A DNA stretch of 64,000 bases from Tribonema minus (lineage: Eukaryota > Sar > Xanthophyceae > Tribonematales > Tribonemataceae). A program made the translations under genes and the position numbers. The notes beneath the pieces are model-generated. The model made no database searches. It worked only from the letters and a program-made list of their open reading frames with translations, and was not told where the DNA came from. Below, in pieces: positions 1 through 64,000 of this stretch (positions are counted from its first letter, which is position 1; each line of letters begins with the position of its first letter). The DNA lies in NCBI GenBank assembly GCA_017506865.1, contig JAFCMP010000007.1, positions 248,001 to 312,000 on the forward strand, given 5' to 3'.

Positions 1-4
1 AAAC

Positions 5-605
5 GCAACCAGGTTCCTCACCATATGCGCTTCTCGTACAGCGTCAACAAGTCACGCCCGAGCTTACCAACTTCAACTGCATCTTTTAAAGCGCAACCAG
101 GTGACTCACCACATGCGCGTACAGCGCAAAGAGGTCACGCAAAAGCTCCCTGTTGAGCACTATGACTGCTCCATTTGGCAACTTTGTTTCAGTTGGCATC
201 GCTGTGGCATCGGAACGCTACTGCGCCATAGCCCCAGCTCACTCACCGCAACTGCGTCTCGTAGAGTGCAACCAGGTGACTCGCCATATGCGCGTCTCAT
301 AGAAAGCAAACAGGTCGACAACGAGCTCCCTGTTGAGCACTATGTATTATGCCTGCTCCACTTGGCGACTACGTTTCGCTTGGCATCGCTGTTGCATAGA
401 GTCGCAACTGCGCCGCCGCCACAGCTCGCCAACTTCAACTGCGTCTAGTGCAACCAGGTGTCTGACCATATGCGCGACTTGAAGAGCGCAAGCAGGCAGC
501 GCCCCACCTCATCAACTTCAACTGCATCTTGTTGAGCGCAAACCAGGTGACTCACCATATGCGCGTCTTGTAGAGCGCAAACAGGTCGCGCACGAGCTCC
601 CTGAA
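5..605 (-). repeat. Tandem decayed copies of the PSP1 exon 2 donor edge
   Basis: Four copies of the end of PSP1 exon 2 plus its GTGAGT donor lie downstream of the real one on the minus strand. They start near 5, 91, 266 and 449, and the real exon edge is at 538-605. Each has a plus-strand core of the type CAACCAGGTGACTCACCATA followed by a decayed exon end. Spacings are about 86, 175, 183 and 89 bp, that is one or two units of about 88 bp. The copies read as degenerate versions of the LFALYKTRIW peptide. Confidence 0.8.
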
Positions 606-2647
606 GTCGATGCGCCCATCCGCCTGGAAGTAGAAGGTGAGCTTGTGCCTGTCGTACTGAAACTCCGCATCCATGACCTCCATGGGCAGGCCGCGCTGCA
701 CCACCTTGGCGCGGCAGACCGCTAGGACCCTCTCCTCGTCGGCCATCTTCTCCTGCACAGCCGCCGCCGCAATGCGCGTGACAGAGCGGAAGAGTGGAAT
801 GCGCACAGCAAGATGTCAGCATTTGACACAAAAGTGAATTCATGGGATGAGGTGCCAGTGGTGCCACTGACTCTCCTCGTCCGCCGTCTTCCCGTGCGCC
901 GCCACCGCCAAACGACAAGATGATTTGAGATGCACACTATAAAACGTAAAAATCAGGTCAACTGCCACCTGCACAAAAGAAGTGGATCGCTGCGACACAG
1001 CACAGAATGGAGCAACCGTATGAGATCTGCATCGCCTGCTAGAGCACTGACAGCATGTGGTGCCAGTGTGCTCTAGATAATTGTCCGTTCGCGAGCATCT
1101 GCTGCTGCGTACGCTGTTTCGATGCCTGTGCGGCAGTGGTGTGACTGTTTAGCGCGCATCCATACTTCAACTTCAACTGCAAGTTTAGGTTTCGTGTCTG
1201 TCAAAGCGTCCAGGGACTGACACAGTGCTATGCAACAGGGCAGCAGCAGTCCTTTCTATTGTGGTTGTGAGGTTTGGCAGTGTCAGTCCGCCGCAATATC
1301 TGGTTGAGATCTATCAAACGGGTCAAGAATGAGTCACACAACTAAAAGACCGTCAGCCAATGCTTTAAGAAAAATTCAATCGCATCTTGTATCCTCAGCC
1401 TGTAGACAGCGTGGCTAATACTGCATTTCCCCAGACCAGTTCCTGTGCATGCACGTAGATGCAGCGCACGCAATTCGCAAGCTTCAAATCTACACTTCAT
1501 ATCCCTGAGCTATGAGCCAAGACCCCGATTTAAACGGAAGTTGCCAAGGTGCCAAGGCACCCCGGACACCATCACAACTTGCTGTCAGCGCTGAGCACTG
1601 CCCACTTGCGATTGAAGTTGCGTTCTGGCTACCCTTCGATGGCTTCGTGACAAGGTTTCATAAAGTGAGGATTATGTGCCTCCATCCACAACAGATGGAT
1701 GCCTGACAACTGCTCAGCAATTCCCTCACCTGCATCCCTACTTGAGCGCGCACTTCGTTGCCTTATTGTCACCAACCTGGGCGCTGTCCGCTGCGTCCAC
1801 CAAAACACCAACTTCAACACTGACTTCAACAAAAGCCGACATTGTGTTGTACATGCATGCCCCCGTCACTCAAAGTGCTGAAATTCTTGCAAAAAACGAT
1901 GCAACAGCGCTTCCACTTCTCAGCATGCATATGCCTGGCGACCCTTCCGCTCCCCCGCCACTGCTGCCGCCACCACACCCTGCAACAGCCGCCATCCGCA
2001 GCCAGCGCACCCCCGTCTCATCAACATAACTTCAACCTCAACATACAGCGACATTTTTGAAACCCTCCTCCAGGCAAACCACGCGACCAAACAGACGATC
2101 CATCCATACCTTGAGCACAGCAATCTCCTCACCATAACTTCAACTTGAAGACGTTTACAACACGCACATCCTCTCCCAGGCAACATACGCGACCAACACA
2201 CCATGCATGCCACCCATACCTTGAGCACAGCAATCTCCTCGTCCGTCGCGCCGCGCAGTATGCGCTCCCGCTCGCACCCCCCGACCCCCCCCGCGCCGCC
2301 GCCGCCGCTGCTGCCGCGCCCCGCGTGCCCTGCCGTCGGCGGCCGCAGCGCCGCACCCGCCTCCGGCAGCGGCGCTATCGCCACCACCACCCCCAGATCC
2401 TCCCCCCTATCCGCCTCCACCTTGACGTAGTCGCCGATAGTGAGCGAGCGCTCGCAGCTGCGCGCGAGCAGAAAGGCGCGCGTGCCGCGCTTGAAGCGCA
2501 CTGTGTACGCGTTGCCGTCGCCGGGGTCCTCCGCGATGTCGTACATGTGGCGCCGCGCCGCATCGCCGCCGCCGCCAAAGCCCCCGTCGTAGCTGCGGCG
2601 GTGGTCGTAGCCGCCGCCGCCGTATCCGCCGCCGCCGTAGCCGCCGC

Positions 2648-2679
<32 letters not shown>

Positions 2680-4655
2680 GCGGCGGCGAGGTGCGCCATG
2701 TCGAGCATGCTGAGCCCGTTGTAGCCGGCGGGCAGGCGCATGCCCATGGCCGCCGCCGCCGCCATGGACTGGTTCAGCAGCATGGCGTTGTACAGCATGG
2801 CGGGGTCCTGCGCGTACAGGTTGGCAGCAGCAGCAGCGTCGCTCATCGCGTCCATGCCGCCGCCGCCGCCGCCGTTGCCGTAGCGCAACATATCGTCCGG
2901 CGGCATGCCGTAGCGCAGCTGCTGAGCGCTGCTGCCGCGGCCGCCGCCCGCGGGCCCCGGCAGCGCCCCCATCTGCGGCGAAAAGTGCTGCTGGTACGCC
3001 GCGTGCTGCTGCTGCTGCTGCTGGTGGTGGTGGTGCTGGTAGTGTTGCTGGTGGTGCTGCTGCTGCTGCTGCTGCGGCGGTGCCATGCGCCCCTGGTGCC
3101 GCGGGCTGTACCGCGGGACGTGCTGCTGATGCTGCTGCTGCTGCTGCTGCGCTGCCGCCGCGGCACCTGCGCCGCCCAGCATCCCCCCTCCCCTCCCCCC
3201 TCCCCCGCCTCTGATATCCTCCTCGTACGCGTCATACTCATACGCGCCGCCGCCGCTGCCGCCTGACAACCCCACAGACGTATAAGGCGTCTGGCCGGGC
3301 ATCGCCTGCGGCGGCGACTGCGGCGGCGCATGCGCGCTCGACACCGACGCGAGGCTCGCCAGCGACGCCGATGCAGGTATCCGATTGCGCGCGCTGCCGC
3401 CCGCTGCCGCCGCGCGCTCCCGGCCCAGTTCGTCTAGCGATAGCGCGGAGCCCCCCAGGGCGCCACTGAGGGGGAGTCCCGCAATGAGCGGGGACACTAT
3501 GGGGGTGGGCAGCGGGCTGCGCTGGAGGTGCTGGCGGAACGCGCCGGCGCGCGCCATGTTGAGCCTGTCGAACGACGCCACGAGGTCCGTGTCGCTGCGG
3601 TTGTACACGAGCGACGACGACGATTTGGCGGCGGCGCCGGAGGACGGCGGCACGTCGTTGAGCTGCTGCTGCAGCACGAGGCGCTGCTGCTGCTGCTGCG
3701 CGTGCGCCGCCGCAGCGCGATGCTGCTGCTGCGCTGCCGCCGCGGCTGCCGCCGCCGCCTGCTGCCCGCCCAGCGACCCGGACGACCAGCCCTTGGCGTG
3801 CAGGTTGCCGAGTGCGCCGAGGGCATACTCACTGGGGCCAGCGCTGCGGTGGCTGCCTATGAGCCCCCCGAGATTGCCGGTGGAGGCGGGGTACATGGAG
3901 CTGACGCCGCCGTCCTGGTTAACGCGGTACCTCAACTGTGAAGTTGATGTGGACGCTCCGCTGCCGCCGTCGCCCAGGCCGCCCCGCCCCCAGGACGACG
4001 GCCCCTCCTCCCGCAGCATCTCCTCGCCAGCGCGCACCGCGCCGAGGCCCACCGCATCCGCAAACAGGCTGCTCGGCTCGTCCGAGTGGAAGTTGCTGAC
4101 GCTGATGGAGCGCAGCCCCATGCTGCCGCCGCCGCCGCTGCCGCCGCCGCCGAGGTGGCTGAGGTTGGTCATGGAGCGTGTGCGCGACGCCATGCCCGCT
4201 GACGCATCGCTCATAAAATAGTTGCTGCTGCTGCCAGCGCCGGGTGCGCCGTAATCGCCGCCGCCGCCGCCAATGCCTGCTGAGAAGGAGGGACCGCGGC
4301 TGCGCGGTCTGGCGCCGCTGCTGCCGCCGCCGCCGCCGCCCATTAGGCCCAGCGAGTAGAGCTCGGCAGTAGAGGCGTTGCGCGGGGGCTCGCCGCCGCC
4401 GCCGCCGCCGCCGCCGTCCCCCTGATACCCCCCACCGGCCTGCAGCGGCGGCGACACGCTGTGCTGGTGGCGGCCGTACAGCTGATCTGCGCTATCAAGC
4501 TGCTCGTAGGCGTGGTTAGAGAGGCCGCCACTGCCGGAGCCCTGTCGGGGCCTCGACTGCGATTGCGCAGAGTCGAAGAAGCTGTACCCCCACTGCGAGC
4601 CGCCTGGCAGCCCTGCGCCGCCGCCGCTGCCGCTTGAGCCTTCATCCGAGTTCAT
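556..4655 (-). CDS. PSP1-domain protein with long low-complexity N-terminus (3' end outside window)
   Basis: Exon 1 is 4655-2220 (812 codons, ends CTCAAG|GTATGG). Exon 2 is 752-556 (acceptor GTGCAG, donor ATATG|GTGAGT). At least one more exon must lie beyond the left edge, because the last exon ends in phase 2. Roughly the first 700 residues are Gly, Ser, Ala, Gln and His rich, with long Q/H tracts around residues 500-560, and look disordered. The C-terminal PSP1 domain begins near residue 708 (VRFKRGTRAF, then GDYVKVEADRGEDLGVV, then ERILRGATDEEIAVLK). It continues across the intron into the second half of the domain (GLPMEVMDAEFQYDR, KLTFYF, IDFRELVRDLF, YKTRIW), which is what fixes the splice. 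PSP1 domains occur in yeast Psp1 and bacterial RicT/YaaT; the molecular role in algae is not clear. A Gly-rich insertion interrupts the domain around residues 775-795. The domain assignment is strong and the N-terminal gene model is moderate. Confidence 0.8.
2100..2250 (-). repeat. Duplicated donor edge of PSP1 exon 1
   Basis: The exon 1 end and donor (minus strand GAGATTGCTGTGCTCAAG|GTATGG) occurs at 2250-2210 and again at 2137-2100, about 110 bp further into the intron. The copy keeps the GTATGG donor. Its exon-derived part then changes abruptly into TTCAAC-rich intron sequence. Confidence 0.8.
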
Positions 4656-5568
4656 GGGTGCGTTCTAATGCCGCGTACACGATTGTAGCATTTCCTTCTC
4701 GCTGAACCCAGACCAACGCAGTTCCGGTGTCTATCTACTGTAAGCGGCGGTCTATGCCCGGCGGCTGCAGCTGAAAATAGCGCTGCAGGGAATGGGCAAA
4801 ACAGCGGTCAATTCAAAGCGTGAGCGGCGAAGTTGCATAGCATAATGGGGCGATTGTCGCCTAAGATTGTCGCCTGAGGCAAGCACCATACACCATGCAG
4901 CTTGATGGACGACACTGTGAGTGCTGGCTGTGCTGGCGAGCTGACTTGCTTGCAAAAAAACATGCACATGCGTCTGTGAATCCATCTCAAGCTCCAGAGA
5001 TCCACCCAAGCAGCCGCACCGCAGGAGTATTAGCATATTTACCTTGTCCGGAGCCTTGACGGTGGCAGGTTGCTGACACTGCTGACTGACCGCAGCGCGA
5101 AGCTTGACTGAGTCGATCGAAATCGATGCACGCACTTGCCCAAAGCGCGAGAGTACGTTGCGCACCTGCGGGCCTGCTCGTGCAACCCTTACGCTAGTAA
5201 TGTGCCCAATGAAAGCTTCACACTACACAACGGCTAGCTCCCTAGCGTGTCTGATTTAACGTCGGCCAGGTGTTCAGCTTGTTCCGAGCTCCGAAGAGAA
5301 CTGAAACACCAAGACCGTGTCATGCATGTATGCGCAAACCAATGTGTGACAAAGGATCAGTGAAGATAAAGAGCACTGCTAACCTGAACAGTGCCAGAAC
5401 GTGTGCACAATCTCACAAAGCCTTGCCAACTCGCAAGATTTGCCTGCACTCCAAACAGGCATCACACAGCAGTGGACAACCGCACTTAATCAATCAACCA
5501 GAGAGTATCAAAATGTGATTGTCTTCAGGTGACCCGCTGACTGGCAAGCGCGCAACGCGCGACGCGCG
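4656..5568. other. Intergenic, no gene seen
   Basis: This stretch lies between the PSP1 start and the SDR stop. Short open frames here have no recognisable family, splice structure or codon pattern. The PSP1 promoter should lie in its left part. No TATA box or other element stood out. Confidence 0.5.
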
Positions 5569-7751
5569 CTACGTCTGGTCGCGTGGCTCTATCATGATCT
5601 CGTTCACGGCAACGTGCGGCGGCGCCGTCACCGCATACAGCACGGCCCCGGCGACGTCGCTCGGCTGCAGCACCGCATTCACATCCGCGCCGACGCCGAT
5701 GCGCACGCCTATCGCCACGCCAATCGCCGCCGCCGTCGCCGCGTCCGTGTTATTAACCACCAGATCTGTGGACACGTCGCCCGGCTGTATCGTGGTGACG
5801 CGCACGCCCGTGCCTACGACTTCGCGCCTGAGCCCCTCGCTGAGCGCTTCCACAAAAAACTTGGTGCCGCTATAGACGGCGAGCGCGGGGAAGACGCGCC
5901 GCCCCGCGTCCGAGCTGATGTTCACAATGTGCCCGGAGCCTGCGTGTGCGCGGGGGGGGGAGGAGCGGAAGGGGGGACACGCGTACGTGTTAGTACTGTA
6001 CTTCAAAGTATATGCATGTTGGTGATTGAAGCTGCTAGCGGGCAGGTTATGGCCAAAGCTGAGTTGCGCATGGTGCCCAGACGCAAGGTGTCCTGATTGG
6101 TGCTGAGGCATGGTCAATCATGTGGTTGAGTTGTCTATGCGGCTGCGTTTGGTAGGTTAGGCACAGTAGGGCGCGATTGGAACAGCAATTCTCAGGCCAT
6201 AGCAGGTGGGGGCGAGCACTGCTGCTGCATGCGCCCCTGCACCGTGGTTGCTGCAAGCGTGCGTGGTCTGCACTCAGTAACAGCAAATCTTAAGCCACAG
6301 CTGCAGCAGGTGCTCACGGACTAGAAGGCGAGCACTGCTGCTGCATCGTGGTTGCTGCAGGCGTGCGTGGTCTGCACTCAGTGACGATGAGCAGGCAGTA
6401 GGTGCAGCGCAGTAGAGCATAGCGCCAGTGCCTTCGGATGCAGCTGGTGAACGGCATGTGAGGATGAAGATAATGGCACACACTTTAGTGAGATTAGGCA
6501 AGTGCCAGGATACGATACACGTGAGGTGACAAGTGAGGTGACAAGGGTGCATGAAGCTTGTCGCACTTAATGAAGCCCAAAACCTGCTGTTATTGTTATT
6601 GTGCAAAGCAGTCTGCTTCACTGCCTTTGTCAAGCCAGTGGGCGCAGCTGCAACGATGGTGCAATACGCCAATGCAAATACCAGCAACAACATAATGCTT
6701 AATGGTTAGAACTTGTATACAAGCACAGAATCCAGTGCGTGTCAAATGACTGAGACTGTTTTCTTTCATAAATTCAATTGTACCTGACTTCAAGAAGTTA
6801 TGGCTTACACATCGTCAGCGCAACTTGCTGGTCTCCGCGTAGCAGTTGCAACTGTTCAACTTTAACATCACAGCTTCAATGATTCCCCATCGATCATGGG
6901 AGACGCTGTACAAACAGCCCAATGGTTGTATGACCTTGCAAGTGACTACATTTGCGATGACACCGAACACAATAGATGGTCACCGCTCAGTAGGCAGCAA
7001 AAGGCTTCTTATAAGCGATGAAGCCATGCCAGATGACCGAGGCGCTGTCACAACAACCTGCTGCCCTTGCAACACTGTCCTATTCAAAGTTTGGCAGCTG
7101 TCATGAATCGGCTGGCAAAACTGCATGCAACTCTTCATTACCAGCTCTACAACAATGTCACATGGCACAAGTGCGTGCAACTTCAGGTTTGCAGCTTTAC
7201 ATCCATGCCACAATGAATGAGACACCTTACCCCGATCTATCATCCCTTTCAGCACCGCCCCCACTCCGTTCATGACGCCCTTGCAGTTCACATCCACCAT
7301 ATGTTCCCACTCGTCCTCGCGCAGGTGTGCCATGTGCGTGAAGTACATCACTCCCGCGTTGTTGACCTGTTGAGAGAGCGCAAATGCAGCAGGCGGTTTA
7401 GTTGTCTGTCGCATTGGCATGTACTGTAACCTGCTGTTGCTTGCCATGGGCGAACATGAACTCAGCCTACCAGCTCTTGCTCACCATTATGTCCACTGGC
7501 CCCAGCGCTGCCTCCGCCGCGCTGACAAATCCTTTGACCTCGCTTCTGCGTGTGACATCCGTGGTATGCACCAGCACATTGCAGCCCTGGACCTGGCTCT
7601 CTATGTTGGCTTTTACTCGGGCCAACTGATCCTCGCGTCTTGCACAGATGGCCACCTTGGCCCCTGCGCCAGCCAGCGCCAGGGCTATAGCTTCACCAAT
7701 GCCACCGGACGCTCCGGTAACGCACGCCACTTTGCCCTGCAGAGGCACCAT
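5569..7751 (-). CDS. Classical short-chain dehydrogenase/reductase (SDR)
   Basis: The exons are 7751-7485, 7366-7231 and 5939-5569, giving about 257 aa, the usual size of a classical SDR. The Rossmann glycine motif TGASGGIG lies at residues 12-19. NNAG (about 91-94) is restored exactly across intron 1 (GACATAATG|GTGAGC, then CAACAG|GTCAACAAC). The catalytic set is Ser in NISSDAG (about 143), Tyr157 and Lys161 (YSGTK). Intron 2 joins in phase 1 (CGGG|GTAAGG to ACGCAG|GCTCCGGG) to give RGSGHIVNIS. It should be an NAD(P)-dependent oxidoreductase; the substrate is unknown. The start at MVPLQGKVACVTG was chosen because it is canonical for the family. An in-frame ATG at 7874 would add 41 residues of less convincing sequence. 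A small I/V-G repeat (GVAIGVRIGVGAD) follows the active-site helix and is unusual. Confidence 0.85.
6200..6390. repeat. Tandem repeat inside SDR intron 2
   Basis: Two copies share GCGAGCACTGCTGCTGCAT, a GTGGTTGCTGCA core and GCGTGCGTGGTCTGCACTCAGT. They lie at about 6212-6280 and 6330-6383. The GAGCACTGCTG word also recurs in other introns of the window, for example in the EamA gene. Confidence 0.7.
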
Positions 7752-7973
7752 GGCTGCAAAATCTGAAGCATGCACAGTACTCACACCTTCAAGTCTGGTG
7801 ACACTCCATCGATTGAAGTTGTGCAATTTTGATGTGGCGTGTTTTGGGCCAGACAAGATGCAGACCAGAGCCATGAAAAGGACGCTTCGCGCAGCAACGA
7901 ACCCACTGCTCAATCCACCGCTCGCTCAGCACATTTTGGCGTTTCTCCGCCCAAGTCTCATGATCAGGAGTAC

Positions 7974-9160
7974 ATGCCGTCTTTCAGAGCCGCTACTGAG
8001 GCTCACGAGGCCGAGCGCAAGCACCACACAGTGGCCGCAGATGCGGTTGCTGATGTCAAGCTCATTAAGTGGGCGGTGGGCAACGGTCTTGCCCCTTCTC
8101 TGGCGCATGAGTCTTGCATCCACTGCGGCGACCTTCAAGGCTTGCTCAGGCTTCGCTCGGTCTTTGACCTGCCTATGGGTGCTGGTCACTGTCTGTGGGA
8201 TGCACGTGGCGGACACCTTGAGATGCTGCAGTGGGCGCGAGCCAACGAGTGTTTCTGGTACGAGCAAACATGCGCGGAAGCTGCAGGCGGAGGGCATCTG
8301 GAGGTGCTGCAGTGGGCTCGTGCGAACGGGTGCCCCTGGGATGAGCGGACGTGCACATACGCAGCACGCGGAGGGCATCTGGAGGTGCTGCAGTGGGCTC
8401 GCGCTAACGGGTGCCGCTGGGACAACACCACATGCTACACCGCTGCAAGCGGAGGCCATTTGGAGGTACTGCAGTGGGCTCGTTCCAATGGGTGTCCTTG
8501 GGACAGTCCGTATGCAGCACTGGTGCACGGCACGGACACTTCGAGGTGCTGCAGTGGGCATGAGCCAATGAGTGCCCTTGGAAGGAAGGTGTATGCCGAT
8601 GTGCTGCAGCAAATGGGCGTTTGCAAATGTTGCAGTGGGCCCACGCCAATGGGTGCCCCTGGGATCAGGAGGTGTGTCACATAGCTGCGACGCGAGGAGA
8701 CCTCGCCATGTTGCAGTGGGCTCGCGCTAACGGGTGCCCCTGGGGCACGCCCATGTGCATTTTCTCTGCAGACGCTGGCCATCTGGAGGTCCTCCAATGG
8801 GCATGCGCAAACGGTCGCCCATGGAACTCCGCGACCTGCAGCGCTGCCGCACGCGCAGGCCACCTGGACATTCTCCAGTGGGCGCGCGCAAACGGGTGCC
8901 CATGGGATGAGGAGACTTGTAGCCAAGCCGCTCAAGCAGGTCACCTCGAACTCCTCAAGTGGGCTCACGCCAGCGGGTGTCCATGGGATTGCAGGACTTG
9001 CACCGAGGCAGCGCGCGGGGGCCACCTGGAGCTGCTTCAGTGGGCTCACACGAATGGGTGCCGCTGGAACGTGGAGACCTTCAGGGCGGCGGCGCGGTGT
9101 CGTGATGCCGCGGTGCTGCGCTGGGTGCAAGCCCATGGGTGCCCATCCCACCGAGCGTGA
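7974..9160 (+). pseudogene. Ankyrin-type 27-residue repeat protein, frameshifted and with a stop
   Basis: About twelve units of 27 residues (81 bp) run from about 8205 to 9160, with consensus GGHLEVLQWARANGCPWDE then TCxxAA. This is the divergent ankyrin-like repeat often expanded in algal and protist genomes. The array changes frame near 8508-8510, where WDS-P runs into VCSTGARHGHFEVLQWA only if one base is missing. In the new frame a TGA at 8561-8563 replaces the usual codon after QWA, most simply a CGA to TGA change. Downstream units (NGRLQMLQWAHANGCPWDQ onward) are intact to the stop at 9160. The start is uncertain: ATG 7974 is in the frame of the first repeats. An ATG at 7873 in another frame gives a leader (QHILAFLRPSL) resembling the N-termini of this family, so a further frameshift is possible. 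The gene is head to head with the SDR gene. Confidence 0.8.
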
Positions 9161-12100
9161 AACAATCTCAGGTAAACGCTCGCATGTCTCAAGCAGTTGT
9201 CATGCAGTACTCGAAAGGTGTTCATTAAGGCATTCCGTTTATGTACTTCTATGCTATTGTATGATAGAGCTCACACACTGTTGAGCATGTCATGGCTGCA
9301 AAGGTGATGGAACACAATGGCATCGGCAGGGCGGCCACAGGCTCTCATTGTTGCTGTGATTGCCTACCATTGCGCCATGCGCACGTCTGACTGCTTGCTG
9401 TACTGCCTATAGATTGGCTCATCAAGGTTTATGCAATCGCAAGTGGATGCACAGGCACTAGTCAGGCATGTAGCATGTAGTCATACAATGCTGCCCCCTA
9501 CAAAGAGCATTTTCGGATGAGCGGATGTATGCAGCTTAGGGTGTATGCAGCTTCAGATGGCAGTGATGACTTGGCTGCACCACACTCACACCTTACTGTT
9601 GCATGGTGCGCTGCAGTCACCTTTTCATTTTCTTCCTTCCGCGTCCACCCTTGTTTATGCCTTTGTCGCCTTGAAGTTGCTGTCGTATCTGCACCAGGTG
9701 TACAACGCCCCCAAGTACACGCTCTTGTGTAAACTTCCGAGAAGGGGGCAGCGGATTTGGTGCGATTGCTGATGCATGCGCACGCCGCTGCTTGTGCTGC
9801 CAGTGAAGCAAGATGGTCATCGTGCAGATGAAGAGCAGGTGAACGGACGAATTTGCCTTGAAAGTGTGCTTCATGCTCTGGAACATCATCAATAATGTAT
9901 TCACACACAGGCTGAACAGGCAAGAATCGTGAAATGCATGCATCAGACAGGTCAAGCAGTCATTGTCTTAACTTGAAAATTTTGATATGCTGCAACTGAG
10001 TGAGACTGCAGTAGCTTTGTGTATCGTTTTGGAATCCGTAGAGGCATGTGCAACTCGGCTTACTTTGAACACACCTTGGTCTGTGTTGCCTTTATTCAGC
10101 TTCTGCAGCCACACCACTGCATTGATGGGTTTAGTGCAACCATCGATATCCACATAATGCATGTGCAGCTCGCACAGTGTCCTGGCACACCTGCAGCAAG
10201 TATTTCCCACGCATGAGCTCTCGGTGCTTCAGATGCAGCTGGTTGAAGGGGGGGGGGAGCAAGGGTAAACTTAGTTACGTTGACGATTGATGTGCTGCTT
10301 GTTGTCTGCAGGCGGATTCATCGTACGTCCAAACGAAGAACAGCAAGCTTCAGCTTCATCCGAGTGCAGTGACAACCTCCCTGTGGACATTGCCACAGTG
10401 CTCAGCAGCTGCTAGCACCACGTCACCACCAAGTCTCTAGTACTTCAAACGAGGTAATTGATGATCCGGTACTGTTCAGCGGCCTCTTCTGAGCGGTGTG
10501 GGTATGCAGTGTCGACAGTATTTGGTTTTTTGCAAAGCAGGCGCTGGGTTCACTGCTTTCTACTGATTGGGACAGGGGGTCCAAGCCCTAGGTGCAAGCT
10601 CTCAAGTTCAAGCCCTATGTGGAGCGTCACCTCATCAGCCCTATCTGTAAAATGCCAGTTCTCTCTTCTCTGCCCCAGCCAGAGCAAGCACTGCTGTTGT
10701 GGCCCCCACCACCACCAATCAACCAGTGTCGGCCTTTCTGCTCTTCTGCTGTTCACCTGCGACCCCCATCCACGTCGCTGCCAATGCAAGCGCCAAATCA
10801 GGTACTGTGGCGTCATTTTAAAAGCAATGCTATGCTGGACCTTGTAGAATGGGGACAGATCCAATCATTTGTGTACAGTCTCAGGCTGTGGAAATAGCTG
10901 CAGCTCGCAGGTGGATTACAGCTGCACAGTGTGAATGCATCATGCTGCATGCCACAGAACCAGCGAAGCGTCACTACTGCATGACACATTGGCCATTCAA
11001 GCACTTCCAGTTTGTTTGCAGCACTGTGACTACGCACTGGCTGTCTTGTCGTCCGCATTGTTTGAGTTGCTGCTGCCATCCATCGTCATGTTGGCTACGC
11101 ATACATGGCAAATGCTTAAAGCACAAATGTCGCTCTCATGCATGTGGTGCAAGTATTGACTGCAGTATGTAGAGCGCGCAGTCGCATGGGGCTTATGTGT
11201 GCATCCGCACGCAGAGTGCCATGGCCCTGGGGCAAACTTCAAGACCACGTGACTGTGTTTAAAGGTTGGCGATGTGCTGCGGGGTAATTATATTGAAGTA
11301 AGATGTTGACAAATCAGCTGACTTGCAGATTTGTGTCCGACAGTGCCTATGGTGAGGTAGTGGAGTAACATCAAAGCTTGCACGTAAAATCATCCAGCAA
11401 CATGCTTGTGCATAATGTCGGCTCCAGCAGCACCATTCACATGTAAACGAGTATAACATTATGAGCATCATCGGCGCTGCTCACAACTTCTCCATGAACT
11501 ACAGCAACACAACGTGCCATGTTCAGACATCATGACAGAAGAGCAACAACTGAAAAGTAAATGTTTTGAACGGCGACCAAGGCTACACCTCAAATGTCAC
11601 GCATGCTGAACTGTGTTGACATGCAATGTGCATGTGTGGAAAACCTGGGTCTATCAACCTGCTGACGCTGGAGCAGATGCACAAAAAAATATCAGTGACC
11701 TTGTAGACTACCAATAGCATGCCCTCCACTTGGCATGGGCCTCCTGAAGGCCTGATAGACTGAAATCATAAGCAAGTGAGCAGGTCGAAATCCACAAATT
11801 GAATTAGCTTGTAAACTGCCGATGGTCCAGCCGGCACGTCTAGGACAGCAGATGACATTGGCACGTGTCGCCCGACTCGGCCTTGCGCCATGTCAGATGA
11901 CTGAAGGTAACACGAGAACATACAACCGCAAGGGCTCATGACAGCCAATACTCACAACCCAACGTTGTGTGGGATGAGCCTGCTGAGCATCAGATGACGA
12001 CAGTTCAACGTCAGGCCATCTTTCAATGAAGTGACAGTTTGAAGAGACAGTTCAAGGCTGCAGCTGGTTCAGTCGTCCAAAATGTGTCACTGATATTGAG

Positions 12101-12778
12101 TTCCTGCTTCCTCGGCATAAACCCTCCAACGCATGGCACAGCTGCAAACATACCTCCCCGCAACAACTCCTGGGCATCATCACATGTACACTCGTTATGA
12201 ACACGGCTGCAGATCTAGCCCTTGAAGATTGTGCTTGCACTGTGTAACACTTGACTGCCTGCCCTGTTTGCTCGCGCTCAACAAACTGCATGGAAGCTGC
12301 CATCATGATCACCAACAGCGGTCACCAATTGGAGTGCTGCTGACGCGCACTTTGAGGGGCAGGTACAGCGATCATTGCCTAGAAGCAATGCGAAGTCAAC
12401 TCGCACTGAGTTGCTGCTGCTGTCGCCTCTACACAGCCAACACCCGCAGGCAGACTGGTTGCGGATGAACGACCTGAGCTGTCTCTTACCTCACACGCTT
12501 AGTCCAATAACAATGATAGAGACAGCACAGGCTGTGCCTGTACAATGTTGCTGTCCGAAGTGTTCTGGCGCTGTGCAAACGTCAGGACAACCCCTTCGTG
12601 TGGCAGCGCGCATACACCTGCCATCCATATACCCCTGGGGAGGGGGGGGCAGAAAACCACAAATCATAAAGTGCCTGTGTCACGCTAGCCTCTGCCAGCG
12701 CGCTCCCTCCACTGCCGCTGCCGCTGCTGCTGCTGCGGTGTGCGCCGCTCCTGCTGCCGCCGCTGCTGAGCGGCGGCG
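9161..12778. other. Gene-free convergent spacer
   Basis: This 3.6-kb stretch separates the 3' ends of the ankyrin and R3H genes. The many short open frames show no family motif or splice continuity. Scattered TTCAAG/TTGAAG words are present. Nothing else was recognised. Confidence 0.5.
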
Positions 12779-12802
12779 TCACGCTTTCACCAGTATACGG
12801 CT

Positions 12803-12833
<31 letters not shown>

Positions 12834-15800
12834 AAACGCGCAGCGCTCTCGATGTTGCTGCCGCCGGTGAGTGCTGCTGCGCGAATGTGCCCGTCGCTGA
12901 GCTGCGCGCGCCGCAGCCTATCAGCCTCGCTCTGCGCCACGCGCGTCGCCTCCACGAATGCGCACATGCTCACCGCCGCTGCTGCCACCGCCACGCCGCC
13001 GCCACCGCCGCTGCCGCCGCCACCGCCGCCAGCGAGCGACACGTACACGGTCTTCACGCCCCCCTGTTCCGCATCGCTCTTGCTCAGGAGGCCGTGGTAC
13101 TGGCACGCCGCGTGCAGCAGCAGGCGATGAAACGGCGAGTCGTGCAACGCGACGCCCAGGCGCGCCCCCCCCTTTGGGCCTGCCTGCAGCTGCAAGGGGG
13201 TCCGGAGGGCCTCCGCCAGGGGGTCGGGGGTTGTAGGGGGGAGCGCACGAGCGGTGATGAAGTAGAGTAGGGTGGCTTCCACGGCGGCGACATATGCGCG
13301 CAGCGTCGCGCCGTGCAGGGACTGGGTGACCACGTCGCGCAGGCGCTTGGGAATGCGCGCGAACCGTTCCTCGGCGTCTGCGGGGCAGAGGAGCGCGGCG
13401 GAGGAGGGGAGCGGGGAAGATGAGAAGTGCGTAGAGCCGCGTGGCGAGTGCATGAGTTGTGAGGTCATTCGTAGCTGAGATGTTGCTGTAGGCACGACTC
13501 CAGACAAGTGCAGATCAGCAGCTGCGATCCTTTGCTGCTCGCTGTACATAAGCTAGATGCGCTTTGCCTCATCAACAATGATGGTCACTGTTTGGCGCAT
13601 AGCTGACGGCAAAGAAGGGGGGGTTGATGGTACTCCATGGGGTGGAACAAATGTTGAATGCATTTGGAGCTGAGCAGGTTGGTCGAGCTATTGGTCATGA
13701 CATTCACCTACAGGATGCCTGGCTTCACAAACTCCAACAGAATCAAGATGTTGACATGTGGAGCGCTCGAGCATTTGCAGCAGCTGTGCTTGGTGCAGCA
13801 ACAATGTGCGTTGAATTGTGTGCATTGAATGCTGCTTGCTCCAGAGTGAGGCAGAATCACAGAGCAGCTCACAATGTCACCACGCAGAGCTCAACTGGCA
13901 CCCTGAATGAGCAGGTGCGGCCAACCGCTTGTGGCTCACGAGCCTGCCACAGCAGCATCAGCTAGTCTTCATTGAGCCACTGTTTGTTGTTACAATCAAA
14001 GCAATGCTGCGTGAGCACGAGTGCTAGACAACCCTGGCAGGCCTCTGCAGCTTGCAGCGCAATGCGCTGAATCTCACGCTCCTACGCTGCAGTCACGTGC
14101 TGACCCAGCTCAGCTGCGGGCGCGTGCCACTCTGCCATGCTGGCCTCTCTCAGCCTGAACAGAGCAAGATTGGCAAGGTTATCGTGCGCAGCAGCACAAG
14201 TCCCCGATGCTCACCCTCCTGCTGCATGCCGCGGAACCGGCAGCAACTGCTGAGCGTCACAGCTTCTGCGGATGAGCGCTGCACACAACACAGGCTAGGC
14301 TGCACTCCGCAGCAGGCGCGCAACGCTCCGCTGGTTACCTTCCCAGTGCGTGCCGCGGTACTGCTGGTGGCCGCTCCCGTGGCTGAGCGCTGGAGCAGGT
14401 GCAGCACCCTGCCGCGCGGCGGTGCGCAGCGGAGCGTCAACTTCATCTGCGACGAGGTCGCCGAGGCTGCTGCGCCAGCTGACATCCAGGCTCAGGTGCT
14501 GCATGAGCGATGACATGGCATCCGCGCCGCCGCTGCTGCCGTCGCCGCCGCCGCCGCTGATGGCCTTGTGGATGCCAAAGAAGTTGTCTGCGCCGTGGCG
14601 GCGGGGCGCGTTGAGGGCAGCAATGATGAGCACCACGTTGTGGCCCATGCAAGTAGCTGACATGTGTAGCGATTGCTGTTTGCGAGATGTGGAGAAGCTG
14701 TTCGGTTTTTGCAAACCAAAGCGGTGCCTGCTCATGCGCAAAGGACCGTCACAGCTATTGGGACACGCCCAGGGTCAGTACAGTTTTGGGGCACGTAAAA
14801 ACGCTGTTGTTATTGGTCACCAATAATTGGTGACAGCAGCAGGACTTCTTGAACCTGAAGTTTCTTGAAGTACTGTTACTACTGCAGCTGGAGTTGTCAA
14901 GAGTTCTTGAAGTACTCCCTACGCGCATTCCGTCGGCTCACCAGTGCTGCCGCTTGACTATTTCTGCCCCATATTGCAGCACCTGCATACCAGCACATAC
15001 CGCCACGGGAGAAGTCAGTGTGGCCTTACTTCAGGTGGGAGAATTTGCATGAATTGCTTTAGAGAAGTGAACGAAAGCACACATACCATTGGCCCAGCGC
15101 CGCTGCCGCCGCCGCCCCCTGTGCTGTGACGGCCGCCCTTCCTGCGCCGCCGCGATGGGCGCCGCGTACACGGCGCGCTGCGGCGTCACTGCGCGGCTGC
15201 CGCTCACACGCACGGGCGTAGAGGCCCTGCCTGCCCCAGTTGCAGTGCTCGGCACTGGCGCCAGGCTGTCATCGTCGTCATCGGGGTCGCGGGGGGCGGG
15301 AGGGGGGTCTGGGGGGCTGTAGTCGATGTCCGGGTGGTACCAGACGGCGGGGCTGCGCGGCGTAGGGACGGCGAAGGAGTGTGATGATTGGATCTGTGCA
15401 AGGCGTGATACCCATCATGTCAGGATGCCGACGCAACTGCGTCCAGGTACATTAAAAAGCAAATGCTGGATTCTATGCGTTCAGTTTGGTTCCCATGCTG
15501 CAAACGTGTAGTTGTCACCGGGCGAGGGACGTTGATCCAGGTCTGCAGGGCAAATAGTAACGTTGTGGATTGTGATGCCCGCGCAGGCAGGTGGAGATTC
15601 ATTCTCTGATCTACAGCTGATTCAGGACGAGGCTCTGAAACAGAGAAGAAGCAGTGTTGAGACAGAAATGGGGCAGCAACTCGGACTGTTGTTCATGCAG
15701 TCTGCTTTGACCCCTGATTGACTCATGCCATGGCATTGCAACTCAAGCATTGCTTTCGTCAACTGGTGCGTGCATGATGCTCCTTGAAGTTTCAAGACGC

Positions 15801-15839
15801 AAGCAAAACATTCGTGCCGACTCACCCCGGCCGAGACAT
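12779..15839 (-). CDS. R3H-domain protein with R3H-associated N-terminal region
   Basis: The exons are 15839-15826 (14 nt, MSRPG), 15352-15087, 14656-14339 and 13377-12779. All phases agree (2, 1, 1) and give about 398 aa. The R3H core is DSPFHRLLLHAACQYHGLLS near residues 283-305 (Arg-x3-His), expected to bind single-stranded nucleic acid. Upstream, a basic patch (RGRRRQRRWAN), WRSSLGDLV and ERFARIPKRLRDVV match the R3H-associated N-terminal domain seen in R3HDM4-like proteins. The C-terminus has poly-Gly tracts between KTVYVSLA and the end. The tiny first exon is inferred: it fits phase, has a GTGAGT donor, and the acceptor at 15353 has a good pyrimidine tract. An alternative acceptor at 15394 would need another first exon. 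The gene is head to head with the MATE gene. Confidence 0.72.
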
Positions 15840-16123
15840 GACAGTACTTCCTGCCTCCGCTGCCGAGCTAGCTATAGACGCAACGACCCACAATCAGAGG
15901 CTAGCTATAGCAGCGATATCGTGGCATCGCACGGAGCGCTATTATGGTGCTTTCGGTAACCAGAAACGTTCTGTAAGCGACACCTCACCAAATAACAACT
16001 GCGTGCTCCAGAACTGTTGCATCGTGCCGACATCGTGATGCTGCGCCGAGCTTGAGCTATCGATTCTGCGGCTTGTGCAGTGCATCTGGGCTGCTGTATC
16101 GAGCTTTGGGTGCGCAGCAGAAT
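15840..16123. promoter_or_regulatory. Shared upstream region of R3H and MATE genes
   Basis: About 284 bp separate the two divergent start codons, so promoters for both must lie or overlap here. It holds a duplicated GCTAGCTATAG word (about 15868-15878 and 15900-15910) with conserved spacing of about 31 bp. Function is inferred from position only. Confidence 0.45.
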
Positions 16124-17921
16124 ATGGCGATCCCTGCGTCTGCTGCGCCGGAGTCAATGCCATCAGTAGCGTCAGATTCACATGCAGCTGGCGAGAGTGA
16201 TGATCCAGCAGCGGCAAGTTCTCCGCAGAGAAGAGCACCGCCATTCGATGTAGCAGCACTGGCGATTACGGTGGCAGGAGCACCGCCACCGCCAGCGACA
16301 GCAGCGGCACCCACAGCTGCCACCTCTGGCGATGGTGACGGGTTGACGATACTGTCTTCAGCGGAGGATGGAGCCGCGGAGGGCAGCGCTGGTGCATGTG
16401 GAGATGATGGCGATGATGCGAAATTCTCAGGCAAAACACTTTGGGCGGAGTTTAAGACTCTGTCCTGGCTGTCGCTGCCGATCATGGTCACCATGATCAG
16501 CCAGGCAGGCATGGTGGTGACCGATCAGGTGAGCATGGAGTTTCGACTTAACTTGGCTGCTTTGCAACATGCATTTACTTTTGATGCTAAGGTGTGACTT
16601 CTGACAGAGCCTTCTGAAGCACTCGAGAACCTCAACTTCTCACCGGCAACATTGCAAGGCAGTCCATTGAGCAGCATTTTCAGTTGACGTGATGACTTTC
16701 GTTGTGTGCGCTGACGCGCAGAGCTAGGTTCAGAGTGGGAAACTGCCGTCGCGGTTGTGCCTGCTGACATCGTGGTGTTAGCGGTGCTGCCACTCCAGTG
16801 CGGCTGATGCATGAAACTCAACTGCCAAACCATCGATGCTACCGTAATTTCCACGGAGTATGAAACCCCCCTCTTGTATAAGATCCCCTGTTGTTTACTG
16901 TGGTGTTAGACCCCCCGTTTCCCTACTGAGGTGTGTGTGGGTCCGCAAGACCGGCGGTACGCTGTCTAAGACTGGGGTGAGCACGTGTTGTATAAGACCG
17001 GGGTTGTAGACGAAGGAGCAATCAGTCGCACAAACTTCAAGTCATTTCGGCATAATCTCGCGCGAGGGACACGTGTGGCACAGCGTGAAAGCAGGTGGTG
17101 CGAGCCGCGTTGCTGCGACATCCCTCAGCAGCCGTGAGCTTGCAGTACTGTGAGCTAGGCGTGCTAGCGCTGGAGCTGCAGAACCATATCTTCTGGCCTG
17201 TTGCTTTCATGCTGCAGTATACGTCACCGATATACGCAACCGCAGCCACTCACGCGCATGCACGGGGGGGGTTACGCCGCAAAAGACTCCTTTCCGAATA
17301 AGACCCCCCGTTGTCTGAACATGGGCCTCGCAGCGCGAGTAGGCTGGGGGGGTAGGGGGGGGGGGATACTCCGTGATTTATGGTGCTAGCATTGTAGGTT
17401 CTGTACTGCGAGCAAGCGGCTCGGGTGGCAAATTAATGACTCGCTTGACACAATTGCGCATCCCAATAGCCCATCCTAAGAGAAAAAGTGACACTCCGGC
17501 ATTGCAGTCAACACCCCATTCTTGTCACAGCACAATCTTGCAAAGGCAGAAGTTTGCGCCACATATTCATCAACACTGTACACCAGTTCTCAATCAAGCG
17601 CACTGAGACATAATGACTACTTCCAGTGATGTGTTGACATCCTGGATCACCAACAGACCCTGACCCTGACTCGAGTTGACTCACTTCCAGAGCGCTGCCA
17701 CCATCAAACTGCATGAGGGTGATGCAAATGGTCGTGTAGTATGCACGCCTCAGTGTTGTGCTCCTCCCTGCTCGCACACCTGGCAGGGCACTCGCAGTGT
17801 CATTGTTAGAGCTCAAACATAAAAACTTCAAGCCCTGCCATCATTCTTTCCTTACAAGTAGAACCAACCTGTTGAAGACCTCAGGTGACCCAATTGCACC
17901 CCCCGCTCACACACATGCGCG

Positions 17922-17952
<31 letters not shown>

Positions 17953-20900
17953 ATCAAAGTAGTATCATTCCTCCACTTCCTGAACCTTAACCTTTACCCC
18001 ACTTTTTTTAAAAGCACTTCATACCGAATCTCTGTACCCCCGCACACAAACACACCCCAGGTCATGGTGTGCCAGCTCACAGGCACTATGCAAGTGCGCA
18101 CTCCGGCGCGACCATGTGTTCAACATGCTAAGCGCTCTTCTCTGTAGGCTGAACTAAACTCCACTGCTCCATTACTTTCAACTGTACTTTTGTCCCTCGC
18201 CTTGTGGGCTTACTTCTTAAACTCTGCTGTACCATGTACTTCAATCCTACCCTTGACCCTTCAACCCCCCCTCCCCACAAACACACACATACACACACCT
18301 TTTTTCAAATCGGGGGTGCTCAAGCGATGGTGGGCCAGCTCATAGGCACCACGCAGGCGCTCCCCTTCCACCCCCTTTGTTGATCGCTCTACTCTGTGGG
18401 CGGCTACTTCAACTCCAGTGCAACACATTCTTCAACTCTGCCTATGACCCTCACCCCCCCCCCCCCCCCCCCATTCTCATTCGAAACTGGCGGTGCTCAG
18501 GTGATGGTGGGCCAGCTCATTGGCACCACGCAGGTGCTCGCTCGGCAACACATGTCGTGCGCTCTACCCTGTAGGGCGGTTACTTCAACTCCACTGCTCC
18601 AGTACTTCAATTCTACCCATGACCTCAGCCCCCCTACTCACACTTCTATTCTGAAACCGGTGATGCTCAGGTGATGGTGGGCCACCTCATAGGCACCACG
18701 CAGGCACTGGCCGCCGCGGGCGTCGGCAACACCATCTTCAACATTGTCTGGTACATCATCGTAGGCGCCGCGTCAGCGCTCGACACCATGGGCAGCCAGT
18801 CCTGGGGCGCAGGCGACCAGCCCAGCCTGCACAAGTGGGGCTGCGTCTGCGGAGTGACGCTCCTCGTGATGAACTTGGGGGCAGCACTCGTGCTGGCGCT
18901 GGGGGAGCCGATCGCGCTCGCGCTGCACCAGACGGCGGAGACGGCGGCGATGGTGGGCGTGTTCTGCCGCCTGCTCATACCGGGGATGCCGCCGCTGACG
19001 CTGGCCATCATACTGCACAAGATGCTGCAGGTGCGCTCAGGGCTAGGGTTAGGGCAGGGTAAGGAGTTGATCGGATTGGGGTCAGGGTAAGGATTAGGAT
19101 CAGACCGAAGGCGGCTATCATACTGCACTAGGTGCCGCATGTGCGCTCACGGGTAGGGCTGACTGGCCATCTTTCTGCACAAGGTGCTGCAGGTGTGCTG
19201 CGGGTCAGGGGCTGAGCACGGAACTGGTCGGGTTGGGATTAGGGTAAGGGTTAGGATCAGGCCCAAGGTGGCCGCGGGTGCGCTGAGGGTCAGTGGTCGG
19301 GGCTCGGGGTAGGGTTACGGTGGTGACGGTGTGGGTGGCGGCTGGGTAACGTGGCTGTCACACTGCGCATACCATGCTGCAGGCGCACTTAAAACTTAGG
19401 CGTTCAGGTTAGGATTAGGGTTAGGGTAAGGTTAGTTGGCAACTCATGCCGATTTACCTGCAGGCGTGGTGAGGGTTGGGGTTAGAGCTAAGGTGGCTGT
19501 TACACAATCAGACGGCACAGCACGCTGCGCGTGCACTCTTTCCATACCGTGTCGTTAGCGTTGGGTTAGGATTAGGGTTAGGATTAGGGTTAGACTGCGG
19601 CGTCGCTGCACAGGCAGCAGAGTTATTGGCGCATCACTCTTCGGGAAATGCATCTTGCCATAGCGGCAGCTTTGAAGGCGCCGTCACAAGGTGTCGTTGC
19701 TGAGAGAGCTTAGGGTCAGATTTGGGTTAGGGTCAGATTTGGGTTAGGGTTAGGGTTAGAGTTAGATTAGATCTGGTTGCCTTGAGGCGGGCGGTGACAA
19801 CAGTCAAGAAAGCGTCTGCAGGACCAGGGCGTAGCTGTCGCCTGATACCCTCAATCCCCTTTGCCCGCGTGCCTGGGCTTTAGAGGGCTTCAAAGATCAC
19901 TGACAGTCACTTTGCCACATCACCACGTAATCAATGCCTGCCCCTACCCGCAACGGCGTCACTCCCCCCCCGCAGGTCCAGGGGCGCGTCGCGGCGCTCA
20001 TGCTCACCTCCACCTCATGCGTCAACCTCGGCGCATGTATACATACTTAACCCCACCCCAACTATAACTTCACGCGCCGCAGGTCCAGGGCCGCGTCGCG
20101 GCGCCCATGGTCATCTCCGTGGCGACCTTCTGCGTCAACCTCGGCGCGAACGAGCTCTTCATCCGCGCGTTCGGCTTTGAGGGCGCGCCCACCGCGACGT
20201 CCGTCTCGCGCGCCGCCATGCTCCTCTTCACGCTCGCGTACCTGGCCTGCGCGCCGCTCGTGCCGGCGCACCCGCAGCGCCCCGCCGCGCTGCTGCGGAA
20301 GGTTCCACGCTTCTGGCAGGGGCGCGGCGCGTTCCTCGCGCTCGCGCTGCAGGGTGGCGCCATGATGGGCCTCGAGGCGAGCAGCTTTGACGTGACGACG
20401 GCGTTCGCGGCGCGGCTCGGGGAGGTTGAAGTTGCCGCGCACGCCGCCATCATCAGCATCGTCAGCTTCACGTTCTACAGCTTCCCGTTCGGCATCTCCA
20501 TCGCGTCGTCAATACGCGTGGTGAGTCGCCGCTTGAAAAACACTTGTTGAAGTTGAAGATGAGGTCGCCGCGCACGCCGCCATCATCTGCATCGTCAGCT
20601 TCACCTTCTACAGCTTCCCGTTTGGCATTTCCATCGCGTCATCGATACGCGTGGTGAGTCGCCGCTTGAGTAACAGTACATGTGGCTCTGTGCGCAGGTA
20701 GGCACAGGTGAAGTTGAAGGTGTTGCGCTGCTGGACTTGCACGCAGCAGGGTACTTTGTCCAATAGCTTTGGATTTCAGCATGCTTCACAACCTCAACTG
20801 CCGCAGCTGACTTGACGGTGACTGGTGACCCTCCCCACTGTGCTGCTGACGTGCCACAGATGCTGTACAATTTCAACTTGAGATGTGTGACTCTCCCTCT

Positions 20901-23340
20901 GTGCTGCGGACGTGCCACCTTTTTTGCCACAGGGCAATCTGCTGGGTGCCCAGCGGCCCCACCTCACACGCTTCTTGGCTCCCACTTCAAAATATTTTGT
21001 ACCTTCAACTGCTGCAGCGATCGTGACGGCGACTCTCCCCGCTGCGATGCCTCCATGCCAACTGCCACAGGGCAACCTGCTAGGCGCCCAGCGTCCCCAC
21101 GTGGCACGCGTCTCGGCTTTAACTTCAAAATACTTGGTAACTTCAACTGCAGCTGATGGTGACTCTCCCCTCTGCGCCGACGTGCCACTCCCGCAGGGCA
21201 ATCTATTGGGCGCCCAGCGACCTCATCTGGCGCGTGTCTCGGCGTTCATCGCTGTCACTGCGGGCGTGCTCTTCATGTTCATCTGCGGGATCATCATGCT
21301 GTCCGCGAGGGAGGTGTTGGGAAGGCTATTCACCAGCGACGAAGACGTAGTGGACGCGATTGCGGTCATTGCGCCGCTGGCTGCGCTGTTCCAGGTACAG
21401 TGCACTGACCTCCCTTACAGTCCACGCTGCACTCACAATGTTCAGCGAGTGGTCTCACTTCAAACCTCGACTTCAAACCTCGCGTTATTGCTGCGTCTGG
21501 AGCTATAAACTCGTGGCACACATGCTTGTGCATCAGACTTTTGGGTTTCAGCAGCAACTGAATGCTGCAGATATGGTTGTTCTTGCTCCAGCTCAACCAG
21601 AATGTCTCCTTGCCTGCTGGTTGTCTTTGAACATGCACAGGTGTACTCTGTGTGCTAATCGGGTGTCATACACAGCAACGCGACAGCATGCACCTCGCAA
21701 TGGTTGAAGCGCAGAACTTCAGTGTTGAAAGCAAATGTTGCTGGTGCACGTAGAAAGTGACTGCAACGTGGTGGCTGGCACATGCGTTATAGCAGGAATG
21801 TGCAGGCAAACTCGTACCACTGGGGGCGTCATTCCACAGCACGCACTTGCTTATACTCGTCGAAGCATAGACCTTCGATGCTGGAAGCAAATATGGGTCG
21901 TTGCACTTGGAGACTCACCACAGTGTGGCACATGCGCCATAATGTCTTACGCCTCCGCCTGCCTGCCTTGTTACGCACGCAGGTGTTTGATGGCACCATG
22001 GGCACCACAGCAGGGGCTCTGAGGGGCATGGGCCGACAGAAGGAGCTGCTCTACTTCAACATAATAGGTATGTAGGTATGCACAGGGTTAACCCAGTCTT
22101 GCACTTTATGTATGGCTTGCGTCAGTGTGGACACCCTCACAGTTGAACTCGCTGGTGCGATTTAAAATCTTGCACTGTTGGCGATGGTGAGGAGAGTATG
22201 TGCTCCAGTGCATTGCGCTCAAACACTCAAAGAGCGAGCTGCTCTACTTCAACATCCTAGGCATAAAGGTATGCGCAGGCGACTTGGCGCTTGCACTTGA
22301 TTGAAGTTTACATTGTTGAAGTCTAGCAGCCTTGATGAGGTGTGCGCCTTCGTCCTCCGCTGCCCTGAACCAGGCACACCCACCACCCTCAACCTCGCAA
22401 ACTCCGCTCACAGTGCATCATGCCGATGCAGGCCTGCGGAGCGTGGTTGATGCGCACCAGTGTTGCAACAGGTTGTGGCCCTGAAATTACGCTGATCTCT
22501 CGCAGGGCTCTGGTGCGTGGGCATGCTAAGCGGATACCTACTAGCCTCCGCAGCACTGAACCAGGCACACCCACCACCATCATCGACGTCGCGAACTCCC
22601 CTCACAATCCATCATGACGCTTCGCTGTCTCGCAGGCCTCTGGTGCGTGGGCGTGCCGAGCAGTTACCTACTAGCCTCCACTGCACTAAATCAGGCCCAG
22701 CCACCACCATGAATCTCATGAACTCCCCGTGCGTGGTTCTTGTCTCTGCAAAACTCGTGATGCAACGTGTCGTGACCCTGAGGTATGCGCTGCTCTCTCG
22801 CAGGGCTCTGGTGCGTGGGCGTCCTGAGCGGATACCTACTAGCCTCCACTGCACTGAACCAGGCACGGGTATATGCTAGCCTCTGTTGCACTGAACCAGG
22901 CACAATGCCATCATTACCTAGCAACCTCCACTCACAACAATTCATCGTGACGCGTTTTTGACGCGTTTTTTCTCGCAGGCCTCTGGTGCGCGGGCGTTCT
23001 GAGCGGATACCTACTGGCCTTCACCGCAGGCCTCGAGCTGCGCGGCCTCTGGACAGGCGTCTGCCTGGGCGTCTTCACCACAGCGATGCTCAACCTGGCC
23101 GTGCTGCTGCGCGTCAACTGGCCCCTCGAGGCGCGACTCGCCGCCATCAGAACGGACACCGTGTCAACGCTGACAATACCGGCATCGCCGTCAGCGGCCG
23201 AGGTTGAAGGGCACGAGCGCGCTGGAAAAGCAGGATCCAAAGAAAGTTCGCCTACGCAGCTTTCTCTGCGAGGTCGGTCGTCACGAGTAGAGGGGAGGTC
23301 GCCGTTAGAGTCGTCGCCGCAGGCAGCGGTGGTGGCATAG
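16124..23340 (+). CDS. MATE-family multidrug/toxin extrusion transporter
   Basis: The six exons are 16124-16528, 18671-19030, 20083-20520, 21197-21394, 21983-22067 and 22979-23340, all in phase, giving about 616 aa. After a roughly 115-residue acidic, Ala/Pro-rich N-terminus the MATE fold starts at LSLPIMVTMISQAGMVVTDQ and VMVGHLIGTTQAL. Further family landmarks are MGSQSWGAGD, RLLIPGMPPL with HKMLQ, GLEASSFDVTTAFAARLGE, SIRVGNLLGAQRPHLARVSA (spanning intron 3) and GTTAGALRGMGRQK. Twelve membrane segments are expected. The protein should export organic cations or metabolites against a proton or sodium gradient; the substrate and membrane are unknown. Introns 1, 2 and 4 start and end at AG|GT. 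Most exon edges have tandem decayed copies in the adjoining introns. Confidence 0.9.
17917..17955. repeat. (GC)n-(CA)n microsatellite in MATE intron 1
   Basis: An alternating purine-pyrimidine tract, GCGCGCGC followed by about 12 CA units. Confidence 0.9.
18057..18710 (+). repeat. Four-copy array of the MATE exon 2 acceptor edge
   Basis: The real exon 2 (start 18671) is preceded by three decayed copies of its start beginning at 18061, about 18324 and 18501. Each reads like GTGATGGTGGGCCAGCTCAT followed by AGGCACCACGCAGG. Two of the three decayed copies have a CAG immediately upstream. Spacings are 263, 177 and 170 bp. After each decayed exon piece comes TACTTCAACTCCACTGCTC-type sequence and a C-rich tract. 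Confidence 0.9.
19031..20035 (+). repeat. MATE intron 2: donor-edge copies, TTAGGG-like arrays and a duplicated exon 3 edge
   Basis: Decayed copies of the exon 2 end (CATACTGCACAAGATGCTGCAG) occur at about 19118, 19168 and 19360. Telomere-like TTAGGG/TTAGGATTAGGG runs lie at about 19405-19430, 19563-19592 and 19712-19760. At 19975-20035 the first 60 nt of exon 3 are copied with a CGCAG acceptor, 108 bp before the real start at 20083. Confidence 0.8.
20548..20670 (+). repeat. Near-exact copy of the MATE exon 3 end with its donor
   Basis: About 120 bp copying 20415-20537, including GCGCACGCCGCCATCAT and ATACGCGTG|GTGAGTCGCC, displaced by 133 bp. The copy carries few substitutions. It therefore offers a second equally good donor site. 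Confidence 0.9.
20931..21120 (+). repeat. Two decayed copies of the MATE exon 4 acceptor edge
   Basis: Copies of GGCAATCTGCTGGG with the upstream CCACAG acceptor start at 20933 and 21071; the real exon starts at 21197. Each exon-derived piece of about 50 nt is followed by ACTTCAAAATAYTT and CTTCAACTGC, then a new intron end. Confidence 0.9.
22495..22880 (+). repeat. Three copies of the MATE exon 6 acceptor edge
   Basis: Copies begin at 22506, 22636 and 22804 before the real exon start at 22979. All keep the CTCGCAG acceptor. They read in the correct phase as GLWCVGxLSGYLLAS-like peptide followed by LNQA, so they are plausible alternative last exons or fossils of them. A shorter fragment is at about 22867. 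Confidence 0.9.
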
Positions 23341-24709
23341 CGCGGGGGATGTCGCGCTGCAGGTTCAGTCGATGCACGCCGTGTCGCAACGTCCAGCCGG
23401 TCTAAAACGGCGGGCGACGTCACTCGTCGTTTTTGTGTATGTCAGCAAGCAGCAGCGTGCCCCGTCAGGTACATGGGGGATTGCTGCCACTGCGCTCATA
23501 CCACCGCGTCATCACAAAAGTTGAAGTACTTTGTTGAAGTAACGTGCAGCCCGCTGCTGTGTGGCGAGCTGCACCGATGCGCTCTCACGCCAGCTGCGCG
23601 CATGCTGCTTCCATGGAAGTTCCGCCACTATCGGGTTAGGGCTAGCACCACCGCGCTTTTGCAAATTGGAAGCCTCTGCCGGCGGCAAGTCGTGAGGTTA
23701 GGTACAGGTTAAGCTTTCCTCGCTACAGTAACCGTATTGCCAACCCTGGTAGTGGTCGCCGCTGTCGGCATTGCTGCAAGGGCCGTTAGCAGCAGTTACG
23801 CACTAGCGCATTTGCCGGCAGCAGGGTCGTTGGCGGTCATGGCGACATGGCAGCAGCAGCAACAGCACCCTGGGCGACTCAGCTGCCATCAGTTGCAGCT
23901 GTGAGCTGAGCACTGTTGCTTGCCACGGCAAGCACATGGTCAGTTGTGATCATGGAGCAATTTGCCCATGCGCTGGGGGTGCGATGCGGTCTGTGCAACC
24001 ATACATACTGTAGTTGCAAGCAGCGTCACATGTACAAAGCGCGTTATGAACGCAAGTTGCTCTCATGGCACTCCGACAGACATCTACTCAAGTTGAAGTG
24101 TGGTGTGTGGAAGTTCAATGGCTTGCAGGGGGACTTGGGGCAGGGGGGGGCATGCGTATATGCATGTTGCCACTGTCTTGGAGAGCACAGCAATTTTGCT
24201 GCGACAGTCAAGTCGAAGGCAAATCACATCGCTTGCATAAATGGATGGAACAACGGATCGTTACTAGAAATGAGCGGCAATCACAATGCCAGTTGCGTGT
24301 ATGGTCTTGTGCTGTGCTGTTGCTGATTGTTTTCCTGTCATGGCTTTCTTTCTTGCATTTGCGCACTCAACATGAATGTTGCCCACATGTGTGAACAAAC
24401 CTGACTGTTGCCCAGAAATGTGAACGAATGTCAGGCATCCTGAAAGTACCCTTCATCTTTGGCATACCAGCCTGACCACTCATGCACATTGTTTTGGGGA
24501 ACAAAATCCAAGTAGGTGGAAACAGTTGCTGCACCATGCACGTTTGCAAAGTTGCACAGTGGTGATTTTTCTTGCCAAACCCAGTGCGCTGATGCTTGAC
24601 TTGTTTACATGCCAGTGCCCTGAGGTGACCGAGAGTAATCTCGCCACTGCTACTGCTTTCGTTCGCGCATGGCCGTCTGTGTGGTCAGTTAGTGCATGTA
24701 CTCATGTGC
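23341..24709. other. Gene-free spacer up to the retrotransposon
   Basis: The MATE 3' flank. No coding family recognised. It has scattered GTTGAAGTA words (23520-23545) and ends in the target site GTGC (24706-24709). Confidence 0.5.
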
Positions 24710-25021
24710 TGTGGTGGTGTGCCAACCACAGAGGGTGAAAGTGTGTGAGACCCAGTCTCAACCTTGACTTAAAACAGCCGGAAATGCCCACTGCCTGGTG
24801 CCGTGGGAGGTGGACCGGAGCGCCCTCCCCAAGTGCAATATCACCCTGATATGCAAGCGTGGCTAAACAGGTAGAAGCAGAAGAAGCTGTGCCATGTTGA
24901 AGGTTAAAGTCGTGTCTGATTACTAAGCCCTACAGCGTTCCCGCACACAGTTGAAGTACGACCCAAGGGGAAACCCTCTTTTTAGGTTGAACTAGCCAGA
25001 TAAGGGGGCCGCTTTACGACA
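24710..25021 (-). repeat. 3' LTR
   Basis: 312 bp, TG...CA on either strand. By eye identical to the LTR at 37285-37596. It contains the GTTGAAGTAC word that is common in the host sequence. Confidence 0.95.
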
Positions 25022-26335
25022 TACGCCCCCATCCATCGACTCCCAGGCGCATGGATCAAAGAAAAGTGGCCAGTCAAATAACAACACTGTGCGCCGTGCA
25101 TGCAAGTCACATAATTTCGCAACAGCTTCTTAGCAGATTTCACAGGCATAAAGTTCCTGGAGTTGAGGTTATCACATGATAAACAGGCAACAATCAGCAC
25201 ATTTCAGGTTAGCTGGCCCCTCTTTAAGACGCTGTTAGAAACCAGGAAGTCAGGCGTGCCACGCCACTGTCTGCTCGGGGACTGATATTATTTTCTAAAG
25301 GGGTGTGTGATCAACGTAACGAGCAGTCCCTCTCCAGGGCACTCGCGACCGATCTGGTAGCGCCTCCTCACAACATCACCCCCGAAAATGGGAGCACCTG
25401 AGCGCCACTACCAGGCGGACGGGGTCACACATTAAGGTGCCACTGCCGCATCACACGGGAGCATATATATATCTAATACCATCGTAATGCCATTCCGAGG
25501 ACCCACGGCACAGCTGGCCATGAGAACAATTTCAGGCACGACGGACTGTCACCTGAGCCTGCCTTATGTTTTTTTTTTGGCTGACTGGAGATGATGACAG
25601 GCAGACGGGAGGCGCCCATGAACCCAATCACGGTTGCTCGCTGCTGCAGTAATTTTGGTTGGAGTAGTTTGGAGTAGGTAGGGAATTTTTTGAACTTCAA
25701 GTGGGTGGCACTATGACGACCTTGAATCATTTTGGTCTATGTATGGGGCTGGCAGTTCATCTATGTCCACATGTGACCCACCTACCACGCAGAGGTATCG
25801 CCTCACAGGACTGGACTTGAACCCAGGTGGCCTGCTACACATCCACATCGTTACTGCTACGTCATTGATGTGATCAGCAGCAAAATCAATAGGGGAACAC
25901 TGCGGAAATTCTACTATACCGCGATGGCCTGATTACGTCCGCAGGCAACGCGACACTTCAACTTCGCGTGTACTGTGCTAGCGCCTATACGCACGTCCAG
26001 GGCCTGATGGCCTCACCAGCTGCCGCAGCGGGCACGCGGTACTCCCAGTATGTTTGCCCTCCTCCCGGGTATGCCCATCGTCCGCAACGGCCATTGCCGC
26101 ATTTCTTGAAACTTGAACGAACTTGGCCCGCCCGCCTCGCGCCTTGAATCTTGAAGTTCAAGTTCTTGTGCCCTGACTCATCCAACATCTGAGGCATGCA
26201 ATTCAGGAAAGGCGCCCTTACGGGCTGTGGGATAAGCACCAATGTGGGACCCACGCCGTACAATTGAAAGTTTTGAGTTGAGAGCGCGTAATCCTGTGCT
26301 CAAAATAACAGTGAGGTGAGTTGTCAAGTTCGTTA
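25022..26335 (-). other. Retrotransposon 3' noncoding region
   Basis: About 1.3 kb between the integrase stop and the 3' LTR without a recognisable gene. Directly next to the LTR the minus strand reads GGATGGGGGCGTA, a short candidate polypurine tract. At 25800-25880 the minus strand has a tRNA-like B box (GGTTCAAGTCC) with weak A-box resemblance upstream. Confidence 0.6.
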
Positions 26336-28410
26336 TCAGCTCCCGTCGATGAAGGTGAGCACTCGCGCTGCAGCGGCAGGAGGGTGCCAGAATGTGCCTA
26401 CACGCTCTGTAAGGAAAGATGATGTATGGTGGAGCGTGTAGATGAGATTGGTGAAATGCTTGTCGCCCCTTGCTGCCCTTCCTCGATAGCGTCCGGCAAA
26501 ATCCTGCAATTGCGCAATCAGCTCATCTGGTTCGGGAGCGTCAACTGGGCAAATAAACTCCACCATACCATTGGCCTGTACATGCACCACATAGCCATCG
26601 CAACTGTCAGTTGATGTCTCATTCCAAGCTTTCAGAGACACCTTCACAATATCACCCTTGGCATAGCGGCATGGAGTGCGTGGCAGCGTTGAGGCTGCTG
26701 GCGTTACTGGCTTGTCAGCTGCGTCACGGGTGGAGGTAACTCGCTTTTCCTGTGGAACGTTTGTAAAAGGGGGTGTTTCCACCACTGCATGCCTCTCTTT
26801 CACAAGCTTCAGTCTACTGCAGTGGATGTACTTCAACATCACCTGACCCTGATGCGTTGCACGCAAGACATAAGTGTCTAAGCCCGGTATACGCCTCTCT
26901 ACTACAAAAGGGCCCAGCCACCGATCTGCCTTCAACTTACGGCTTAGACCTTTGCGCACAGGCGGATAATGGACTAGTACTGTATCACCGGGTTGGAAGC
27001 GCCGCGCATAGCCCTGCTCCTTTGCTGCTTCTTCGCGCAGCCTCTCCTCCTGCTCTTGAAGCGATGATTGGACCAGGCGGTAGCCCTCCCGTATAGCGTC
27101 ATGGGAAGCCTCCAGGTGCTCCGCGGCAGTACGCCACCTGTTGGACTTAGACACACGTATATCTCCTAGCATAGCCTCAAACGGCAACAACGGCTCGCGA
27201 CCGTACAACATGCGGAAAGGTGACATGCCATAGGTGGTGTTAGTGCAAGCGCGGTGATTGAAGAGGGCCTGCGGGAGCACACGATCCCAGTTGCGTTGAT
27301 TGTCTTCTACAAGCATGGACAAAATGTTCACAAGTGAGCCATTGGTGCGCTCAGTGAGACCGTTGCATGCGGGGTGGTAGGGTGAAGTGAAACGTTGCTC
27401 AACGCCCAGCAATCTGGTCAGCTCTTTCATCAACGCTCCCCTGAATTCTTTCGCATTATCACACAGGAACATCTGCGGGCACCCATGCCTAGGTACTATT
27501 TCACTAACGATGATGCGCGCTACCGTCTGGGCTGACTTATCAGGGATTGCAAAGGCCTCCGGCCACCTAGTGAGGTAGTCCGTGAAAACCAAAATAAAAC
27601 GGTTGCCATCGTCTGATGTTGGCAGAGGACCTACTATATCAAACCCTACCAACTGGAATGCATGTTGCAAATCAATATCTCCAAAGCCATGTACCCTAAT
27701 TCGTGCATCACGCCTTGACTTGCGCTTCTGACACGCCATGCAAGAAAGCACCCAATGAAAAACATCCGCATACATGCCTGGCCAAAAGTACCTGCGCCTA
27801 ACCTTGTCATAGGTGCGAGCAAAACCACTGTGGCCTCCCCCGATTGCACCGTCATGACACTCAAGCAACACGCGCTCGCGCAGAGCCTTTGGTATAACCA
27901 ACAAGTCTGTCCCTGCCCTGTGTGACCTTCCCCCTGCAGCAATATACATCTTAGCTTCGCGCAAATAATAACCTGCACGTTCAAAAGCACGCGCCTCTTC
28001 AACTTCAACTGGGGTTAGACCATGAGCCCTACTACTGGCTTTTGCTTGGAGGTATTTCACAACCTTGCCAAGCACTGGATCGCTGCCCAAAGAATCCGCT
28101 AAGTCACTCGACTGAAAAACTGGACGCTGCCGCTTCTTAAACTTTAATGAACCACCTGTTTCTTCGTCACTGTCAAACTCGTCTCCATCGTCCAGCGTTG
28201 GTTCTCCTAGGTGATCATCTTCGCCCTCTGGCCACAATTGCGCCACCGCTGTCATGCTGACCTGCACTCTCGAGCACTGCACTCCACCTGTCTTCTCAAC
28301 GTCGCTAAAAGCAAGAACAGGCACTGCAATTCTTTCTTTGGTGTCAGGTGTGGGCCTCTGCACGCCCCCATTCTTTCTTTGGTGTCAGGTGTGGGCCTCT
28401 GCACGCCCCC
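26336..28410 (-). CDS. Integrase (retrotransposon pol 3' part)
   Basis: The frame is open from the 41-bp duplication to 26336, about 675 codons. The ORF shown from 28363 begins with an in-frame repeat-derived Met and is probably not a real start. An H2C2 zinc-binding region (ECHDGAIGGGH, then SCMACQK) lies near residues 168-210. The DDE catalytic set is Asp in GFDIVGPLP, Asp in LCDNAKEF and Glu in NGLTERTNG, with the last two about 35 residues apart. A GPY/F-type module (RWLGPFVVERR) lies near residue 486. The C-terminal 150 residues have no chromodomain that I can see. Its job is insertion of the cDNA into the host chromosome. It is out of frame with the upstream polymerase because of the duplication at 28329-28412. 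Confidence 0.9.
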
Positions 28411-31400
28411 ATGCAGCGAGGTCTGCGCTGCATTCACAGAGAGGTCAACACCTGCAGACATCATGACATAAGCACCGTCCCTGATACGAGAGAGAGCATC
28501 TGCATTACCATTCTCTTTACCAGGCCTATGTACTATATCCATGTTGTATTCTTGCAGTTCTGATATGTAACGTTCTTGCCGCTTAGTTCGCGGTTCTGAG
28601 CCACCCATGAGATGCGCTAGCGCAGAGTGATCAGTTTGTAGAGTGAACGTGTTGCCATTATGCAAAAACTGCCTGAAGTAGTGAACCCCTTCCACGGCCG
28701 CTAGCGCTTCCCTATCATAGGTGCCGTAGTTGCGCTCGGCAGTTTTTAAAGTCCTACTATAATATCCTATGGGATGCTCACCATTGACAGGACAAATTTG
28801 CGTCAGCACTGCTCCAACTCCATAGTCTGAAGCATCTGTTTGCAATACCAGCTTGACTGTACCATTAAGGATCCCTTTCAAGTCTGGATGAGCTAGCACA
28901 GGGGACGTTTTTAGCGCCTCCTTCAAAACCTGCCAAGTTGCTACACAATCATCAGAAAGCTCAAACGGCACACCTTTGCGCGTGAGGTTTACCAGGGGCT
29001 CCGTGATTGTAGAAAAATTGGAAATGTACTGCCTATAATATGCTGCCATACACAAAAAGGAACGCACATCATGGAGGTCAGTGGGAAGTGGTATTTTGTC
29101 GATGGCTGCCACTTTTGATGGGTCCACACGTTTACCTCGCGCATCCACTATGTGGCCCAGAAACTTGACCTCTTTCATTGCGAAATGACACTTTGATGGC
29201 TTCAGCTTGATACCAACTGAGAGCAAGCGGCTCAGCACTACCTTCAAATGCTTCATGTGTTCCTCGAAAGTCTTGCTGAAAACCAAAATATCGTCCACAT
29301 ACACTAATGCATACACCCACAACGCATCATGTCCCATGGCCAACTGCATCAGACGCTGAAAAGTAGATGGCATATTCATGAGCCCCATGGGTCCAACCTT
29401 CCATTGGTAGCACCCCCATTTGGTCTGAAATGCTGTTAGCGGCCTGGATTCTCTATCAAGTTCAACATGCCAGAATCCAGCTACCGCGTCCATAGAGCTG
29501 AACCACTCAGAGCCACTCAACGCTGAATGCACCTCATCAATGCGTGGCAACGGAAAACCATCCTGGCCGCTGCCCTTTTCTTTGACCGCTTGATTAACCG
29601 CCCTCAAGTCTTGCACTACTCGCAGTCCCCCATCCGGCTTGGGTATTATCATCAAAGGGGAGTTCCAAGGCGAATTTGACGGTTCAATCACACCTTTCTT
29701 AATCAAAAAATCTATCTCCTTCCACAGCACTTCAAGCTCCTTCAAGCTGTACTTGCGCAATCTTGCACGTACTGGTCTAGCATCCCCTACATCAATATGG
29801 TGACGGACCAACGACGTCTTTCCGGGCCTGCCATCAAATGAGAAGATACCTTTCCTAGCCATGCTACGCAGCAAATCCGTTAAAATTTCTTTCTGCTTGT
29901 TTGTAAGGTGATCCAATTCCCCTATTTTGAACGCGGCAAACCACTCCAACTCCCGCGCTCGCTGCACTGCTTCTTCGTCCGTACACTCATTGACAGGTTC
30001 TGTACCTGCGCCAGTGTCAACACCAGGTTGCGATTCTACATCAATCTTTGCTTCCTGTTTAGTTCCAGCGTGAGTTTCTGAGACTGCAGTGCAAGAAGTT
30101 TTCGCTGGTGGGGGCTCTGCAGGCGGTCGTACCCCCGGTACCGTGCCTGCTACAGGGATTGTTCTGTCATCAGCAGTGCTCATCCCCTCAACTTCAACTT
30201 GGCGCCCCCAACCATGCGCACTACTCTGCGCAAACAAATTCTCCGCAGCTGTTCCATTTATGGCCCCTTCAGACTGTGCACGTGCTTCCGCAGGCGTGAC
30301 ACACCCCATCGCTACCATGAAGCAGGCTGTGGCCAAACGATCATTGCGTTCAACACTCGCTATCCTGGCTTTGACCGCTGCCAATTTACTGTCACGCGCA
30401 GGTGTATCAGTCTGTCTCAACGACTCCGCGGACAGCTTCAGCAAACTGCGTGTAATGCCTACTTCATGTTGGTGTACCTCCTTCTTCCACATCCGCTCAT
30501 CCAACAAGTGTAGATGCCCCACTTTAACACCCGGTTTCAGCTTACCGGTACGCTTCACAATAGTGATGTTTATAGTGCTGGTTTGATTACCTTCTTCCAC
30601 CAACACTCGCTGGCGCCGCACTGCCCAGTGCCCCTTTGGGTCTACTACCCCTTCTAGCACATAGTTGCCCGGCGGCACCCACCCTGTCCACGTCACCAAC
30701 ACTGCAACTCCTGCTGTTGTAGGTTCAGTTACTGGGTATTGTTTGGCAACGCGTACTGTAGCTTGCTTGTGCGCCGATGCGCCTTGCTCAGCAACTAGCA
30801 GAATATCGTCCCACCCTGGCAATTTTGCATTGGCGGTAGCGGCTACGCCTGGGTCTTCTGACATGTGATTCTTGCCCAAGCGCTCATCAAGCTCATCCAT
30901 CACTTGGTTGTATGCTTCCAACATTGTCATCTTACCTGGCGTGCGCGCCCCGCCGCTGCGATGGCCTTCAGCGTCTTCACCGCTGGCGTCGCCGTCGCCG
31001 TTGCTTGCGTCTTCACCGCTGTCCGCGTCGGTGCTTCTTGCCGTGGTGCTGGTGCTTGAAGTTGAAGTTGAGGTAGAGGTCGGCTGTGGTCCTGGCTCGC
31101 GGTTGTTGTTGCCAGCGCTCTTGACCGAGCCCTGCATGTGCCGTAGCTTGCGCAAAAATGGCGTGCTAGGCAGAGAGGAGGCAATGAGTACAGGCCCCAC
31201 GAGAGTGCCGCCCTGACGGTGATCCTCAGGCAGTGCATACGGGCCAAGTGTCTGCACAAAAATGCCATCCTCAATGAGACGCGACGCCGCTGGGTGCAGG
31301 CGATGCTGCGTGTCAAACAACACAGGCTCAGTGCGCAAGATGCGCACAATAAATGACATGACTGGTGCCAGCACGATCTGGCCACAACCTTTTGCCAGGG

Positions 31401-33027
31401 CAGTCTGACTGACCCCCGGCGGCACCTTGATCCACCACAAGCCGTTGGCTCGCATCACGTCAGCCTGCGAGGGGACATACCGCTGTGAGAGCGAGAACTC
31501 AATGTCACCTCGACGCATGTGGTCGTCTGCAGGCTGGCGAAACACATGGAAGTGGCGTGAAACGAGAGTGGGAGCACTGCGCTTGGCGTCATGTGTCCAG
31601 CGAGCTGTGGCATTGCGCGGCGGCAGCACATACACAGGGTTAGACACGCCCCACATTTCACCAGGGTTAATCTGCACTCTCTCCTGCTTGTGACCGCCAT
31701 ACTTGGCCTCCTCAATCCTGCCTGCCACTGTACGCAAGGTGTCTACAACAGTTTGGTCTCCCCTGGTGATGAGAAAGAACACGCGATTGCGCAGGTTAGG
31801 GAACCCTAGGTCTGCACCTGAGAGCTCAAATGACAACACATGGTATCCTGCCTGGTGCGCATGCTCAATCGCCAACTGCCCGCTGATTGTCTCGCTGATC
31901 TCTGGCACATTCTCAATCATCAGGCATTTCACGCCTCGCTGAATGGCTTTGTCCACCAACTTTGGGGTTACCTGATTTGCTTCTGCATCAACTCTGATCT
32001 CCCCAGCTGGCTTGAAGCGCTGTCTGCTGGCGCCTTCACAACGGGTGCTGGCAGTTACTAGGTCAGGGTCTATCTCCATAATCCTGTCCCACACCTTATT
32101 AGATGTGTAGTCTGCCACCAGCAAGGGCACGTTGGGGTGAGATGCGCGAAAGATGGCAGCATATGTATCATCTATCTCCACTGCCAATGCTACCTGCGCC
32201 CCTCCCATAATCGCACCTTTCACGGAGCTGCCAATGCCCGCCCCCAAGTCTACCACTGTGAGGCTTGACACGGTCATGTGCTCAACGTTTGGGTACTCAC
32301 CGCGCTCCACTGGTGAAATTGCTGCCCACCTGTCTGGGTGGCAATCCTGCACTGCCCAAGTTGACCCCCCCTTTTTGTCGTAGCACCCTGAGCGCCTATC
32401 TGCATCAAGCTCAGCAAGCGCCACGTCAACTTCAACTTCAACTGTCTCATCACAAGACTGAGTGCGCGCAGCATCGAGCTCCATGTCACTGTCGTCTGCT
32501 GAATCTTCACCTGACATCTTTGTCCAGTCTGTCTCCTCCACATACCTGTCAGCCGGCTCTCCGTCCTCTGAGGCACTGTCAATCGACTCTGAGCTGACCG
32601 ACATTACCTCACTCAACTCACCGTTGTGCCAGTGTCTGTGCTGCACGTCTACCTCCCATCCCGCTTTCGGCAGATCATCCACCCTGATTACCCTCTCATC
32701 ATCAACACTGTCAAGGTCAATAGGTGGTTGCATTCGCTGCGTGCCCTTGCTCAACACAAACTTCGGGCCAGGCTCACCATTCTCCGCACGCTCCTCCAAC
32801 AGCTCCGCGGGCAGCGACCCATACTCAAACTTCAACACCGAGCCTAGGTCAACTGCAACTTCGGCCGACTGTACTCCCTGTTGGTTGCCAGCATTGCGCG
32901 CGCTACGCCATTGGTCACGCTTGGCTGCTACCTCATCAGGGGTCAGCGACTTGACTGCTTTGTAAGTCAGGATGCTGTACCATGGCAGGCGAGCGACTCG
33001 TGAGCATGTCCAACCGCATACGCGCAA
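28252..33027 (-). CDS. DNA methyltransferase - reverse transcriptase - RNase H polyprotein
   Basis: This is a 1,591-codon open frame; its first codon is TTG, so it is expected to be reached from the upstream protease frame. Residues about 254-567 form a C5-cytosine methyltransferase: motif I VVDLGAGIGSS (256-266), AVEIDD, catalytic Cys330 in STRCEGAS, ENV at 372-374, a QxRxR-like LRNRVFFLI, and a motif X-like GCGQIVLAPVMSFI. A Ser/Thr-rich linker follows, with STSTSTS made from the GAAGTT hexamer. Reverse transcriptase starts near 1075 (KKGVIEPSNSPWNSP, PMGLMNMPSTFQRLM) with the active site YVDD at 1243-1246. RNase H follows from about 1390 (TDASDYG, YDREALAAV, TDHSAL, NADALSR). The last residues after the 41-bp repeat are out of frame. 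The enzyme presumably copies element RNA. The methyltransferase role is unproven. Confidence 0.93.
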   Translation of the reverse strand: MRVCGWTCSRVARLPWYSILTYKAVKSLTPDEVAAKRDQWRSARNAGNQQGVQSAEVAVDLGSVLKFEYGSLPAELLEERAENGEPGPKFVLSKGTQRMQPPIDLDSVDDERVIRVDDLPKAGWEVDVQHRHWHNGELSEVMSVSSESIDSASEDGEPADRYVEETDWTKMSGEDSADDSDMELDAARTQSCDETVEVEVDVALAELDADRRSGCYDKKGGSTWAVQDCHPDRWAAISPVERGEYPNVEHMTVSSLTVVDLGAGIGSSVKGAIMGGAQVALAVEIDDTYAAIFRASHPNVPLLVADYTSNKVWDRIMEIDPDLVTASTRCEGASRQRFKPAGEIRVDAEANQVTPKLVDKAIQRGVKCLMIENVPEISETISGQLAIEHAHQAGYHVLSFELSGADLGFPNLRNRVFFLITRGDQTVVDTLRTVAGRIEEAKYGGHKQERVQINPGEMWGVSNPVYVLPPRNATARWTHDAKRSAPTLVSRHFHVFRQPADDHMRRGDIEFSLSQRYVPSQADVMRANGLWWIKVPPGVSQTALAKGCGQIVLAPVMSFIVRILRTEPVLFDTQHRLHPAASRLIEDGIFVQTLGPYALPEDHRQGGTLVGPVLIASSLPSTPFLRKLRHMQGSVKSAGNNNREPGPQPTSTSTSTSSTSTTARSTDADSGEDASNGDGDASGEDAEGHRSGGARTPGKMTMLEAYNQVMDELDERLGKNHMSEDPGVAATANAKLPGWDDILLVAEQGASAHKQATVRVAKQYPVTEPTTAGVAVLVTWTGWVPPGNYVLEGVVDPKGHWAVRRQRVLVEEGNQTSTINITIVKRTGKLKPGVKVGHLHLLDERMWKKEVHQHEVGITRSLLKLSAESLRQTDTPARDSKLAAVKARIASVERNDRLATACFMVAMGCVTPAEARAQSEGAINGTAAENLFAQSSAHGWGRQVEVEGMSTADDRTIPVAGTVPGVRPPAEPPPAKTSCTAVSETHAGTKQEAKIDVESQPGVDTGAGTEPVNECTDEEAVQRARELEWFAAFKIGELDHLTNKQKEILTDLLRSMARKGIFSFDGRPGKTSLVRHHIDVGDARPVRARLRKYSLKELEVLWKEIDFLIKKGVIEPSNSPWNSPLMIIPKPDGGLRVVQDLRAVNQAVKEKGSGQDGFPLPRIDEVHSALSGSEWFSSMDAVAGFWHVELDRESRPLTAFQTKWGCYQWKVGPMGLMNMPSTFQRLMQLAMGHDALWVYALVYVDDILVFSKTFEEHMKHLKVVLSRLLSVGIKLKPSKCHFAMKEVKFLGHIVDARGKRVDPSKVAAIDKIPLPTDLHDVRSFLCMAAYYRQYISNFSTITEPLVNLTRKGVPFELSDDCVATWQVLKEALKTSPVLAHPDLKGILNGTVKLVLQTDASDYGVGAVLTQICPVNGEHPIGYYSRTLKTAERNYGTYDREALAAVEGVHYFRQFLHNGNTFTLQTDHSALAHLMGGSEPRTKRQERYISELQEYNMDIVHRPGKENGNADALSRIRDGAYVMMSAGVDLSVNAAQTSLHGGVQRPTPDTKERMGACRGPHLTPKKELQCLFLLLATLRRQVECSARECRSA
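28329..28412 (-). repeat. 41-bp tandem duplication that breaks pol
   Basis: Two exact 41-bp units (28329-28369 and 28370-28410) encode the peptide core GVQRPTPDTKER. As 41 is not a multiple of three, the second unit shifts the frame between RNase H and integrase. The two flanking frames differ by exactly the offset a single unit would explain. Confidence 0.92.
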
Positions 33028-34124
33028 TGGTGCTGTAGCTGAGCAGGAACTGAGGGTCGATTTGGTTGCTCACATGAAAGTCAACTTGAGCTGAGACGCC
33101 CGCAATCTCCACCTGCACAGTCACCATAAACATCACTGCTACCAGGTGCCTGCCAACCCCACGAATCGCCTTAAATGTGGGCTGGCGCTGGGATTGCTCC
33201 AAACGCACTGCCTGCTGCGCCGTCTCTGCCCTGTCTCTCAGCTTACGCAACAGAAGGCAGTATGCCCTGAACTGCATCACATCGCAGCCTGCGCACGAAT
33301 CCAGATAAACCACTGCAGGCATGACATTGTGAATCTGCGCCTCTACCATGAGCACCACTGGGGCCATCCTGCCAATTTGGCCACCAGCATCAGCACCTGC
33401 CACGCAGACCAGACTACTCACCTCTGCTACCTCATCATCTGCCACGAAGCAGCAGCACTCAGCGAACTTGTCGGGGTCGCAGCTCAGACACACCCGGCCT
33501 GCCGAGGGATCCCACGCGAAGTAGGTGCGCGCCGAGAAGAAGTACTCTGCCTCGTTGTCCGCCCCCACGCCTAACGCAGTGGACCACGTGGGCGCAGTGG
33601 GGCCTACTGCTGGCCTCTCGCCGTGTACAATTGCCAGCACAGCCTGCACCAACTCAGGGGAGAGACTGGAGGGATCAAGGGGGAAGTTGTTAGCGACACG
33701 AGCCCCCCCCCCGGTGTTGGAGATCAAACCCCCGTTTGGCCTGGAGTTGATGTTGCCCCCGATGTTGGGCGCGGCGCCCCAGCCCTGCCTGCCGTAATTG
33801 GGCGGGCCCTGGCGGTTGCCAGCAGGGTAGTATAGCTGCCTGTGAGGAGCGGTTTGCAGAGGAGCACCGTGACGTTGACTCATTGCGCGGATAAGTGAGT
33901 CAAAACGCTGGTTCATGTCACTGGCATGCTGTTGAAGATGGGAGCTGAACCTGTCCAGCGCTGCATTCCACGGAGTTTCAGCGTTAGTGTCAGTAGCCCG
34001 GGTGTTAGGCACAGCGCCGCTGCCGCCCTGCGTGGCAAGAACGTCAGCCCCAGAAGCGCCGCCCTCAGAGTTTTCCGACTCAGATTCTGACCCGCCACCA
34101 CTAAATGCATATGTCGAGCCCCCC
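32936..34124 (-). CDS. Gag C-terminus and aspartic protease region
   Basis: The frame opens before 34012 and is best entered by a -1 shift at the six-G run (minus strand of 34119-34124). From there an acidic linker (SGGGSESESENSEGG) continues naturally into PNTRATDTNAETPW. A retropepsin-like segment has YLDSCAGCDVM, where D-S-C-A stands in place of the usual D-T/S-G-A, and a later QFLLSYSTIARMRLDM resembling the hydrophobic-hydrophobic-Gly region. It should cleave the polyprotein. The Gly to Cys change in the active-site loop is unusual, so activity is uncertain. The frame ends at 32936 after overlapping the methyltransferase frame. Confidence 0.65.
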
Positions 34125-36555
34125 GCTTCTCAGACTTCTTACTCACCTCTGCCGCCAAGTATGCGCGCACTGACATGCTCTTCGTCGCAGCCACTACACT
34201 CTCTGCCTGCTGCAGTTTCAGCCTTACCGACGCCATGTCCACTTGATCCGTCCCTTGGCGCTCGAGCACCACCCTGAACTCTACCAGTGCCTCCAAGAAC
34301 TTTTCAACTCGGGCCTTCACATCTTTGGATCTTGCCAGAGTGTCAATGAGCCTTCTGACAAACCTGTCTCTGAACACCTTCTCTCCCAACTCCAATCCGT
34401 GCAATGTGTATCGCAGCACTTTCTCAAAGTCCAATAAAAATACCTGGATGCTCACTCCCGGCTCCAGGCGCAGCTGCTCCAACCTTGTGTCTGCCTTGCT
34501 ACGCTGCATTGACTCACTATACTCGCGGTCGAGGTGAGCATGCAACGCACTGATTTGCCTGCCTGACAGGTCGCCATTAGCGCCCCTATGTTCGTGCAGG
34601 AACGCCTTAATGCTCCTACGCAGCTCGGCGGACAAGCAGTATTGCAGCATCAAAGCAACATATGACGGACAAGTGCGCAGGTCCGAGTTGGGATCGGGGA
34701 TCGACTGCACCCCTTCAAACGACACACGCGCTGCAAGCGAGTCCAACCACTCCTGCATCATGCACGTAATGACCTCATGGCTGATGGCCTTGTTGTCCAC
34801 CCCTCGGTACTCTAAACCTGCCTCCGGGGGGTCATCCAAAAAATAGAGCGTTTCATGTGACACACCTTTGAGCGCCCGAGGAGCCATCGCGCGCAAGGCA
34901 GCCGTGCGTTGCTGGGCTGCCTCTTGCCTGGTGATCACTTGCGGGTCGTCATCCTCCGTCAGCTGCTGCGGCGGAGGAGGCGGCGGCGGCGGTTGCTGCT
35001 GCTGCTGCTGCGGCGGCGACGGCGCCACTGGCAGCTGCTGCAGCGGCGGCGGCGATGGCGCCAGCTGCTGCTGCTGCTGCTGCTGCGGCGGCGGCTGTGC
35101 GTCCTCCGTCTGCTGCTGCCGGTGTCGTTGCCACCGCTCTGACAACTGCCATTGACCCTGAGGCTCAGCCTGCTGCTGCTGCTGCGGCGGCGGCGGCTGC
35201 TGCTGATGCTGCTGCTGCTGCTGCGGCTGCTGCTGTTGCTGCTGCTGCGGCTGCTGCTGCGGCTGCTGCTGGTGCTGCTGCAGCGGCAAACCCTGTTGCT
35301 GCAGCTGCAACTGGTGAGCCTGCTCGCGCCACGTATGCAGCTCGTTCACAGCTATGGGGTCATTGAGGTTACCCCTCATTTGGTGTACGAGCTGAGCAAG
35401 AGTGCGGTCTACACAGCGGTCAGTTATGGCATCTCTTGGCATAGTGAACTCAAGGCCTGCGATTGGCACCGAGGGAGGCACTGTCAGTACAGGGCCCTTG
35501 TCAGGATCAAGGCAGTCAGCAGCCAATGGGCCCTCTACGCGCGCCCAGTTGGCAGCGTCAGCCAGCGGCTCCGCAGGGGCCAACGGCTGCACCCAGTAGG
35601 GTCTAGCAACTTGCAATCTGGTGCACGACGCAGGCAAATAAAAGTCTTCTCCCGTGTCATCGCCCCGCACAAGCAACAAGGGGTCAAACACATTCCTGTC
35701 AAGCACATGAGTGTCAGTGCCCACAAAATCCTGCACCATGACACATGTGCGCCATGCCCTGCCTATTTTGGCCCTCATAGGGGTACCCTGTGGGAGAATG
35801 CAAGGAGTCAGAGTGTGCGCCGCGACCTGCATCGCTGTAGGGTTCACCAGTGTCCGTACAACAATGTGGTCAGTGATGGCATGAGCTCTAGGGAAACGGC
35901 CCAACGGCTGGCACCAGGCCGGCGCAACCTGCACAATCACGGCTTGGTCCGGTCGTCCTTCCCTATTCACACCTGCACCCTTCGGATTCACTGGGTGTAG
36001 AATGGCCAACTCATACCCAGACGGCCTCCACCTCACATAGTTTGGCCCTATACCCCCCACCAACTCAACTTCCCATTGCGCGGGCTCATCATCTCCGCGC
36101 GCATAGTCACGCTGCAGCCGCGTCGCAAACGTTTTGTCATCATGCTTGACCACCACCCCTACACGGGCAATGCGTTTTTCATCACGCTCCAACCACACCA
36201 AAACTAGCTCACCGGTGTGGGGCTCCTCATCTGCCCGGACTTCGGATCTCTGGTTAACCAGCCAGACATCTTCCTCGCGCATACGCTTAAGTGCGCTGCG
36301 CGCCTGCAAGAACCCCTCTGGGTAGCGGTGCCAAAGAGCTGCCACATTGCGCTTCTCAACCTGCGTCAGTGCTACCGTCAGTGGGTCACCTTCCTTATGA
36401 ATGGTCCTGCCTTGCAGAGGTACTGTTTCCACCAGCGCCTCAATTTTTGCCTTACGGCTTGAATTCACAGATGTGGTGAACGAGCCCACACTCTCAGGTG
36501 CCCTATGCACTCCATGAGCCATGCTGGTCTGAGAGCTAGTTCCGCTGTCTGACAT
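33913..36555 (-). CDS. Gag polyprotein
   Basis: 880 codons from ATG 36555. The N-terminal 400 residues contain DVWLVNQR and GELVLVWLERDEKRIARVGVVVKHD, which resembles a small beta-barrel nucleic-acid or chromatin-binding module. Residues about 408-535 are Gln/Pro tracts. From about 570 to 800 there is a helical retrotransposon capsid-like region (QEWLDSLAARVSFEG, SYVALMLQYCLSAELRRSI, LEPGVSIQVFLLDFEKVLRYTLHG, VEKFLEALVEFR). No CCHC zinc knuckle was seen. After about residue 812 the ORF is probably read in the wrong frame. Gag should form the particle that packages element RNA. Confidence 0.8.
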   Translation of the reverse strand: MSDSGTSSQTSMAHGVHRAPESVGSFTTSVNSSRKAKIEALVETVPLQGRTIHKEGDPLTVALTQVEKRNVAALWHRYPEGFLQARSALKRMREEDVWLVNQRSEVRADEEPHTGELVLVWLERDEKRIARVGVVVKHDDKTFATRLQRDYARGDDEPAQWEVELVGGIGPNYVRWRPSGYELAILHPVNPKGAGVNREGRPDQAVIVQVAPAWCQPLGRFPRAHAITDHIVVRTLVNPTAMQVAAHTLTPCILPQGTPMRAKIGRAWRTCVMVQDFVGTDTHVLDRNVFDPLLLVRGDDTGEDFYLPASCTRLQVARPYWVQPLAPAEPLADAANWARVEGPLAADCLDPDKGPVLTVPPSVPIAGLEFTMPRDAITDRCVDRTLAQLVHQMRGNLNDPIAVNELHTWREQAHQLQLQQQGLPLQQHQQQPQQQPQQQQQQQPQQQQQHQQQPPPPQQQQQAEPQGQWQLSERWQRHRQQQTEDAQPPPQQQQQQQLAPSPPPLQQLPVAPSPPQQQQQQPPPPPPPPQQLTEDDDPQVITRQEAAQQRTAALRAMAPRALKGVSHETLYFLDDPPEAGLEYRGVDNKAISHEVITCMMQEWLDSLAARVSFEGVQSIPDPNSDLRTCPSYVALMLQYCLSAELRRSIKAFLHEHRGANGDLSGRQISALHAHLDREYSESMQRSKADTRLEQLRLEPGVSIQVFLLDFEKVLRYTLHGLELGEKVFRDRFVRRLIDTLARSKDVKARVEKFLEALVEFRVVLERQGTDQVDMASVRLKLQQAESVVAATKSMSVRAYLAAEVSKKSEKRGARHMHLVVAGQNLSRKTLRAALLGLTFLPRRAAAALCLTPGLLTLTLKLRGMQRWTGSAPIFNSMPVT

Positions 36556-37284
36556 ATTGACTACTTCATTAAAAATATTTGAAAAATTAATTGAGAAGTA
36601 TTCAGTATCACTCCTTACTTGCTGAACCCTGCTTGTTCAGTGCCGACTGCTGTTCGAGTTCTCCCCCCCAGCGTCAATGTAATTTGACGCTAGACGAAAC
36701 AGCAGAAGTAGCACACCCAAACGAAGTGAACGAGCCCGTAGAGAGTAATGTAGCAAGAACGCAAAGCTACGCGAACGTGAAGAGCAGTATCTGTCAAACT
36801 TACGCAAATACGGAAAAATTTGCTCCGCCCGCAATAAAAAGATACGGTCACGGCGTGCAGTCTGACGCACGCACACGCCGTTCACCCGAGCCAGAGACTC
36901 GTGAACCAACACAGGCGATAGGTATCGCAAACAAAAGAGGTAAACAACTGCTGTGCCCTGCGCAGGCGCGGCAGCAACTTACCCAAGCAAAATATCCGCC
37001 CGAAAAACGGAGATGGCGTTGTCGCCGCTTACAGCTGCTGTCTGCCCGGCACTCCGTGTGTGACTGGCCCCCAAGTCCTGGACTCACGAGTGCTGTAAGT
37101 GCCGCTCCCGAAAGAACGCCAGTAGACAGCACAGCTTATGGTGCAGAAACCCGAACCCCAGCCGCCACCTCAGTTGCGTGCAGCAGAGGTGCCGACGGAA
37201 ACAGCGAACACTCCCGTGCGTGCAGTGCCCCGAGCACTACGCGAACTTGTACGTGACAGGTCAGCACCTGCCGAGATCAGCCAT
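36556..37284 (-). other. Retrotransposon leader with candidate primer-binding site
   Basis: About 730 nt between 5' LTR and gag. One base inside the LTR the minus strand reads TGGCTGATCTCGGCAGG, which starts with TGG as required to pair with a tRNA CCA end. The matching tRNA was not identified. Confidence 0.5.
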
Positions 37285-37596
37285 TGTGGTGGTGTGCCAA
37301 CCACAGAGGGTGAAAGTGTGTGAGACCCAGTCTCAACCTTGACTTAAAACAGCCGGAAATGCCCACTGCCTGGTGCCGTGGGAGGTGGACCGGAGCGCCC
37401 TCCCCAAGTGCAATATCACCCTGATATGCAAGCGTGGCTAAACAGGTAGAAGCAGAAGAAGCTGTGCCATGTTGAAGGTTAAAGTCGTGTCTGATTACTA
37501 AGCCCTACAGCGTTCCCGCACACAGTTGAAGTACGACCCAAGGGGAAACCCTCTTTTTAGGTTGAACTAGCCAGATAAGGGGGCCGCTTTACGACA
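37285..37596 (-). repeat. 5' LTR
   Basis: 312 bp, by eye identical to the 3' LTR, which implies a very recent insertion. It should carry the element promoter. The flank at 37597-37600 repeats the GTGC target site. Confidence 0.95.
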
Positions 37597-39048
37597 GTGC
37601 CAGACGTCCAGCTGCGTCAAGAACAGCGTGAAAAATGATTGCGCGCGCATGTGTCCAGAGGGGGCTCCTGCTGTGGTTGGCACTGTGAATTGTTGTCCAT
37701 CTGTTGCCGCCTATGCAGAGCTTGAAATTGAACTTGCGGCGTGTCTCAGCAGTGGGGCGCGCAGACAAGCGCGCAGGCAAGAGCGGCGTGTGTCACTCTG
37801 GTGTCCGTGAACGGCTTCAGGACTATTGGTACTTTTTATATATTCTCGCTCAGGGCGCGAAAAAGCCCAGATAATTGGCATCTAGCTGTAAGGAATCTAC
37901 ACGTTGTATGACAGTCTGAAAGTGTCGCAACGACAACCACTCAAACGCCGCCGCCGCCAAATGGCATCTCGGGGTCCTCCCCTATGTCCTCCTCCATGTG
38001 CCCCCCCCCCTATTGGTACTTGTGGACTTGTTCATGTAGAGGCCCCAAGAGAGGCAGGGTTACCTATGCAATCGAAAAATTTCCTAGTCTGCTCTGGTGT
38101 ACTTTTTATCAAGCAGACTCGGAGGCATCCTACATCACACTGTTGTACTCTAGATGCTTCAATACTACTGGCTCTCTGTTGCGGGTTTTCATCAAGCAGA
38201 CGGTGACAGCGCTCATGCACCAAACCACTCACTGCCCGCCAAACTGTCACAGATTGTAACTTGATGAGGCCCATGGGACTGTCCATTACAAGCACATGTA
38301 GGCTCTAGCTGTGCCTGACCCACTGCCAGTGTTCTTCTGAGGTTACATATGTCTACCTGGACTCCTTTGCAGTGCGGCCCGCAGGCCGACTGTGCCAAAA
38401 ACCAGCTTCAGAGGTGGCTGGCTGGCTTGACGAATGTCAACGCCTAGCTTGTTGCTGCCCATGCTGGTGTTGCCCATGGTCATCTACTGTGACCTCCCAA
38501 AAAAAAAAAATGTTGAGCCAATTTTTCAACACTAAACCAATGACTGCTGAGGCCAACTGGTTGCCTGAATGACTTATTGAAGATCAGTGAATATGCTCTT
38601 GGCAGTGGTTGCCTCAAGTGCTAAGGCAGATGTGAACGCTACAGTGGTCGTGCAGACGGCACTGGCACACTTCTTCTGGCTTGACATGACTGCCACATCC
38701 TTCTTGGCCGCATCAGAGAGCTGCCAGTTGGCACTGAGACAATGGATACGCATACCTGTGAGAGTGTCCAGGTTGACTGATCGCATACCCATGGACATTG
38801 AAGTGGCTTAACTCCAATTCGACAGCGTGCGAGCTGCGCCGCCCATGAAACTGTACCTGCCTGACTGCCATGATGACATTCACAGCGTGGCACATGCATT
38901 CAAGTCCGCGGCGGCAGAGCCACGGCTTGCAGGAGATACACCTCTTGACGTAGTTCAGATGTTTGCACGCGCTTGTACCAGCAAGTGAGCAGCGCAACGG
39001 CACCAACATCAACTTGAACATGGCCGTACACACCTGCGTGTTGTATGT
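37597..39048. other. Spacer between retrotransposon and NOPCHAP1-like gene
   Basis: No gene family recognised. It contains one copy of a dispersed repeat (37826-38008). Short open frames around 38587-38899 on both strands lack motifs. Confidence 0.5.
37826..38008. repeat. Dispersed repeat, copy A (about 180 bp)
   Basis: Nearly identical to 49672-49857, with only a handful of differences. It starts with GTACTTTTTATAT and CTCGCTCAGGGCGCGAAAAAGCCC and ends in CTCCTCCATGTG plus a C-run. On the minus strand the GGGC...GCCC stem-loop is followed by an A-rich tail. Confidence 0.85.
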
Positions 39049-39531
39049 TCACAACTCTTGTATTAACGGGCCTTTGCTGCTCAATCCCTTGGATTGTGGC
39101 TGCAAGAGTGCTATCGCTGACTGAATTGCTGCTGCGGGGGTGCTCACAGTGTCGTCTGCATCATCGTTGGTGGCAGTGCTGCCATCCTTAGTGGCAGCAG
39201 CTAGTGTCTGTGCCTCTTCAAACTGAGCGACCGGAGTGTCATCAAAGTCTCCCAGAGCAAAGCTCAGCTGGACCACCTTACCTCCGCCCTGCATATCTCC
39301 TGCTCCCTCATTGATCGCTCTTGCCGATGCCCCTGCTACTGCTACATCGCCCTCGCCATCGGAGCTTTCACTCTCCTCGTCGTTGCCATCCGCTGCGTCC
39401 AGCGCCAAGTGTGCGTCTATCGTTTCCGCTTGGCCCTCGAGTGTTTGCTGCTGCAGGTCCCGGTTTGCCTGCGCCAGCTTGGGGAGGAAGGCTTCAAGCT
39501 TGCCCAGCAGCGAGCTCGGCGGCAGCTCCAT
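39049..39531 (-). CDS. NOPCHAP1/C12orf45-like protein (DUF4598)
   Basis: Single exon, 160 aa. It starts MELPPSSLLGKLEAFLPKLAQ with ANRDLQQQ, matching the conserved LxxxLxxFLPxxxxAN helix of human C12orf45/NOPCHAP1. An acidic Asp/Glu/Ser stretch follows, then the second conserved block VVQLSFALGDFDD. The human protein is a chaperone linking the box C/D snoRNP protein NOP58 to the R2TP/RUVBL complex; the same role is inferred here, not shown. An upstream in-frame extension lacks an ATG, so ATG 39531 was taken. The gene starts head to head with the GPC acyltransferase gene. Confidence 0.65.
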   Translation of the reverse strand: MELPPSSLLGKLEAFLPKLAQANRDLQQQTLEGQAETIDAHLALDAADGNDEESESSDGEGDVAVAGASARAINEGAGDMQGGGKVVQLSFALGDFDDTPVAQFEEAQTLAAATKDGSTATNDDADDTVSTPAAAIQSAIALLQPQSKGLSSKGPLIQEL

Positions 39532-40194
39532 CGCTGCTCCTGTGCTGTAGCAAGTTTTGTGCGTGTGAACGTGGATCCCCTCGGCAGTTGCGACCTTGCT
39601 ACTGGAAGTAATGCAGTGGCTCCTGTAGCTCCTCGCTCCCTTTATTCGCTTTGCACACCCAAGCAACTCTCCCAGCCCTTGAAGTTGGAGAAAGTAAGTT
39701 CCGGGCTCTCTTGGTATGCTTTGCCGCTCGGCCCGTCTCCGATTTCTTCGTAATATGCAAGCACGCTAGTGGCTAGCCCAAGTTTTGTCTCTCTCTGCCC
39801 TGCTCCTCCTGATCCCCGAAGTGGAAGATTCAATTATCGCCAATTTGAAGTAGAAGCCGAGAAAGCACCACTTTTGTACCTTTGGGCAAGCATTGGGCAA
39901 GCAAGCAACGGCAAATCACCATTCTACTGCACGGCGAAGTAGCGATAAGCGAGCTTCCCGCAAGTCGACGACCCCTGCGACCGCTGCCGTCTTAGAATCA
40001 CTTACATAAAAGCGAGCTCATCGTCTCTGCCGCATCTGCGAGCCAAGGAGCAAGGGAGGCCACAGAATGCCTGTGGAACACCCACACGCGCATTGAGAAA
40101 CCAGCGCTGGCAATTCGCTCTCAACACAGCACGATCCGCCGACCATCACAGCGACAGTAAGTCACACTAGGAGCAGAGGTTGAAGGTCGGCATC
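39532..40194. promoter_or_regulatory. Shared upstream region of NOPCHAP1-like and GPCAT genes
   Basis: 663 bp between divergent start codons. It includes a directly repeated TTGGGCAAGC (39889-39910) and no TATA box that I can identify. Function inferred from position. Confidence 0.4.
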
Positions 40195-43100
40195 ATGACA
40201 GGCTCGCCGCCGTCGCCCGACATGGCTGCGGCTGAGTCGCCCAGGACGGCGATGTTGATGAGAGACCAGGACGAGCGGGAGGTGGCGACAGTGCAGAAAG
40301 CCATCAGAGGCTTCGATCTGGTTCAGCTGGACAAAGCGGCTGCTGCTCTCAAGCGGCAGAGGGAGTTTCTGCTGCAAGTCGTGAGGGAGGGCAAGGGGAG
40401 GGAAGGGAGGGAGAAGGTCAAGCGCCAACTGCACACGCACTTGAGGAGAGCGGTCACAGGAGACCCATCCATGCGGGTAAGAGCCTTACTGTGGCAGACA
40501 CCTGGACCCCATTTGGTCAACTCATCCTGCGCATGGGTAGAATATGTTCCAAAAGGAGTCGATGAGGCCACCTTGCATGGCTGCCCTCAGTCCTGGTGAG
40601 TGTACACAAACGTTTGAGCAGGCGCTAATAAGGCGACCATCGCAAAGCTGCCCCACACCAGCTTCAACACCCCGAACCTTAGTGTGATGACATGATCACT
40701 GATGAGTCCATGTGCAGCACAAAGAGAGATGGAGTTTGCTTGTGAATGATGGCTACTAGTGTGACACTTCAGCGTTGAAGTTGTTGCATGCTTAGACCCA
40801 CAGCGGCAGCAAAGTGCTTTTGCAGTGCCACCTTCATCATCTCTGCAGCTGCGCTTGACAGCGGCCTCAAATAGCTGACATGCGTGGGTATTGTTTAAAA
40901 TCTGACACCTTAGCATACAACCACATGTGGTTACACACAATTGCCGGCTTCTGCTTCAAGGGTTTTGTGGCAAGGGCTTTGAAGTAACGCTCCCTAGCTG
41001 CACGCTCTCTGTACTTGCATGCTACTGCCGCCACGACCATGCGCCCAGCAATCAATCACCAGACAGTCGTGCGGCTCGAATGCTGTGTCATAAATCTACT
41101 TCGAGTACGTTTCACAACTTGAAGTAGTTGTAAGCATTTTAATACCAGTAACGTTGGTGAGTCTGCAGCTGACGGCCACGCCTGAGTCTCTGCTGTTGCA
41201 ATAGCGTTGGCTGCTTCGGTACCGCCTTATCACGGAGAGGTACCGCAGAGGCAGCATCGTGAAAAACGCTGTTGCTCAGCGTGTTGGATTGCACGGGGGA
41301 GGGGTCCCTCCACTGCTACCTCAACTGTGTAGGCATTTGAGTCTCTCGGAGTGCATCATCTACGAAGAGATAAGGAACATGATGGCAGTAACAGCGGCCA
41401 CTGAGATGGAGCCAGACTGAAGCAGTGCACGCCTGCACGCGCTGCGCTTGCGGCCGCTTCAGTGCTCAGCAGCAAAGGCGTTGAGCACTGATGACCATGA
41501 GCAGATTGCACATGCGCTCATGGCAGTACATATTTCCAAGTGCAGTGTATTTACGCAGAGGGAACTATGCAGAGCATTGGCTAGGATTTGCTGTTTCGGA
41601 GTACGGCTACAAGCCCCTCACAGGGGTGTGCGCAGTGCTCATACCAGCAGCACCAGCAGTGCCATCAGTGCTCAGCAGGTGGTCCTGAAGCATGCATTCC
41701 ACCATGCGCTGACTGTGCACACCTGGCCCATGCAGCACCGCTCAGGCACATGCCGCTAGTATGTATGTATAGTATGAACAATGCACTGCGCGCATCTGGC
41801 CCATGCAGCACCGCTCAGGCACATGCCGAGCGTTTGTGTATGTGTACTTCATACATGGAGTTGTATACTTTCATGTATCAGCTCCCGTCACGGCGCTGCG
41901 CACCAACAAGTGTCTGTTCTTCTTCTTCCTTAATGGTGCAGATAGCACTGCATTTGATGGCGCACTAACACGTCGTATACATACTGTGTTTGTCTCCCTT
42001 TGATTATTGTGCAGATTAGAGACCACATCCTGGACAAGGGTCAGGAGCCCCTGGTTGTCAGGCTACTTGACAAAGTAGCCTTCACATTTGGCGTGCTCAA
42101 CATTGTCATCAGCGAATGGGTGCTGCTCGTCTACCCAGAGCGGTTTTGGATGTGGTACGTTCAAAAACTTCACTGTGATGGTCTTGAAGTGCTGGGTTAT
42201 TCCACACATTACTCAACAAAGTAACCTTCACATACGGCGTGCTCAACATTGTGATCAGCGAATGGGTGCTGCTCGTCTACCCGGAGCGATTTTGGATGTA
42301 GTAAGTCCAACTTCCAACACAATGGTTGAAGTTTATGCAAGGCCATGAAGTTTGTGTGCTGTTTCAGTAGCCGGTGTTCATGAAATGTGAGCAACGGCTG
42401 CCGCAATGGACTTGTTGACGTCTCGCGCATGGCCTTGAGCTTGTGGTTCTTACAGCACTGCATCAAAAGTACGAGCATTGCTGGATGTGGTGGGTGCCGC
42501 GACTCTAGTCGCAATTGAATAGAAGCCCTTGCCATTTGATTGTCAGCAGTGATGCCACGGGCTCGGTGAACTTTGCGTGAGGCATACAATCAAACTTTAA
42601 AATATCCAGTAACTCATCCAGTGGCAGGTGCATACAATCAACCATTAATTCATCCAGTTGATTCATCCAGTTGATTCATCCAGTGGCTGGCAGGTACCCT
42701 TTTGATTGCTACAGAGCATACTACAGCACTGAGACAGAGTCTGCATTACTTCACATACCGCCCTTTCGAAGCATGGCCACTATGACATGCGACATCCATG
42801 CCAACACCTTAACAAGTTGGTGACTTGCTTATACATGCATACCCCGTGCCGCTGCCCCTTGAGGTACTCCGCCATTACACCTACCCATTGCCAACATCAC
42901 ATTACCCATTGCTAACATCATAATCTGATGCGACACCTGATAAGGTGGTGACTCACACATACATGCATACCCGCGCTGCTGCCCCTTCAGGTACTTTGCC
43001 ATCATACCTACCCATTGCCAACATCATACCCTGATGCACCACACTAATAACTTGCAAGGTGGTGACTCACACATACATGCATACCCCATGCCGCTGCCTC

Positions 43101-46100
43101 TTCAGGTACTCTGCCATCATACCCACGCTAATTGCGGTGCAAACCCCGGCTACTGCATGCGCAACTTGAAGTGGCAGTACTTCCTGCTGGCTTCTTCTAC
43201 TTTGTGCACCTGATTTGCATGCAGCTGTACGTCTTCCTGAAAGACACCAATAAGTTGGTGACTCACACATACATGCATACCCGTGGCGCTGCCCCTTCAC
43301 GTGCTCCGCCATCATACCTGACCAACTCATTGCCAACATCACATTACCCATTGCTAACATCATAGCCTGATGAAACAACACTTATAGGTGGTGACTCACA
43401 CATACATGCATACCCCGTGCCACTGCCCCTTCAGTTACTCAGCCATTATACTTACCCATTTTCAATATCCCGTTAACCATTGCTAACATCATAGCCTGAT
43501 GCAACACACTAATAAGGTGGCGACTTGCACATACATGCATACCCCGTGCCGCTGCCCCTTCAGGTACTCTGCCATCATACCCACGCTGATTGCGGTGCGA
43601 TACCCGTACTACCGCATGCGCAAGTGGCAGTACTTCCTGCTGGACTTCTGCTACTTTGTGCACCTGTTCTGCATGGTGCAGCTCTACGTCTTTCCTGACA
43701 GCTGCATGGGTATGAAGGTGAGCAACAGCCAACATGTGAAATGTAGACATACCAAGAATGTTGTGGTAACTGCAGGGTGGAGGCTTGAATTCGCTGAAAG
43801 AATCCATTACAGGACCAGATGCTGCGGGCAGCCTAAAAGAATTGATGAAACGATAAAGGCGTACGCGGGCCCCACCTTGCAGCCTGCGTGGCGAGCAGCC
43901 TGTGTCGCGCGCATCGCGGCGAGTAGAACGCACAGGCGGCCGCGGCGGCGGCGTGAAGCACACCCTCATCAACCTAGACACGTGGTGCCAAGCGGTTCTG
44001 TCGCTGGAGTGGTGCGGCCGCTTGCTAACCCTCACCCTGACCCTGACCCTAACCCTAAGACCGCTTGGCACCACGAGCCCAGGTTGATGAAAGTCTGCTT
44101 CAAGCCGCCGCTGCGGTCCGTCTCCAGCGCGTAGCCCTCCGGCGCACATACTGAGTCTGACGCGATGCTACATCTCGTCGATCACTGCCGCGCACTTATT
44201 AGTGTCGCTCCTTGGAGGCTATTGCAGCCATCGTTGATGCTGTGGCTCAGTTGCCTCACGCACACGGCGGTTCAAAGAATGCAAGCGTCGCTGACAGCAA
44301 GTACAAACTCTTGATCAGATTGCTTGTGCCTGCGGCTGCCAGTTTCCATCAAAGAGATGACACAGCTTGGCAGTGCGCAACAACACGATGCTTGTTCGCT
44401 AGTGGCTATTATCTGCGCCATATTTGCCATTTACGGGCTTGCAAATCTCTGGCTGCCAAGCACAAATTGGCCATGAGAGGCGAAAGCTACAATCATCGCA
44501 CATAGCGTCGTCACCATGCATCACTTCCCAGATCACTTGAAGTTTATGCCTGTGACCCATTTATGTGCCGTGCAGCCGCAATTTTCACACAGGTCGTGCA
44601 ACCTGACTCTGCGTTGTCCTTATACTAGCATTAGTGATGCATACATACCTATACATACCTACACTCAAGAGCCTGCTCGTGGCTGCATTGGCGCGTGATG
44701 CACCCGTTGTGCCCGCTCCCACCATTGAAGCAGAAGGTGGCGTTTGCAGATGAGACGCTCTTCAATGACTACTGTGGCATCGCTATTTGCGTTAAGCATT
44801 GAGCACACATGTGCAGCCTCTGTGTGCACAACGCCGCAGCCTGCAGAGACCTGCATGGATCTGATGGCCTCTGTCACACGCACGTCAGGCGAAGTAGTAA
44901 TGGGGGAGGCATATTTCTCATCTCTGTGTATACTTATAGTAGTGCAAATCTGGTATACTCGCAATGGAAGCTTTCCGGCCACAACCTCGGCGCTGGGCGT
45001 TCTGTGTACACATCATCATGCAGCATCACATCTTCAACTCTGTGCATACTTGAAGTTGGAGAAAATGGAAAGCTTCCCGGCCGTAACCCCATCGCCGCGC
45101 CAGGCTGCGCATTCCTATTCGCCCACGGGCCGCTCATCTGGGCAATGCCATCGTGGCGTAACTACAACAGTAGTTCACGGAGAGTTACTTGGATCCGCAT
45201 GCGATGGAAGTGTTTCCTTCAACTTTGTGCGTACTGCAAACAGGAGATAAGGATCTGCACGCGATGGAAACGTGTCTGACCACAACTCCGTCATTCGTCT
45301 GTGCCTCAGCTGGCGTTTCTGTTTGCCAACGGGCCGCTGATATGGGCAATACCATCGTGGCGCAATTCGCTCGTCTTTCACGACATGGAGAAGACCAGCA
45401 GCGTGTACGTACACTTCTTTCCCGCGCTGCTCACGCTCAGCACGCGCTGGCACGCCACGTGGCAGCACGGTGAGATGTTATCGCTTGCTCAAATTACCCG
45501 TTGTGATGGTACTGCGTCGGTGGTAGTGGTGCAAATGAGCTGGGCACCACGCATGTGTGCTTCTTGAAGCACCTGATTATGGCGCTGCTCACGGTCAGCA
45601 CGCGTTGGCAGCTGGCAGCACAGAGAGCCATGATTGCCGGCGTGTATTCCCTGCTTTGATGCTCATAAGAAACGGCGGAGATCGCTGGCACCATGCTGGT
45701 GTGCTGTGACGCGAAGGAGTTGGCACTGCGCTTGTATTCTTCTTGAAGCACCGCATTACGGTGCTGCTCATGCTCAGCGCTGGCACGCCACCTGGCAGCA
45801 CGTTCTGACCTGAAGTTACTGCGATGATGCTCATTACATGATATGGGACGACGCCGTTTTCTCTTGTTCTTCTGAAAGTACCTTATCATGGCATGCGCTG
45901 GCATGCCACCTGGCAACACGGTGAGCCATGCCAGCTTAAGCTCCCCAAGGTGTGATGATCATGACATATTGCGGTGATTGCTGGCACCGCTCTGATGTGC
46001 AGTGTTGCGTAGAGGCCGAGCAACACGCAGGCATGTAATACTCAGTTTTGACTGAAGTGCCCTACTATGATAAGTGCCCTACTACGATACTGCTGATGCT

Positions 46101-48205
46101 CAGATGCTCAGCATGAACTCCTCGGAGTGTGTCGGTCATGACATGCGCTGCTGACAACAGTGCACACACCCCTCTCAGGTGCGTGCAGTGTTTTGGTCAT
46201 GACATGCGCTGCTGACAACAGCGCGCACATCCCTCGCACGTGCGTGCAGTGTTTTGGTCATGGCATTCGCTGATGACAACAGTGCACACATCCACGTGCA
46301 TGCAGTGTTTTGATCATGGCATTTGCTGCTGACAACAGTGCTCATATCCCTCGCATGTGTGTGCAGGGGCAGCGCCGCCGGGCGGCGCGCCGCAGTGCGA
46401 TGACACCGTCACGCTGCTGGACTTTGGCCTCGCAATGGCCGTCTATACGGCGTGGCAGATTGTCTACTTCATCAAGACGGAGGTGGTGGACAGACCCATT
46501 TTACTGGCAGATCCCGCGCTGCAGACCAGTTTGCGCTGGCTCACCACGGACAGCAAGAACGCGCTCCACAAGCTAGGTGAGATTCAATGAGCGCGTAGGG
46601 TTAGGGTTAGGGTTGCGGTTTAAATGGTAGGGGGTAGGGGTAGGTCGACAGTGTGCGTGTGTGTGTGGGGGGGGGGTTAAGGGTAAGGCTAGGGGTCGGT
46701 AGAAAGGAAGAGAGGTAGGAGGGTGCGTAGGCAGCAAGAACGTGCTCCATGCGCTAGGTGAGATTCGATGAGCTCGCAGGGCTAGGGTAAGTAGTCTAAC
46801 AGGGTCAGGGGTAGCTGTAGGGGTAGGTGGAAAATAAGCATATGTTCCACAAGCTGGGTGAGACCGAGCAGCTCACACAGGGTGAGGGGCAGGGTTAGGA
46901 TAAAGTGAGGGTGACAGGCAGGTAAAAGCAGGGTTAGCGCTAGGGTTAGAACCAGCGGCAGGTGCAAAGCCCACAGCTTACCTAGATGAGACAGCGGAGC
47001 TTGCAGTGTCAGCGCCAGGGTGAGGTGGAAGACAGCACAACGAGAGGCGGTCATACAGAGCCACGTGTAATAGTGGTGAAGCGGATGCTTACTGTCTCTG
47101 GTGCACAGCTTTCCCGGGTTAGGGTTAGGGTTAGGGCTAAGGTTAGGCACCGCTGTTGCCCGCCTCTGCTGTGGTGTCATTCCTCTTTGCTCAAGAGCAG
47201 CACCGTGTGCCGTCGATGCGAGATGCCATGCGCCTGCAACTGCACAACATGCTGTGCCCGCGCATCGCATGGGGCATGAGTTGCATGACTGGCTCGCTCG
47301 CGAGCGGCAGCAGCTAGGGATAGGGTTGTAAGAGCAGCGACGTCTGCTGACGATCAACTATACGCCGCGCACGTCAATGCATGATACCATGCCCCCACAC
47401 CAAGTGGGGCATGAGTCACATGGCTTGTTGGCTCCTGAGCGGCAGCAATTGATGCATGTGTACGCGCCGCTTGTTAGCGCTTCTGCTCACCGTCCGTGAA
47501 GTTGTTTGCGTCAGTCCATAATGCCGCGCTCCCACATCGCATGGGGCATGAGTGACATGACTTGTTCACTCGCGAGCGTCAGCGTTTGCCACTCTTGTAG
47601 GCAGGCGCCGGTGTCAGCGGTTTCGCTCACCCGTGCATGTACCTGTCAACAATGTCCTTGCTCTCGCGCGCGTGACAGTGCTCCTGGCGGCGCGGCGCAT
47701 GCGCATCATGGCGCGCGACGAGACCTTTGAGCCCAGCACCCTCAAGACCAAGATCATCTTCATGTCGACGCAGATGGCGTTCACAGTAGTCACGATGGCG
47801 CCCGTGCCGGCGCTCTACGCGAGCTACCCCGCGCACGCCGCCTTCGTCCTCGCCATGTTCGGCTGCGCCGTGTGGAACGGCGGGAACTTCTACATTGAAG
47901 TTTTCGCGCGCCGCTACTGGGCGGACCTCGAGCGCCGCGGCAACGAGCTGCGCGAGCGCCGCCTGCTGCGCAAGGCGATGCAGAACGTTCAGGACGAGAA
48001 CGATCCGCGGAACGGCGCGGGCCTGGTGGGCGCGGAGGAAGTGCTGCTGGCGGCGAACGTGCGGCGCGCAAGTACGGGTATGGTGGAGGGGAGCAGGCTC
48101 GTGGGGGTGGGGGGGGGGCTAGGGGGGGAGCAGTGGGCGGACGCGGTGACGCCCGAGGAGGTGGCGGAGGCGTGGCAAGCGCGCAACGGCGGCAAGGAGG
48201 ACTGA
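40195..48205 (+). CDS. Glycerophosphocholine acyltransferase (GPC1/GPCAT family, DUF2838)
   Basis: The exons are 40195-40476, 42015-42154, 43564-43717, 45310-45469, 46367-46576 and 47679-48205, all in phase, about 490 aa. Landmarks are FGVLNIVISEWVLLVYPERFW then MWYSAIIPTLIAVRY (joined across intron 2), RKWQYFLLDFCYFVHLFC, FLFANGPLIWAIPSWRNSLV then FHDMEKTSSVYVHFFPALL, RWHATW, YTAWQIVYFIKTEV, SLRWLTTDSKN and the C-terminal FGCAVWNGGNFYIEVFARRYW. These are the conserved blocks of yeast Gpc1 and plant GPCAT, multipass ER proteins that acylate glycerophosphocholine to lysophosphatidylcholine and so recycle the head group. The soluble C-terminus after FARRYW is charged and Gly-rich. Several introns are full of exon-edge duplicates, and introns 3 and 5 hold CCCTAA/TTAGGG runs. 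Confidence 0.92.
42200..42306 (+). repeat. Decayed copy of GPCAT exon 2 end
   Basis: Copies 42056-42160 (GTGCTCAACATTGTGATCAG and the TACCCGGAGCGATTTTGGATG end) at about 145 bp downstream. The equivalent of the TGG codon next to the donor has become TAG in the copy. Confidence 0.9.
42827..43610 (+). repeat. Six-copy array of the GPCAT exon 3 acceptor edge
   Basis: Exon-start copies (GTACTCTGCCATCATACC type) begin at 42864, 42991, 43105, 43301 and 43435, before the real start at 43564. Each is preceded by GGTGACTCACACATACATGC, then CCCCGTGCCGCTGCCCCTTCAG. Spacings are 127, 114, 196, 134 and 129 bp. The copy at 43105-43245 extends over most of the exon (TGGCAGTACTTCCTGCTGG, GTGCACCTGATTTGCATG). 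Confidence 0.93.
45100..45175 (+). repeat. Copy of GPCAT exon 4 acceptor edge
   Basis: The real exon start at 45310 (CTGGCGTTTCTGTTTGCCAA) is copied about 205 bp upstream as CTGCGCATTCCTATTCGCCC followed by ACGGGCCGCTCATCTGGGC. Confidence 0.85.
45590..45930 (+). repeat. Decayed copies of GPCAT exon 4 donor edge
   Basis: The exon 4 end (CGCTGGCACGCCACGTGGCA then GCACGGTGAGA) recurs in altered form at about 45592-45630, 45768-45820 and 45892-45930. The last copy keeps GGTGAGCC. Confidence 0.8.
46135..46366 (+). repeat. Four tandem 60-bp units ending at GPCAT exon 5 acceptor
   Basis: The core GCTGCTGACAACAGTGC recurs near 46148, 46210, 46271 and 46326, each with a downstream TGCAG. The last unit ends at the true acceptor (46366). 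CTGACAA may be the branch-point core, so branch point and acceptor would be multiplied together. Confidence 0.85.
47260..47600 (+). repeat. Tandem repeat in GPCAT intron 5
   Basis: Three decayed units share GGGGCATGAGTGACATG and GCGAGCGGCAGCAG-type sequence near 47270, 47405 and 47542, spaced about 135 bp. A TTAGGG-type run precedes them at 47116-47145. Confidence 0.8.
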
Positions 48206-49671
48206 GCGCTGCTCTCTCCGCGCTGCAGATGCTGCTACTTCAAGTGAGAGCGCAGCGCCTCTGGACGCTGCTCCTGCTGCAGAGTGTGCTACTACTTCAA
48301 GTTTGAAGTGGGAACTCTCCTGCAGAGATTGCTGCTACTTCAAGTTTGAAGTGGGAGGCCGTGTGCAAGCCCCCCCGCGCAACGCCTCGGAATGCGCTGC
48401 TTATGCTGCTACTTCAGCTTTCAAAAGTTGGAGGCTGTGGGCTCCCTCTTTGCGCAGTGCCCCTCCGCTGCACTGTAGGTACCGCCTGTATAGACTATGC
48501 ACGAGACGCGGTGCAGCGCACCAGTCTGAGAAGCTTTTTAGGTCGGAGATGCCGCCGCTGCTGCCGCGCCGCCGATGCACAATGATACACCTTACACTGT
48601 ACACTGTACTTTTGTTAATTTCGCTTCGCAAGGGGCGCGAAAAGCCCTCTCTTTGGATGTGCACTCAATGCAACATTCCTTCTCCGAAGAGAGACTCAAA
48701 CGCAAACAGGCTTCCCCTTCTTCACACTACCACCAACACCCCACAATCAAACCCTACTTAGGGTTGCCCAGCCGTGAGGCACACTTGTCCCGTCTTGAAA
48801 AAGATTTATGCAGGCCTGGGTCGCCTTTGACCAGCGCCCCGAACTGAGGACTATGATGACACGTCTGAATCACGCCTCTAGGCAAAATGATCACTGGGCA
48901 CCAGGCACTGGTGCTAAGGGTATCAATGCTGTTGCTACGAAGAGTCCGACCCAACCCCAACAAACCCCACCCCCAAACCCCGATCGGTCCCCACTATCAT
49001 GCTGCACCAAAGTGCCTAAGCTACTGTCTCTACACGACCAGACCCACTTTGAGGCCTCCCGTGTCTCTGCCAAAATGATCCTAACCGTGAACAGCTTTGT
49101 GCAGGCCTGGGCTACTGGTAGCAGCGCCCAGAACTGAGGGCTGGTCATGGATCACTAAGTGCCAGGCACTGGTGCTGCAAAGGCTGATGCTGTCACTCAA
49201 GCAAGCATATCTAAGTACTAAAACCCGCCCTGCTATTTGCTAGTGTTACCCCCCCGGTGTCCCCGGCCGCACACTGGAACCCCTGCTGCGAACTCCTTCC
49301 TCCTGCTGCTCCTGCTCCTGCTCCTCCGCGCCGCTCCCGCCACGCAGCTGCCGCCGCCTGCCCCGTCGCCGCGCACAGGCGCCGCTCTCTAACCACATGC
49401 CTTGGACAACACTCCGCAGAGTTGTATGACTAACAATCAAGGGTGCCGCGAGGCCCCAAGATAGTGTCCTTGTGTCGGTCGTGGGTTGAAGGCGTGCGCC
49501 ATCGCCGGCGGCGGCGGCAGGGACGGCGGCGGATAGGCTCCAGTCTTCGACGGTGTGGTTGCAGGTGTTGGTGTTCGCGTTGATGATCTTGGCGCAGCAG
49601 GCAGCAGGCTTGACACTCGGTCGCTGCGTCGGCGTAGGCCACCAAGCAGGCGAAGCCGCCACCTGCCTGCG

Positions 49672-49857
49672 CTGTACTTTTTATTAATTCTCGCTCAGGG
49701 CGCGAAAAAGCCCAGATGATTGGCATCTAGCTGTAAGGAATCTACATGTCGTATGACAGTCTGAAAGTGTCGCAACGACAACCACTCAAACGCCGCCGCC
49801 GCCAAATGGCATCTCGGGGTCCTCCCCTACGTCCTCCTCCATGTGCCCCCCCCCCCT
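49672..49857. repeat. Dispersed repeat, copy B
   Basis: Near-identical partner of 37826-38008. On the minus strand it carries a short open frame ending EEDVGEDPEMPFGGGGV, then the GGGCTTTTTCGCGCCC stem-loop and an AATTAATAAAAAGTAC tail. Related shorter copies of the stem-loop plus A-rich tail are at about 48605-48650, 50000-50055 and (plus orientation) 61080-61115. Confidence 0.85.
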
Positions 49858-50762
49858 GGATTCTGCCATGTGTGTCATGACACGGCCAGAGTACGCCATG
49901 TGGAGCGCTGCCGACAGTGCCGAGCGTAAGCGCGCCAGGGCGATGCCCTTGAGAGCTTTAGGGCGCGCTCCTCCGGGCACTGTACTGTTGCATGTACCGT
50001 ACTTTTTGTTTTTTTTTCTCGCTCGAGCTCAGGGCGCGAAAAAGCCCAGAAAAGTGGATGTTCATGGACTTGCAATCAGAATCTACATGTGTCTTCCAGA
50101 ACATTTTACAGCTGTGATGCATGCGCTTGCTTGCCGCTGCTGAGCATGTGCACCTCATCAAAACGCGCCTGTGATGAGCGCTGATGCGATAGGGTCCCAC
50201 AATAGTCATGTGCGCAGTGTGCACGTTGCTCAAATGCTGCTGCCTGAAGCGTAATGTCATGCGCACTTTGTGACGGACTTCATGTCATGGCAATGCACTG
50301 CGACCATCACCATAACATGTCGCTAGAGCACCAGCTGAACATCACCATGCCTCCATGGCCTGATCCCGCTGTGGCATACAGGATACAGTTAGAGTCAATT
50401 GAGTTCCTGTGAGCACGTTGGTCGGGCCGCATGTGCCGCCCTCAGACAGACGAAAGCTTTCCTGCTGGTGGAAACCGCAACAACATGTGGTGGGTGCCGG
50501 CCGCGGTCATATGCGGTTTCGCACCCACAGACATTGTTGCGATTTGCAAGACGAATGTAGGTTGCAGACTTGATGTTGGAAGCCATTGAAGTTGAGACTT
50601 GAGGCCCCACTGCTCCACCTCTGCCAGACCACCGCTACATGCGCCGTCCGCTCGTGCTCACTGCGGTCTGCGGCTTGTGAGCGCCATTGGCGCTAACCCT
50701 AACCCTAACCCTAAGTGCCTGATGCCGGCAGCCTGACGGGCAGATGCTGCAGTAGCGCTCAA

Positions 50763-50786
50763 GGGGGGGGGGGGGGGGGGGGGGGG
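50763..50786. repeat. 24-base G homopolymer
   Basis: An uninterrupted G run on the plus strand, close to CCCTAA repeats. It may be a G-quadruplex-forming or assembly-sensitive site. Confidence 0.95.
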
Positions 50787-51576
50787 CTTGGATGAGCGCG
50801 TGTGCCGTAGCCATGTACCTCAAACTTCAGTCCATAGAGGCGCGCGATCTGCGCTGCCAGGCGGCGGCACAGCTCGAGGCTGCGTCCAGCTGTTGCTACT
50901 GGCGCCTTGGCCGCCTGTGGATGATACTCTTTTTTTGCAACCCGTGCACCGCCGCTACCGGTTTTGGCATCAGCTGCCTCTCGGTGGCGTGCTCCGCTTC
51001 CGCTGCGCAAGCTGCCGCTGTCGCATGTGCAGCTGTACCCTCTGTTGTGCTGCTGGAACTGAGTCGCAGGGCGCGCTTGCCGCCCCAGCACAGAACGCAG
51101 CATACAATACCATGCATGCAGCAACGCAGATCCGGTAGGCAAGCACCACTTGCGCAGGAGAGCAAGAGTTACATTTCGATGCAGTAATGAAAGTCACAGC
51201 GCTTTCTGTGACGTCGTCGCGTCTCGTTTGTGAAAACAACGACCGCTAAGTAACTAGCGCAGGCATGCAGGCACCGCCCCCTAGATTTACACCAAAGTAC
51301 TTGCAGGCAGCTGCCTGCGCTGTGCTCTAGGCATACAGGGCTCCTGATGCTTTCGCAGACTGTGCCCCCCCCCCGCCCCCCCTCCTTGAGCCCCCCTCAG
51401 CCCCCATCACCTTGGGCAAAAATGAGTACTCAGCTGCAGATGACTCATGATGTGGCGTGGAAAAGACAGACACCGCGTATCTGCAAGCGACGGCACCCAA
51501 AACCCCCAACTGTTGTGTGTATCTGCCACAGACGCCTCCGCTTTCCGTCCCCTTCCCCTCCCCCCTTCCCCCTACC

Positions 51577-54500
51577 TCATGCATTCACCTCCTCGACCTC
51601 CTCCTGCGGTATCACCAGCCCGTACCGCCGCTCAAAGTCGTCGTAGATGTCGTTGCCCGAGTTCTGCCACCCGTCCTCCCCGTCCACGTCCGCAGTGTCC
51701 TGCTCCTGCTCCGCCTTCACCTCGTCATCGAGCAGGTACAGCCAGTCGTCGCCCTTCGGCGGCGGCGGCGCAAACAGCTTGCCGAGCCCCGACGACAGCG
51801 AGTCGAAGAGCGCGGAATAGTCCTGGTCCTCGTCGTCGTCGCGCGCGCTCGAGATCATCCTGTGCCAGTTCCGCCGCCACGGCTCCGCGCCCGCGCTGAG
51901 GTCGTACGTCGCAAAGCGCAGCGCGCCGCCCTCGCCCATGTTGCTCGTGTGGATGTTGTAGTCGTCGGGCGTGCCCTGCGAGGTACAGTAGACGAGTGTG
52001 AAATTAGTCTCAAGGGGTATGTATGTATCTTGTAGCGCGCCGCCCTCGCCCATGTTGCTCGTGTGGACGTTGTAGTCGTCGGGAGGGGCGCGAACGTGGC
52101 TGGTTGTACCTGGACATGAGCTGAGCACAAAGGTGACAGGGCATCGAAATAATCGTTTAGCTCGTTTATTGTCCATTTATGCACCTGAAATTGTTGTTCG
52201 TAGTGAAAAGTTTCCAATCAGGAATCCATAATTCAACTACCTGTGCCCAAAGTCGTTAATCTAACCGTTTGGTATTGACATCCCAGATGACGCGGCATGT
52301 ACCTAGTGTATTCAGAAGGCCAAGTAGCGCGTCGCCCTCACCCATGTTGCTCATATGCTTCGGGTTAGGGTGAGTAGTAGAGTTACTGACAGTGTCTCTG
52401 CCCTGCTTGTCACACTTGAAACTGCTGTTGAGGTTCGTCATGCCGAGAAGAATAATGACAGGGCTGAGTGAAGTATCCTGAAACCTCAGTCGCTTGCCAC
52501 CTCAAAGGCAACTCTGAGCTCGCTGTCAAGAGAGCGCTTTTTGTGACATTTTCAGCATATACGCCTGTGTATGTACAATACCAAACTTGATGAGATGCGC
52601 AGATGCTGCGCCAAAGCTACATCCCTGTAACGCTAGGTCTGGAGTCCTCCATTAGCCAAAGCTTCATCTGTCCAGCCTGACCCTCTCATCCTACAGAAGC
52701 TAACCAACAACCAAACCTTCTAGCCCTAACCCTAACCCTACTCAAGTGCTGACTCTGCAGGATGAAGTACGAAGTACGCATCTTGCAAAGAGGAGACACT
52801 CTGATGCTCCTGCAAGTAACAACGCACATGTGGTGTGAAAACGCACCTCCACTATGCATTCGTAGATCTCGTTCACTGCGAGCTGCAGCTGTGCATAGCT
52901 GTTCCGCGGCAAGGACTCCAGTTGTGCACAGAGTCCCCGCATTCGCCGTCTGCGCACACAAGACCGCAGCAACAACGCGCCATGCAGCGAGGTATGAGCG
53001 GGTGGTCGTTCAACATGGAGTGACCATATGGTGGCTGTCAGGAAAGCGCGGCAGGCTGGCAGACAAGCGATGACGTGCAATGCAGTGCAGCGAAGTTGGC
53101 AGCTGAAGGCACATGCGCTTGGGGGGATGCCAGCAGCACTCATCGAGGCGTGATGCCGGTGCTTGCTGCCTAAAGCCTGCTGTCAGGTGCTGATTACTAG
53201 TAGAACCAGCCCTTCGGGAGCTTTGCGACATTGTGACAAAGAAGTGACGCCATGTGTAGGTGTAGGCGACACAGGAATACATGGAGGCTCTGTGTGTGAC
53301 ATGATGACACGGGCAGTTTGGCGTTGCGCAAGCAGCTGTCACAGCACAGCACAGCATTTGCGCAAGCTCCTCATTTGACCGAATCTGCAACGCAATCAGC
53401 GGAGACACAGTGCTCCACTGTGACGCAACGCCATCTGGAGACAGTTGCCCCGGTGCATGCGCCAGAGGTCTGTGACGTCGTATAGTCAGGTCATGCCGCA
53501 CATGACTGAATGCATCGCACAGCGGTACTTCAACTTCAACAGTCAGCGCCAGAGCAGCGGCTGCTGTCTCAAGCCCCGACTGTCTCACATGCGACAATCT
53601 ACAGCAAGGCAAGCACGCAAATCTCCTGCAGCGCCGTGACCGCATTTTATAACAGGCCATGAGCATATGAGCATAGTGCAGTGCTGTGAGCTCAGACATC
53701 ACCGCGGAAGGACGCCTGCAGCTGCCTGATATGTTAGAGTCCACGGCGCAGCACACCCATACATACATTCCTGAACTCCTCGGGCTAGAGCCCCGCCTGC
53801 GGGCAGACCTCCTGCAGAGCCGTACCCCGCCAAAGTGCCATGAGCAATGTTGTAAGCTCAGGCATCTTCGCAGAAGGATGCCTACAAGCGCGTGATCCAT
53901 CGAACTTCTAGTAGGCATACGGCGCACCATACCCATACATACCTGAACTCCTCGGGCGTGAGCCCCGCCTGCGTACATATCCTGCAGTGCCATATCCCCA
54001 TTTACCAAAGTGCCATGGCCCATGAGCAGCACTGTAAGCTCCGATATCTTCGCGCGAGAGCGCTTACAGCTGCCTGGTACATGATAATCCACGGCGCACC
54101 ATACCCACACATACATACATACCTGAACTCCTCAGGCGTGAGACCCGCCTGCGGGCAGATCTCCTGCAGCGCAATGCGCCGCACCTCGCTCGTGGTCCCC
54201 ACCGTCAGCGTCCGCTCCAGGAACAGCGCCTCCGGCGTGAGGCGCGAGAACAGCCGCTCCGACGCCGCAAACGCCGCCGACATGCCCTGCACCGCGCCGC
54301 AGATGCGCCCCGTGCGCTCCGCGTCCAGCTTGTTCTCGCTGAGCCCCTCCGCCTGGTGAGAGAGGGGGCGTTGAAGTGTGAAGTTGTAGCAATGAGATTG
54401 AAGTTAATTGTGAGTGTTGGACTTGACTCATGGCGGTGCGCTCCGCATCCAGCTTGTTCTCGCTGAGTCGCTCAGCCTGGCGAAAACGCGTGCAGTGAAA

Positions 54501-56546
54501 GAAGGCTTTGAAAGTCGCTTTCTGAGTTTGAAGTTGGCACTGACAATGTTCAACTTCAAATGCTCCGCATTCATCTCGCTGAGCCCCTCCACCTGGCGAA
54601 AGTGGTGCGTTGAGGTGTGACCAGGTAGTAGCGTTGAAGATGAAGTTGAAAGTGTTGAATTGTGCTTCCCCCCGTGCGTTCTGCTAATTCTCCTTGAGCC
54701 CGATCGGTTGTCAAATGCCAGTGCGGTGACCAAGAGTGGAGAAATGGCAAGTGTTGAAGTTGAAGTTGAACATAACATGGAGTTTGATGTGTGCACTGGT
54801 CATTGACTTTGATGCATGCACTGCGATGCAGTGCAGGCGCACCCACACCGATACAGCGTGAAACTTTGATGTTGCTCAGCAGGCGATGCGCTGGATAAAT
54901 AAACAATACTGAGATTGGGCTTACAGCAAGGCAGGTGCGGTCCGTACGCTTCACAGCCCAATGAGGTCTTGGCCAGACAGCAGCGAGCATCTGGCAAGTC
55001 TTGGCTTGCCACAACCTGCAGTTTGGCAGCTCTGTGCCACTCTCTATTGCCGCAGAAAGTGTTATGTGCGGAGAGATACCATGCAGCACATCGCACAGAG
55101 AGTGCAGGAGCATGGCGCCACATTGAATAAAGAAGGCGATGGTGGCATACCGACACTGCTTGCATTAATGTGCGTCACTGCTGCTCCATTCAATCTGCAA
55201 ACTTCAGGTTGCAGCACGCCCAAAACTTACGGGAGCTCCAAGTCGCCTAACACCATCAGAGCCTGAACACAGAGCCCATGTTGGTAATGCGGCTTCAGAA
55301 TCATGTGCTACTGCTGAAGCGCAAATTGGTCGTTTGATGATTTCTCAAGGCTGACAGGTCACGAAGTGCGTTCGCCAGCTCCCGATCATGTGTGGTCACA
55401 GGATCCGCCTTGTGGCCTGACACACACGGGTAGCTCTACGCCTGACATGGACGCATAATCAGCCATCAAGTACGACACCCAAGCATACTACGCCACAACA
55501 CAAAACGCCTCGCAGCACAGTCACCGATGTTCACAAACCGTGCGCCTGCGCGCGCTGCGCACACCACACCGATAGACACACACGTACACGCTCACGCACT
55601 CGCGTGTGTGAAATCACGCCCGTGCGCACGAGCTTCACGCGCGCGCCTCGCGCCGCTCACTCACCCGCAGCACGTCCGTCACGCTCATCTCCTGCCCCGT
55701 GAGCTCGCGGTACCGCTTCTCCCACTCCGCGACGAGCGCCTTCAGGCACAGGAACGTCGCCACCGCGTCCGCCGCGTCCGCGCCGCCGTAGCGCGCCACC
55801 TCCTGCGAGCCCATGTTGGGCGCGAGGCGCGCCTCCGCGTTCTTTATCGCCTGCCGGAACGGCCCCGTCACCGCGCTCTCCGCCTTCATGAAGGCGAGAA
55901 GGAGGTGGCGCATGCGCAGCGCGCGCGCGCGGTCGCGCCGCGACTGCGCCTGCAGCATGAGCTGCGTGAGCGCCGCCTCGCCGCGGTTGCCGCCGACGTG
56001 CCTGTTGGCCACCAAAAACTCCTTCAGCGCGGTGACGTCGGTGCTGTCGCCGGGCACGAGCGCTTCGAGCGCTGCCACGAACTCCTCCACCGTGGGCTGC
56101 GGCCCCAGGGGGTACTTGGCGCGCAGCTCGGGGGTGCTCTGGGGGAAGAGCGCCGCGAGTTTCTGCTCGCCGCCCTTGGGCAGGTTCACCACGCCCATGG
56201 TCTCGAGGTCGACGGCGAGGTTATTTTGCCGCGCGTACTGGATCAGCCCCTCCCCCACCTTCATGCTGGTGGTCATGCCCTCCTCGTCTGGGGCGTCATC
56301 GGTGAGCTCCACCACCGTGACCGAGGACTCTTCCTCGTCGTCATCCTCCTGCTCCACCGCCACCGTCGCGGCACCGTTGACCGTGGAATCGGCATCCCGC
56401 TCCGTGTTCGTGTCCGCAGCCAGCGACGAGCCTCCCGGAATTGCGACCCGGCCCTCCAGTTTGGCGGCCTGCTCCTTCAGGACCTGTTTTTCAGACTTGG
56501 CGTTTTGCAGCTGCTTCTTGAGGCTGCCTTTTTTGCGCCCCATCAT
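51577..56546 (-). CDS. Unrecognised four-exon protein
   Basis: The exons are 56546-55665, 54352-54123, 52949-52847 and 51975-51577, all in phase, about 537 aa. I do not recognise the family. The N-terminus is basic and coiled-coil-like (GRKKGSLKKQLQNAKSEKQ), followed by an acidic linker (VEQEDDDEEES). A helical region then runs through exons 1-3 (GEGLIQYARQNNL, FVAALEALVPGDSTDV, RARALRMRHLLLAFMKAE, ERTLTVGTTSEVRRIALQEI, LAVNEIYECIVE). Exon 4 has TPDDYNIHTSNMGEGG, WRRNWHRMI and GDDWLYLLDDEV before an acidic end. Splice phases and clean continuity make it a convincing real gene. In-frame sequence before ATG 56546 is Ala/Ser/Arg-rich like a transit peptide but has no ATG, so a targeting exon upstream is possible. 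The gene is head to head with the EamA gene. Confidence 0.75.
52025..52090 (-). repeat. Copy of the exon 4 acceptor edge of the unknown gene
   Basis: The exon 4 start (GACGACTACAACATCCACAC then GAGCAACATGGGCGAGGG on the minus strand) is duplicated about 113 bp upstream. A shorter fragment is at about 52325-52350. Confidence 0.88.
53758..54180 (-). repeat. Three-copy array of the exon 2 donor edge of the unknown gene
   Basis: The exon end (plus-strand view ACCTGAACTCCTC then GGCGTGAGCCCCGCCTGCG) occurs at 54121, 53941 and about 53770, spaced about 180 and 171 bp. The copies keep the adjoining TACATACC donor side. Confidence 0.9.
54425..54600 (-). repeat. Copies of the exon 2 acceptor edge of the unknown gene
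   Basis: The exon 2 start with acceptor (plus view CAGCTTGTTCTCGCTGAG then CCCCTCCGCCTGG, real at about 54325-54355) recurs at 54430-54482 and 54555-54598. The intervening intron sequence is rich in GAAGTTGAAG words. Confidence 0.88.
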
Positions 56547-57084
56547 GAGGGGTGCCGCTCTGGCGGCATGTCGCGAAGAGGGTGCCGCTGCTGCTGGTGC
56601 CGCGGCCGTGTGTCTTTGTGTGAAGGAGCTTAACCGGAGCTCCGCTCCTGGCACAACAAAGCCTGCGCGGTTGTGCAGCACAGCGCCATAGAGAGAAAAA
56701 AATTATCCAATAAAAATTTGAATCGAGACAGCTGTGAACGCTAGCTGCTGCATGTCCTCTGGCTGCCTCAGGCTGATGTTGAAGAACAGGGTCGGATGGG
56801 GGGAGCGAAACATGCACTCACCATCGGCAGTGCTGACCAGTTGGCCGCAGACGAGCGCCACCACTGCTGCTGTGGCAGTGAGCTCGCTGCGAACCTTCAT
56901 GGCTGCTCTGCTGGCCAGCCGCGTTGGTCTTGAGTCAACACACCTTTTTTGCTCATGCAGGAAGCCCCCTCAGGAAGTTGGGGCTTGAAGTTCGCCATTC
57001 GTTCGAGAGTAGTGACTTTTTTAAAGAGCTTTGGCGCCTGGAAGCTGCGCAGTTGGCGCCCCGCATCGTGTGTGGAACCATCGT
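56547..57084. promoter_or_regulatory. Shared upstream region of the unknown gene and EamA gene
   Basis: 538 bp between divergent start codons. An AT-rich patch (AAAAAAATTATCCAATAAAAA) sits at 56697-56717. Function inferred from position. Confidence 0.4.
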
Positions 57085-59825
57085 ATGGTGAATCCTCTGA
57101 GCGGCTGGCTGCTGTGTTTAGGCTGTCTGCTTCAGGGGGCGCTGGGCTTCACCTCACACGCACTTCCTCGGCGCCCACGGTTATGCACCTCTTCTGCCGC
57201 ACCTCCTGCAGCCGTCCCCTCGCAATCTCTGTGGTGCGCGCCGGTAGCAGACGATGTGGTGCAATTGAGTGTTGCCGACGACGCGCACACAGCGGAGGAC
57301 CTCAGCCTAGATGAACTTGACGGCGACAGCAGCAATGGGTCAGTGTGGCTGGCTAGAGGCACCTTACTCACTGTGGCAGCGCTCTATGGCACCAACTACA
57401 GCAGTATCAAAGTACTGCAAGAAATGTGGGATGGGGACGGAGCTGCGGCGGTCAGATTCATCATAGCGGCCGTTTGCACACTACCCTGGCTCGTCAAGTT
57501 GCCCAAGGAAGCCCTTGCAGGGGGCCTTCAGGTGGGGGCATTCAACGCGATTGGCTATCTGAGCCAGTTTGAGGCGCTTCATCAGACCACCGCCAGCAAG
57601 ACGGCGTTCATCGGCAGCCTTGCTGTAGTGGCGGTGCCGTGCTTTGAGGCTCTTTCGGGTCAAGCCTCTGCAGCGGGAGCTCTTCTGCCTGCCATGGTGG
57701 CAACAGCGGGTAAGTATGCGGCACAATGACCTATGCAACTTCATGTTGGAGTCGAGTCAAGACTCTTGTGGCTTGAATGTGGGCGCAGAGTGCCGGATAA
57801 AAATACCGTAGTTCCTTGTTGCTTGCGCCTGCATGTCAAGTGCAAATGCAATCTGGCAGTTGATGGTTTCAGCTGCCTCGGGATGAGGCCAGTAGTTGGT
57901 CGCCACCCATCATTGGCTCACCATGCAGGGTGTAGCAGTATGGAGCTGCCTGCATTACGCACGTCATTTACTGCGGGCGTCATCACTGCTGATGGACCAT
58001 GAGCCTGACGTCGCAACACCACAATTTTTTCGTTTCATGGACCACCTCGGCGGCTGAGCATGTTGCCGCTTTAATGAAGGGCCTCTGAATGTCTAGCCCC
58101 AGGCGTCGTTAGCGTAGTGTAGCTGACTTCGGCACCGGGCGCGGTCGTGCGTTCGATGCGCACGCTTTGAGCGCGATGATCGGTCACGGACTATAATCGC
58201 GCAGCCGCGCACGTCAACACGCCATGTCCTGCCACGACCCTGACACCTTGTCAACCATCTTGCAGCATACCCAAAAACCGCCATCGTTACCTCAAGCGCA
58301 GCACGCACGCACAGCCCTCCATGACCCCCCCCCCCACCCCCCACCCCCCCCCACTCTGCAGGCGTAATGCTGCTGGAACTGGGAGGACTGACCCCCCCCA
58401 ACTCGGGCGACCTTGTGGCCCTCGCCCAGCCCCTCTTCTTCGGCCTCGGCTACTGGCGCCTGGGGGCGGTGACCAAGCAGTGGCCGGGGCTGTCGCTGCC
58501 GCTGGTCGCTGCGCAGAGTTTGGCGGTCGCGGTGGTGGTGGCGGCGTACGCGTTTGCGACGCACGGTCTGCCGACGCCGGCGGGCGTCACGGCGGCGCTG
58601 CGCGCGCAGCCCGCGCTGGGGGGCGCGCTCGTGTGGACGGGCATCATGACAACGGTGGTGAGGCACCTCAGGGTCAGGGTTAGGGTTAGGGGTCTCACTG
58701 TGTTTGTCTTAGGGTCAGGGTCACGTTTGGGCTTAGGTTGGGGTTAGGATTGGCTCAAGGTACACTTGGAAGTACGCTTGAAGTACTCTTGAAGTGGTGC
58801 TCTGGTAGTGCTGCTGCATGCATGGACCCGGGAGTGTTGACACAGTCATGTGATGCAGAGCTTGAAGTACACTCTTCTGAGCAAAGAGTGCGTAGCTCGG
58901 TGTTCGCGGCGGCTCCTGTTGTACGTGGAGGTCATGGTGTACAGAAGATCCGTGTAGATGGGGATGACGAGCACAGTGACGAGCTTGAGTGCGGTGCTTG
59001 CGCAGTGTGCCAGCCATCATCACAACAGTGTTGAAGCTATCATGGCTTTGAGAGCCACCTCCGGCACGGGCATACAAACCCCCCTCAAGTCCTGCTAGGG
59101 TTGCGCTCCATCAGGGGTTGTGATGCGCGTCCCGCAGGCCATGGCAGACACCTCGCTGGCCGCACATGCGCTGCACTGCGGAGCACTGCTGCCTCTGACC
59201 TATTCATACATGACAGCTTGTATGCAGTTCAGTGCCATCATGGAGACGAGAAACGCCACGCGTTCTGTCCGCGGCGCAGCTGAGCACTGCTGCAGCTGAC
59301 CTACTCGTACGTTGTGACACCACTGCCGCTAAGCTATGTGCTCATACGCCGTGATTGCCCCGCAGGTCAGCGCCATCATGGAGACGAAAGCGCTGCGCGT
59401 GCTGTCCGCGGCAGAGCTGAGCACTGCTGCTGCTGACCTCCACATCTGAGCTCCGCATCTGAGCACTGCTGCTGCTGAGCACTGCTGCTGCGTCGTGACA
59501 CGCCCGCAGGTCAGCGCCATCATGGAGACGAAAGCGCTGCGCGTCCTGTCGGCAGCGTTGCTGAGCACTGCTGACGCTGACCCATTTGCATGGTGTGACA
59601 TGCCCGCAGGTCAGCGCTATCATGGAGACGAAAGCGCTGCGCGTCCTGTCGGCGGCAGAGGCGACGGTCCTCTACTCCACGGAGCCGCTCTTCGCGACGC
59701 TCTTCGCCGCGGTGCTTGTGGGGGAGGGCCTGGGGGGGTGGTCAACGGGGGCGGGGGCAGCGCTCATACTGGCGGCCTGCCTGTGGAGGGTCCTCCTCAA
59801 GCCGCCTGCTGCCGCCCCTTTGTGA
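57085..59825 (+). CDS. EamA-family (drug/metabolite transporter) protein, probably plastid-targeted
   Basis: The exons are 57085-57709, 58362-58657 and 59610-59825, in phase, about 377 aa. The first 20 residues (MVNPLSGWLLCLGCLLQGAL) look like a signal peptide ending before G-F. A basic, Ser/Pro/Ala-rich stretch (ALPRRPRLCTSSAAPPAA) follows, the layout of a bipartite presequence for a complex red plastid with Phe near +1. The transporter body has TLLTVAALYGTNYSSIK, AAAVRFIIAAVCTLPW, NAIGYLSQFEALHQTTASK then TAFIGSL (EamA 1), and ALRVLSAAEATVLYSTEPLF then ATLFAAVLVGEGLG (EamA 2). About ten membrane segments are expected. The substrate is unknown; related plastid EamA proteins carry metabolites or amino acids. 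Intron 2 contains TTAGGG repeats and three copies of the exon 3 edge. Confidence 0.88.
59224..59660 (+). repeat. Four-copy array of the EamA exon 3 acceptor edge
   Basis: Exon-start copies (GTCAGCGCCATCATGGAGAC then GAAAGCGCTGCGCGT) begin at about 59228, 59366 and 59510, before the real start at 59610. Spacings are 138, 144 and 100 bp. The two nearest copies are almost identical to the exon for about 45 nt and keep CCCGCAG. Each then turns into GCTGAGCACTGCTGCTGCTG-type sequence. Confidence 0.93.
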
Positions 59826-61603
59826 ATGAGCGGCGTTGCCTAGGGTTAGGGTTCGTCCTAAGCTTAGGGTCAGGGTTAACCCTAAGCTCGGCCCTCAGTG
59901 CTCCGCAGCGGTGGTGCGCATGGCTGACCCGGCCTGCTTTTGAAGGGTGCTGTCGTCCCTGAATCGGCAGCCTGATGTGTGGGCCAGCGGCCTCCTTCGT
60001 GCGGCACAGCATGGCGATAGCGGCAGTGACAGTGGTGGTGTGCATGGGCAAACGAGCACTTTGGCTGAAGCCCTAAGTTTAACCCTAAGGGGCAGTCGCC
60101 CCAAGTGGGTTGCAAACATGCGGGGCGGGACGTTGGATGATCGTCGAGACAGCAGGCGGGTATGTGCAGGTGTATGACTGGAGGGCACCAGTCTTGGAGG
60201 CATGTGACTGTGAAAGAGTGAATGCGCAGTGCTGTAGAAAGTGTAACGCGAAAAGAAGGGCTCCTGTGCGCAAGTGCGATGAAGGCGCGACAGACAAATG
60301 AGCTTGTGATTTGATGCCCCCTGTAAGTATGTACATCGCGATCGGTTTAGAGGGGGGTTTCCCAGCGTAATTTATTTTTTACAGTATGATCTCTCACACT
60401 GATGGACTGGAAGCGGTTCACCAGAGGGCACCACTCACGCGTTTCATGTCGCACGCCACTACTATGTTTCGTGGCGGCGTATATGACACGCACGAGTGAC
60501 AGATGTCCTAATAACAACAATGTTCATCTGGCAGATTGACTACTTCAGCGTTGATGTGCCCTTGCTACTGCTGACTGCTGCTTTGTTCTCTCATCTTGAA
60601 GTGATGAAAAGCTGGCACTACATATGTACATGGACATCCCCGTGCATTCAGCTTGCACTGTACATAGGGCAAGCAGAAATAGAGGCAGGTGTTCTGCCAA
60701 CAGCTGCATTGTGTCATGCGCACGGTACAGCTCCACTCAAAAATGACGTTTGCGTTGCTGTCAAAATGACATATGGGTTGCTGTTAAGACGTCAAGGCTT
60801 TGCAGATTTGTGTATGCGGGACATGGTGCATAGGCAAGCACATACATAGCCATGACAAGAGTGCAGTTGAATTCGGTACACATGCATGTAGTACGAGTAC
60901 AAATGGCAGAGTCTGAAGGAGCGGACAGATGGACGAGGATGTGGTAGGGGGGAGATGCCTTGTGGCGACGCCGTCTTAATAATACTTCTAAGTGATTGTC
61001 ATTGAGACACTTGCAGATTATCACATGACGTGTAAGTAGATTCTGTACCATGAGCTTTGCCATCAATCATCTGGGCTTCTTTGCGCCCTGAGCGAGAATT
61101 AATATAGAGTCCATACAAACGAACATACAAAATTGGCCTGCATGAAAACTTTGAGATGGAGTCTGCGTGGAGCTGGGTGGCCCTAAGACGGGTCTGTCTG
61201 TGGGGGGAGAGTCTTGTAGCTTTGCTTGGTATCCCTGCTAGTATGTGGGGGACAGTCGCTTGCGGGTGCTTTGTTGGGGGTGATGTGGGGGGCGGGGTGT
61301 GGCGTGCAAGCTTTGCATGCTACATCCAAGAGTGAGAACAAGGCGACACACCTACAACATGGCATTTCCACAGCCACAAGTGGAATATGATAAAAGTACA
61401 TACAAATGCTTATGAGGTACAAACCTCATAACAGTGATGACAGTGATGCTTGTCGCAAGCAAGCGTCCGCAGTCTCACGCCATTTCCTACAGGGGCAATA
61501 GCGGCACGCGCTGCAAGATGCTGCGAACTGACGATGGTGGCCACACAAAGCTGCAATAGGCAGCCAGATTTGGTTCATAATGTGATCATCAACAGGGCCA
61601 TTG
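59826..61603. other. Convergent spacer between EamA and SURF1
   Basis: No gene recognised. Mixed TTAGGG and CCTAA repeats at 59838-59886 can fold back on each other. A dispersed-repeat stem-loop remnant lies at 61080-61115. Confidence 0.5.
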
Positions 61604-63582
61604 TTAGGCTTGCGTTGGAGGCTTACTGCCTGCAGGGCTGGCAGCTCTACGGACGTGTTTGGCGCCGCCGGCTCTCGCTGCGCCTTTCCTGAAGCGCGCA
61701 TACGTGATGGCCGTCGCGAACGCGGCCAGCGAGTACCATGTCGCGGCGTACATGAGGTGCGTCTGGGGCGTCACATAGAACTGATCGATGTCAGAGATGC
61801 GCTTCGGAACAGGTGACTCTCCTCTCGAAAACGGTTCACTGTCCTCCAGCGCTGCGTCCATGAGTACGGGCAGTTTGTCGGCGCTAAGCGTGTTTGCGGC
61901 TAACCCCGCTGCTAGGGCTAGGGTGGGCAGGTCCACCCACATGAGCTTCCGCATGCCCGGCTCGTGCTTCGGGGAGAACCTGTTGGGCTGCGCAACGACA
62001 GCGCAGTTGTGGAGATGGCTCGATCAGAACTTGAAGTATCATGAAGAAGAAAAATTGTCAACATTCTGATGGGTCGGATCGCACTCTTGAAGTTGAACAC
62101 TGTGGATCATCACATTCAGCAGGGCTCAGTCATGAAGCAGGGCTTCAGTCATGAAGCAGATGCTCTTGTGTCTCATCGAGGAGTAGTGTAAGGCTCTTTG
62201 AGTCCACACGTTGCCACATGATTGCAAGAGCGTGTGCTCAACATTGACAGGTGATCAATATTTGAGTAACAATGTGATTCACTCTGACGCAAGCAACAAC
62301 AGGCAATTCTGTTCAGAGCTGCAACAGCAAACTGCTCTTAGCGGGGTACGGCCACATCTCACCTTCTCTCCTTGCCTCACCACCCCTAGCACCTCCACCA
62401 CGCCCTCCGGCCTCCCCCAGCTGCTGGCAGTTTGCGGCACCCACCCCCTGTTCACGAGGATCGCTGTACCGTCTTGCCGCCGCAGCGGAGTGTAGACAAA
62501 GTACCCCTGGGGGTTGGTCGCCATTCCTCCGGCGCCCGGCCCTTTTGTGCTCTCCTGCGACTTCGGCGCTGCCCGCGGCCCTGGGTCGTGAGAATGTGTG
62601 AGGTAGAGGTGCATGTGAGGCAGTTTTGGCTATCTGGGTGAGAAAGTGTGACCAGAAAGTGCGCATCCTTTTATGGTACAGTTGGAAGTGTCCTGTCTTA
62701 ACAAATGCAGGGTCAGCGGCGTCGTAGGCTAGTTGAACTGAGCAGGAAGAGCTTCAATAGAAGCGCACCATGTGTCACCAAGTCATCGCAAAGGTGCTTG
62801 GATGAGATCCGCATGATTTGTGTTCCCCCTCTTTGGTGAGTAAGCTGTGGTGCGCATGTGGCCTACTTCTGCATCTTTGATAATGGGAAATGCGTTGTTT
62901 GGCCTGCATGATTTCAAGGAAGCAACTGCTGGTGAACTGCAAGCGGCTAGTGAGGGCTGCAGCCTTGTTGTCTGCCATTGCCAAGGCACAAAGCCGAGTG
63001 AGGCCAATGATAAATCATGTCACAAAATTGCTAACAGTGCTTCAGGCTGTCACTGCCAATAGCTGATCTATGCCGAAGGCACGACGCCGGCTAGAGTCAA
63101 TGTAATAATATGTCACAAGATTACAAGCAGTATTTCAGGCTCTAACTGCCAATAGCTGATCCATGGCGAGGCAAGGCATTTGCCTGGTTTCACAGCCAAA
63201 ATTTCTTCTTACCTACAAGCACCTCCTTGCTGTGGTCAAACACTCCTCTCGCGCGCACTCTTGTCCCCACCAGCGTCGATCCCTCTCTGCTCACATCCTT
63301 TTGGGTTGCATCGCTAGGTAGGTCCGTGGGTTCAGAGCTGAGCTGCTTTTGACTCTGTTCGACCAAATCGACCTTCCACTGATAGCGAAAGGCCTGCCAT
63401 GTACCGAGTCCCACTGTGCTGCCGACGAGGGCCGCAAATAACGCTATGCCTGCGCCTCTGCCGCTCCTACTGGACGCCTGCTTGGCCGCAGCTGCCGCTG
63501 GTGAGGCAGAGGCAGCTCGAGATAGTCGAAGTATAGTCCGATGATGGTGTCTGCAGAGTTGTAACCTGCCTCTCGCTAGCAT
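61604..63582 (-). CDS. SURF1: SURF1, cytochrome c oxidase assembly protein
   Basis: The exons are 63582-63213, 62580-62363 and 61987-61604, in phase, 323 aa. The N-terminus (MLARGRLQLCRHHHR, many Arg, no acids) is a mitochondrial presequence. The first membrane helix is IALFAALVGSTVGLGTWQAF, followed by RYQWKVDLVEQ and RARGVFDHSKEVLVGPR (across intron 1). The middle block is GYFVYTPLRRQDG then TAILVNRGWVPQ. Intron 2 joins GEK to PNRFSP. The C-terminal block is MWVDLP, QFYVTPQTHLMYAATWYSLA and a second helix. SURF1 sits in the inner mitochondrial membrane and helps insert heme a into COX1. The acceptor GCGCAG|CCC was chosen over a nearby CAACAG because only it keeps the frame. Confidence 0.93.
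63010..63180 (-). repeat. Two-copy tandem repeat in SURF1 intron 1
   Basis: Units sharing AGGCT-TNACTGCCAATAGCTGAT and ATGTCACAA lie at about 63016-63070 and 63105-63160, roughly 90 bp apart. They are not obviously exon-derived. Confidence 0.75.
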
Positions 63583-63833
63583 CGTTTGGAAATGTCGTGT
63601 TTCGCTCTTCTCAAGTCTCAGCGCCTTCTCCTGGGTGCTCTGTGTCGCGTGTATGGTGTGTTCTGCCAATTACTGATCTGAATCATGTTGGATCTTTCGC
63701 GAGATCGCACTCTTGAAGTTTGTCTCCACTCAACGTGCGGTACAGCGAAGACGGGCGGCAGCAGCGGGAGAGAGGCAGGTAGAGCTGTGCAGCCGCGTGG
63801 AGCAGTGCCTCCGGCGCCAGCTGGGTGTGCACA
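63583..63833. promoter_or_regulatory. Shared upstream region of SURF1 and C69 peptidase genes
   Basis: Only 251 bp separate the two divergent ATGs, which suggests a bidirectional promoter. No motif was confidently recognised. Confidence 0.45.
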
Positions 63834-64000
63834 ATGCAGCTCGTGCTCGTACTGGGAGCAGCTCTCGGAGCCGTGAACCTGCTGCAAAGCAGCGAGGCGG
63901 CATGCACCTCCATTGCAGTGGGCAAGCTGGCCTCGTCGGATGGGTCCACCATGGCGACGCACAATGCGGACTGTCTCGACTGCGATTTCAGGCTTGGCAA
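63834..64000 (+). CDS. Peptidase C69 (PepD/secernin-like dipeptidase), 5' end only
   Basis: The first 55 codons are open to the window edge. A signal peptide (MQLVLVLGAALGAVNLLQSS, EA) is followed by CTSIAVGKLASSDGSTMATH and NADCLDCDFRLG. In C69 dipeptidases the mature enzyme begins with the nucleophilic Cys of the CTS motif, and the DGST and HNxD segments are conserved, so cleavage after SEAA would expose the catalytic Cys. It is probably secreted or vacuolar. The gene is divergent from SURF1. Confidence 0.8.
   Translation, partial: MQLVLVLGAALGAVNLLQSSEAACTSIAVGKLASSDGSTMATHNADCLDCDFRLG

Follow-up and report, generated by a model that had tools for sequence, protein, structure and literature searches.

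How do introns come to hold repeated, decayed copies of the exon edges that flank them? The question is raised by a 64,000-nucleotide stretch of Tribonema minus (Xanthophyceae) DNA (the window; GCA_017506865.1, contig JAFCMP010000007.1, positions 248,001-312,000, forward strand), in which the introns of a MATE transporter gene were predicted to contain extra copies of the adjacent exon ends or starts. The live MATE exons join in frame to encode 615 amino acids, with GT-AG at every intron. A transcript-derived protein (P0001, a Trinity open reading frame from EukProt) is 97% identical to the MATE product and aligns with it gaplessly over all five junctions. Spliced alignment of this protein returned exactly the same exons, as did ab initio prediction, for which MATE was part of the training set. 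None of the exon-edge copies occurs within the P0001 sequence.

Copies of the adjacent exon edge were found in four of the five MATE introns and at seven of the ten edges (Table 1). The original prediction of copies in nearly every MATE intron therefore holds apart from intron 4, where neither the donor nor the acceptor edge gave a copy in own-intron local alignment, and the donor edge of intron 1, which was equally negative. The copied edges had local scores of 40 to 95, and at each of them the score was reached by none of 200 dinucleotide-preserving shuffles, the highest shuffle score anywhere in the test being 32. None of eight mid-exon control probes scored 40 or more; one of them, the middle of exon 3 against intron 2, scored 25 and was matched by 4 of 200 shuffles. 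Copies are mostly 107-193 bp apart, near the predicted 100-180 bp, with single exceptions of about 54 and 265 bp, and a 170-bp tandem array runs through the start of exon 2 (18317-18705). The intron 3 copy of the end of exon 3 is about 91% identical, has an intact GT and contributes to a stretch of 30 extra residues in P0002, an NCBI gene model that also contains 15 extra residues from the copied exon 3 start in intron 2. At one codon, all three copies of the exon 6 start read GTG (Val) against GCG (Ala) in the live exon.

Table 1 Live exons, exon-edge copies and associated repeats in the window (positions counted from its first nucleotide)
Feature	Position	Strand	Details
MATE transporter gene	16124..23340	+	1848-nt coding sequence in frame; transcript-derived P0001, spliced alignment, ab initio prediction
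MATE live exons	16124-16528, 18671-19030, 20083-20520, 21197-21394, 21983-22067, 22979-23340	+	
MATE intron 1, three upstream copies of exon 2 start with acceptor region	18058-18092, 18290-18361, 18474-18534	+	Offsets -610, -345, -170 from live edge
MATE intron 2, two downstream copies of exon 2 end with donor region	19113-19157, 19158-19210	+	Offsets 110, 164
MATE intron 2, copy of exon 3 start with acceptor	19970..20034	+	Offset -107
MATE intron 3, copy of exon 3 (last 94 nt plus 22 nt of intron)	20560..20675	+	Offset 133
MATE intron 3, two upstream copies of exon 4 start with acceptor	20887-20964, 21028-21120	+	
MATE intron 5, copy of exon 5 end	22236..22279	+	Offset 193; GT decayed to GC
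MATE intron 5, three upstream copies of exon 6 start with acceptor	22498-22553, 22628-22685, 22796-22853	+	
PSP1-like gene, donor-edge copy	2064..2240	-	Copy 2064-2130 of live edge 2170-2240; ab initio model
GPCAT-like gene, with donor copy	42015..43717	+	42210-42310 duplicates live edge 42064-42164 (exon at 42015-42154); ab initio model
GPCAT-like gene, repeats	~42804-43580	+	Period 129 bp; contain copies of the exon 43564-43717 start
EamA gene, repeats	59169..59660	+	Repeats ~59224-59556, including copies of the start of exon 59610-59825
Unknown minus-strand gene, with acceptor copy	53621..54483	-	Copy 54436-54483 of live edge 54312-54359 (exon 54123-54352)
Unknown minus-strand gene, donor-side copy	53621-53820	-	Copy of stretch 53977-54172 with live donor edge

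The four other genes of the window named as showing the same pattern all do so, with copies at 2/2 edges of the PSP1-like gene (one at threshold), 5/10 of the GPCAT-like gene, 1/4 of the EamA gene and 2/8 of an unknown minus-strand gene. The PSP1 and GPCAT names are presumed here from the original prediction, Pfam having returned no match for the former and no family for the GPCAT-like exon tested. The edge screen found no copies at the four edges of the SDR gene, the four of SURF1 or the two of the gene at 12782-14648.

Apart from MATE, the MATE paralogues and the RDH gene, most genes were modelled ab initio, by a two-strand gene finder tuned on four homology-backed genes; on these training genes it recovered 44 of 46 splice edges and called 10 extra, which is an optimistic figure. 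Left out of the counts were a gypsy-element prediction (26339-36522), genes with a coding score below 15, introns beside an exon scoring below 6, and introns shorter than 60 or longer than 5000 nt. In the extended set, 54/126 introns had at least one copy, and 70/252 edges were copied compared with 1/252 in reverse-complemented introns. In the first set, copies in the own intron were found for 49 of 172 edges (score threshold 32; 43 and 42 edges at 36 and 40), compared with 1/172 in reverse complements, 1/1720 when 10 introns per edge were drawn from different loci (pairs within the MATE family excluded) and 1/388 for mid-exon probes. The copies lie on several contigs, also in homology-backed genes, and occur in 16 of the 28 better-supported genes (the other 12 having none) and in 18 of all 44, genes within one locus sometimes differing (L033, 2/4 against 0/8 edges). 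The phenomenon is thus recurrent across contigs, as predicted, but the same counts show that it does not extend to most exon boundaries.

Introns with copies are longer than those without (median 1185 vs 674 nt; 33 vs 53 introns, p=5e-5). Local repeats in 174 kb comprised 169 direct and no inverted repeats, the direct ones including an ankyrin-repeat gene. Local repeats covered 22% of intron bases vs 6.3% of intergenic bases, as classed by the gene finder. Edge copies went with intron-internal repeats (rho 0.77, 28 genes) and showed no correlation with intron GC (rho -0.05); a weak relation to GC3 was present (rho 0.45, p=0.015 in the 28 better-supported genes; 0.49 in 44; 0.65 in an earlier 33).

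Between one and six copies occur per edge, mostly 110-225 bp and typically about 150 bp apart, with an exon part of 20-120 nt (median 50, the probe limit being 120). The copies abut the exon border, at 0 nt in 106/138 and within 2 nt in 119/138 by Smith-Waterman alignment; with blastn-short, 40 of 63 matches lay within 1 nt. The splice dinucleotide is retained in 104/119 copies (donors 62/73, acceptors 42/46), and in a smaller set GT is kept in 39/47 donor and AG in 30/33 acceptor copies. The median splice-site score of copies with GT or AG was 6.07 vs 5.69 for live donors and 5.31 vs 4.77 for live acceptors, and 32 of 80 copies scored at least as high as their own live site. The median difference between copy and live edge is 11%. 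The copies are ordered by age: at edges with several, similarity to the live edge is higher for the nearest copy than for the farthest one in 25/34 cases (p=1e-4). They are also related to the live edge in a star-like manner (similarity 0.898 between copy and live edge vs 0.862 between copies), and their decay is that of non-coding sequence, with the frame broken by 40 of 44 indels (only 4/44 being multiples of three) and 7 in-frame stops in 88 copies. Copy-specific changes had an N/S of 177/119 vs 15/26 for live-specific changes (p=0.007). In the codon analysis, which left out genes lacking an open frame, pN/pS between copies and live edges was 0.30 (bootstrap 0.23-0.35).

On the intron side, the flank of the copy is still related to the live flank in 60/89 cases (above the 99th percentile of the null). 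The match extends over a whole unit in L034 (195/195 at offset 195), L017 (117/117 at offset 117) and MATE intron 1 (163/170 at offset 170). The sampled DNA also has plain tandem duplications whose match length equals the offset and which need not be exon-edge copies (L033, 85 bp at 85/86; L025, 101 bp; L017, a 131-bp array). Other near-identical copies end sharply a few bases beyond the junction on the intron side, as in L034 (50/50, offset 124) and the RDH gene (68/69, offset 196), and five sharp-ended pairs from L034 and the RDH gene, 94-100% identical, include only 4-37 nt of intron. For copies with 92-97% exon identity, the intron-side score per base was 0.11 vs 0.45 in simulated tandem duplication with neutral decay, a simulation with one simple mutation model. 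Junction-crossing events make up 63-86% of events, depending on the cut-off, vs 26-29% under a uniform process, part of this excess being due to easier detection; the count is more even-handed than an earlier version (0.88 vs 0.26) that omitted internal repeats overlapping edge copies.

The MATE introns are older than the copies, because the paralogue L009 has the corresponding introns and copies at none of its 10 edges. The AGGT-type route of intron gain, with which the copies had been linked in the original prediction, is ruled out since the introns predate the copies. Eighteen of 19 MATE copies are nearer to their own exon than to the exon of any paralogue, and stuttering of this kind arose independently in the MATE paralogues. 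The duplications were dated relative to the paralogues and the transcript strain, using one assembly.

These observations are probably best explained by recurrent tandem duplication from the live junction, with older copies pushed into pre-existing introns, that is, by intron growth and not intron gain. Short segments spanning the exon-intron junction would be duplicated in tandem, repeatedly, in a subset of T. minus genes. The live junction would serve as template in each round, so that the newest copy would adjoin the live edge and older ones would lie deeper in the intron. The outermost junction would remain in use because it alone is contiguous with the remainder of the exon; inner copies, freed from selection, would decay as intron sequence, though most keep intact, strong splice sites, and the pre-existing introns would lengthen. 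That introns grow by duplication of segments including the exon boundary, whose exon part then decays, had been proposed at the outset and is supported by the copies, the longer introns and the decay. The DNA-level step would be a tandem duplication through slippage, flap misprocessing or unequal exchange, the inner sites presumably go unused in splicing outside MATE as well, and the closer resemblance of some exon parts compared with their intron flanks may be maintained by subsequent exchange with the live exon. Counting against the tandem account are intron-side similarity below that of the simulation, the sharp ends, the excess of junction-crossing events, the 12/28 genes without copies, and a pN/pS below the value of about 0.5 expected with copies neutral from birth and a constrained live edge. 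The drop in similarity just inside the intron and the junction-crossing excess hint at an additional, junction-specific process.

Such a process could act alone, as transcription- or splicing-coupled insertion of the exon edge with a few intron bases (for example by template switching or RNA-templated repair). The sharp-ended pairs, the junction-crossing excess, the contrast between genes of L033 and the concentration of local repeats in introns would suit it. We regard it as unlikely, since whole-unit matches and regular 129-170-bp arrays exist, in most copies the intron flank has kept a relation to the live one, and the sharp ends could equally come from gene conversion or faster intron decay. 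Less likely still is a functional role, in which the copies would act as alternative or poison exon edges, supplying alternative splice sites maintained by selection. The strong scores of copies with GT or AG, the overall pN/pS and the coding use of copies in the public gene models P0002 and P0004 would fit such a role, but none is used in the transcript-derived MATE protein, indels break the frame and stops occur, N/S is higher for copy-specific than for live changes, and the GT and AG retention of the smaller set is close to the 0.84 calculated for neutral decay from codon-position differences. An assembly or annotation artefact is barely credible: gene models are mostly ab initio, yet the divergence from the live edge is not that of simple assembly duplicates, and homology-backed genes on several contigs show the pattern. 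The original prediction had named misassembly of this locus alone as one outcome that would overturn it, and both the spread over contigs and the divergence speak otherwise.

Introners place similar sequence in the introns of unrelated genes and change introns genome-wide. The T. minus copies resemble them in the genome-wide changes to introns and differ in that edge probes match their own intron, with a single match among the 1720 other-locus pairs, a comparison of exon-edge sequences and not of whole introns. Mutually exclusive exons arise when a whole exon is duplicated with its frame kept and both are used. Like these tandem exon duplications, the copies are local duplicates of coding sequence; unlike them, they are partial, frame-broken and absent from the transcript-derived MATE protein. 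None of introners, intron gain by the AGGT route, alternative exons or misassembly was accepted as the principal explanation. Nor was the simple loss of a repair pathway: exons of the MutS family (13 matches) and of an XPG/FEN1-type nuclease (5 matches) are present, with no obvious loss among these two groups.

No precedent had been known to the original prediction, but one exists in the exon stuttering, or sequence stuttering, that Hron et al. 2026 (PMC12954441) describe for the dot chromosomes of chicken. The T. minus phenomenon matches exon stuttering, the closest known system, and is a variant of it in a distant eukaryote. Both consist of imperfect, direct, border-crossing copies of exon edges in the adjacent intron, with one or several copies at an edge, a copy-free paralogue and introns rich in local repeats; the exon parts are similar in length to the 20-187 bp (median 36) of chicken, where the source sequence lies within 1 base of the exon border in >90% and stuttering introns show extensive intraspecies length polymorphism (PMC12954441). 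In the chicken data, 190 of 236 affected introns are on dot chromosomes, 3.4% of the introns there, up to 44 copies (1-44) occur per edge, and the authors tied stuttering to GC-rich genes (PMC12954441). The preference for dot chromosomes and GC-rich genes characterises the chicken case and is not what defines exon stuttering. In contrast, the T. minus copies occur on several contigs, show no correlation with intron GC, number at most six per edge and are found in 28/86 introns by a BLAST screen modelled on that of Hron et al. 2026. AGGT-type tandem duplication, as in the potato RdRp case (PMC4974935), can also cross an exon-intron boundary; unlike that case, no new MATE intron is present, the copies lying inside introns shared with the copy-free paralogue.

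A tentative, wider possibility is that the live junction is a hotspot whose sequence is copied into the intron repeatedly, gene by gene, by a process coupled to transcription or splicing. Introns would then lengthen in the manner of a conveyor belt, the copies being older the farther they lie from the exon, and the cell would pick the outermost of up to seven candidate sites (six copies and the live one). Exon stuttering would in that case be a mutational process of eukaryotes in general and no special trait of the dot chromosomes of birds.

Exon stuttering, described in 2026 mainly from bird dot chromosomes, is hereby extended to a stramenopile alga. Its presence on several contigs and the lack of a correlation with intron GC speak against models that need dot chromosomes or GC-rich introns, and T. 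minus offers a smaller genome in which to study exon stuttering. Since every copy preserves the exon edge like a fossil, growth can be dated within an individual intron, and decoy sites about as strong as the real site pose a problem for splicing. Public T. minus gene models may hold duplicated peptides that are intronic copies, as was the case in two of five inspected (P0002 and P0004; not P0003, P0005 or P0112).

The assembly that holds the window (G000:C7:248001-312000) totals 158 Mb and belongs to T. minus, a xanthophyte stramenopile. The six exons of the MATE transporter gene in the window join in frame to encode 615 aa, and its introns (2142, 1052, 676, 588 and 911 nt) are all GT-AG. The transcript-derived MATE protein P0001 is 97 % identical to the window protein over the full length, and is from a source that is close to the reference strain yet not identical to it; an NCBI Tribonema minus protein also matches. 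P0001 aligns over the MATE junctions without gaps and without any intronic copy. Copies of exon edges were present in the adjacent introns at 7 of the 10 MATE edges; in the alignments they extend over the junction and take in the donor or acceptor region. Intron 4 has no copies. Mid-exon controls from MATE gave 0/8 at a score of 40 or above and a single one at 25, a score equalled by 4 of 200 shuffles. The NCBI gene model P0002 contains additional peptides, 15 and 30 residues long, in which adjacent exon edges are repeated, and the model of a MATE paralogue, P0004, has three such insertions; in view of these two public models, tandem peptide repeats in the proteome need checking.

Gene models were obtained with a two-strand gene finder, for which four homology-backed genes served as the training set, and 60 nt of each exon edge was compared with the adjacent intron, a score of at least 32 being taken as positive. 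In the first sample of 86 introns, 49/172 edges were positive, and the controls gave 1/172 (reverse-complemented introns), 1/1720 (introns of other loci) and 1/388 (mid-exon probes). Extension to later loci gave 126 introns from one assembly, most of them in ab initio models without transcript support, with copies at 70/252 edges, in 54 introns (reverse-complement control, 1/252); copying at most boundaries genome-wide, as first proposed, is not what this frequency indicates. Homology supports the models of MATE, the MATE paralogues and an RDH gene, whose inner junctions are identical in the NCBI model and when placed from a protein of another alga, Chrysoparadoxa. Copies were found in 12/22 introns of the window genes, 18/39 at loci picked by MATE homology, 10/16 at loci picked by ALDH or AAA homology (0/4, 5/6 and 5/6 per gene) and 14/49 at sequence-blind fixed positions, a group that includes the RDH gene (6/8), the region of which was lengthened by 6 kb once repeats were noticed. 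Without RDH the fixed positions gave 8/41 introns, and the first ten such positions 1/17. The contigs with copies are C7, C445, C223, C548, C19, C334 and C124, and C23 is a weak case with one edge at a score of 34.

Among 138 copies at 64 edges, 106 ended exactly at the exon border and 119 within 2 nt of it. The copied exon part had a median length of 50 nt (range 20-120, with probes of up to 120 nt) and an identity of 89 %, and GT was retained in 62/73 donor copies and AG in 42/46 acceptor copies. Within the 86 introns, copies with GT or AG kept had splice-site scores equal to those of live sites (the junctions in use), and 32/80 copies matched or exceeded the score of their own live site. 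Copies were spaced at a median of 150 bp (10-90 %, 110-225). A spacing peak at 120-140 bp comprises 40 of the 138 copies, and spacings or arrays of 129-131 bp occur in unrelated genes.

At 25 of 34 multi-copy edges (p=1e-4) the live edge was matched better by the nearest copy than by the most distant one, and similarity was 0.898 between copy and live edge and 0.862 between copies; this gradient and star-like resemblance to the live edge fit a model in which copies arise again and again from the live junction better than one in which earlier copies are themselves copied. Frame-breaking indels made up 40/44, 7 in-frame stops occurred in 88 copies, and pN/pS between copies and live edges was 0.30 (0.23-0.35). 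The N/S counts were 177/119 for copy-private changes and 15/26 for live-edge-private changes (p=0.007). In MATE exon 6 a live GCG codon (Ala) is GTG (Val) in all three intronic copies, and Val is also found at the corresponding residue of P0001 and of the aligned paralogue proteins P0003-P0005, the simplest reading being that these copies predate the live-codon change to Ala. In the MATE paralogues 18 of 19 copies resembled their own exon more than that of any paralogue, so duplication struck the same edges independently; the sole exception involves two close paralogues. The introns are older than the copies because the paralogue at locus L009 has the same introns without copies.

All 169 local repeats in 174 kb were direct and none was inverted; with bases classed by the gene finder, such repeats covered 22 % of those in introns, 6.3 % of those between genes, 9.5 % in exons and 6.7 % in elements. 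In some edge copies the match extends through the entire unit, and the sampled DNA also has plain tandem duplications in which match length equals offset. Two results are at odds with plain tandem duplication under neutral decay. The intron side of the copies is less similar than in simulated tandem duplication at equal exon identity, and a few near-identical copies stop abruptly just within the intron. In addition, 63-86 % of the events cross a junction, where a uniform process would give 26-29 %. The intron-side dissimilarity and the junction-crossing excess might come from faster decay of introns, from sequence exchange of copied exon parts with live ones, from easier detection of copies that contain exon sequence, or from a process specific to junctions, all of which are possible. 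Genes for MutS and an XPG-type nuclease are present in the genome. Two MutS matches on contig C554 have overlapping profile ranges, and the second, which begins 285 bp past the start of the first and has three stops, may be another decayed exon-edge copy.

Copies were found in 18 of 44 genes, and in 16 of the 28 better-supported genes (two or more introns, coding score of 60 or higher, no stop), with 12 lacking them; the L031 gene and the L009 MATE paralogue each had copies at 0/10 edges. Heterogeneity between 33 genes gave a chi-square of 60.4, higher than in any of 2000 label shuffles (mean 32.1, maximum 60.2), and genes at the same locus can differ, as at L033. Over the 28 genes, edge-copy frequency rose with the local repeat content of the introns concerned (rho 0.77, p=1.4e-6), fell with exon length (rho -0.55, p=0.002), was weakly related to GC3 (rho 0.45, p=0.015) and was uncorrelated with intron GC (rho -0.05).

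Similar copies are known in chicken as exon stuttering, which Hron et al. 2026 (PMC12954441) describe in 236 introns of 115 genes, with copies at the exon border and a median exon part of 36 bp. Dot chromosomes hold 190 of these introns, or 3.4 % of the introns located there. The authors report the phenomenon in birds and also in gerbils, the latter as data not shown. A comparable screen (blastn-short, minimum 42.1 bits and 20 nt), run without the manual review used in that study, was positive in 28/86 T. minus introns and in 0 after shuffling. Contact with the border within 1 nt was seen in 40/63 T. minus cases (blastn-short), in contrast to more than 90 % in chicken. Among titles and abstract openings no report of exon-edge copying in an alga was found, and its absence from print is not claimed.

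Coordinates of features in the window and of the MutS matches
Feature	Position	Strand
Ankyrin-repeat gene, 81-bp repeats (Ank_4, E=8e-16)	8201-9078	
MATE gene	16124-23340	+
TTAGGG-like repeat runs, MATE intron 2	19391-19770	
Gypsy-type retroelement	28252-33069 and 26336-28384	-
Further GGGTTA run	47116-47147	
Two MutS matches	G000:C554:318868-319347	

The ankyrin-repeat gene yields several self-matches that have no relation to exon-edge copies. In the polyprotein frame of the Gypsy-type element, reverse transcriptase and RNase H are preceded by a C-5 cytosine DNA methylase domain (PF00145, E=2e-9), and integrase domains are on an adjoining ORF; methyltransferase-bearing retroelements exist in other algae.
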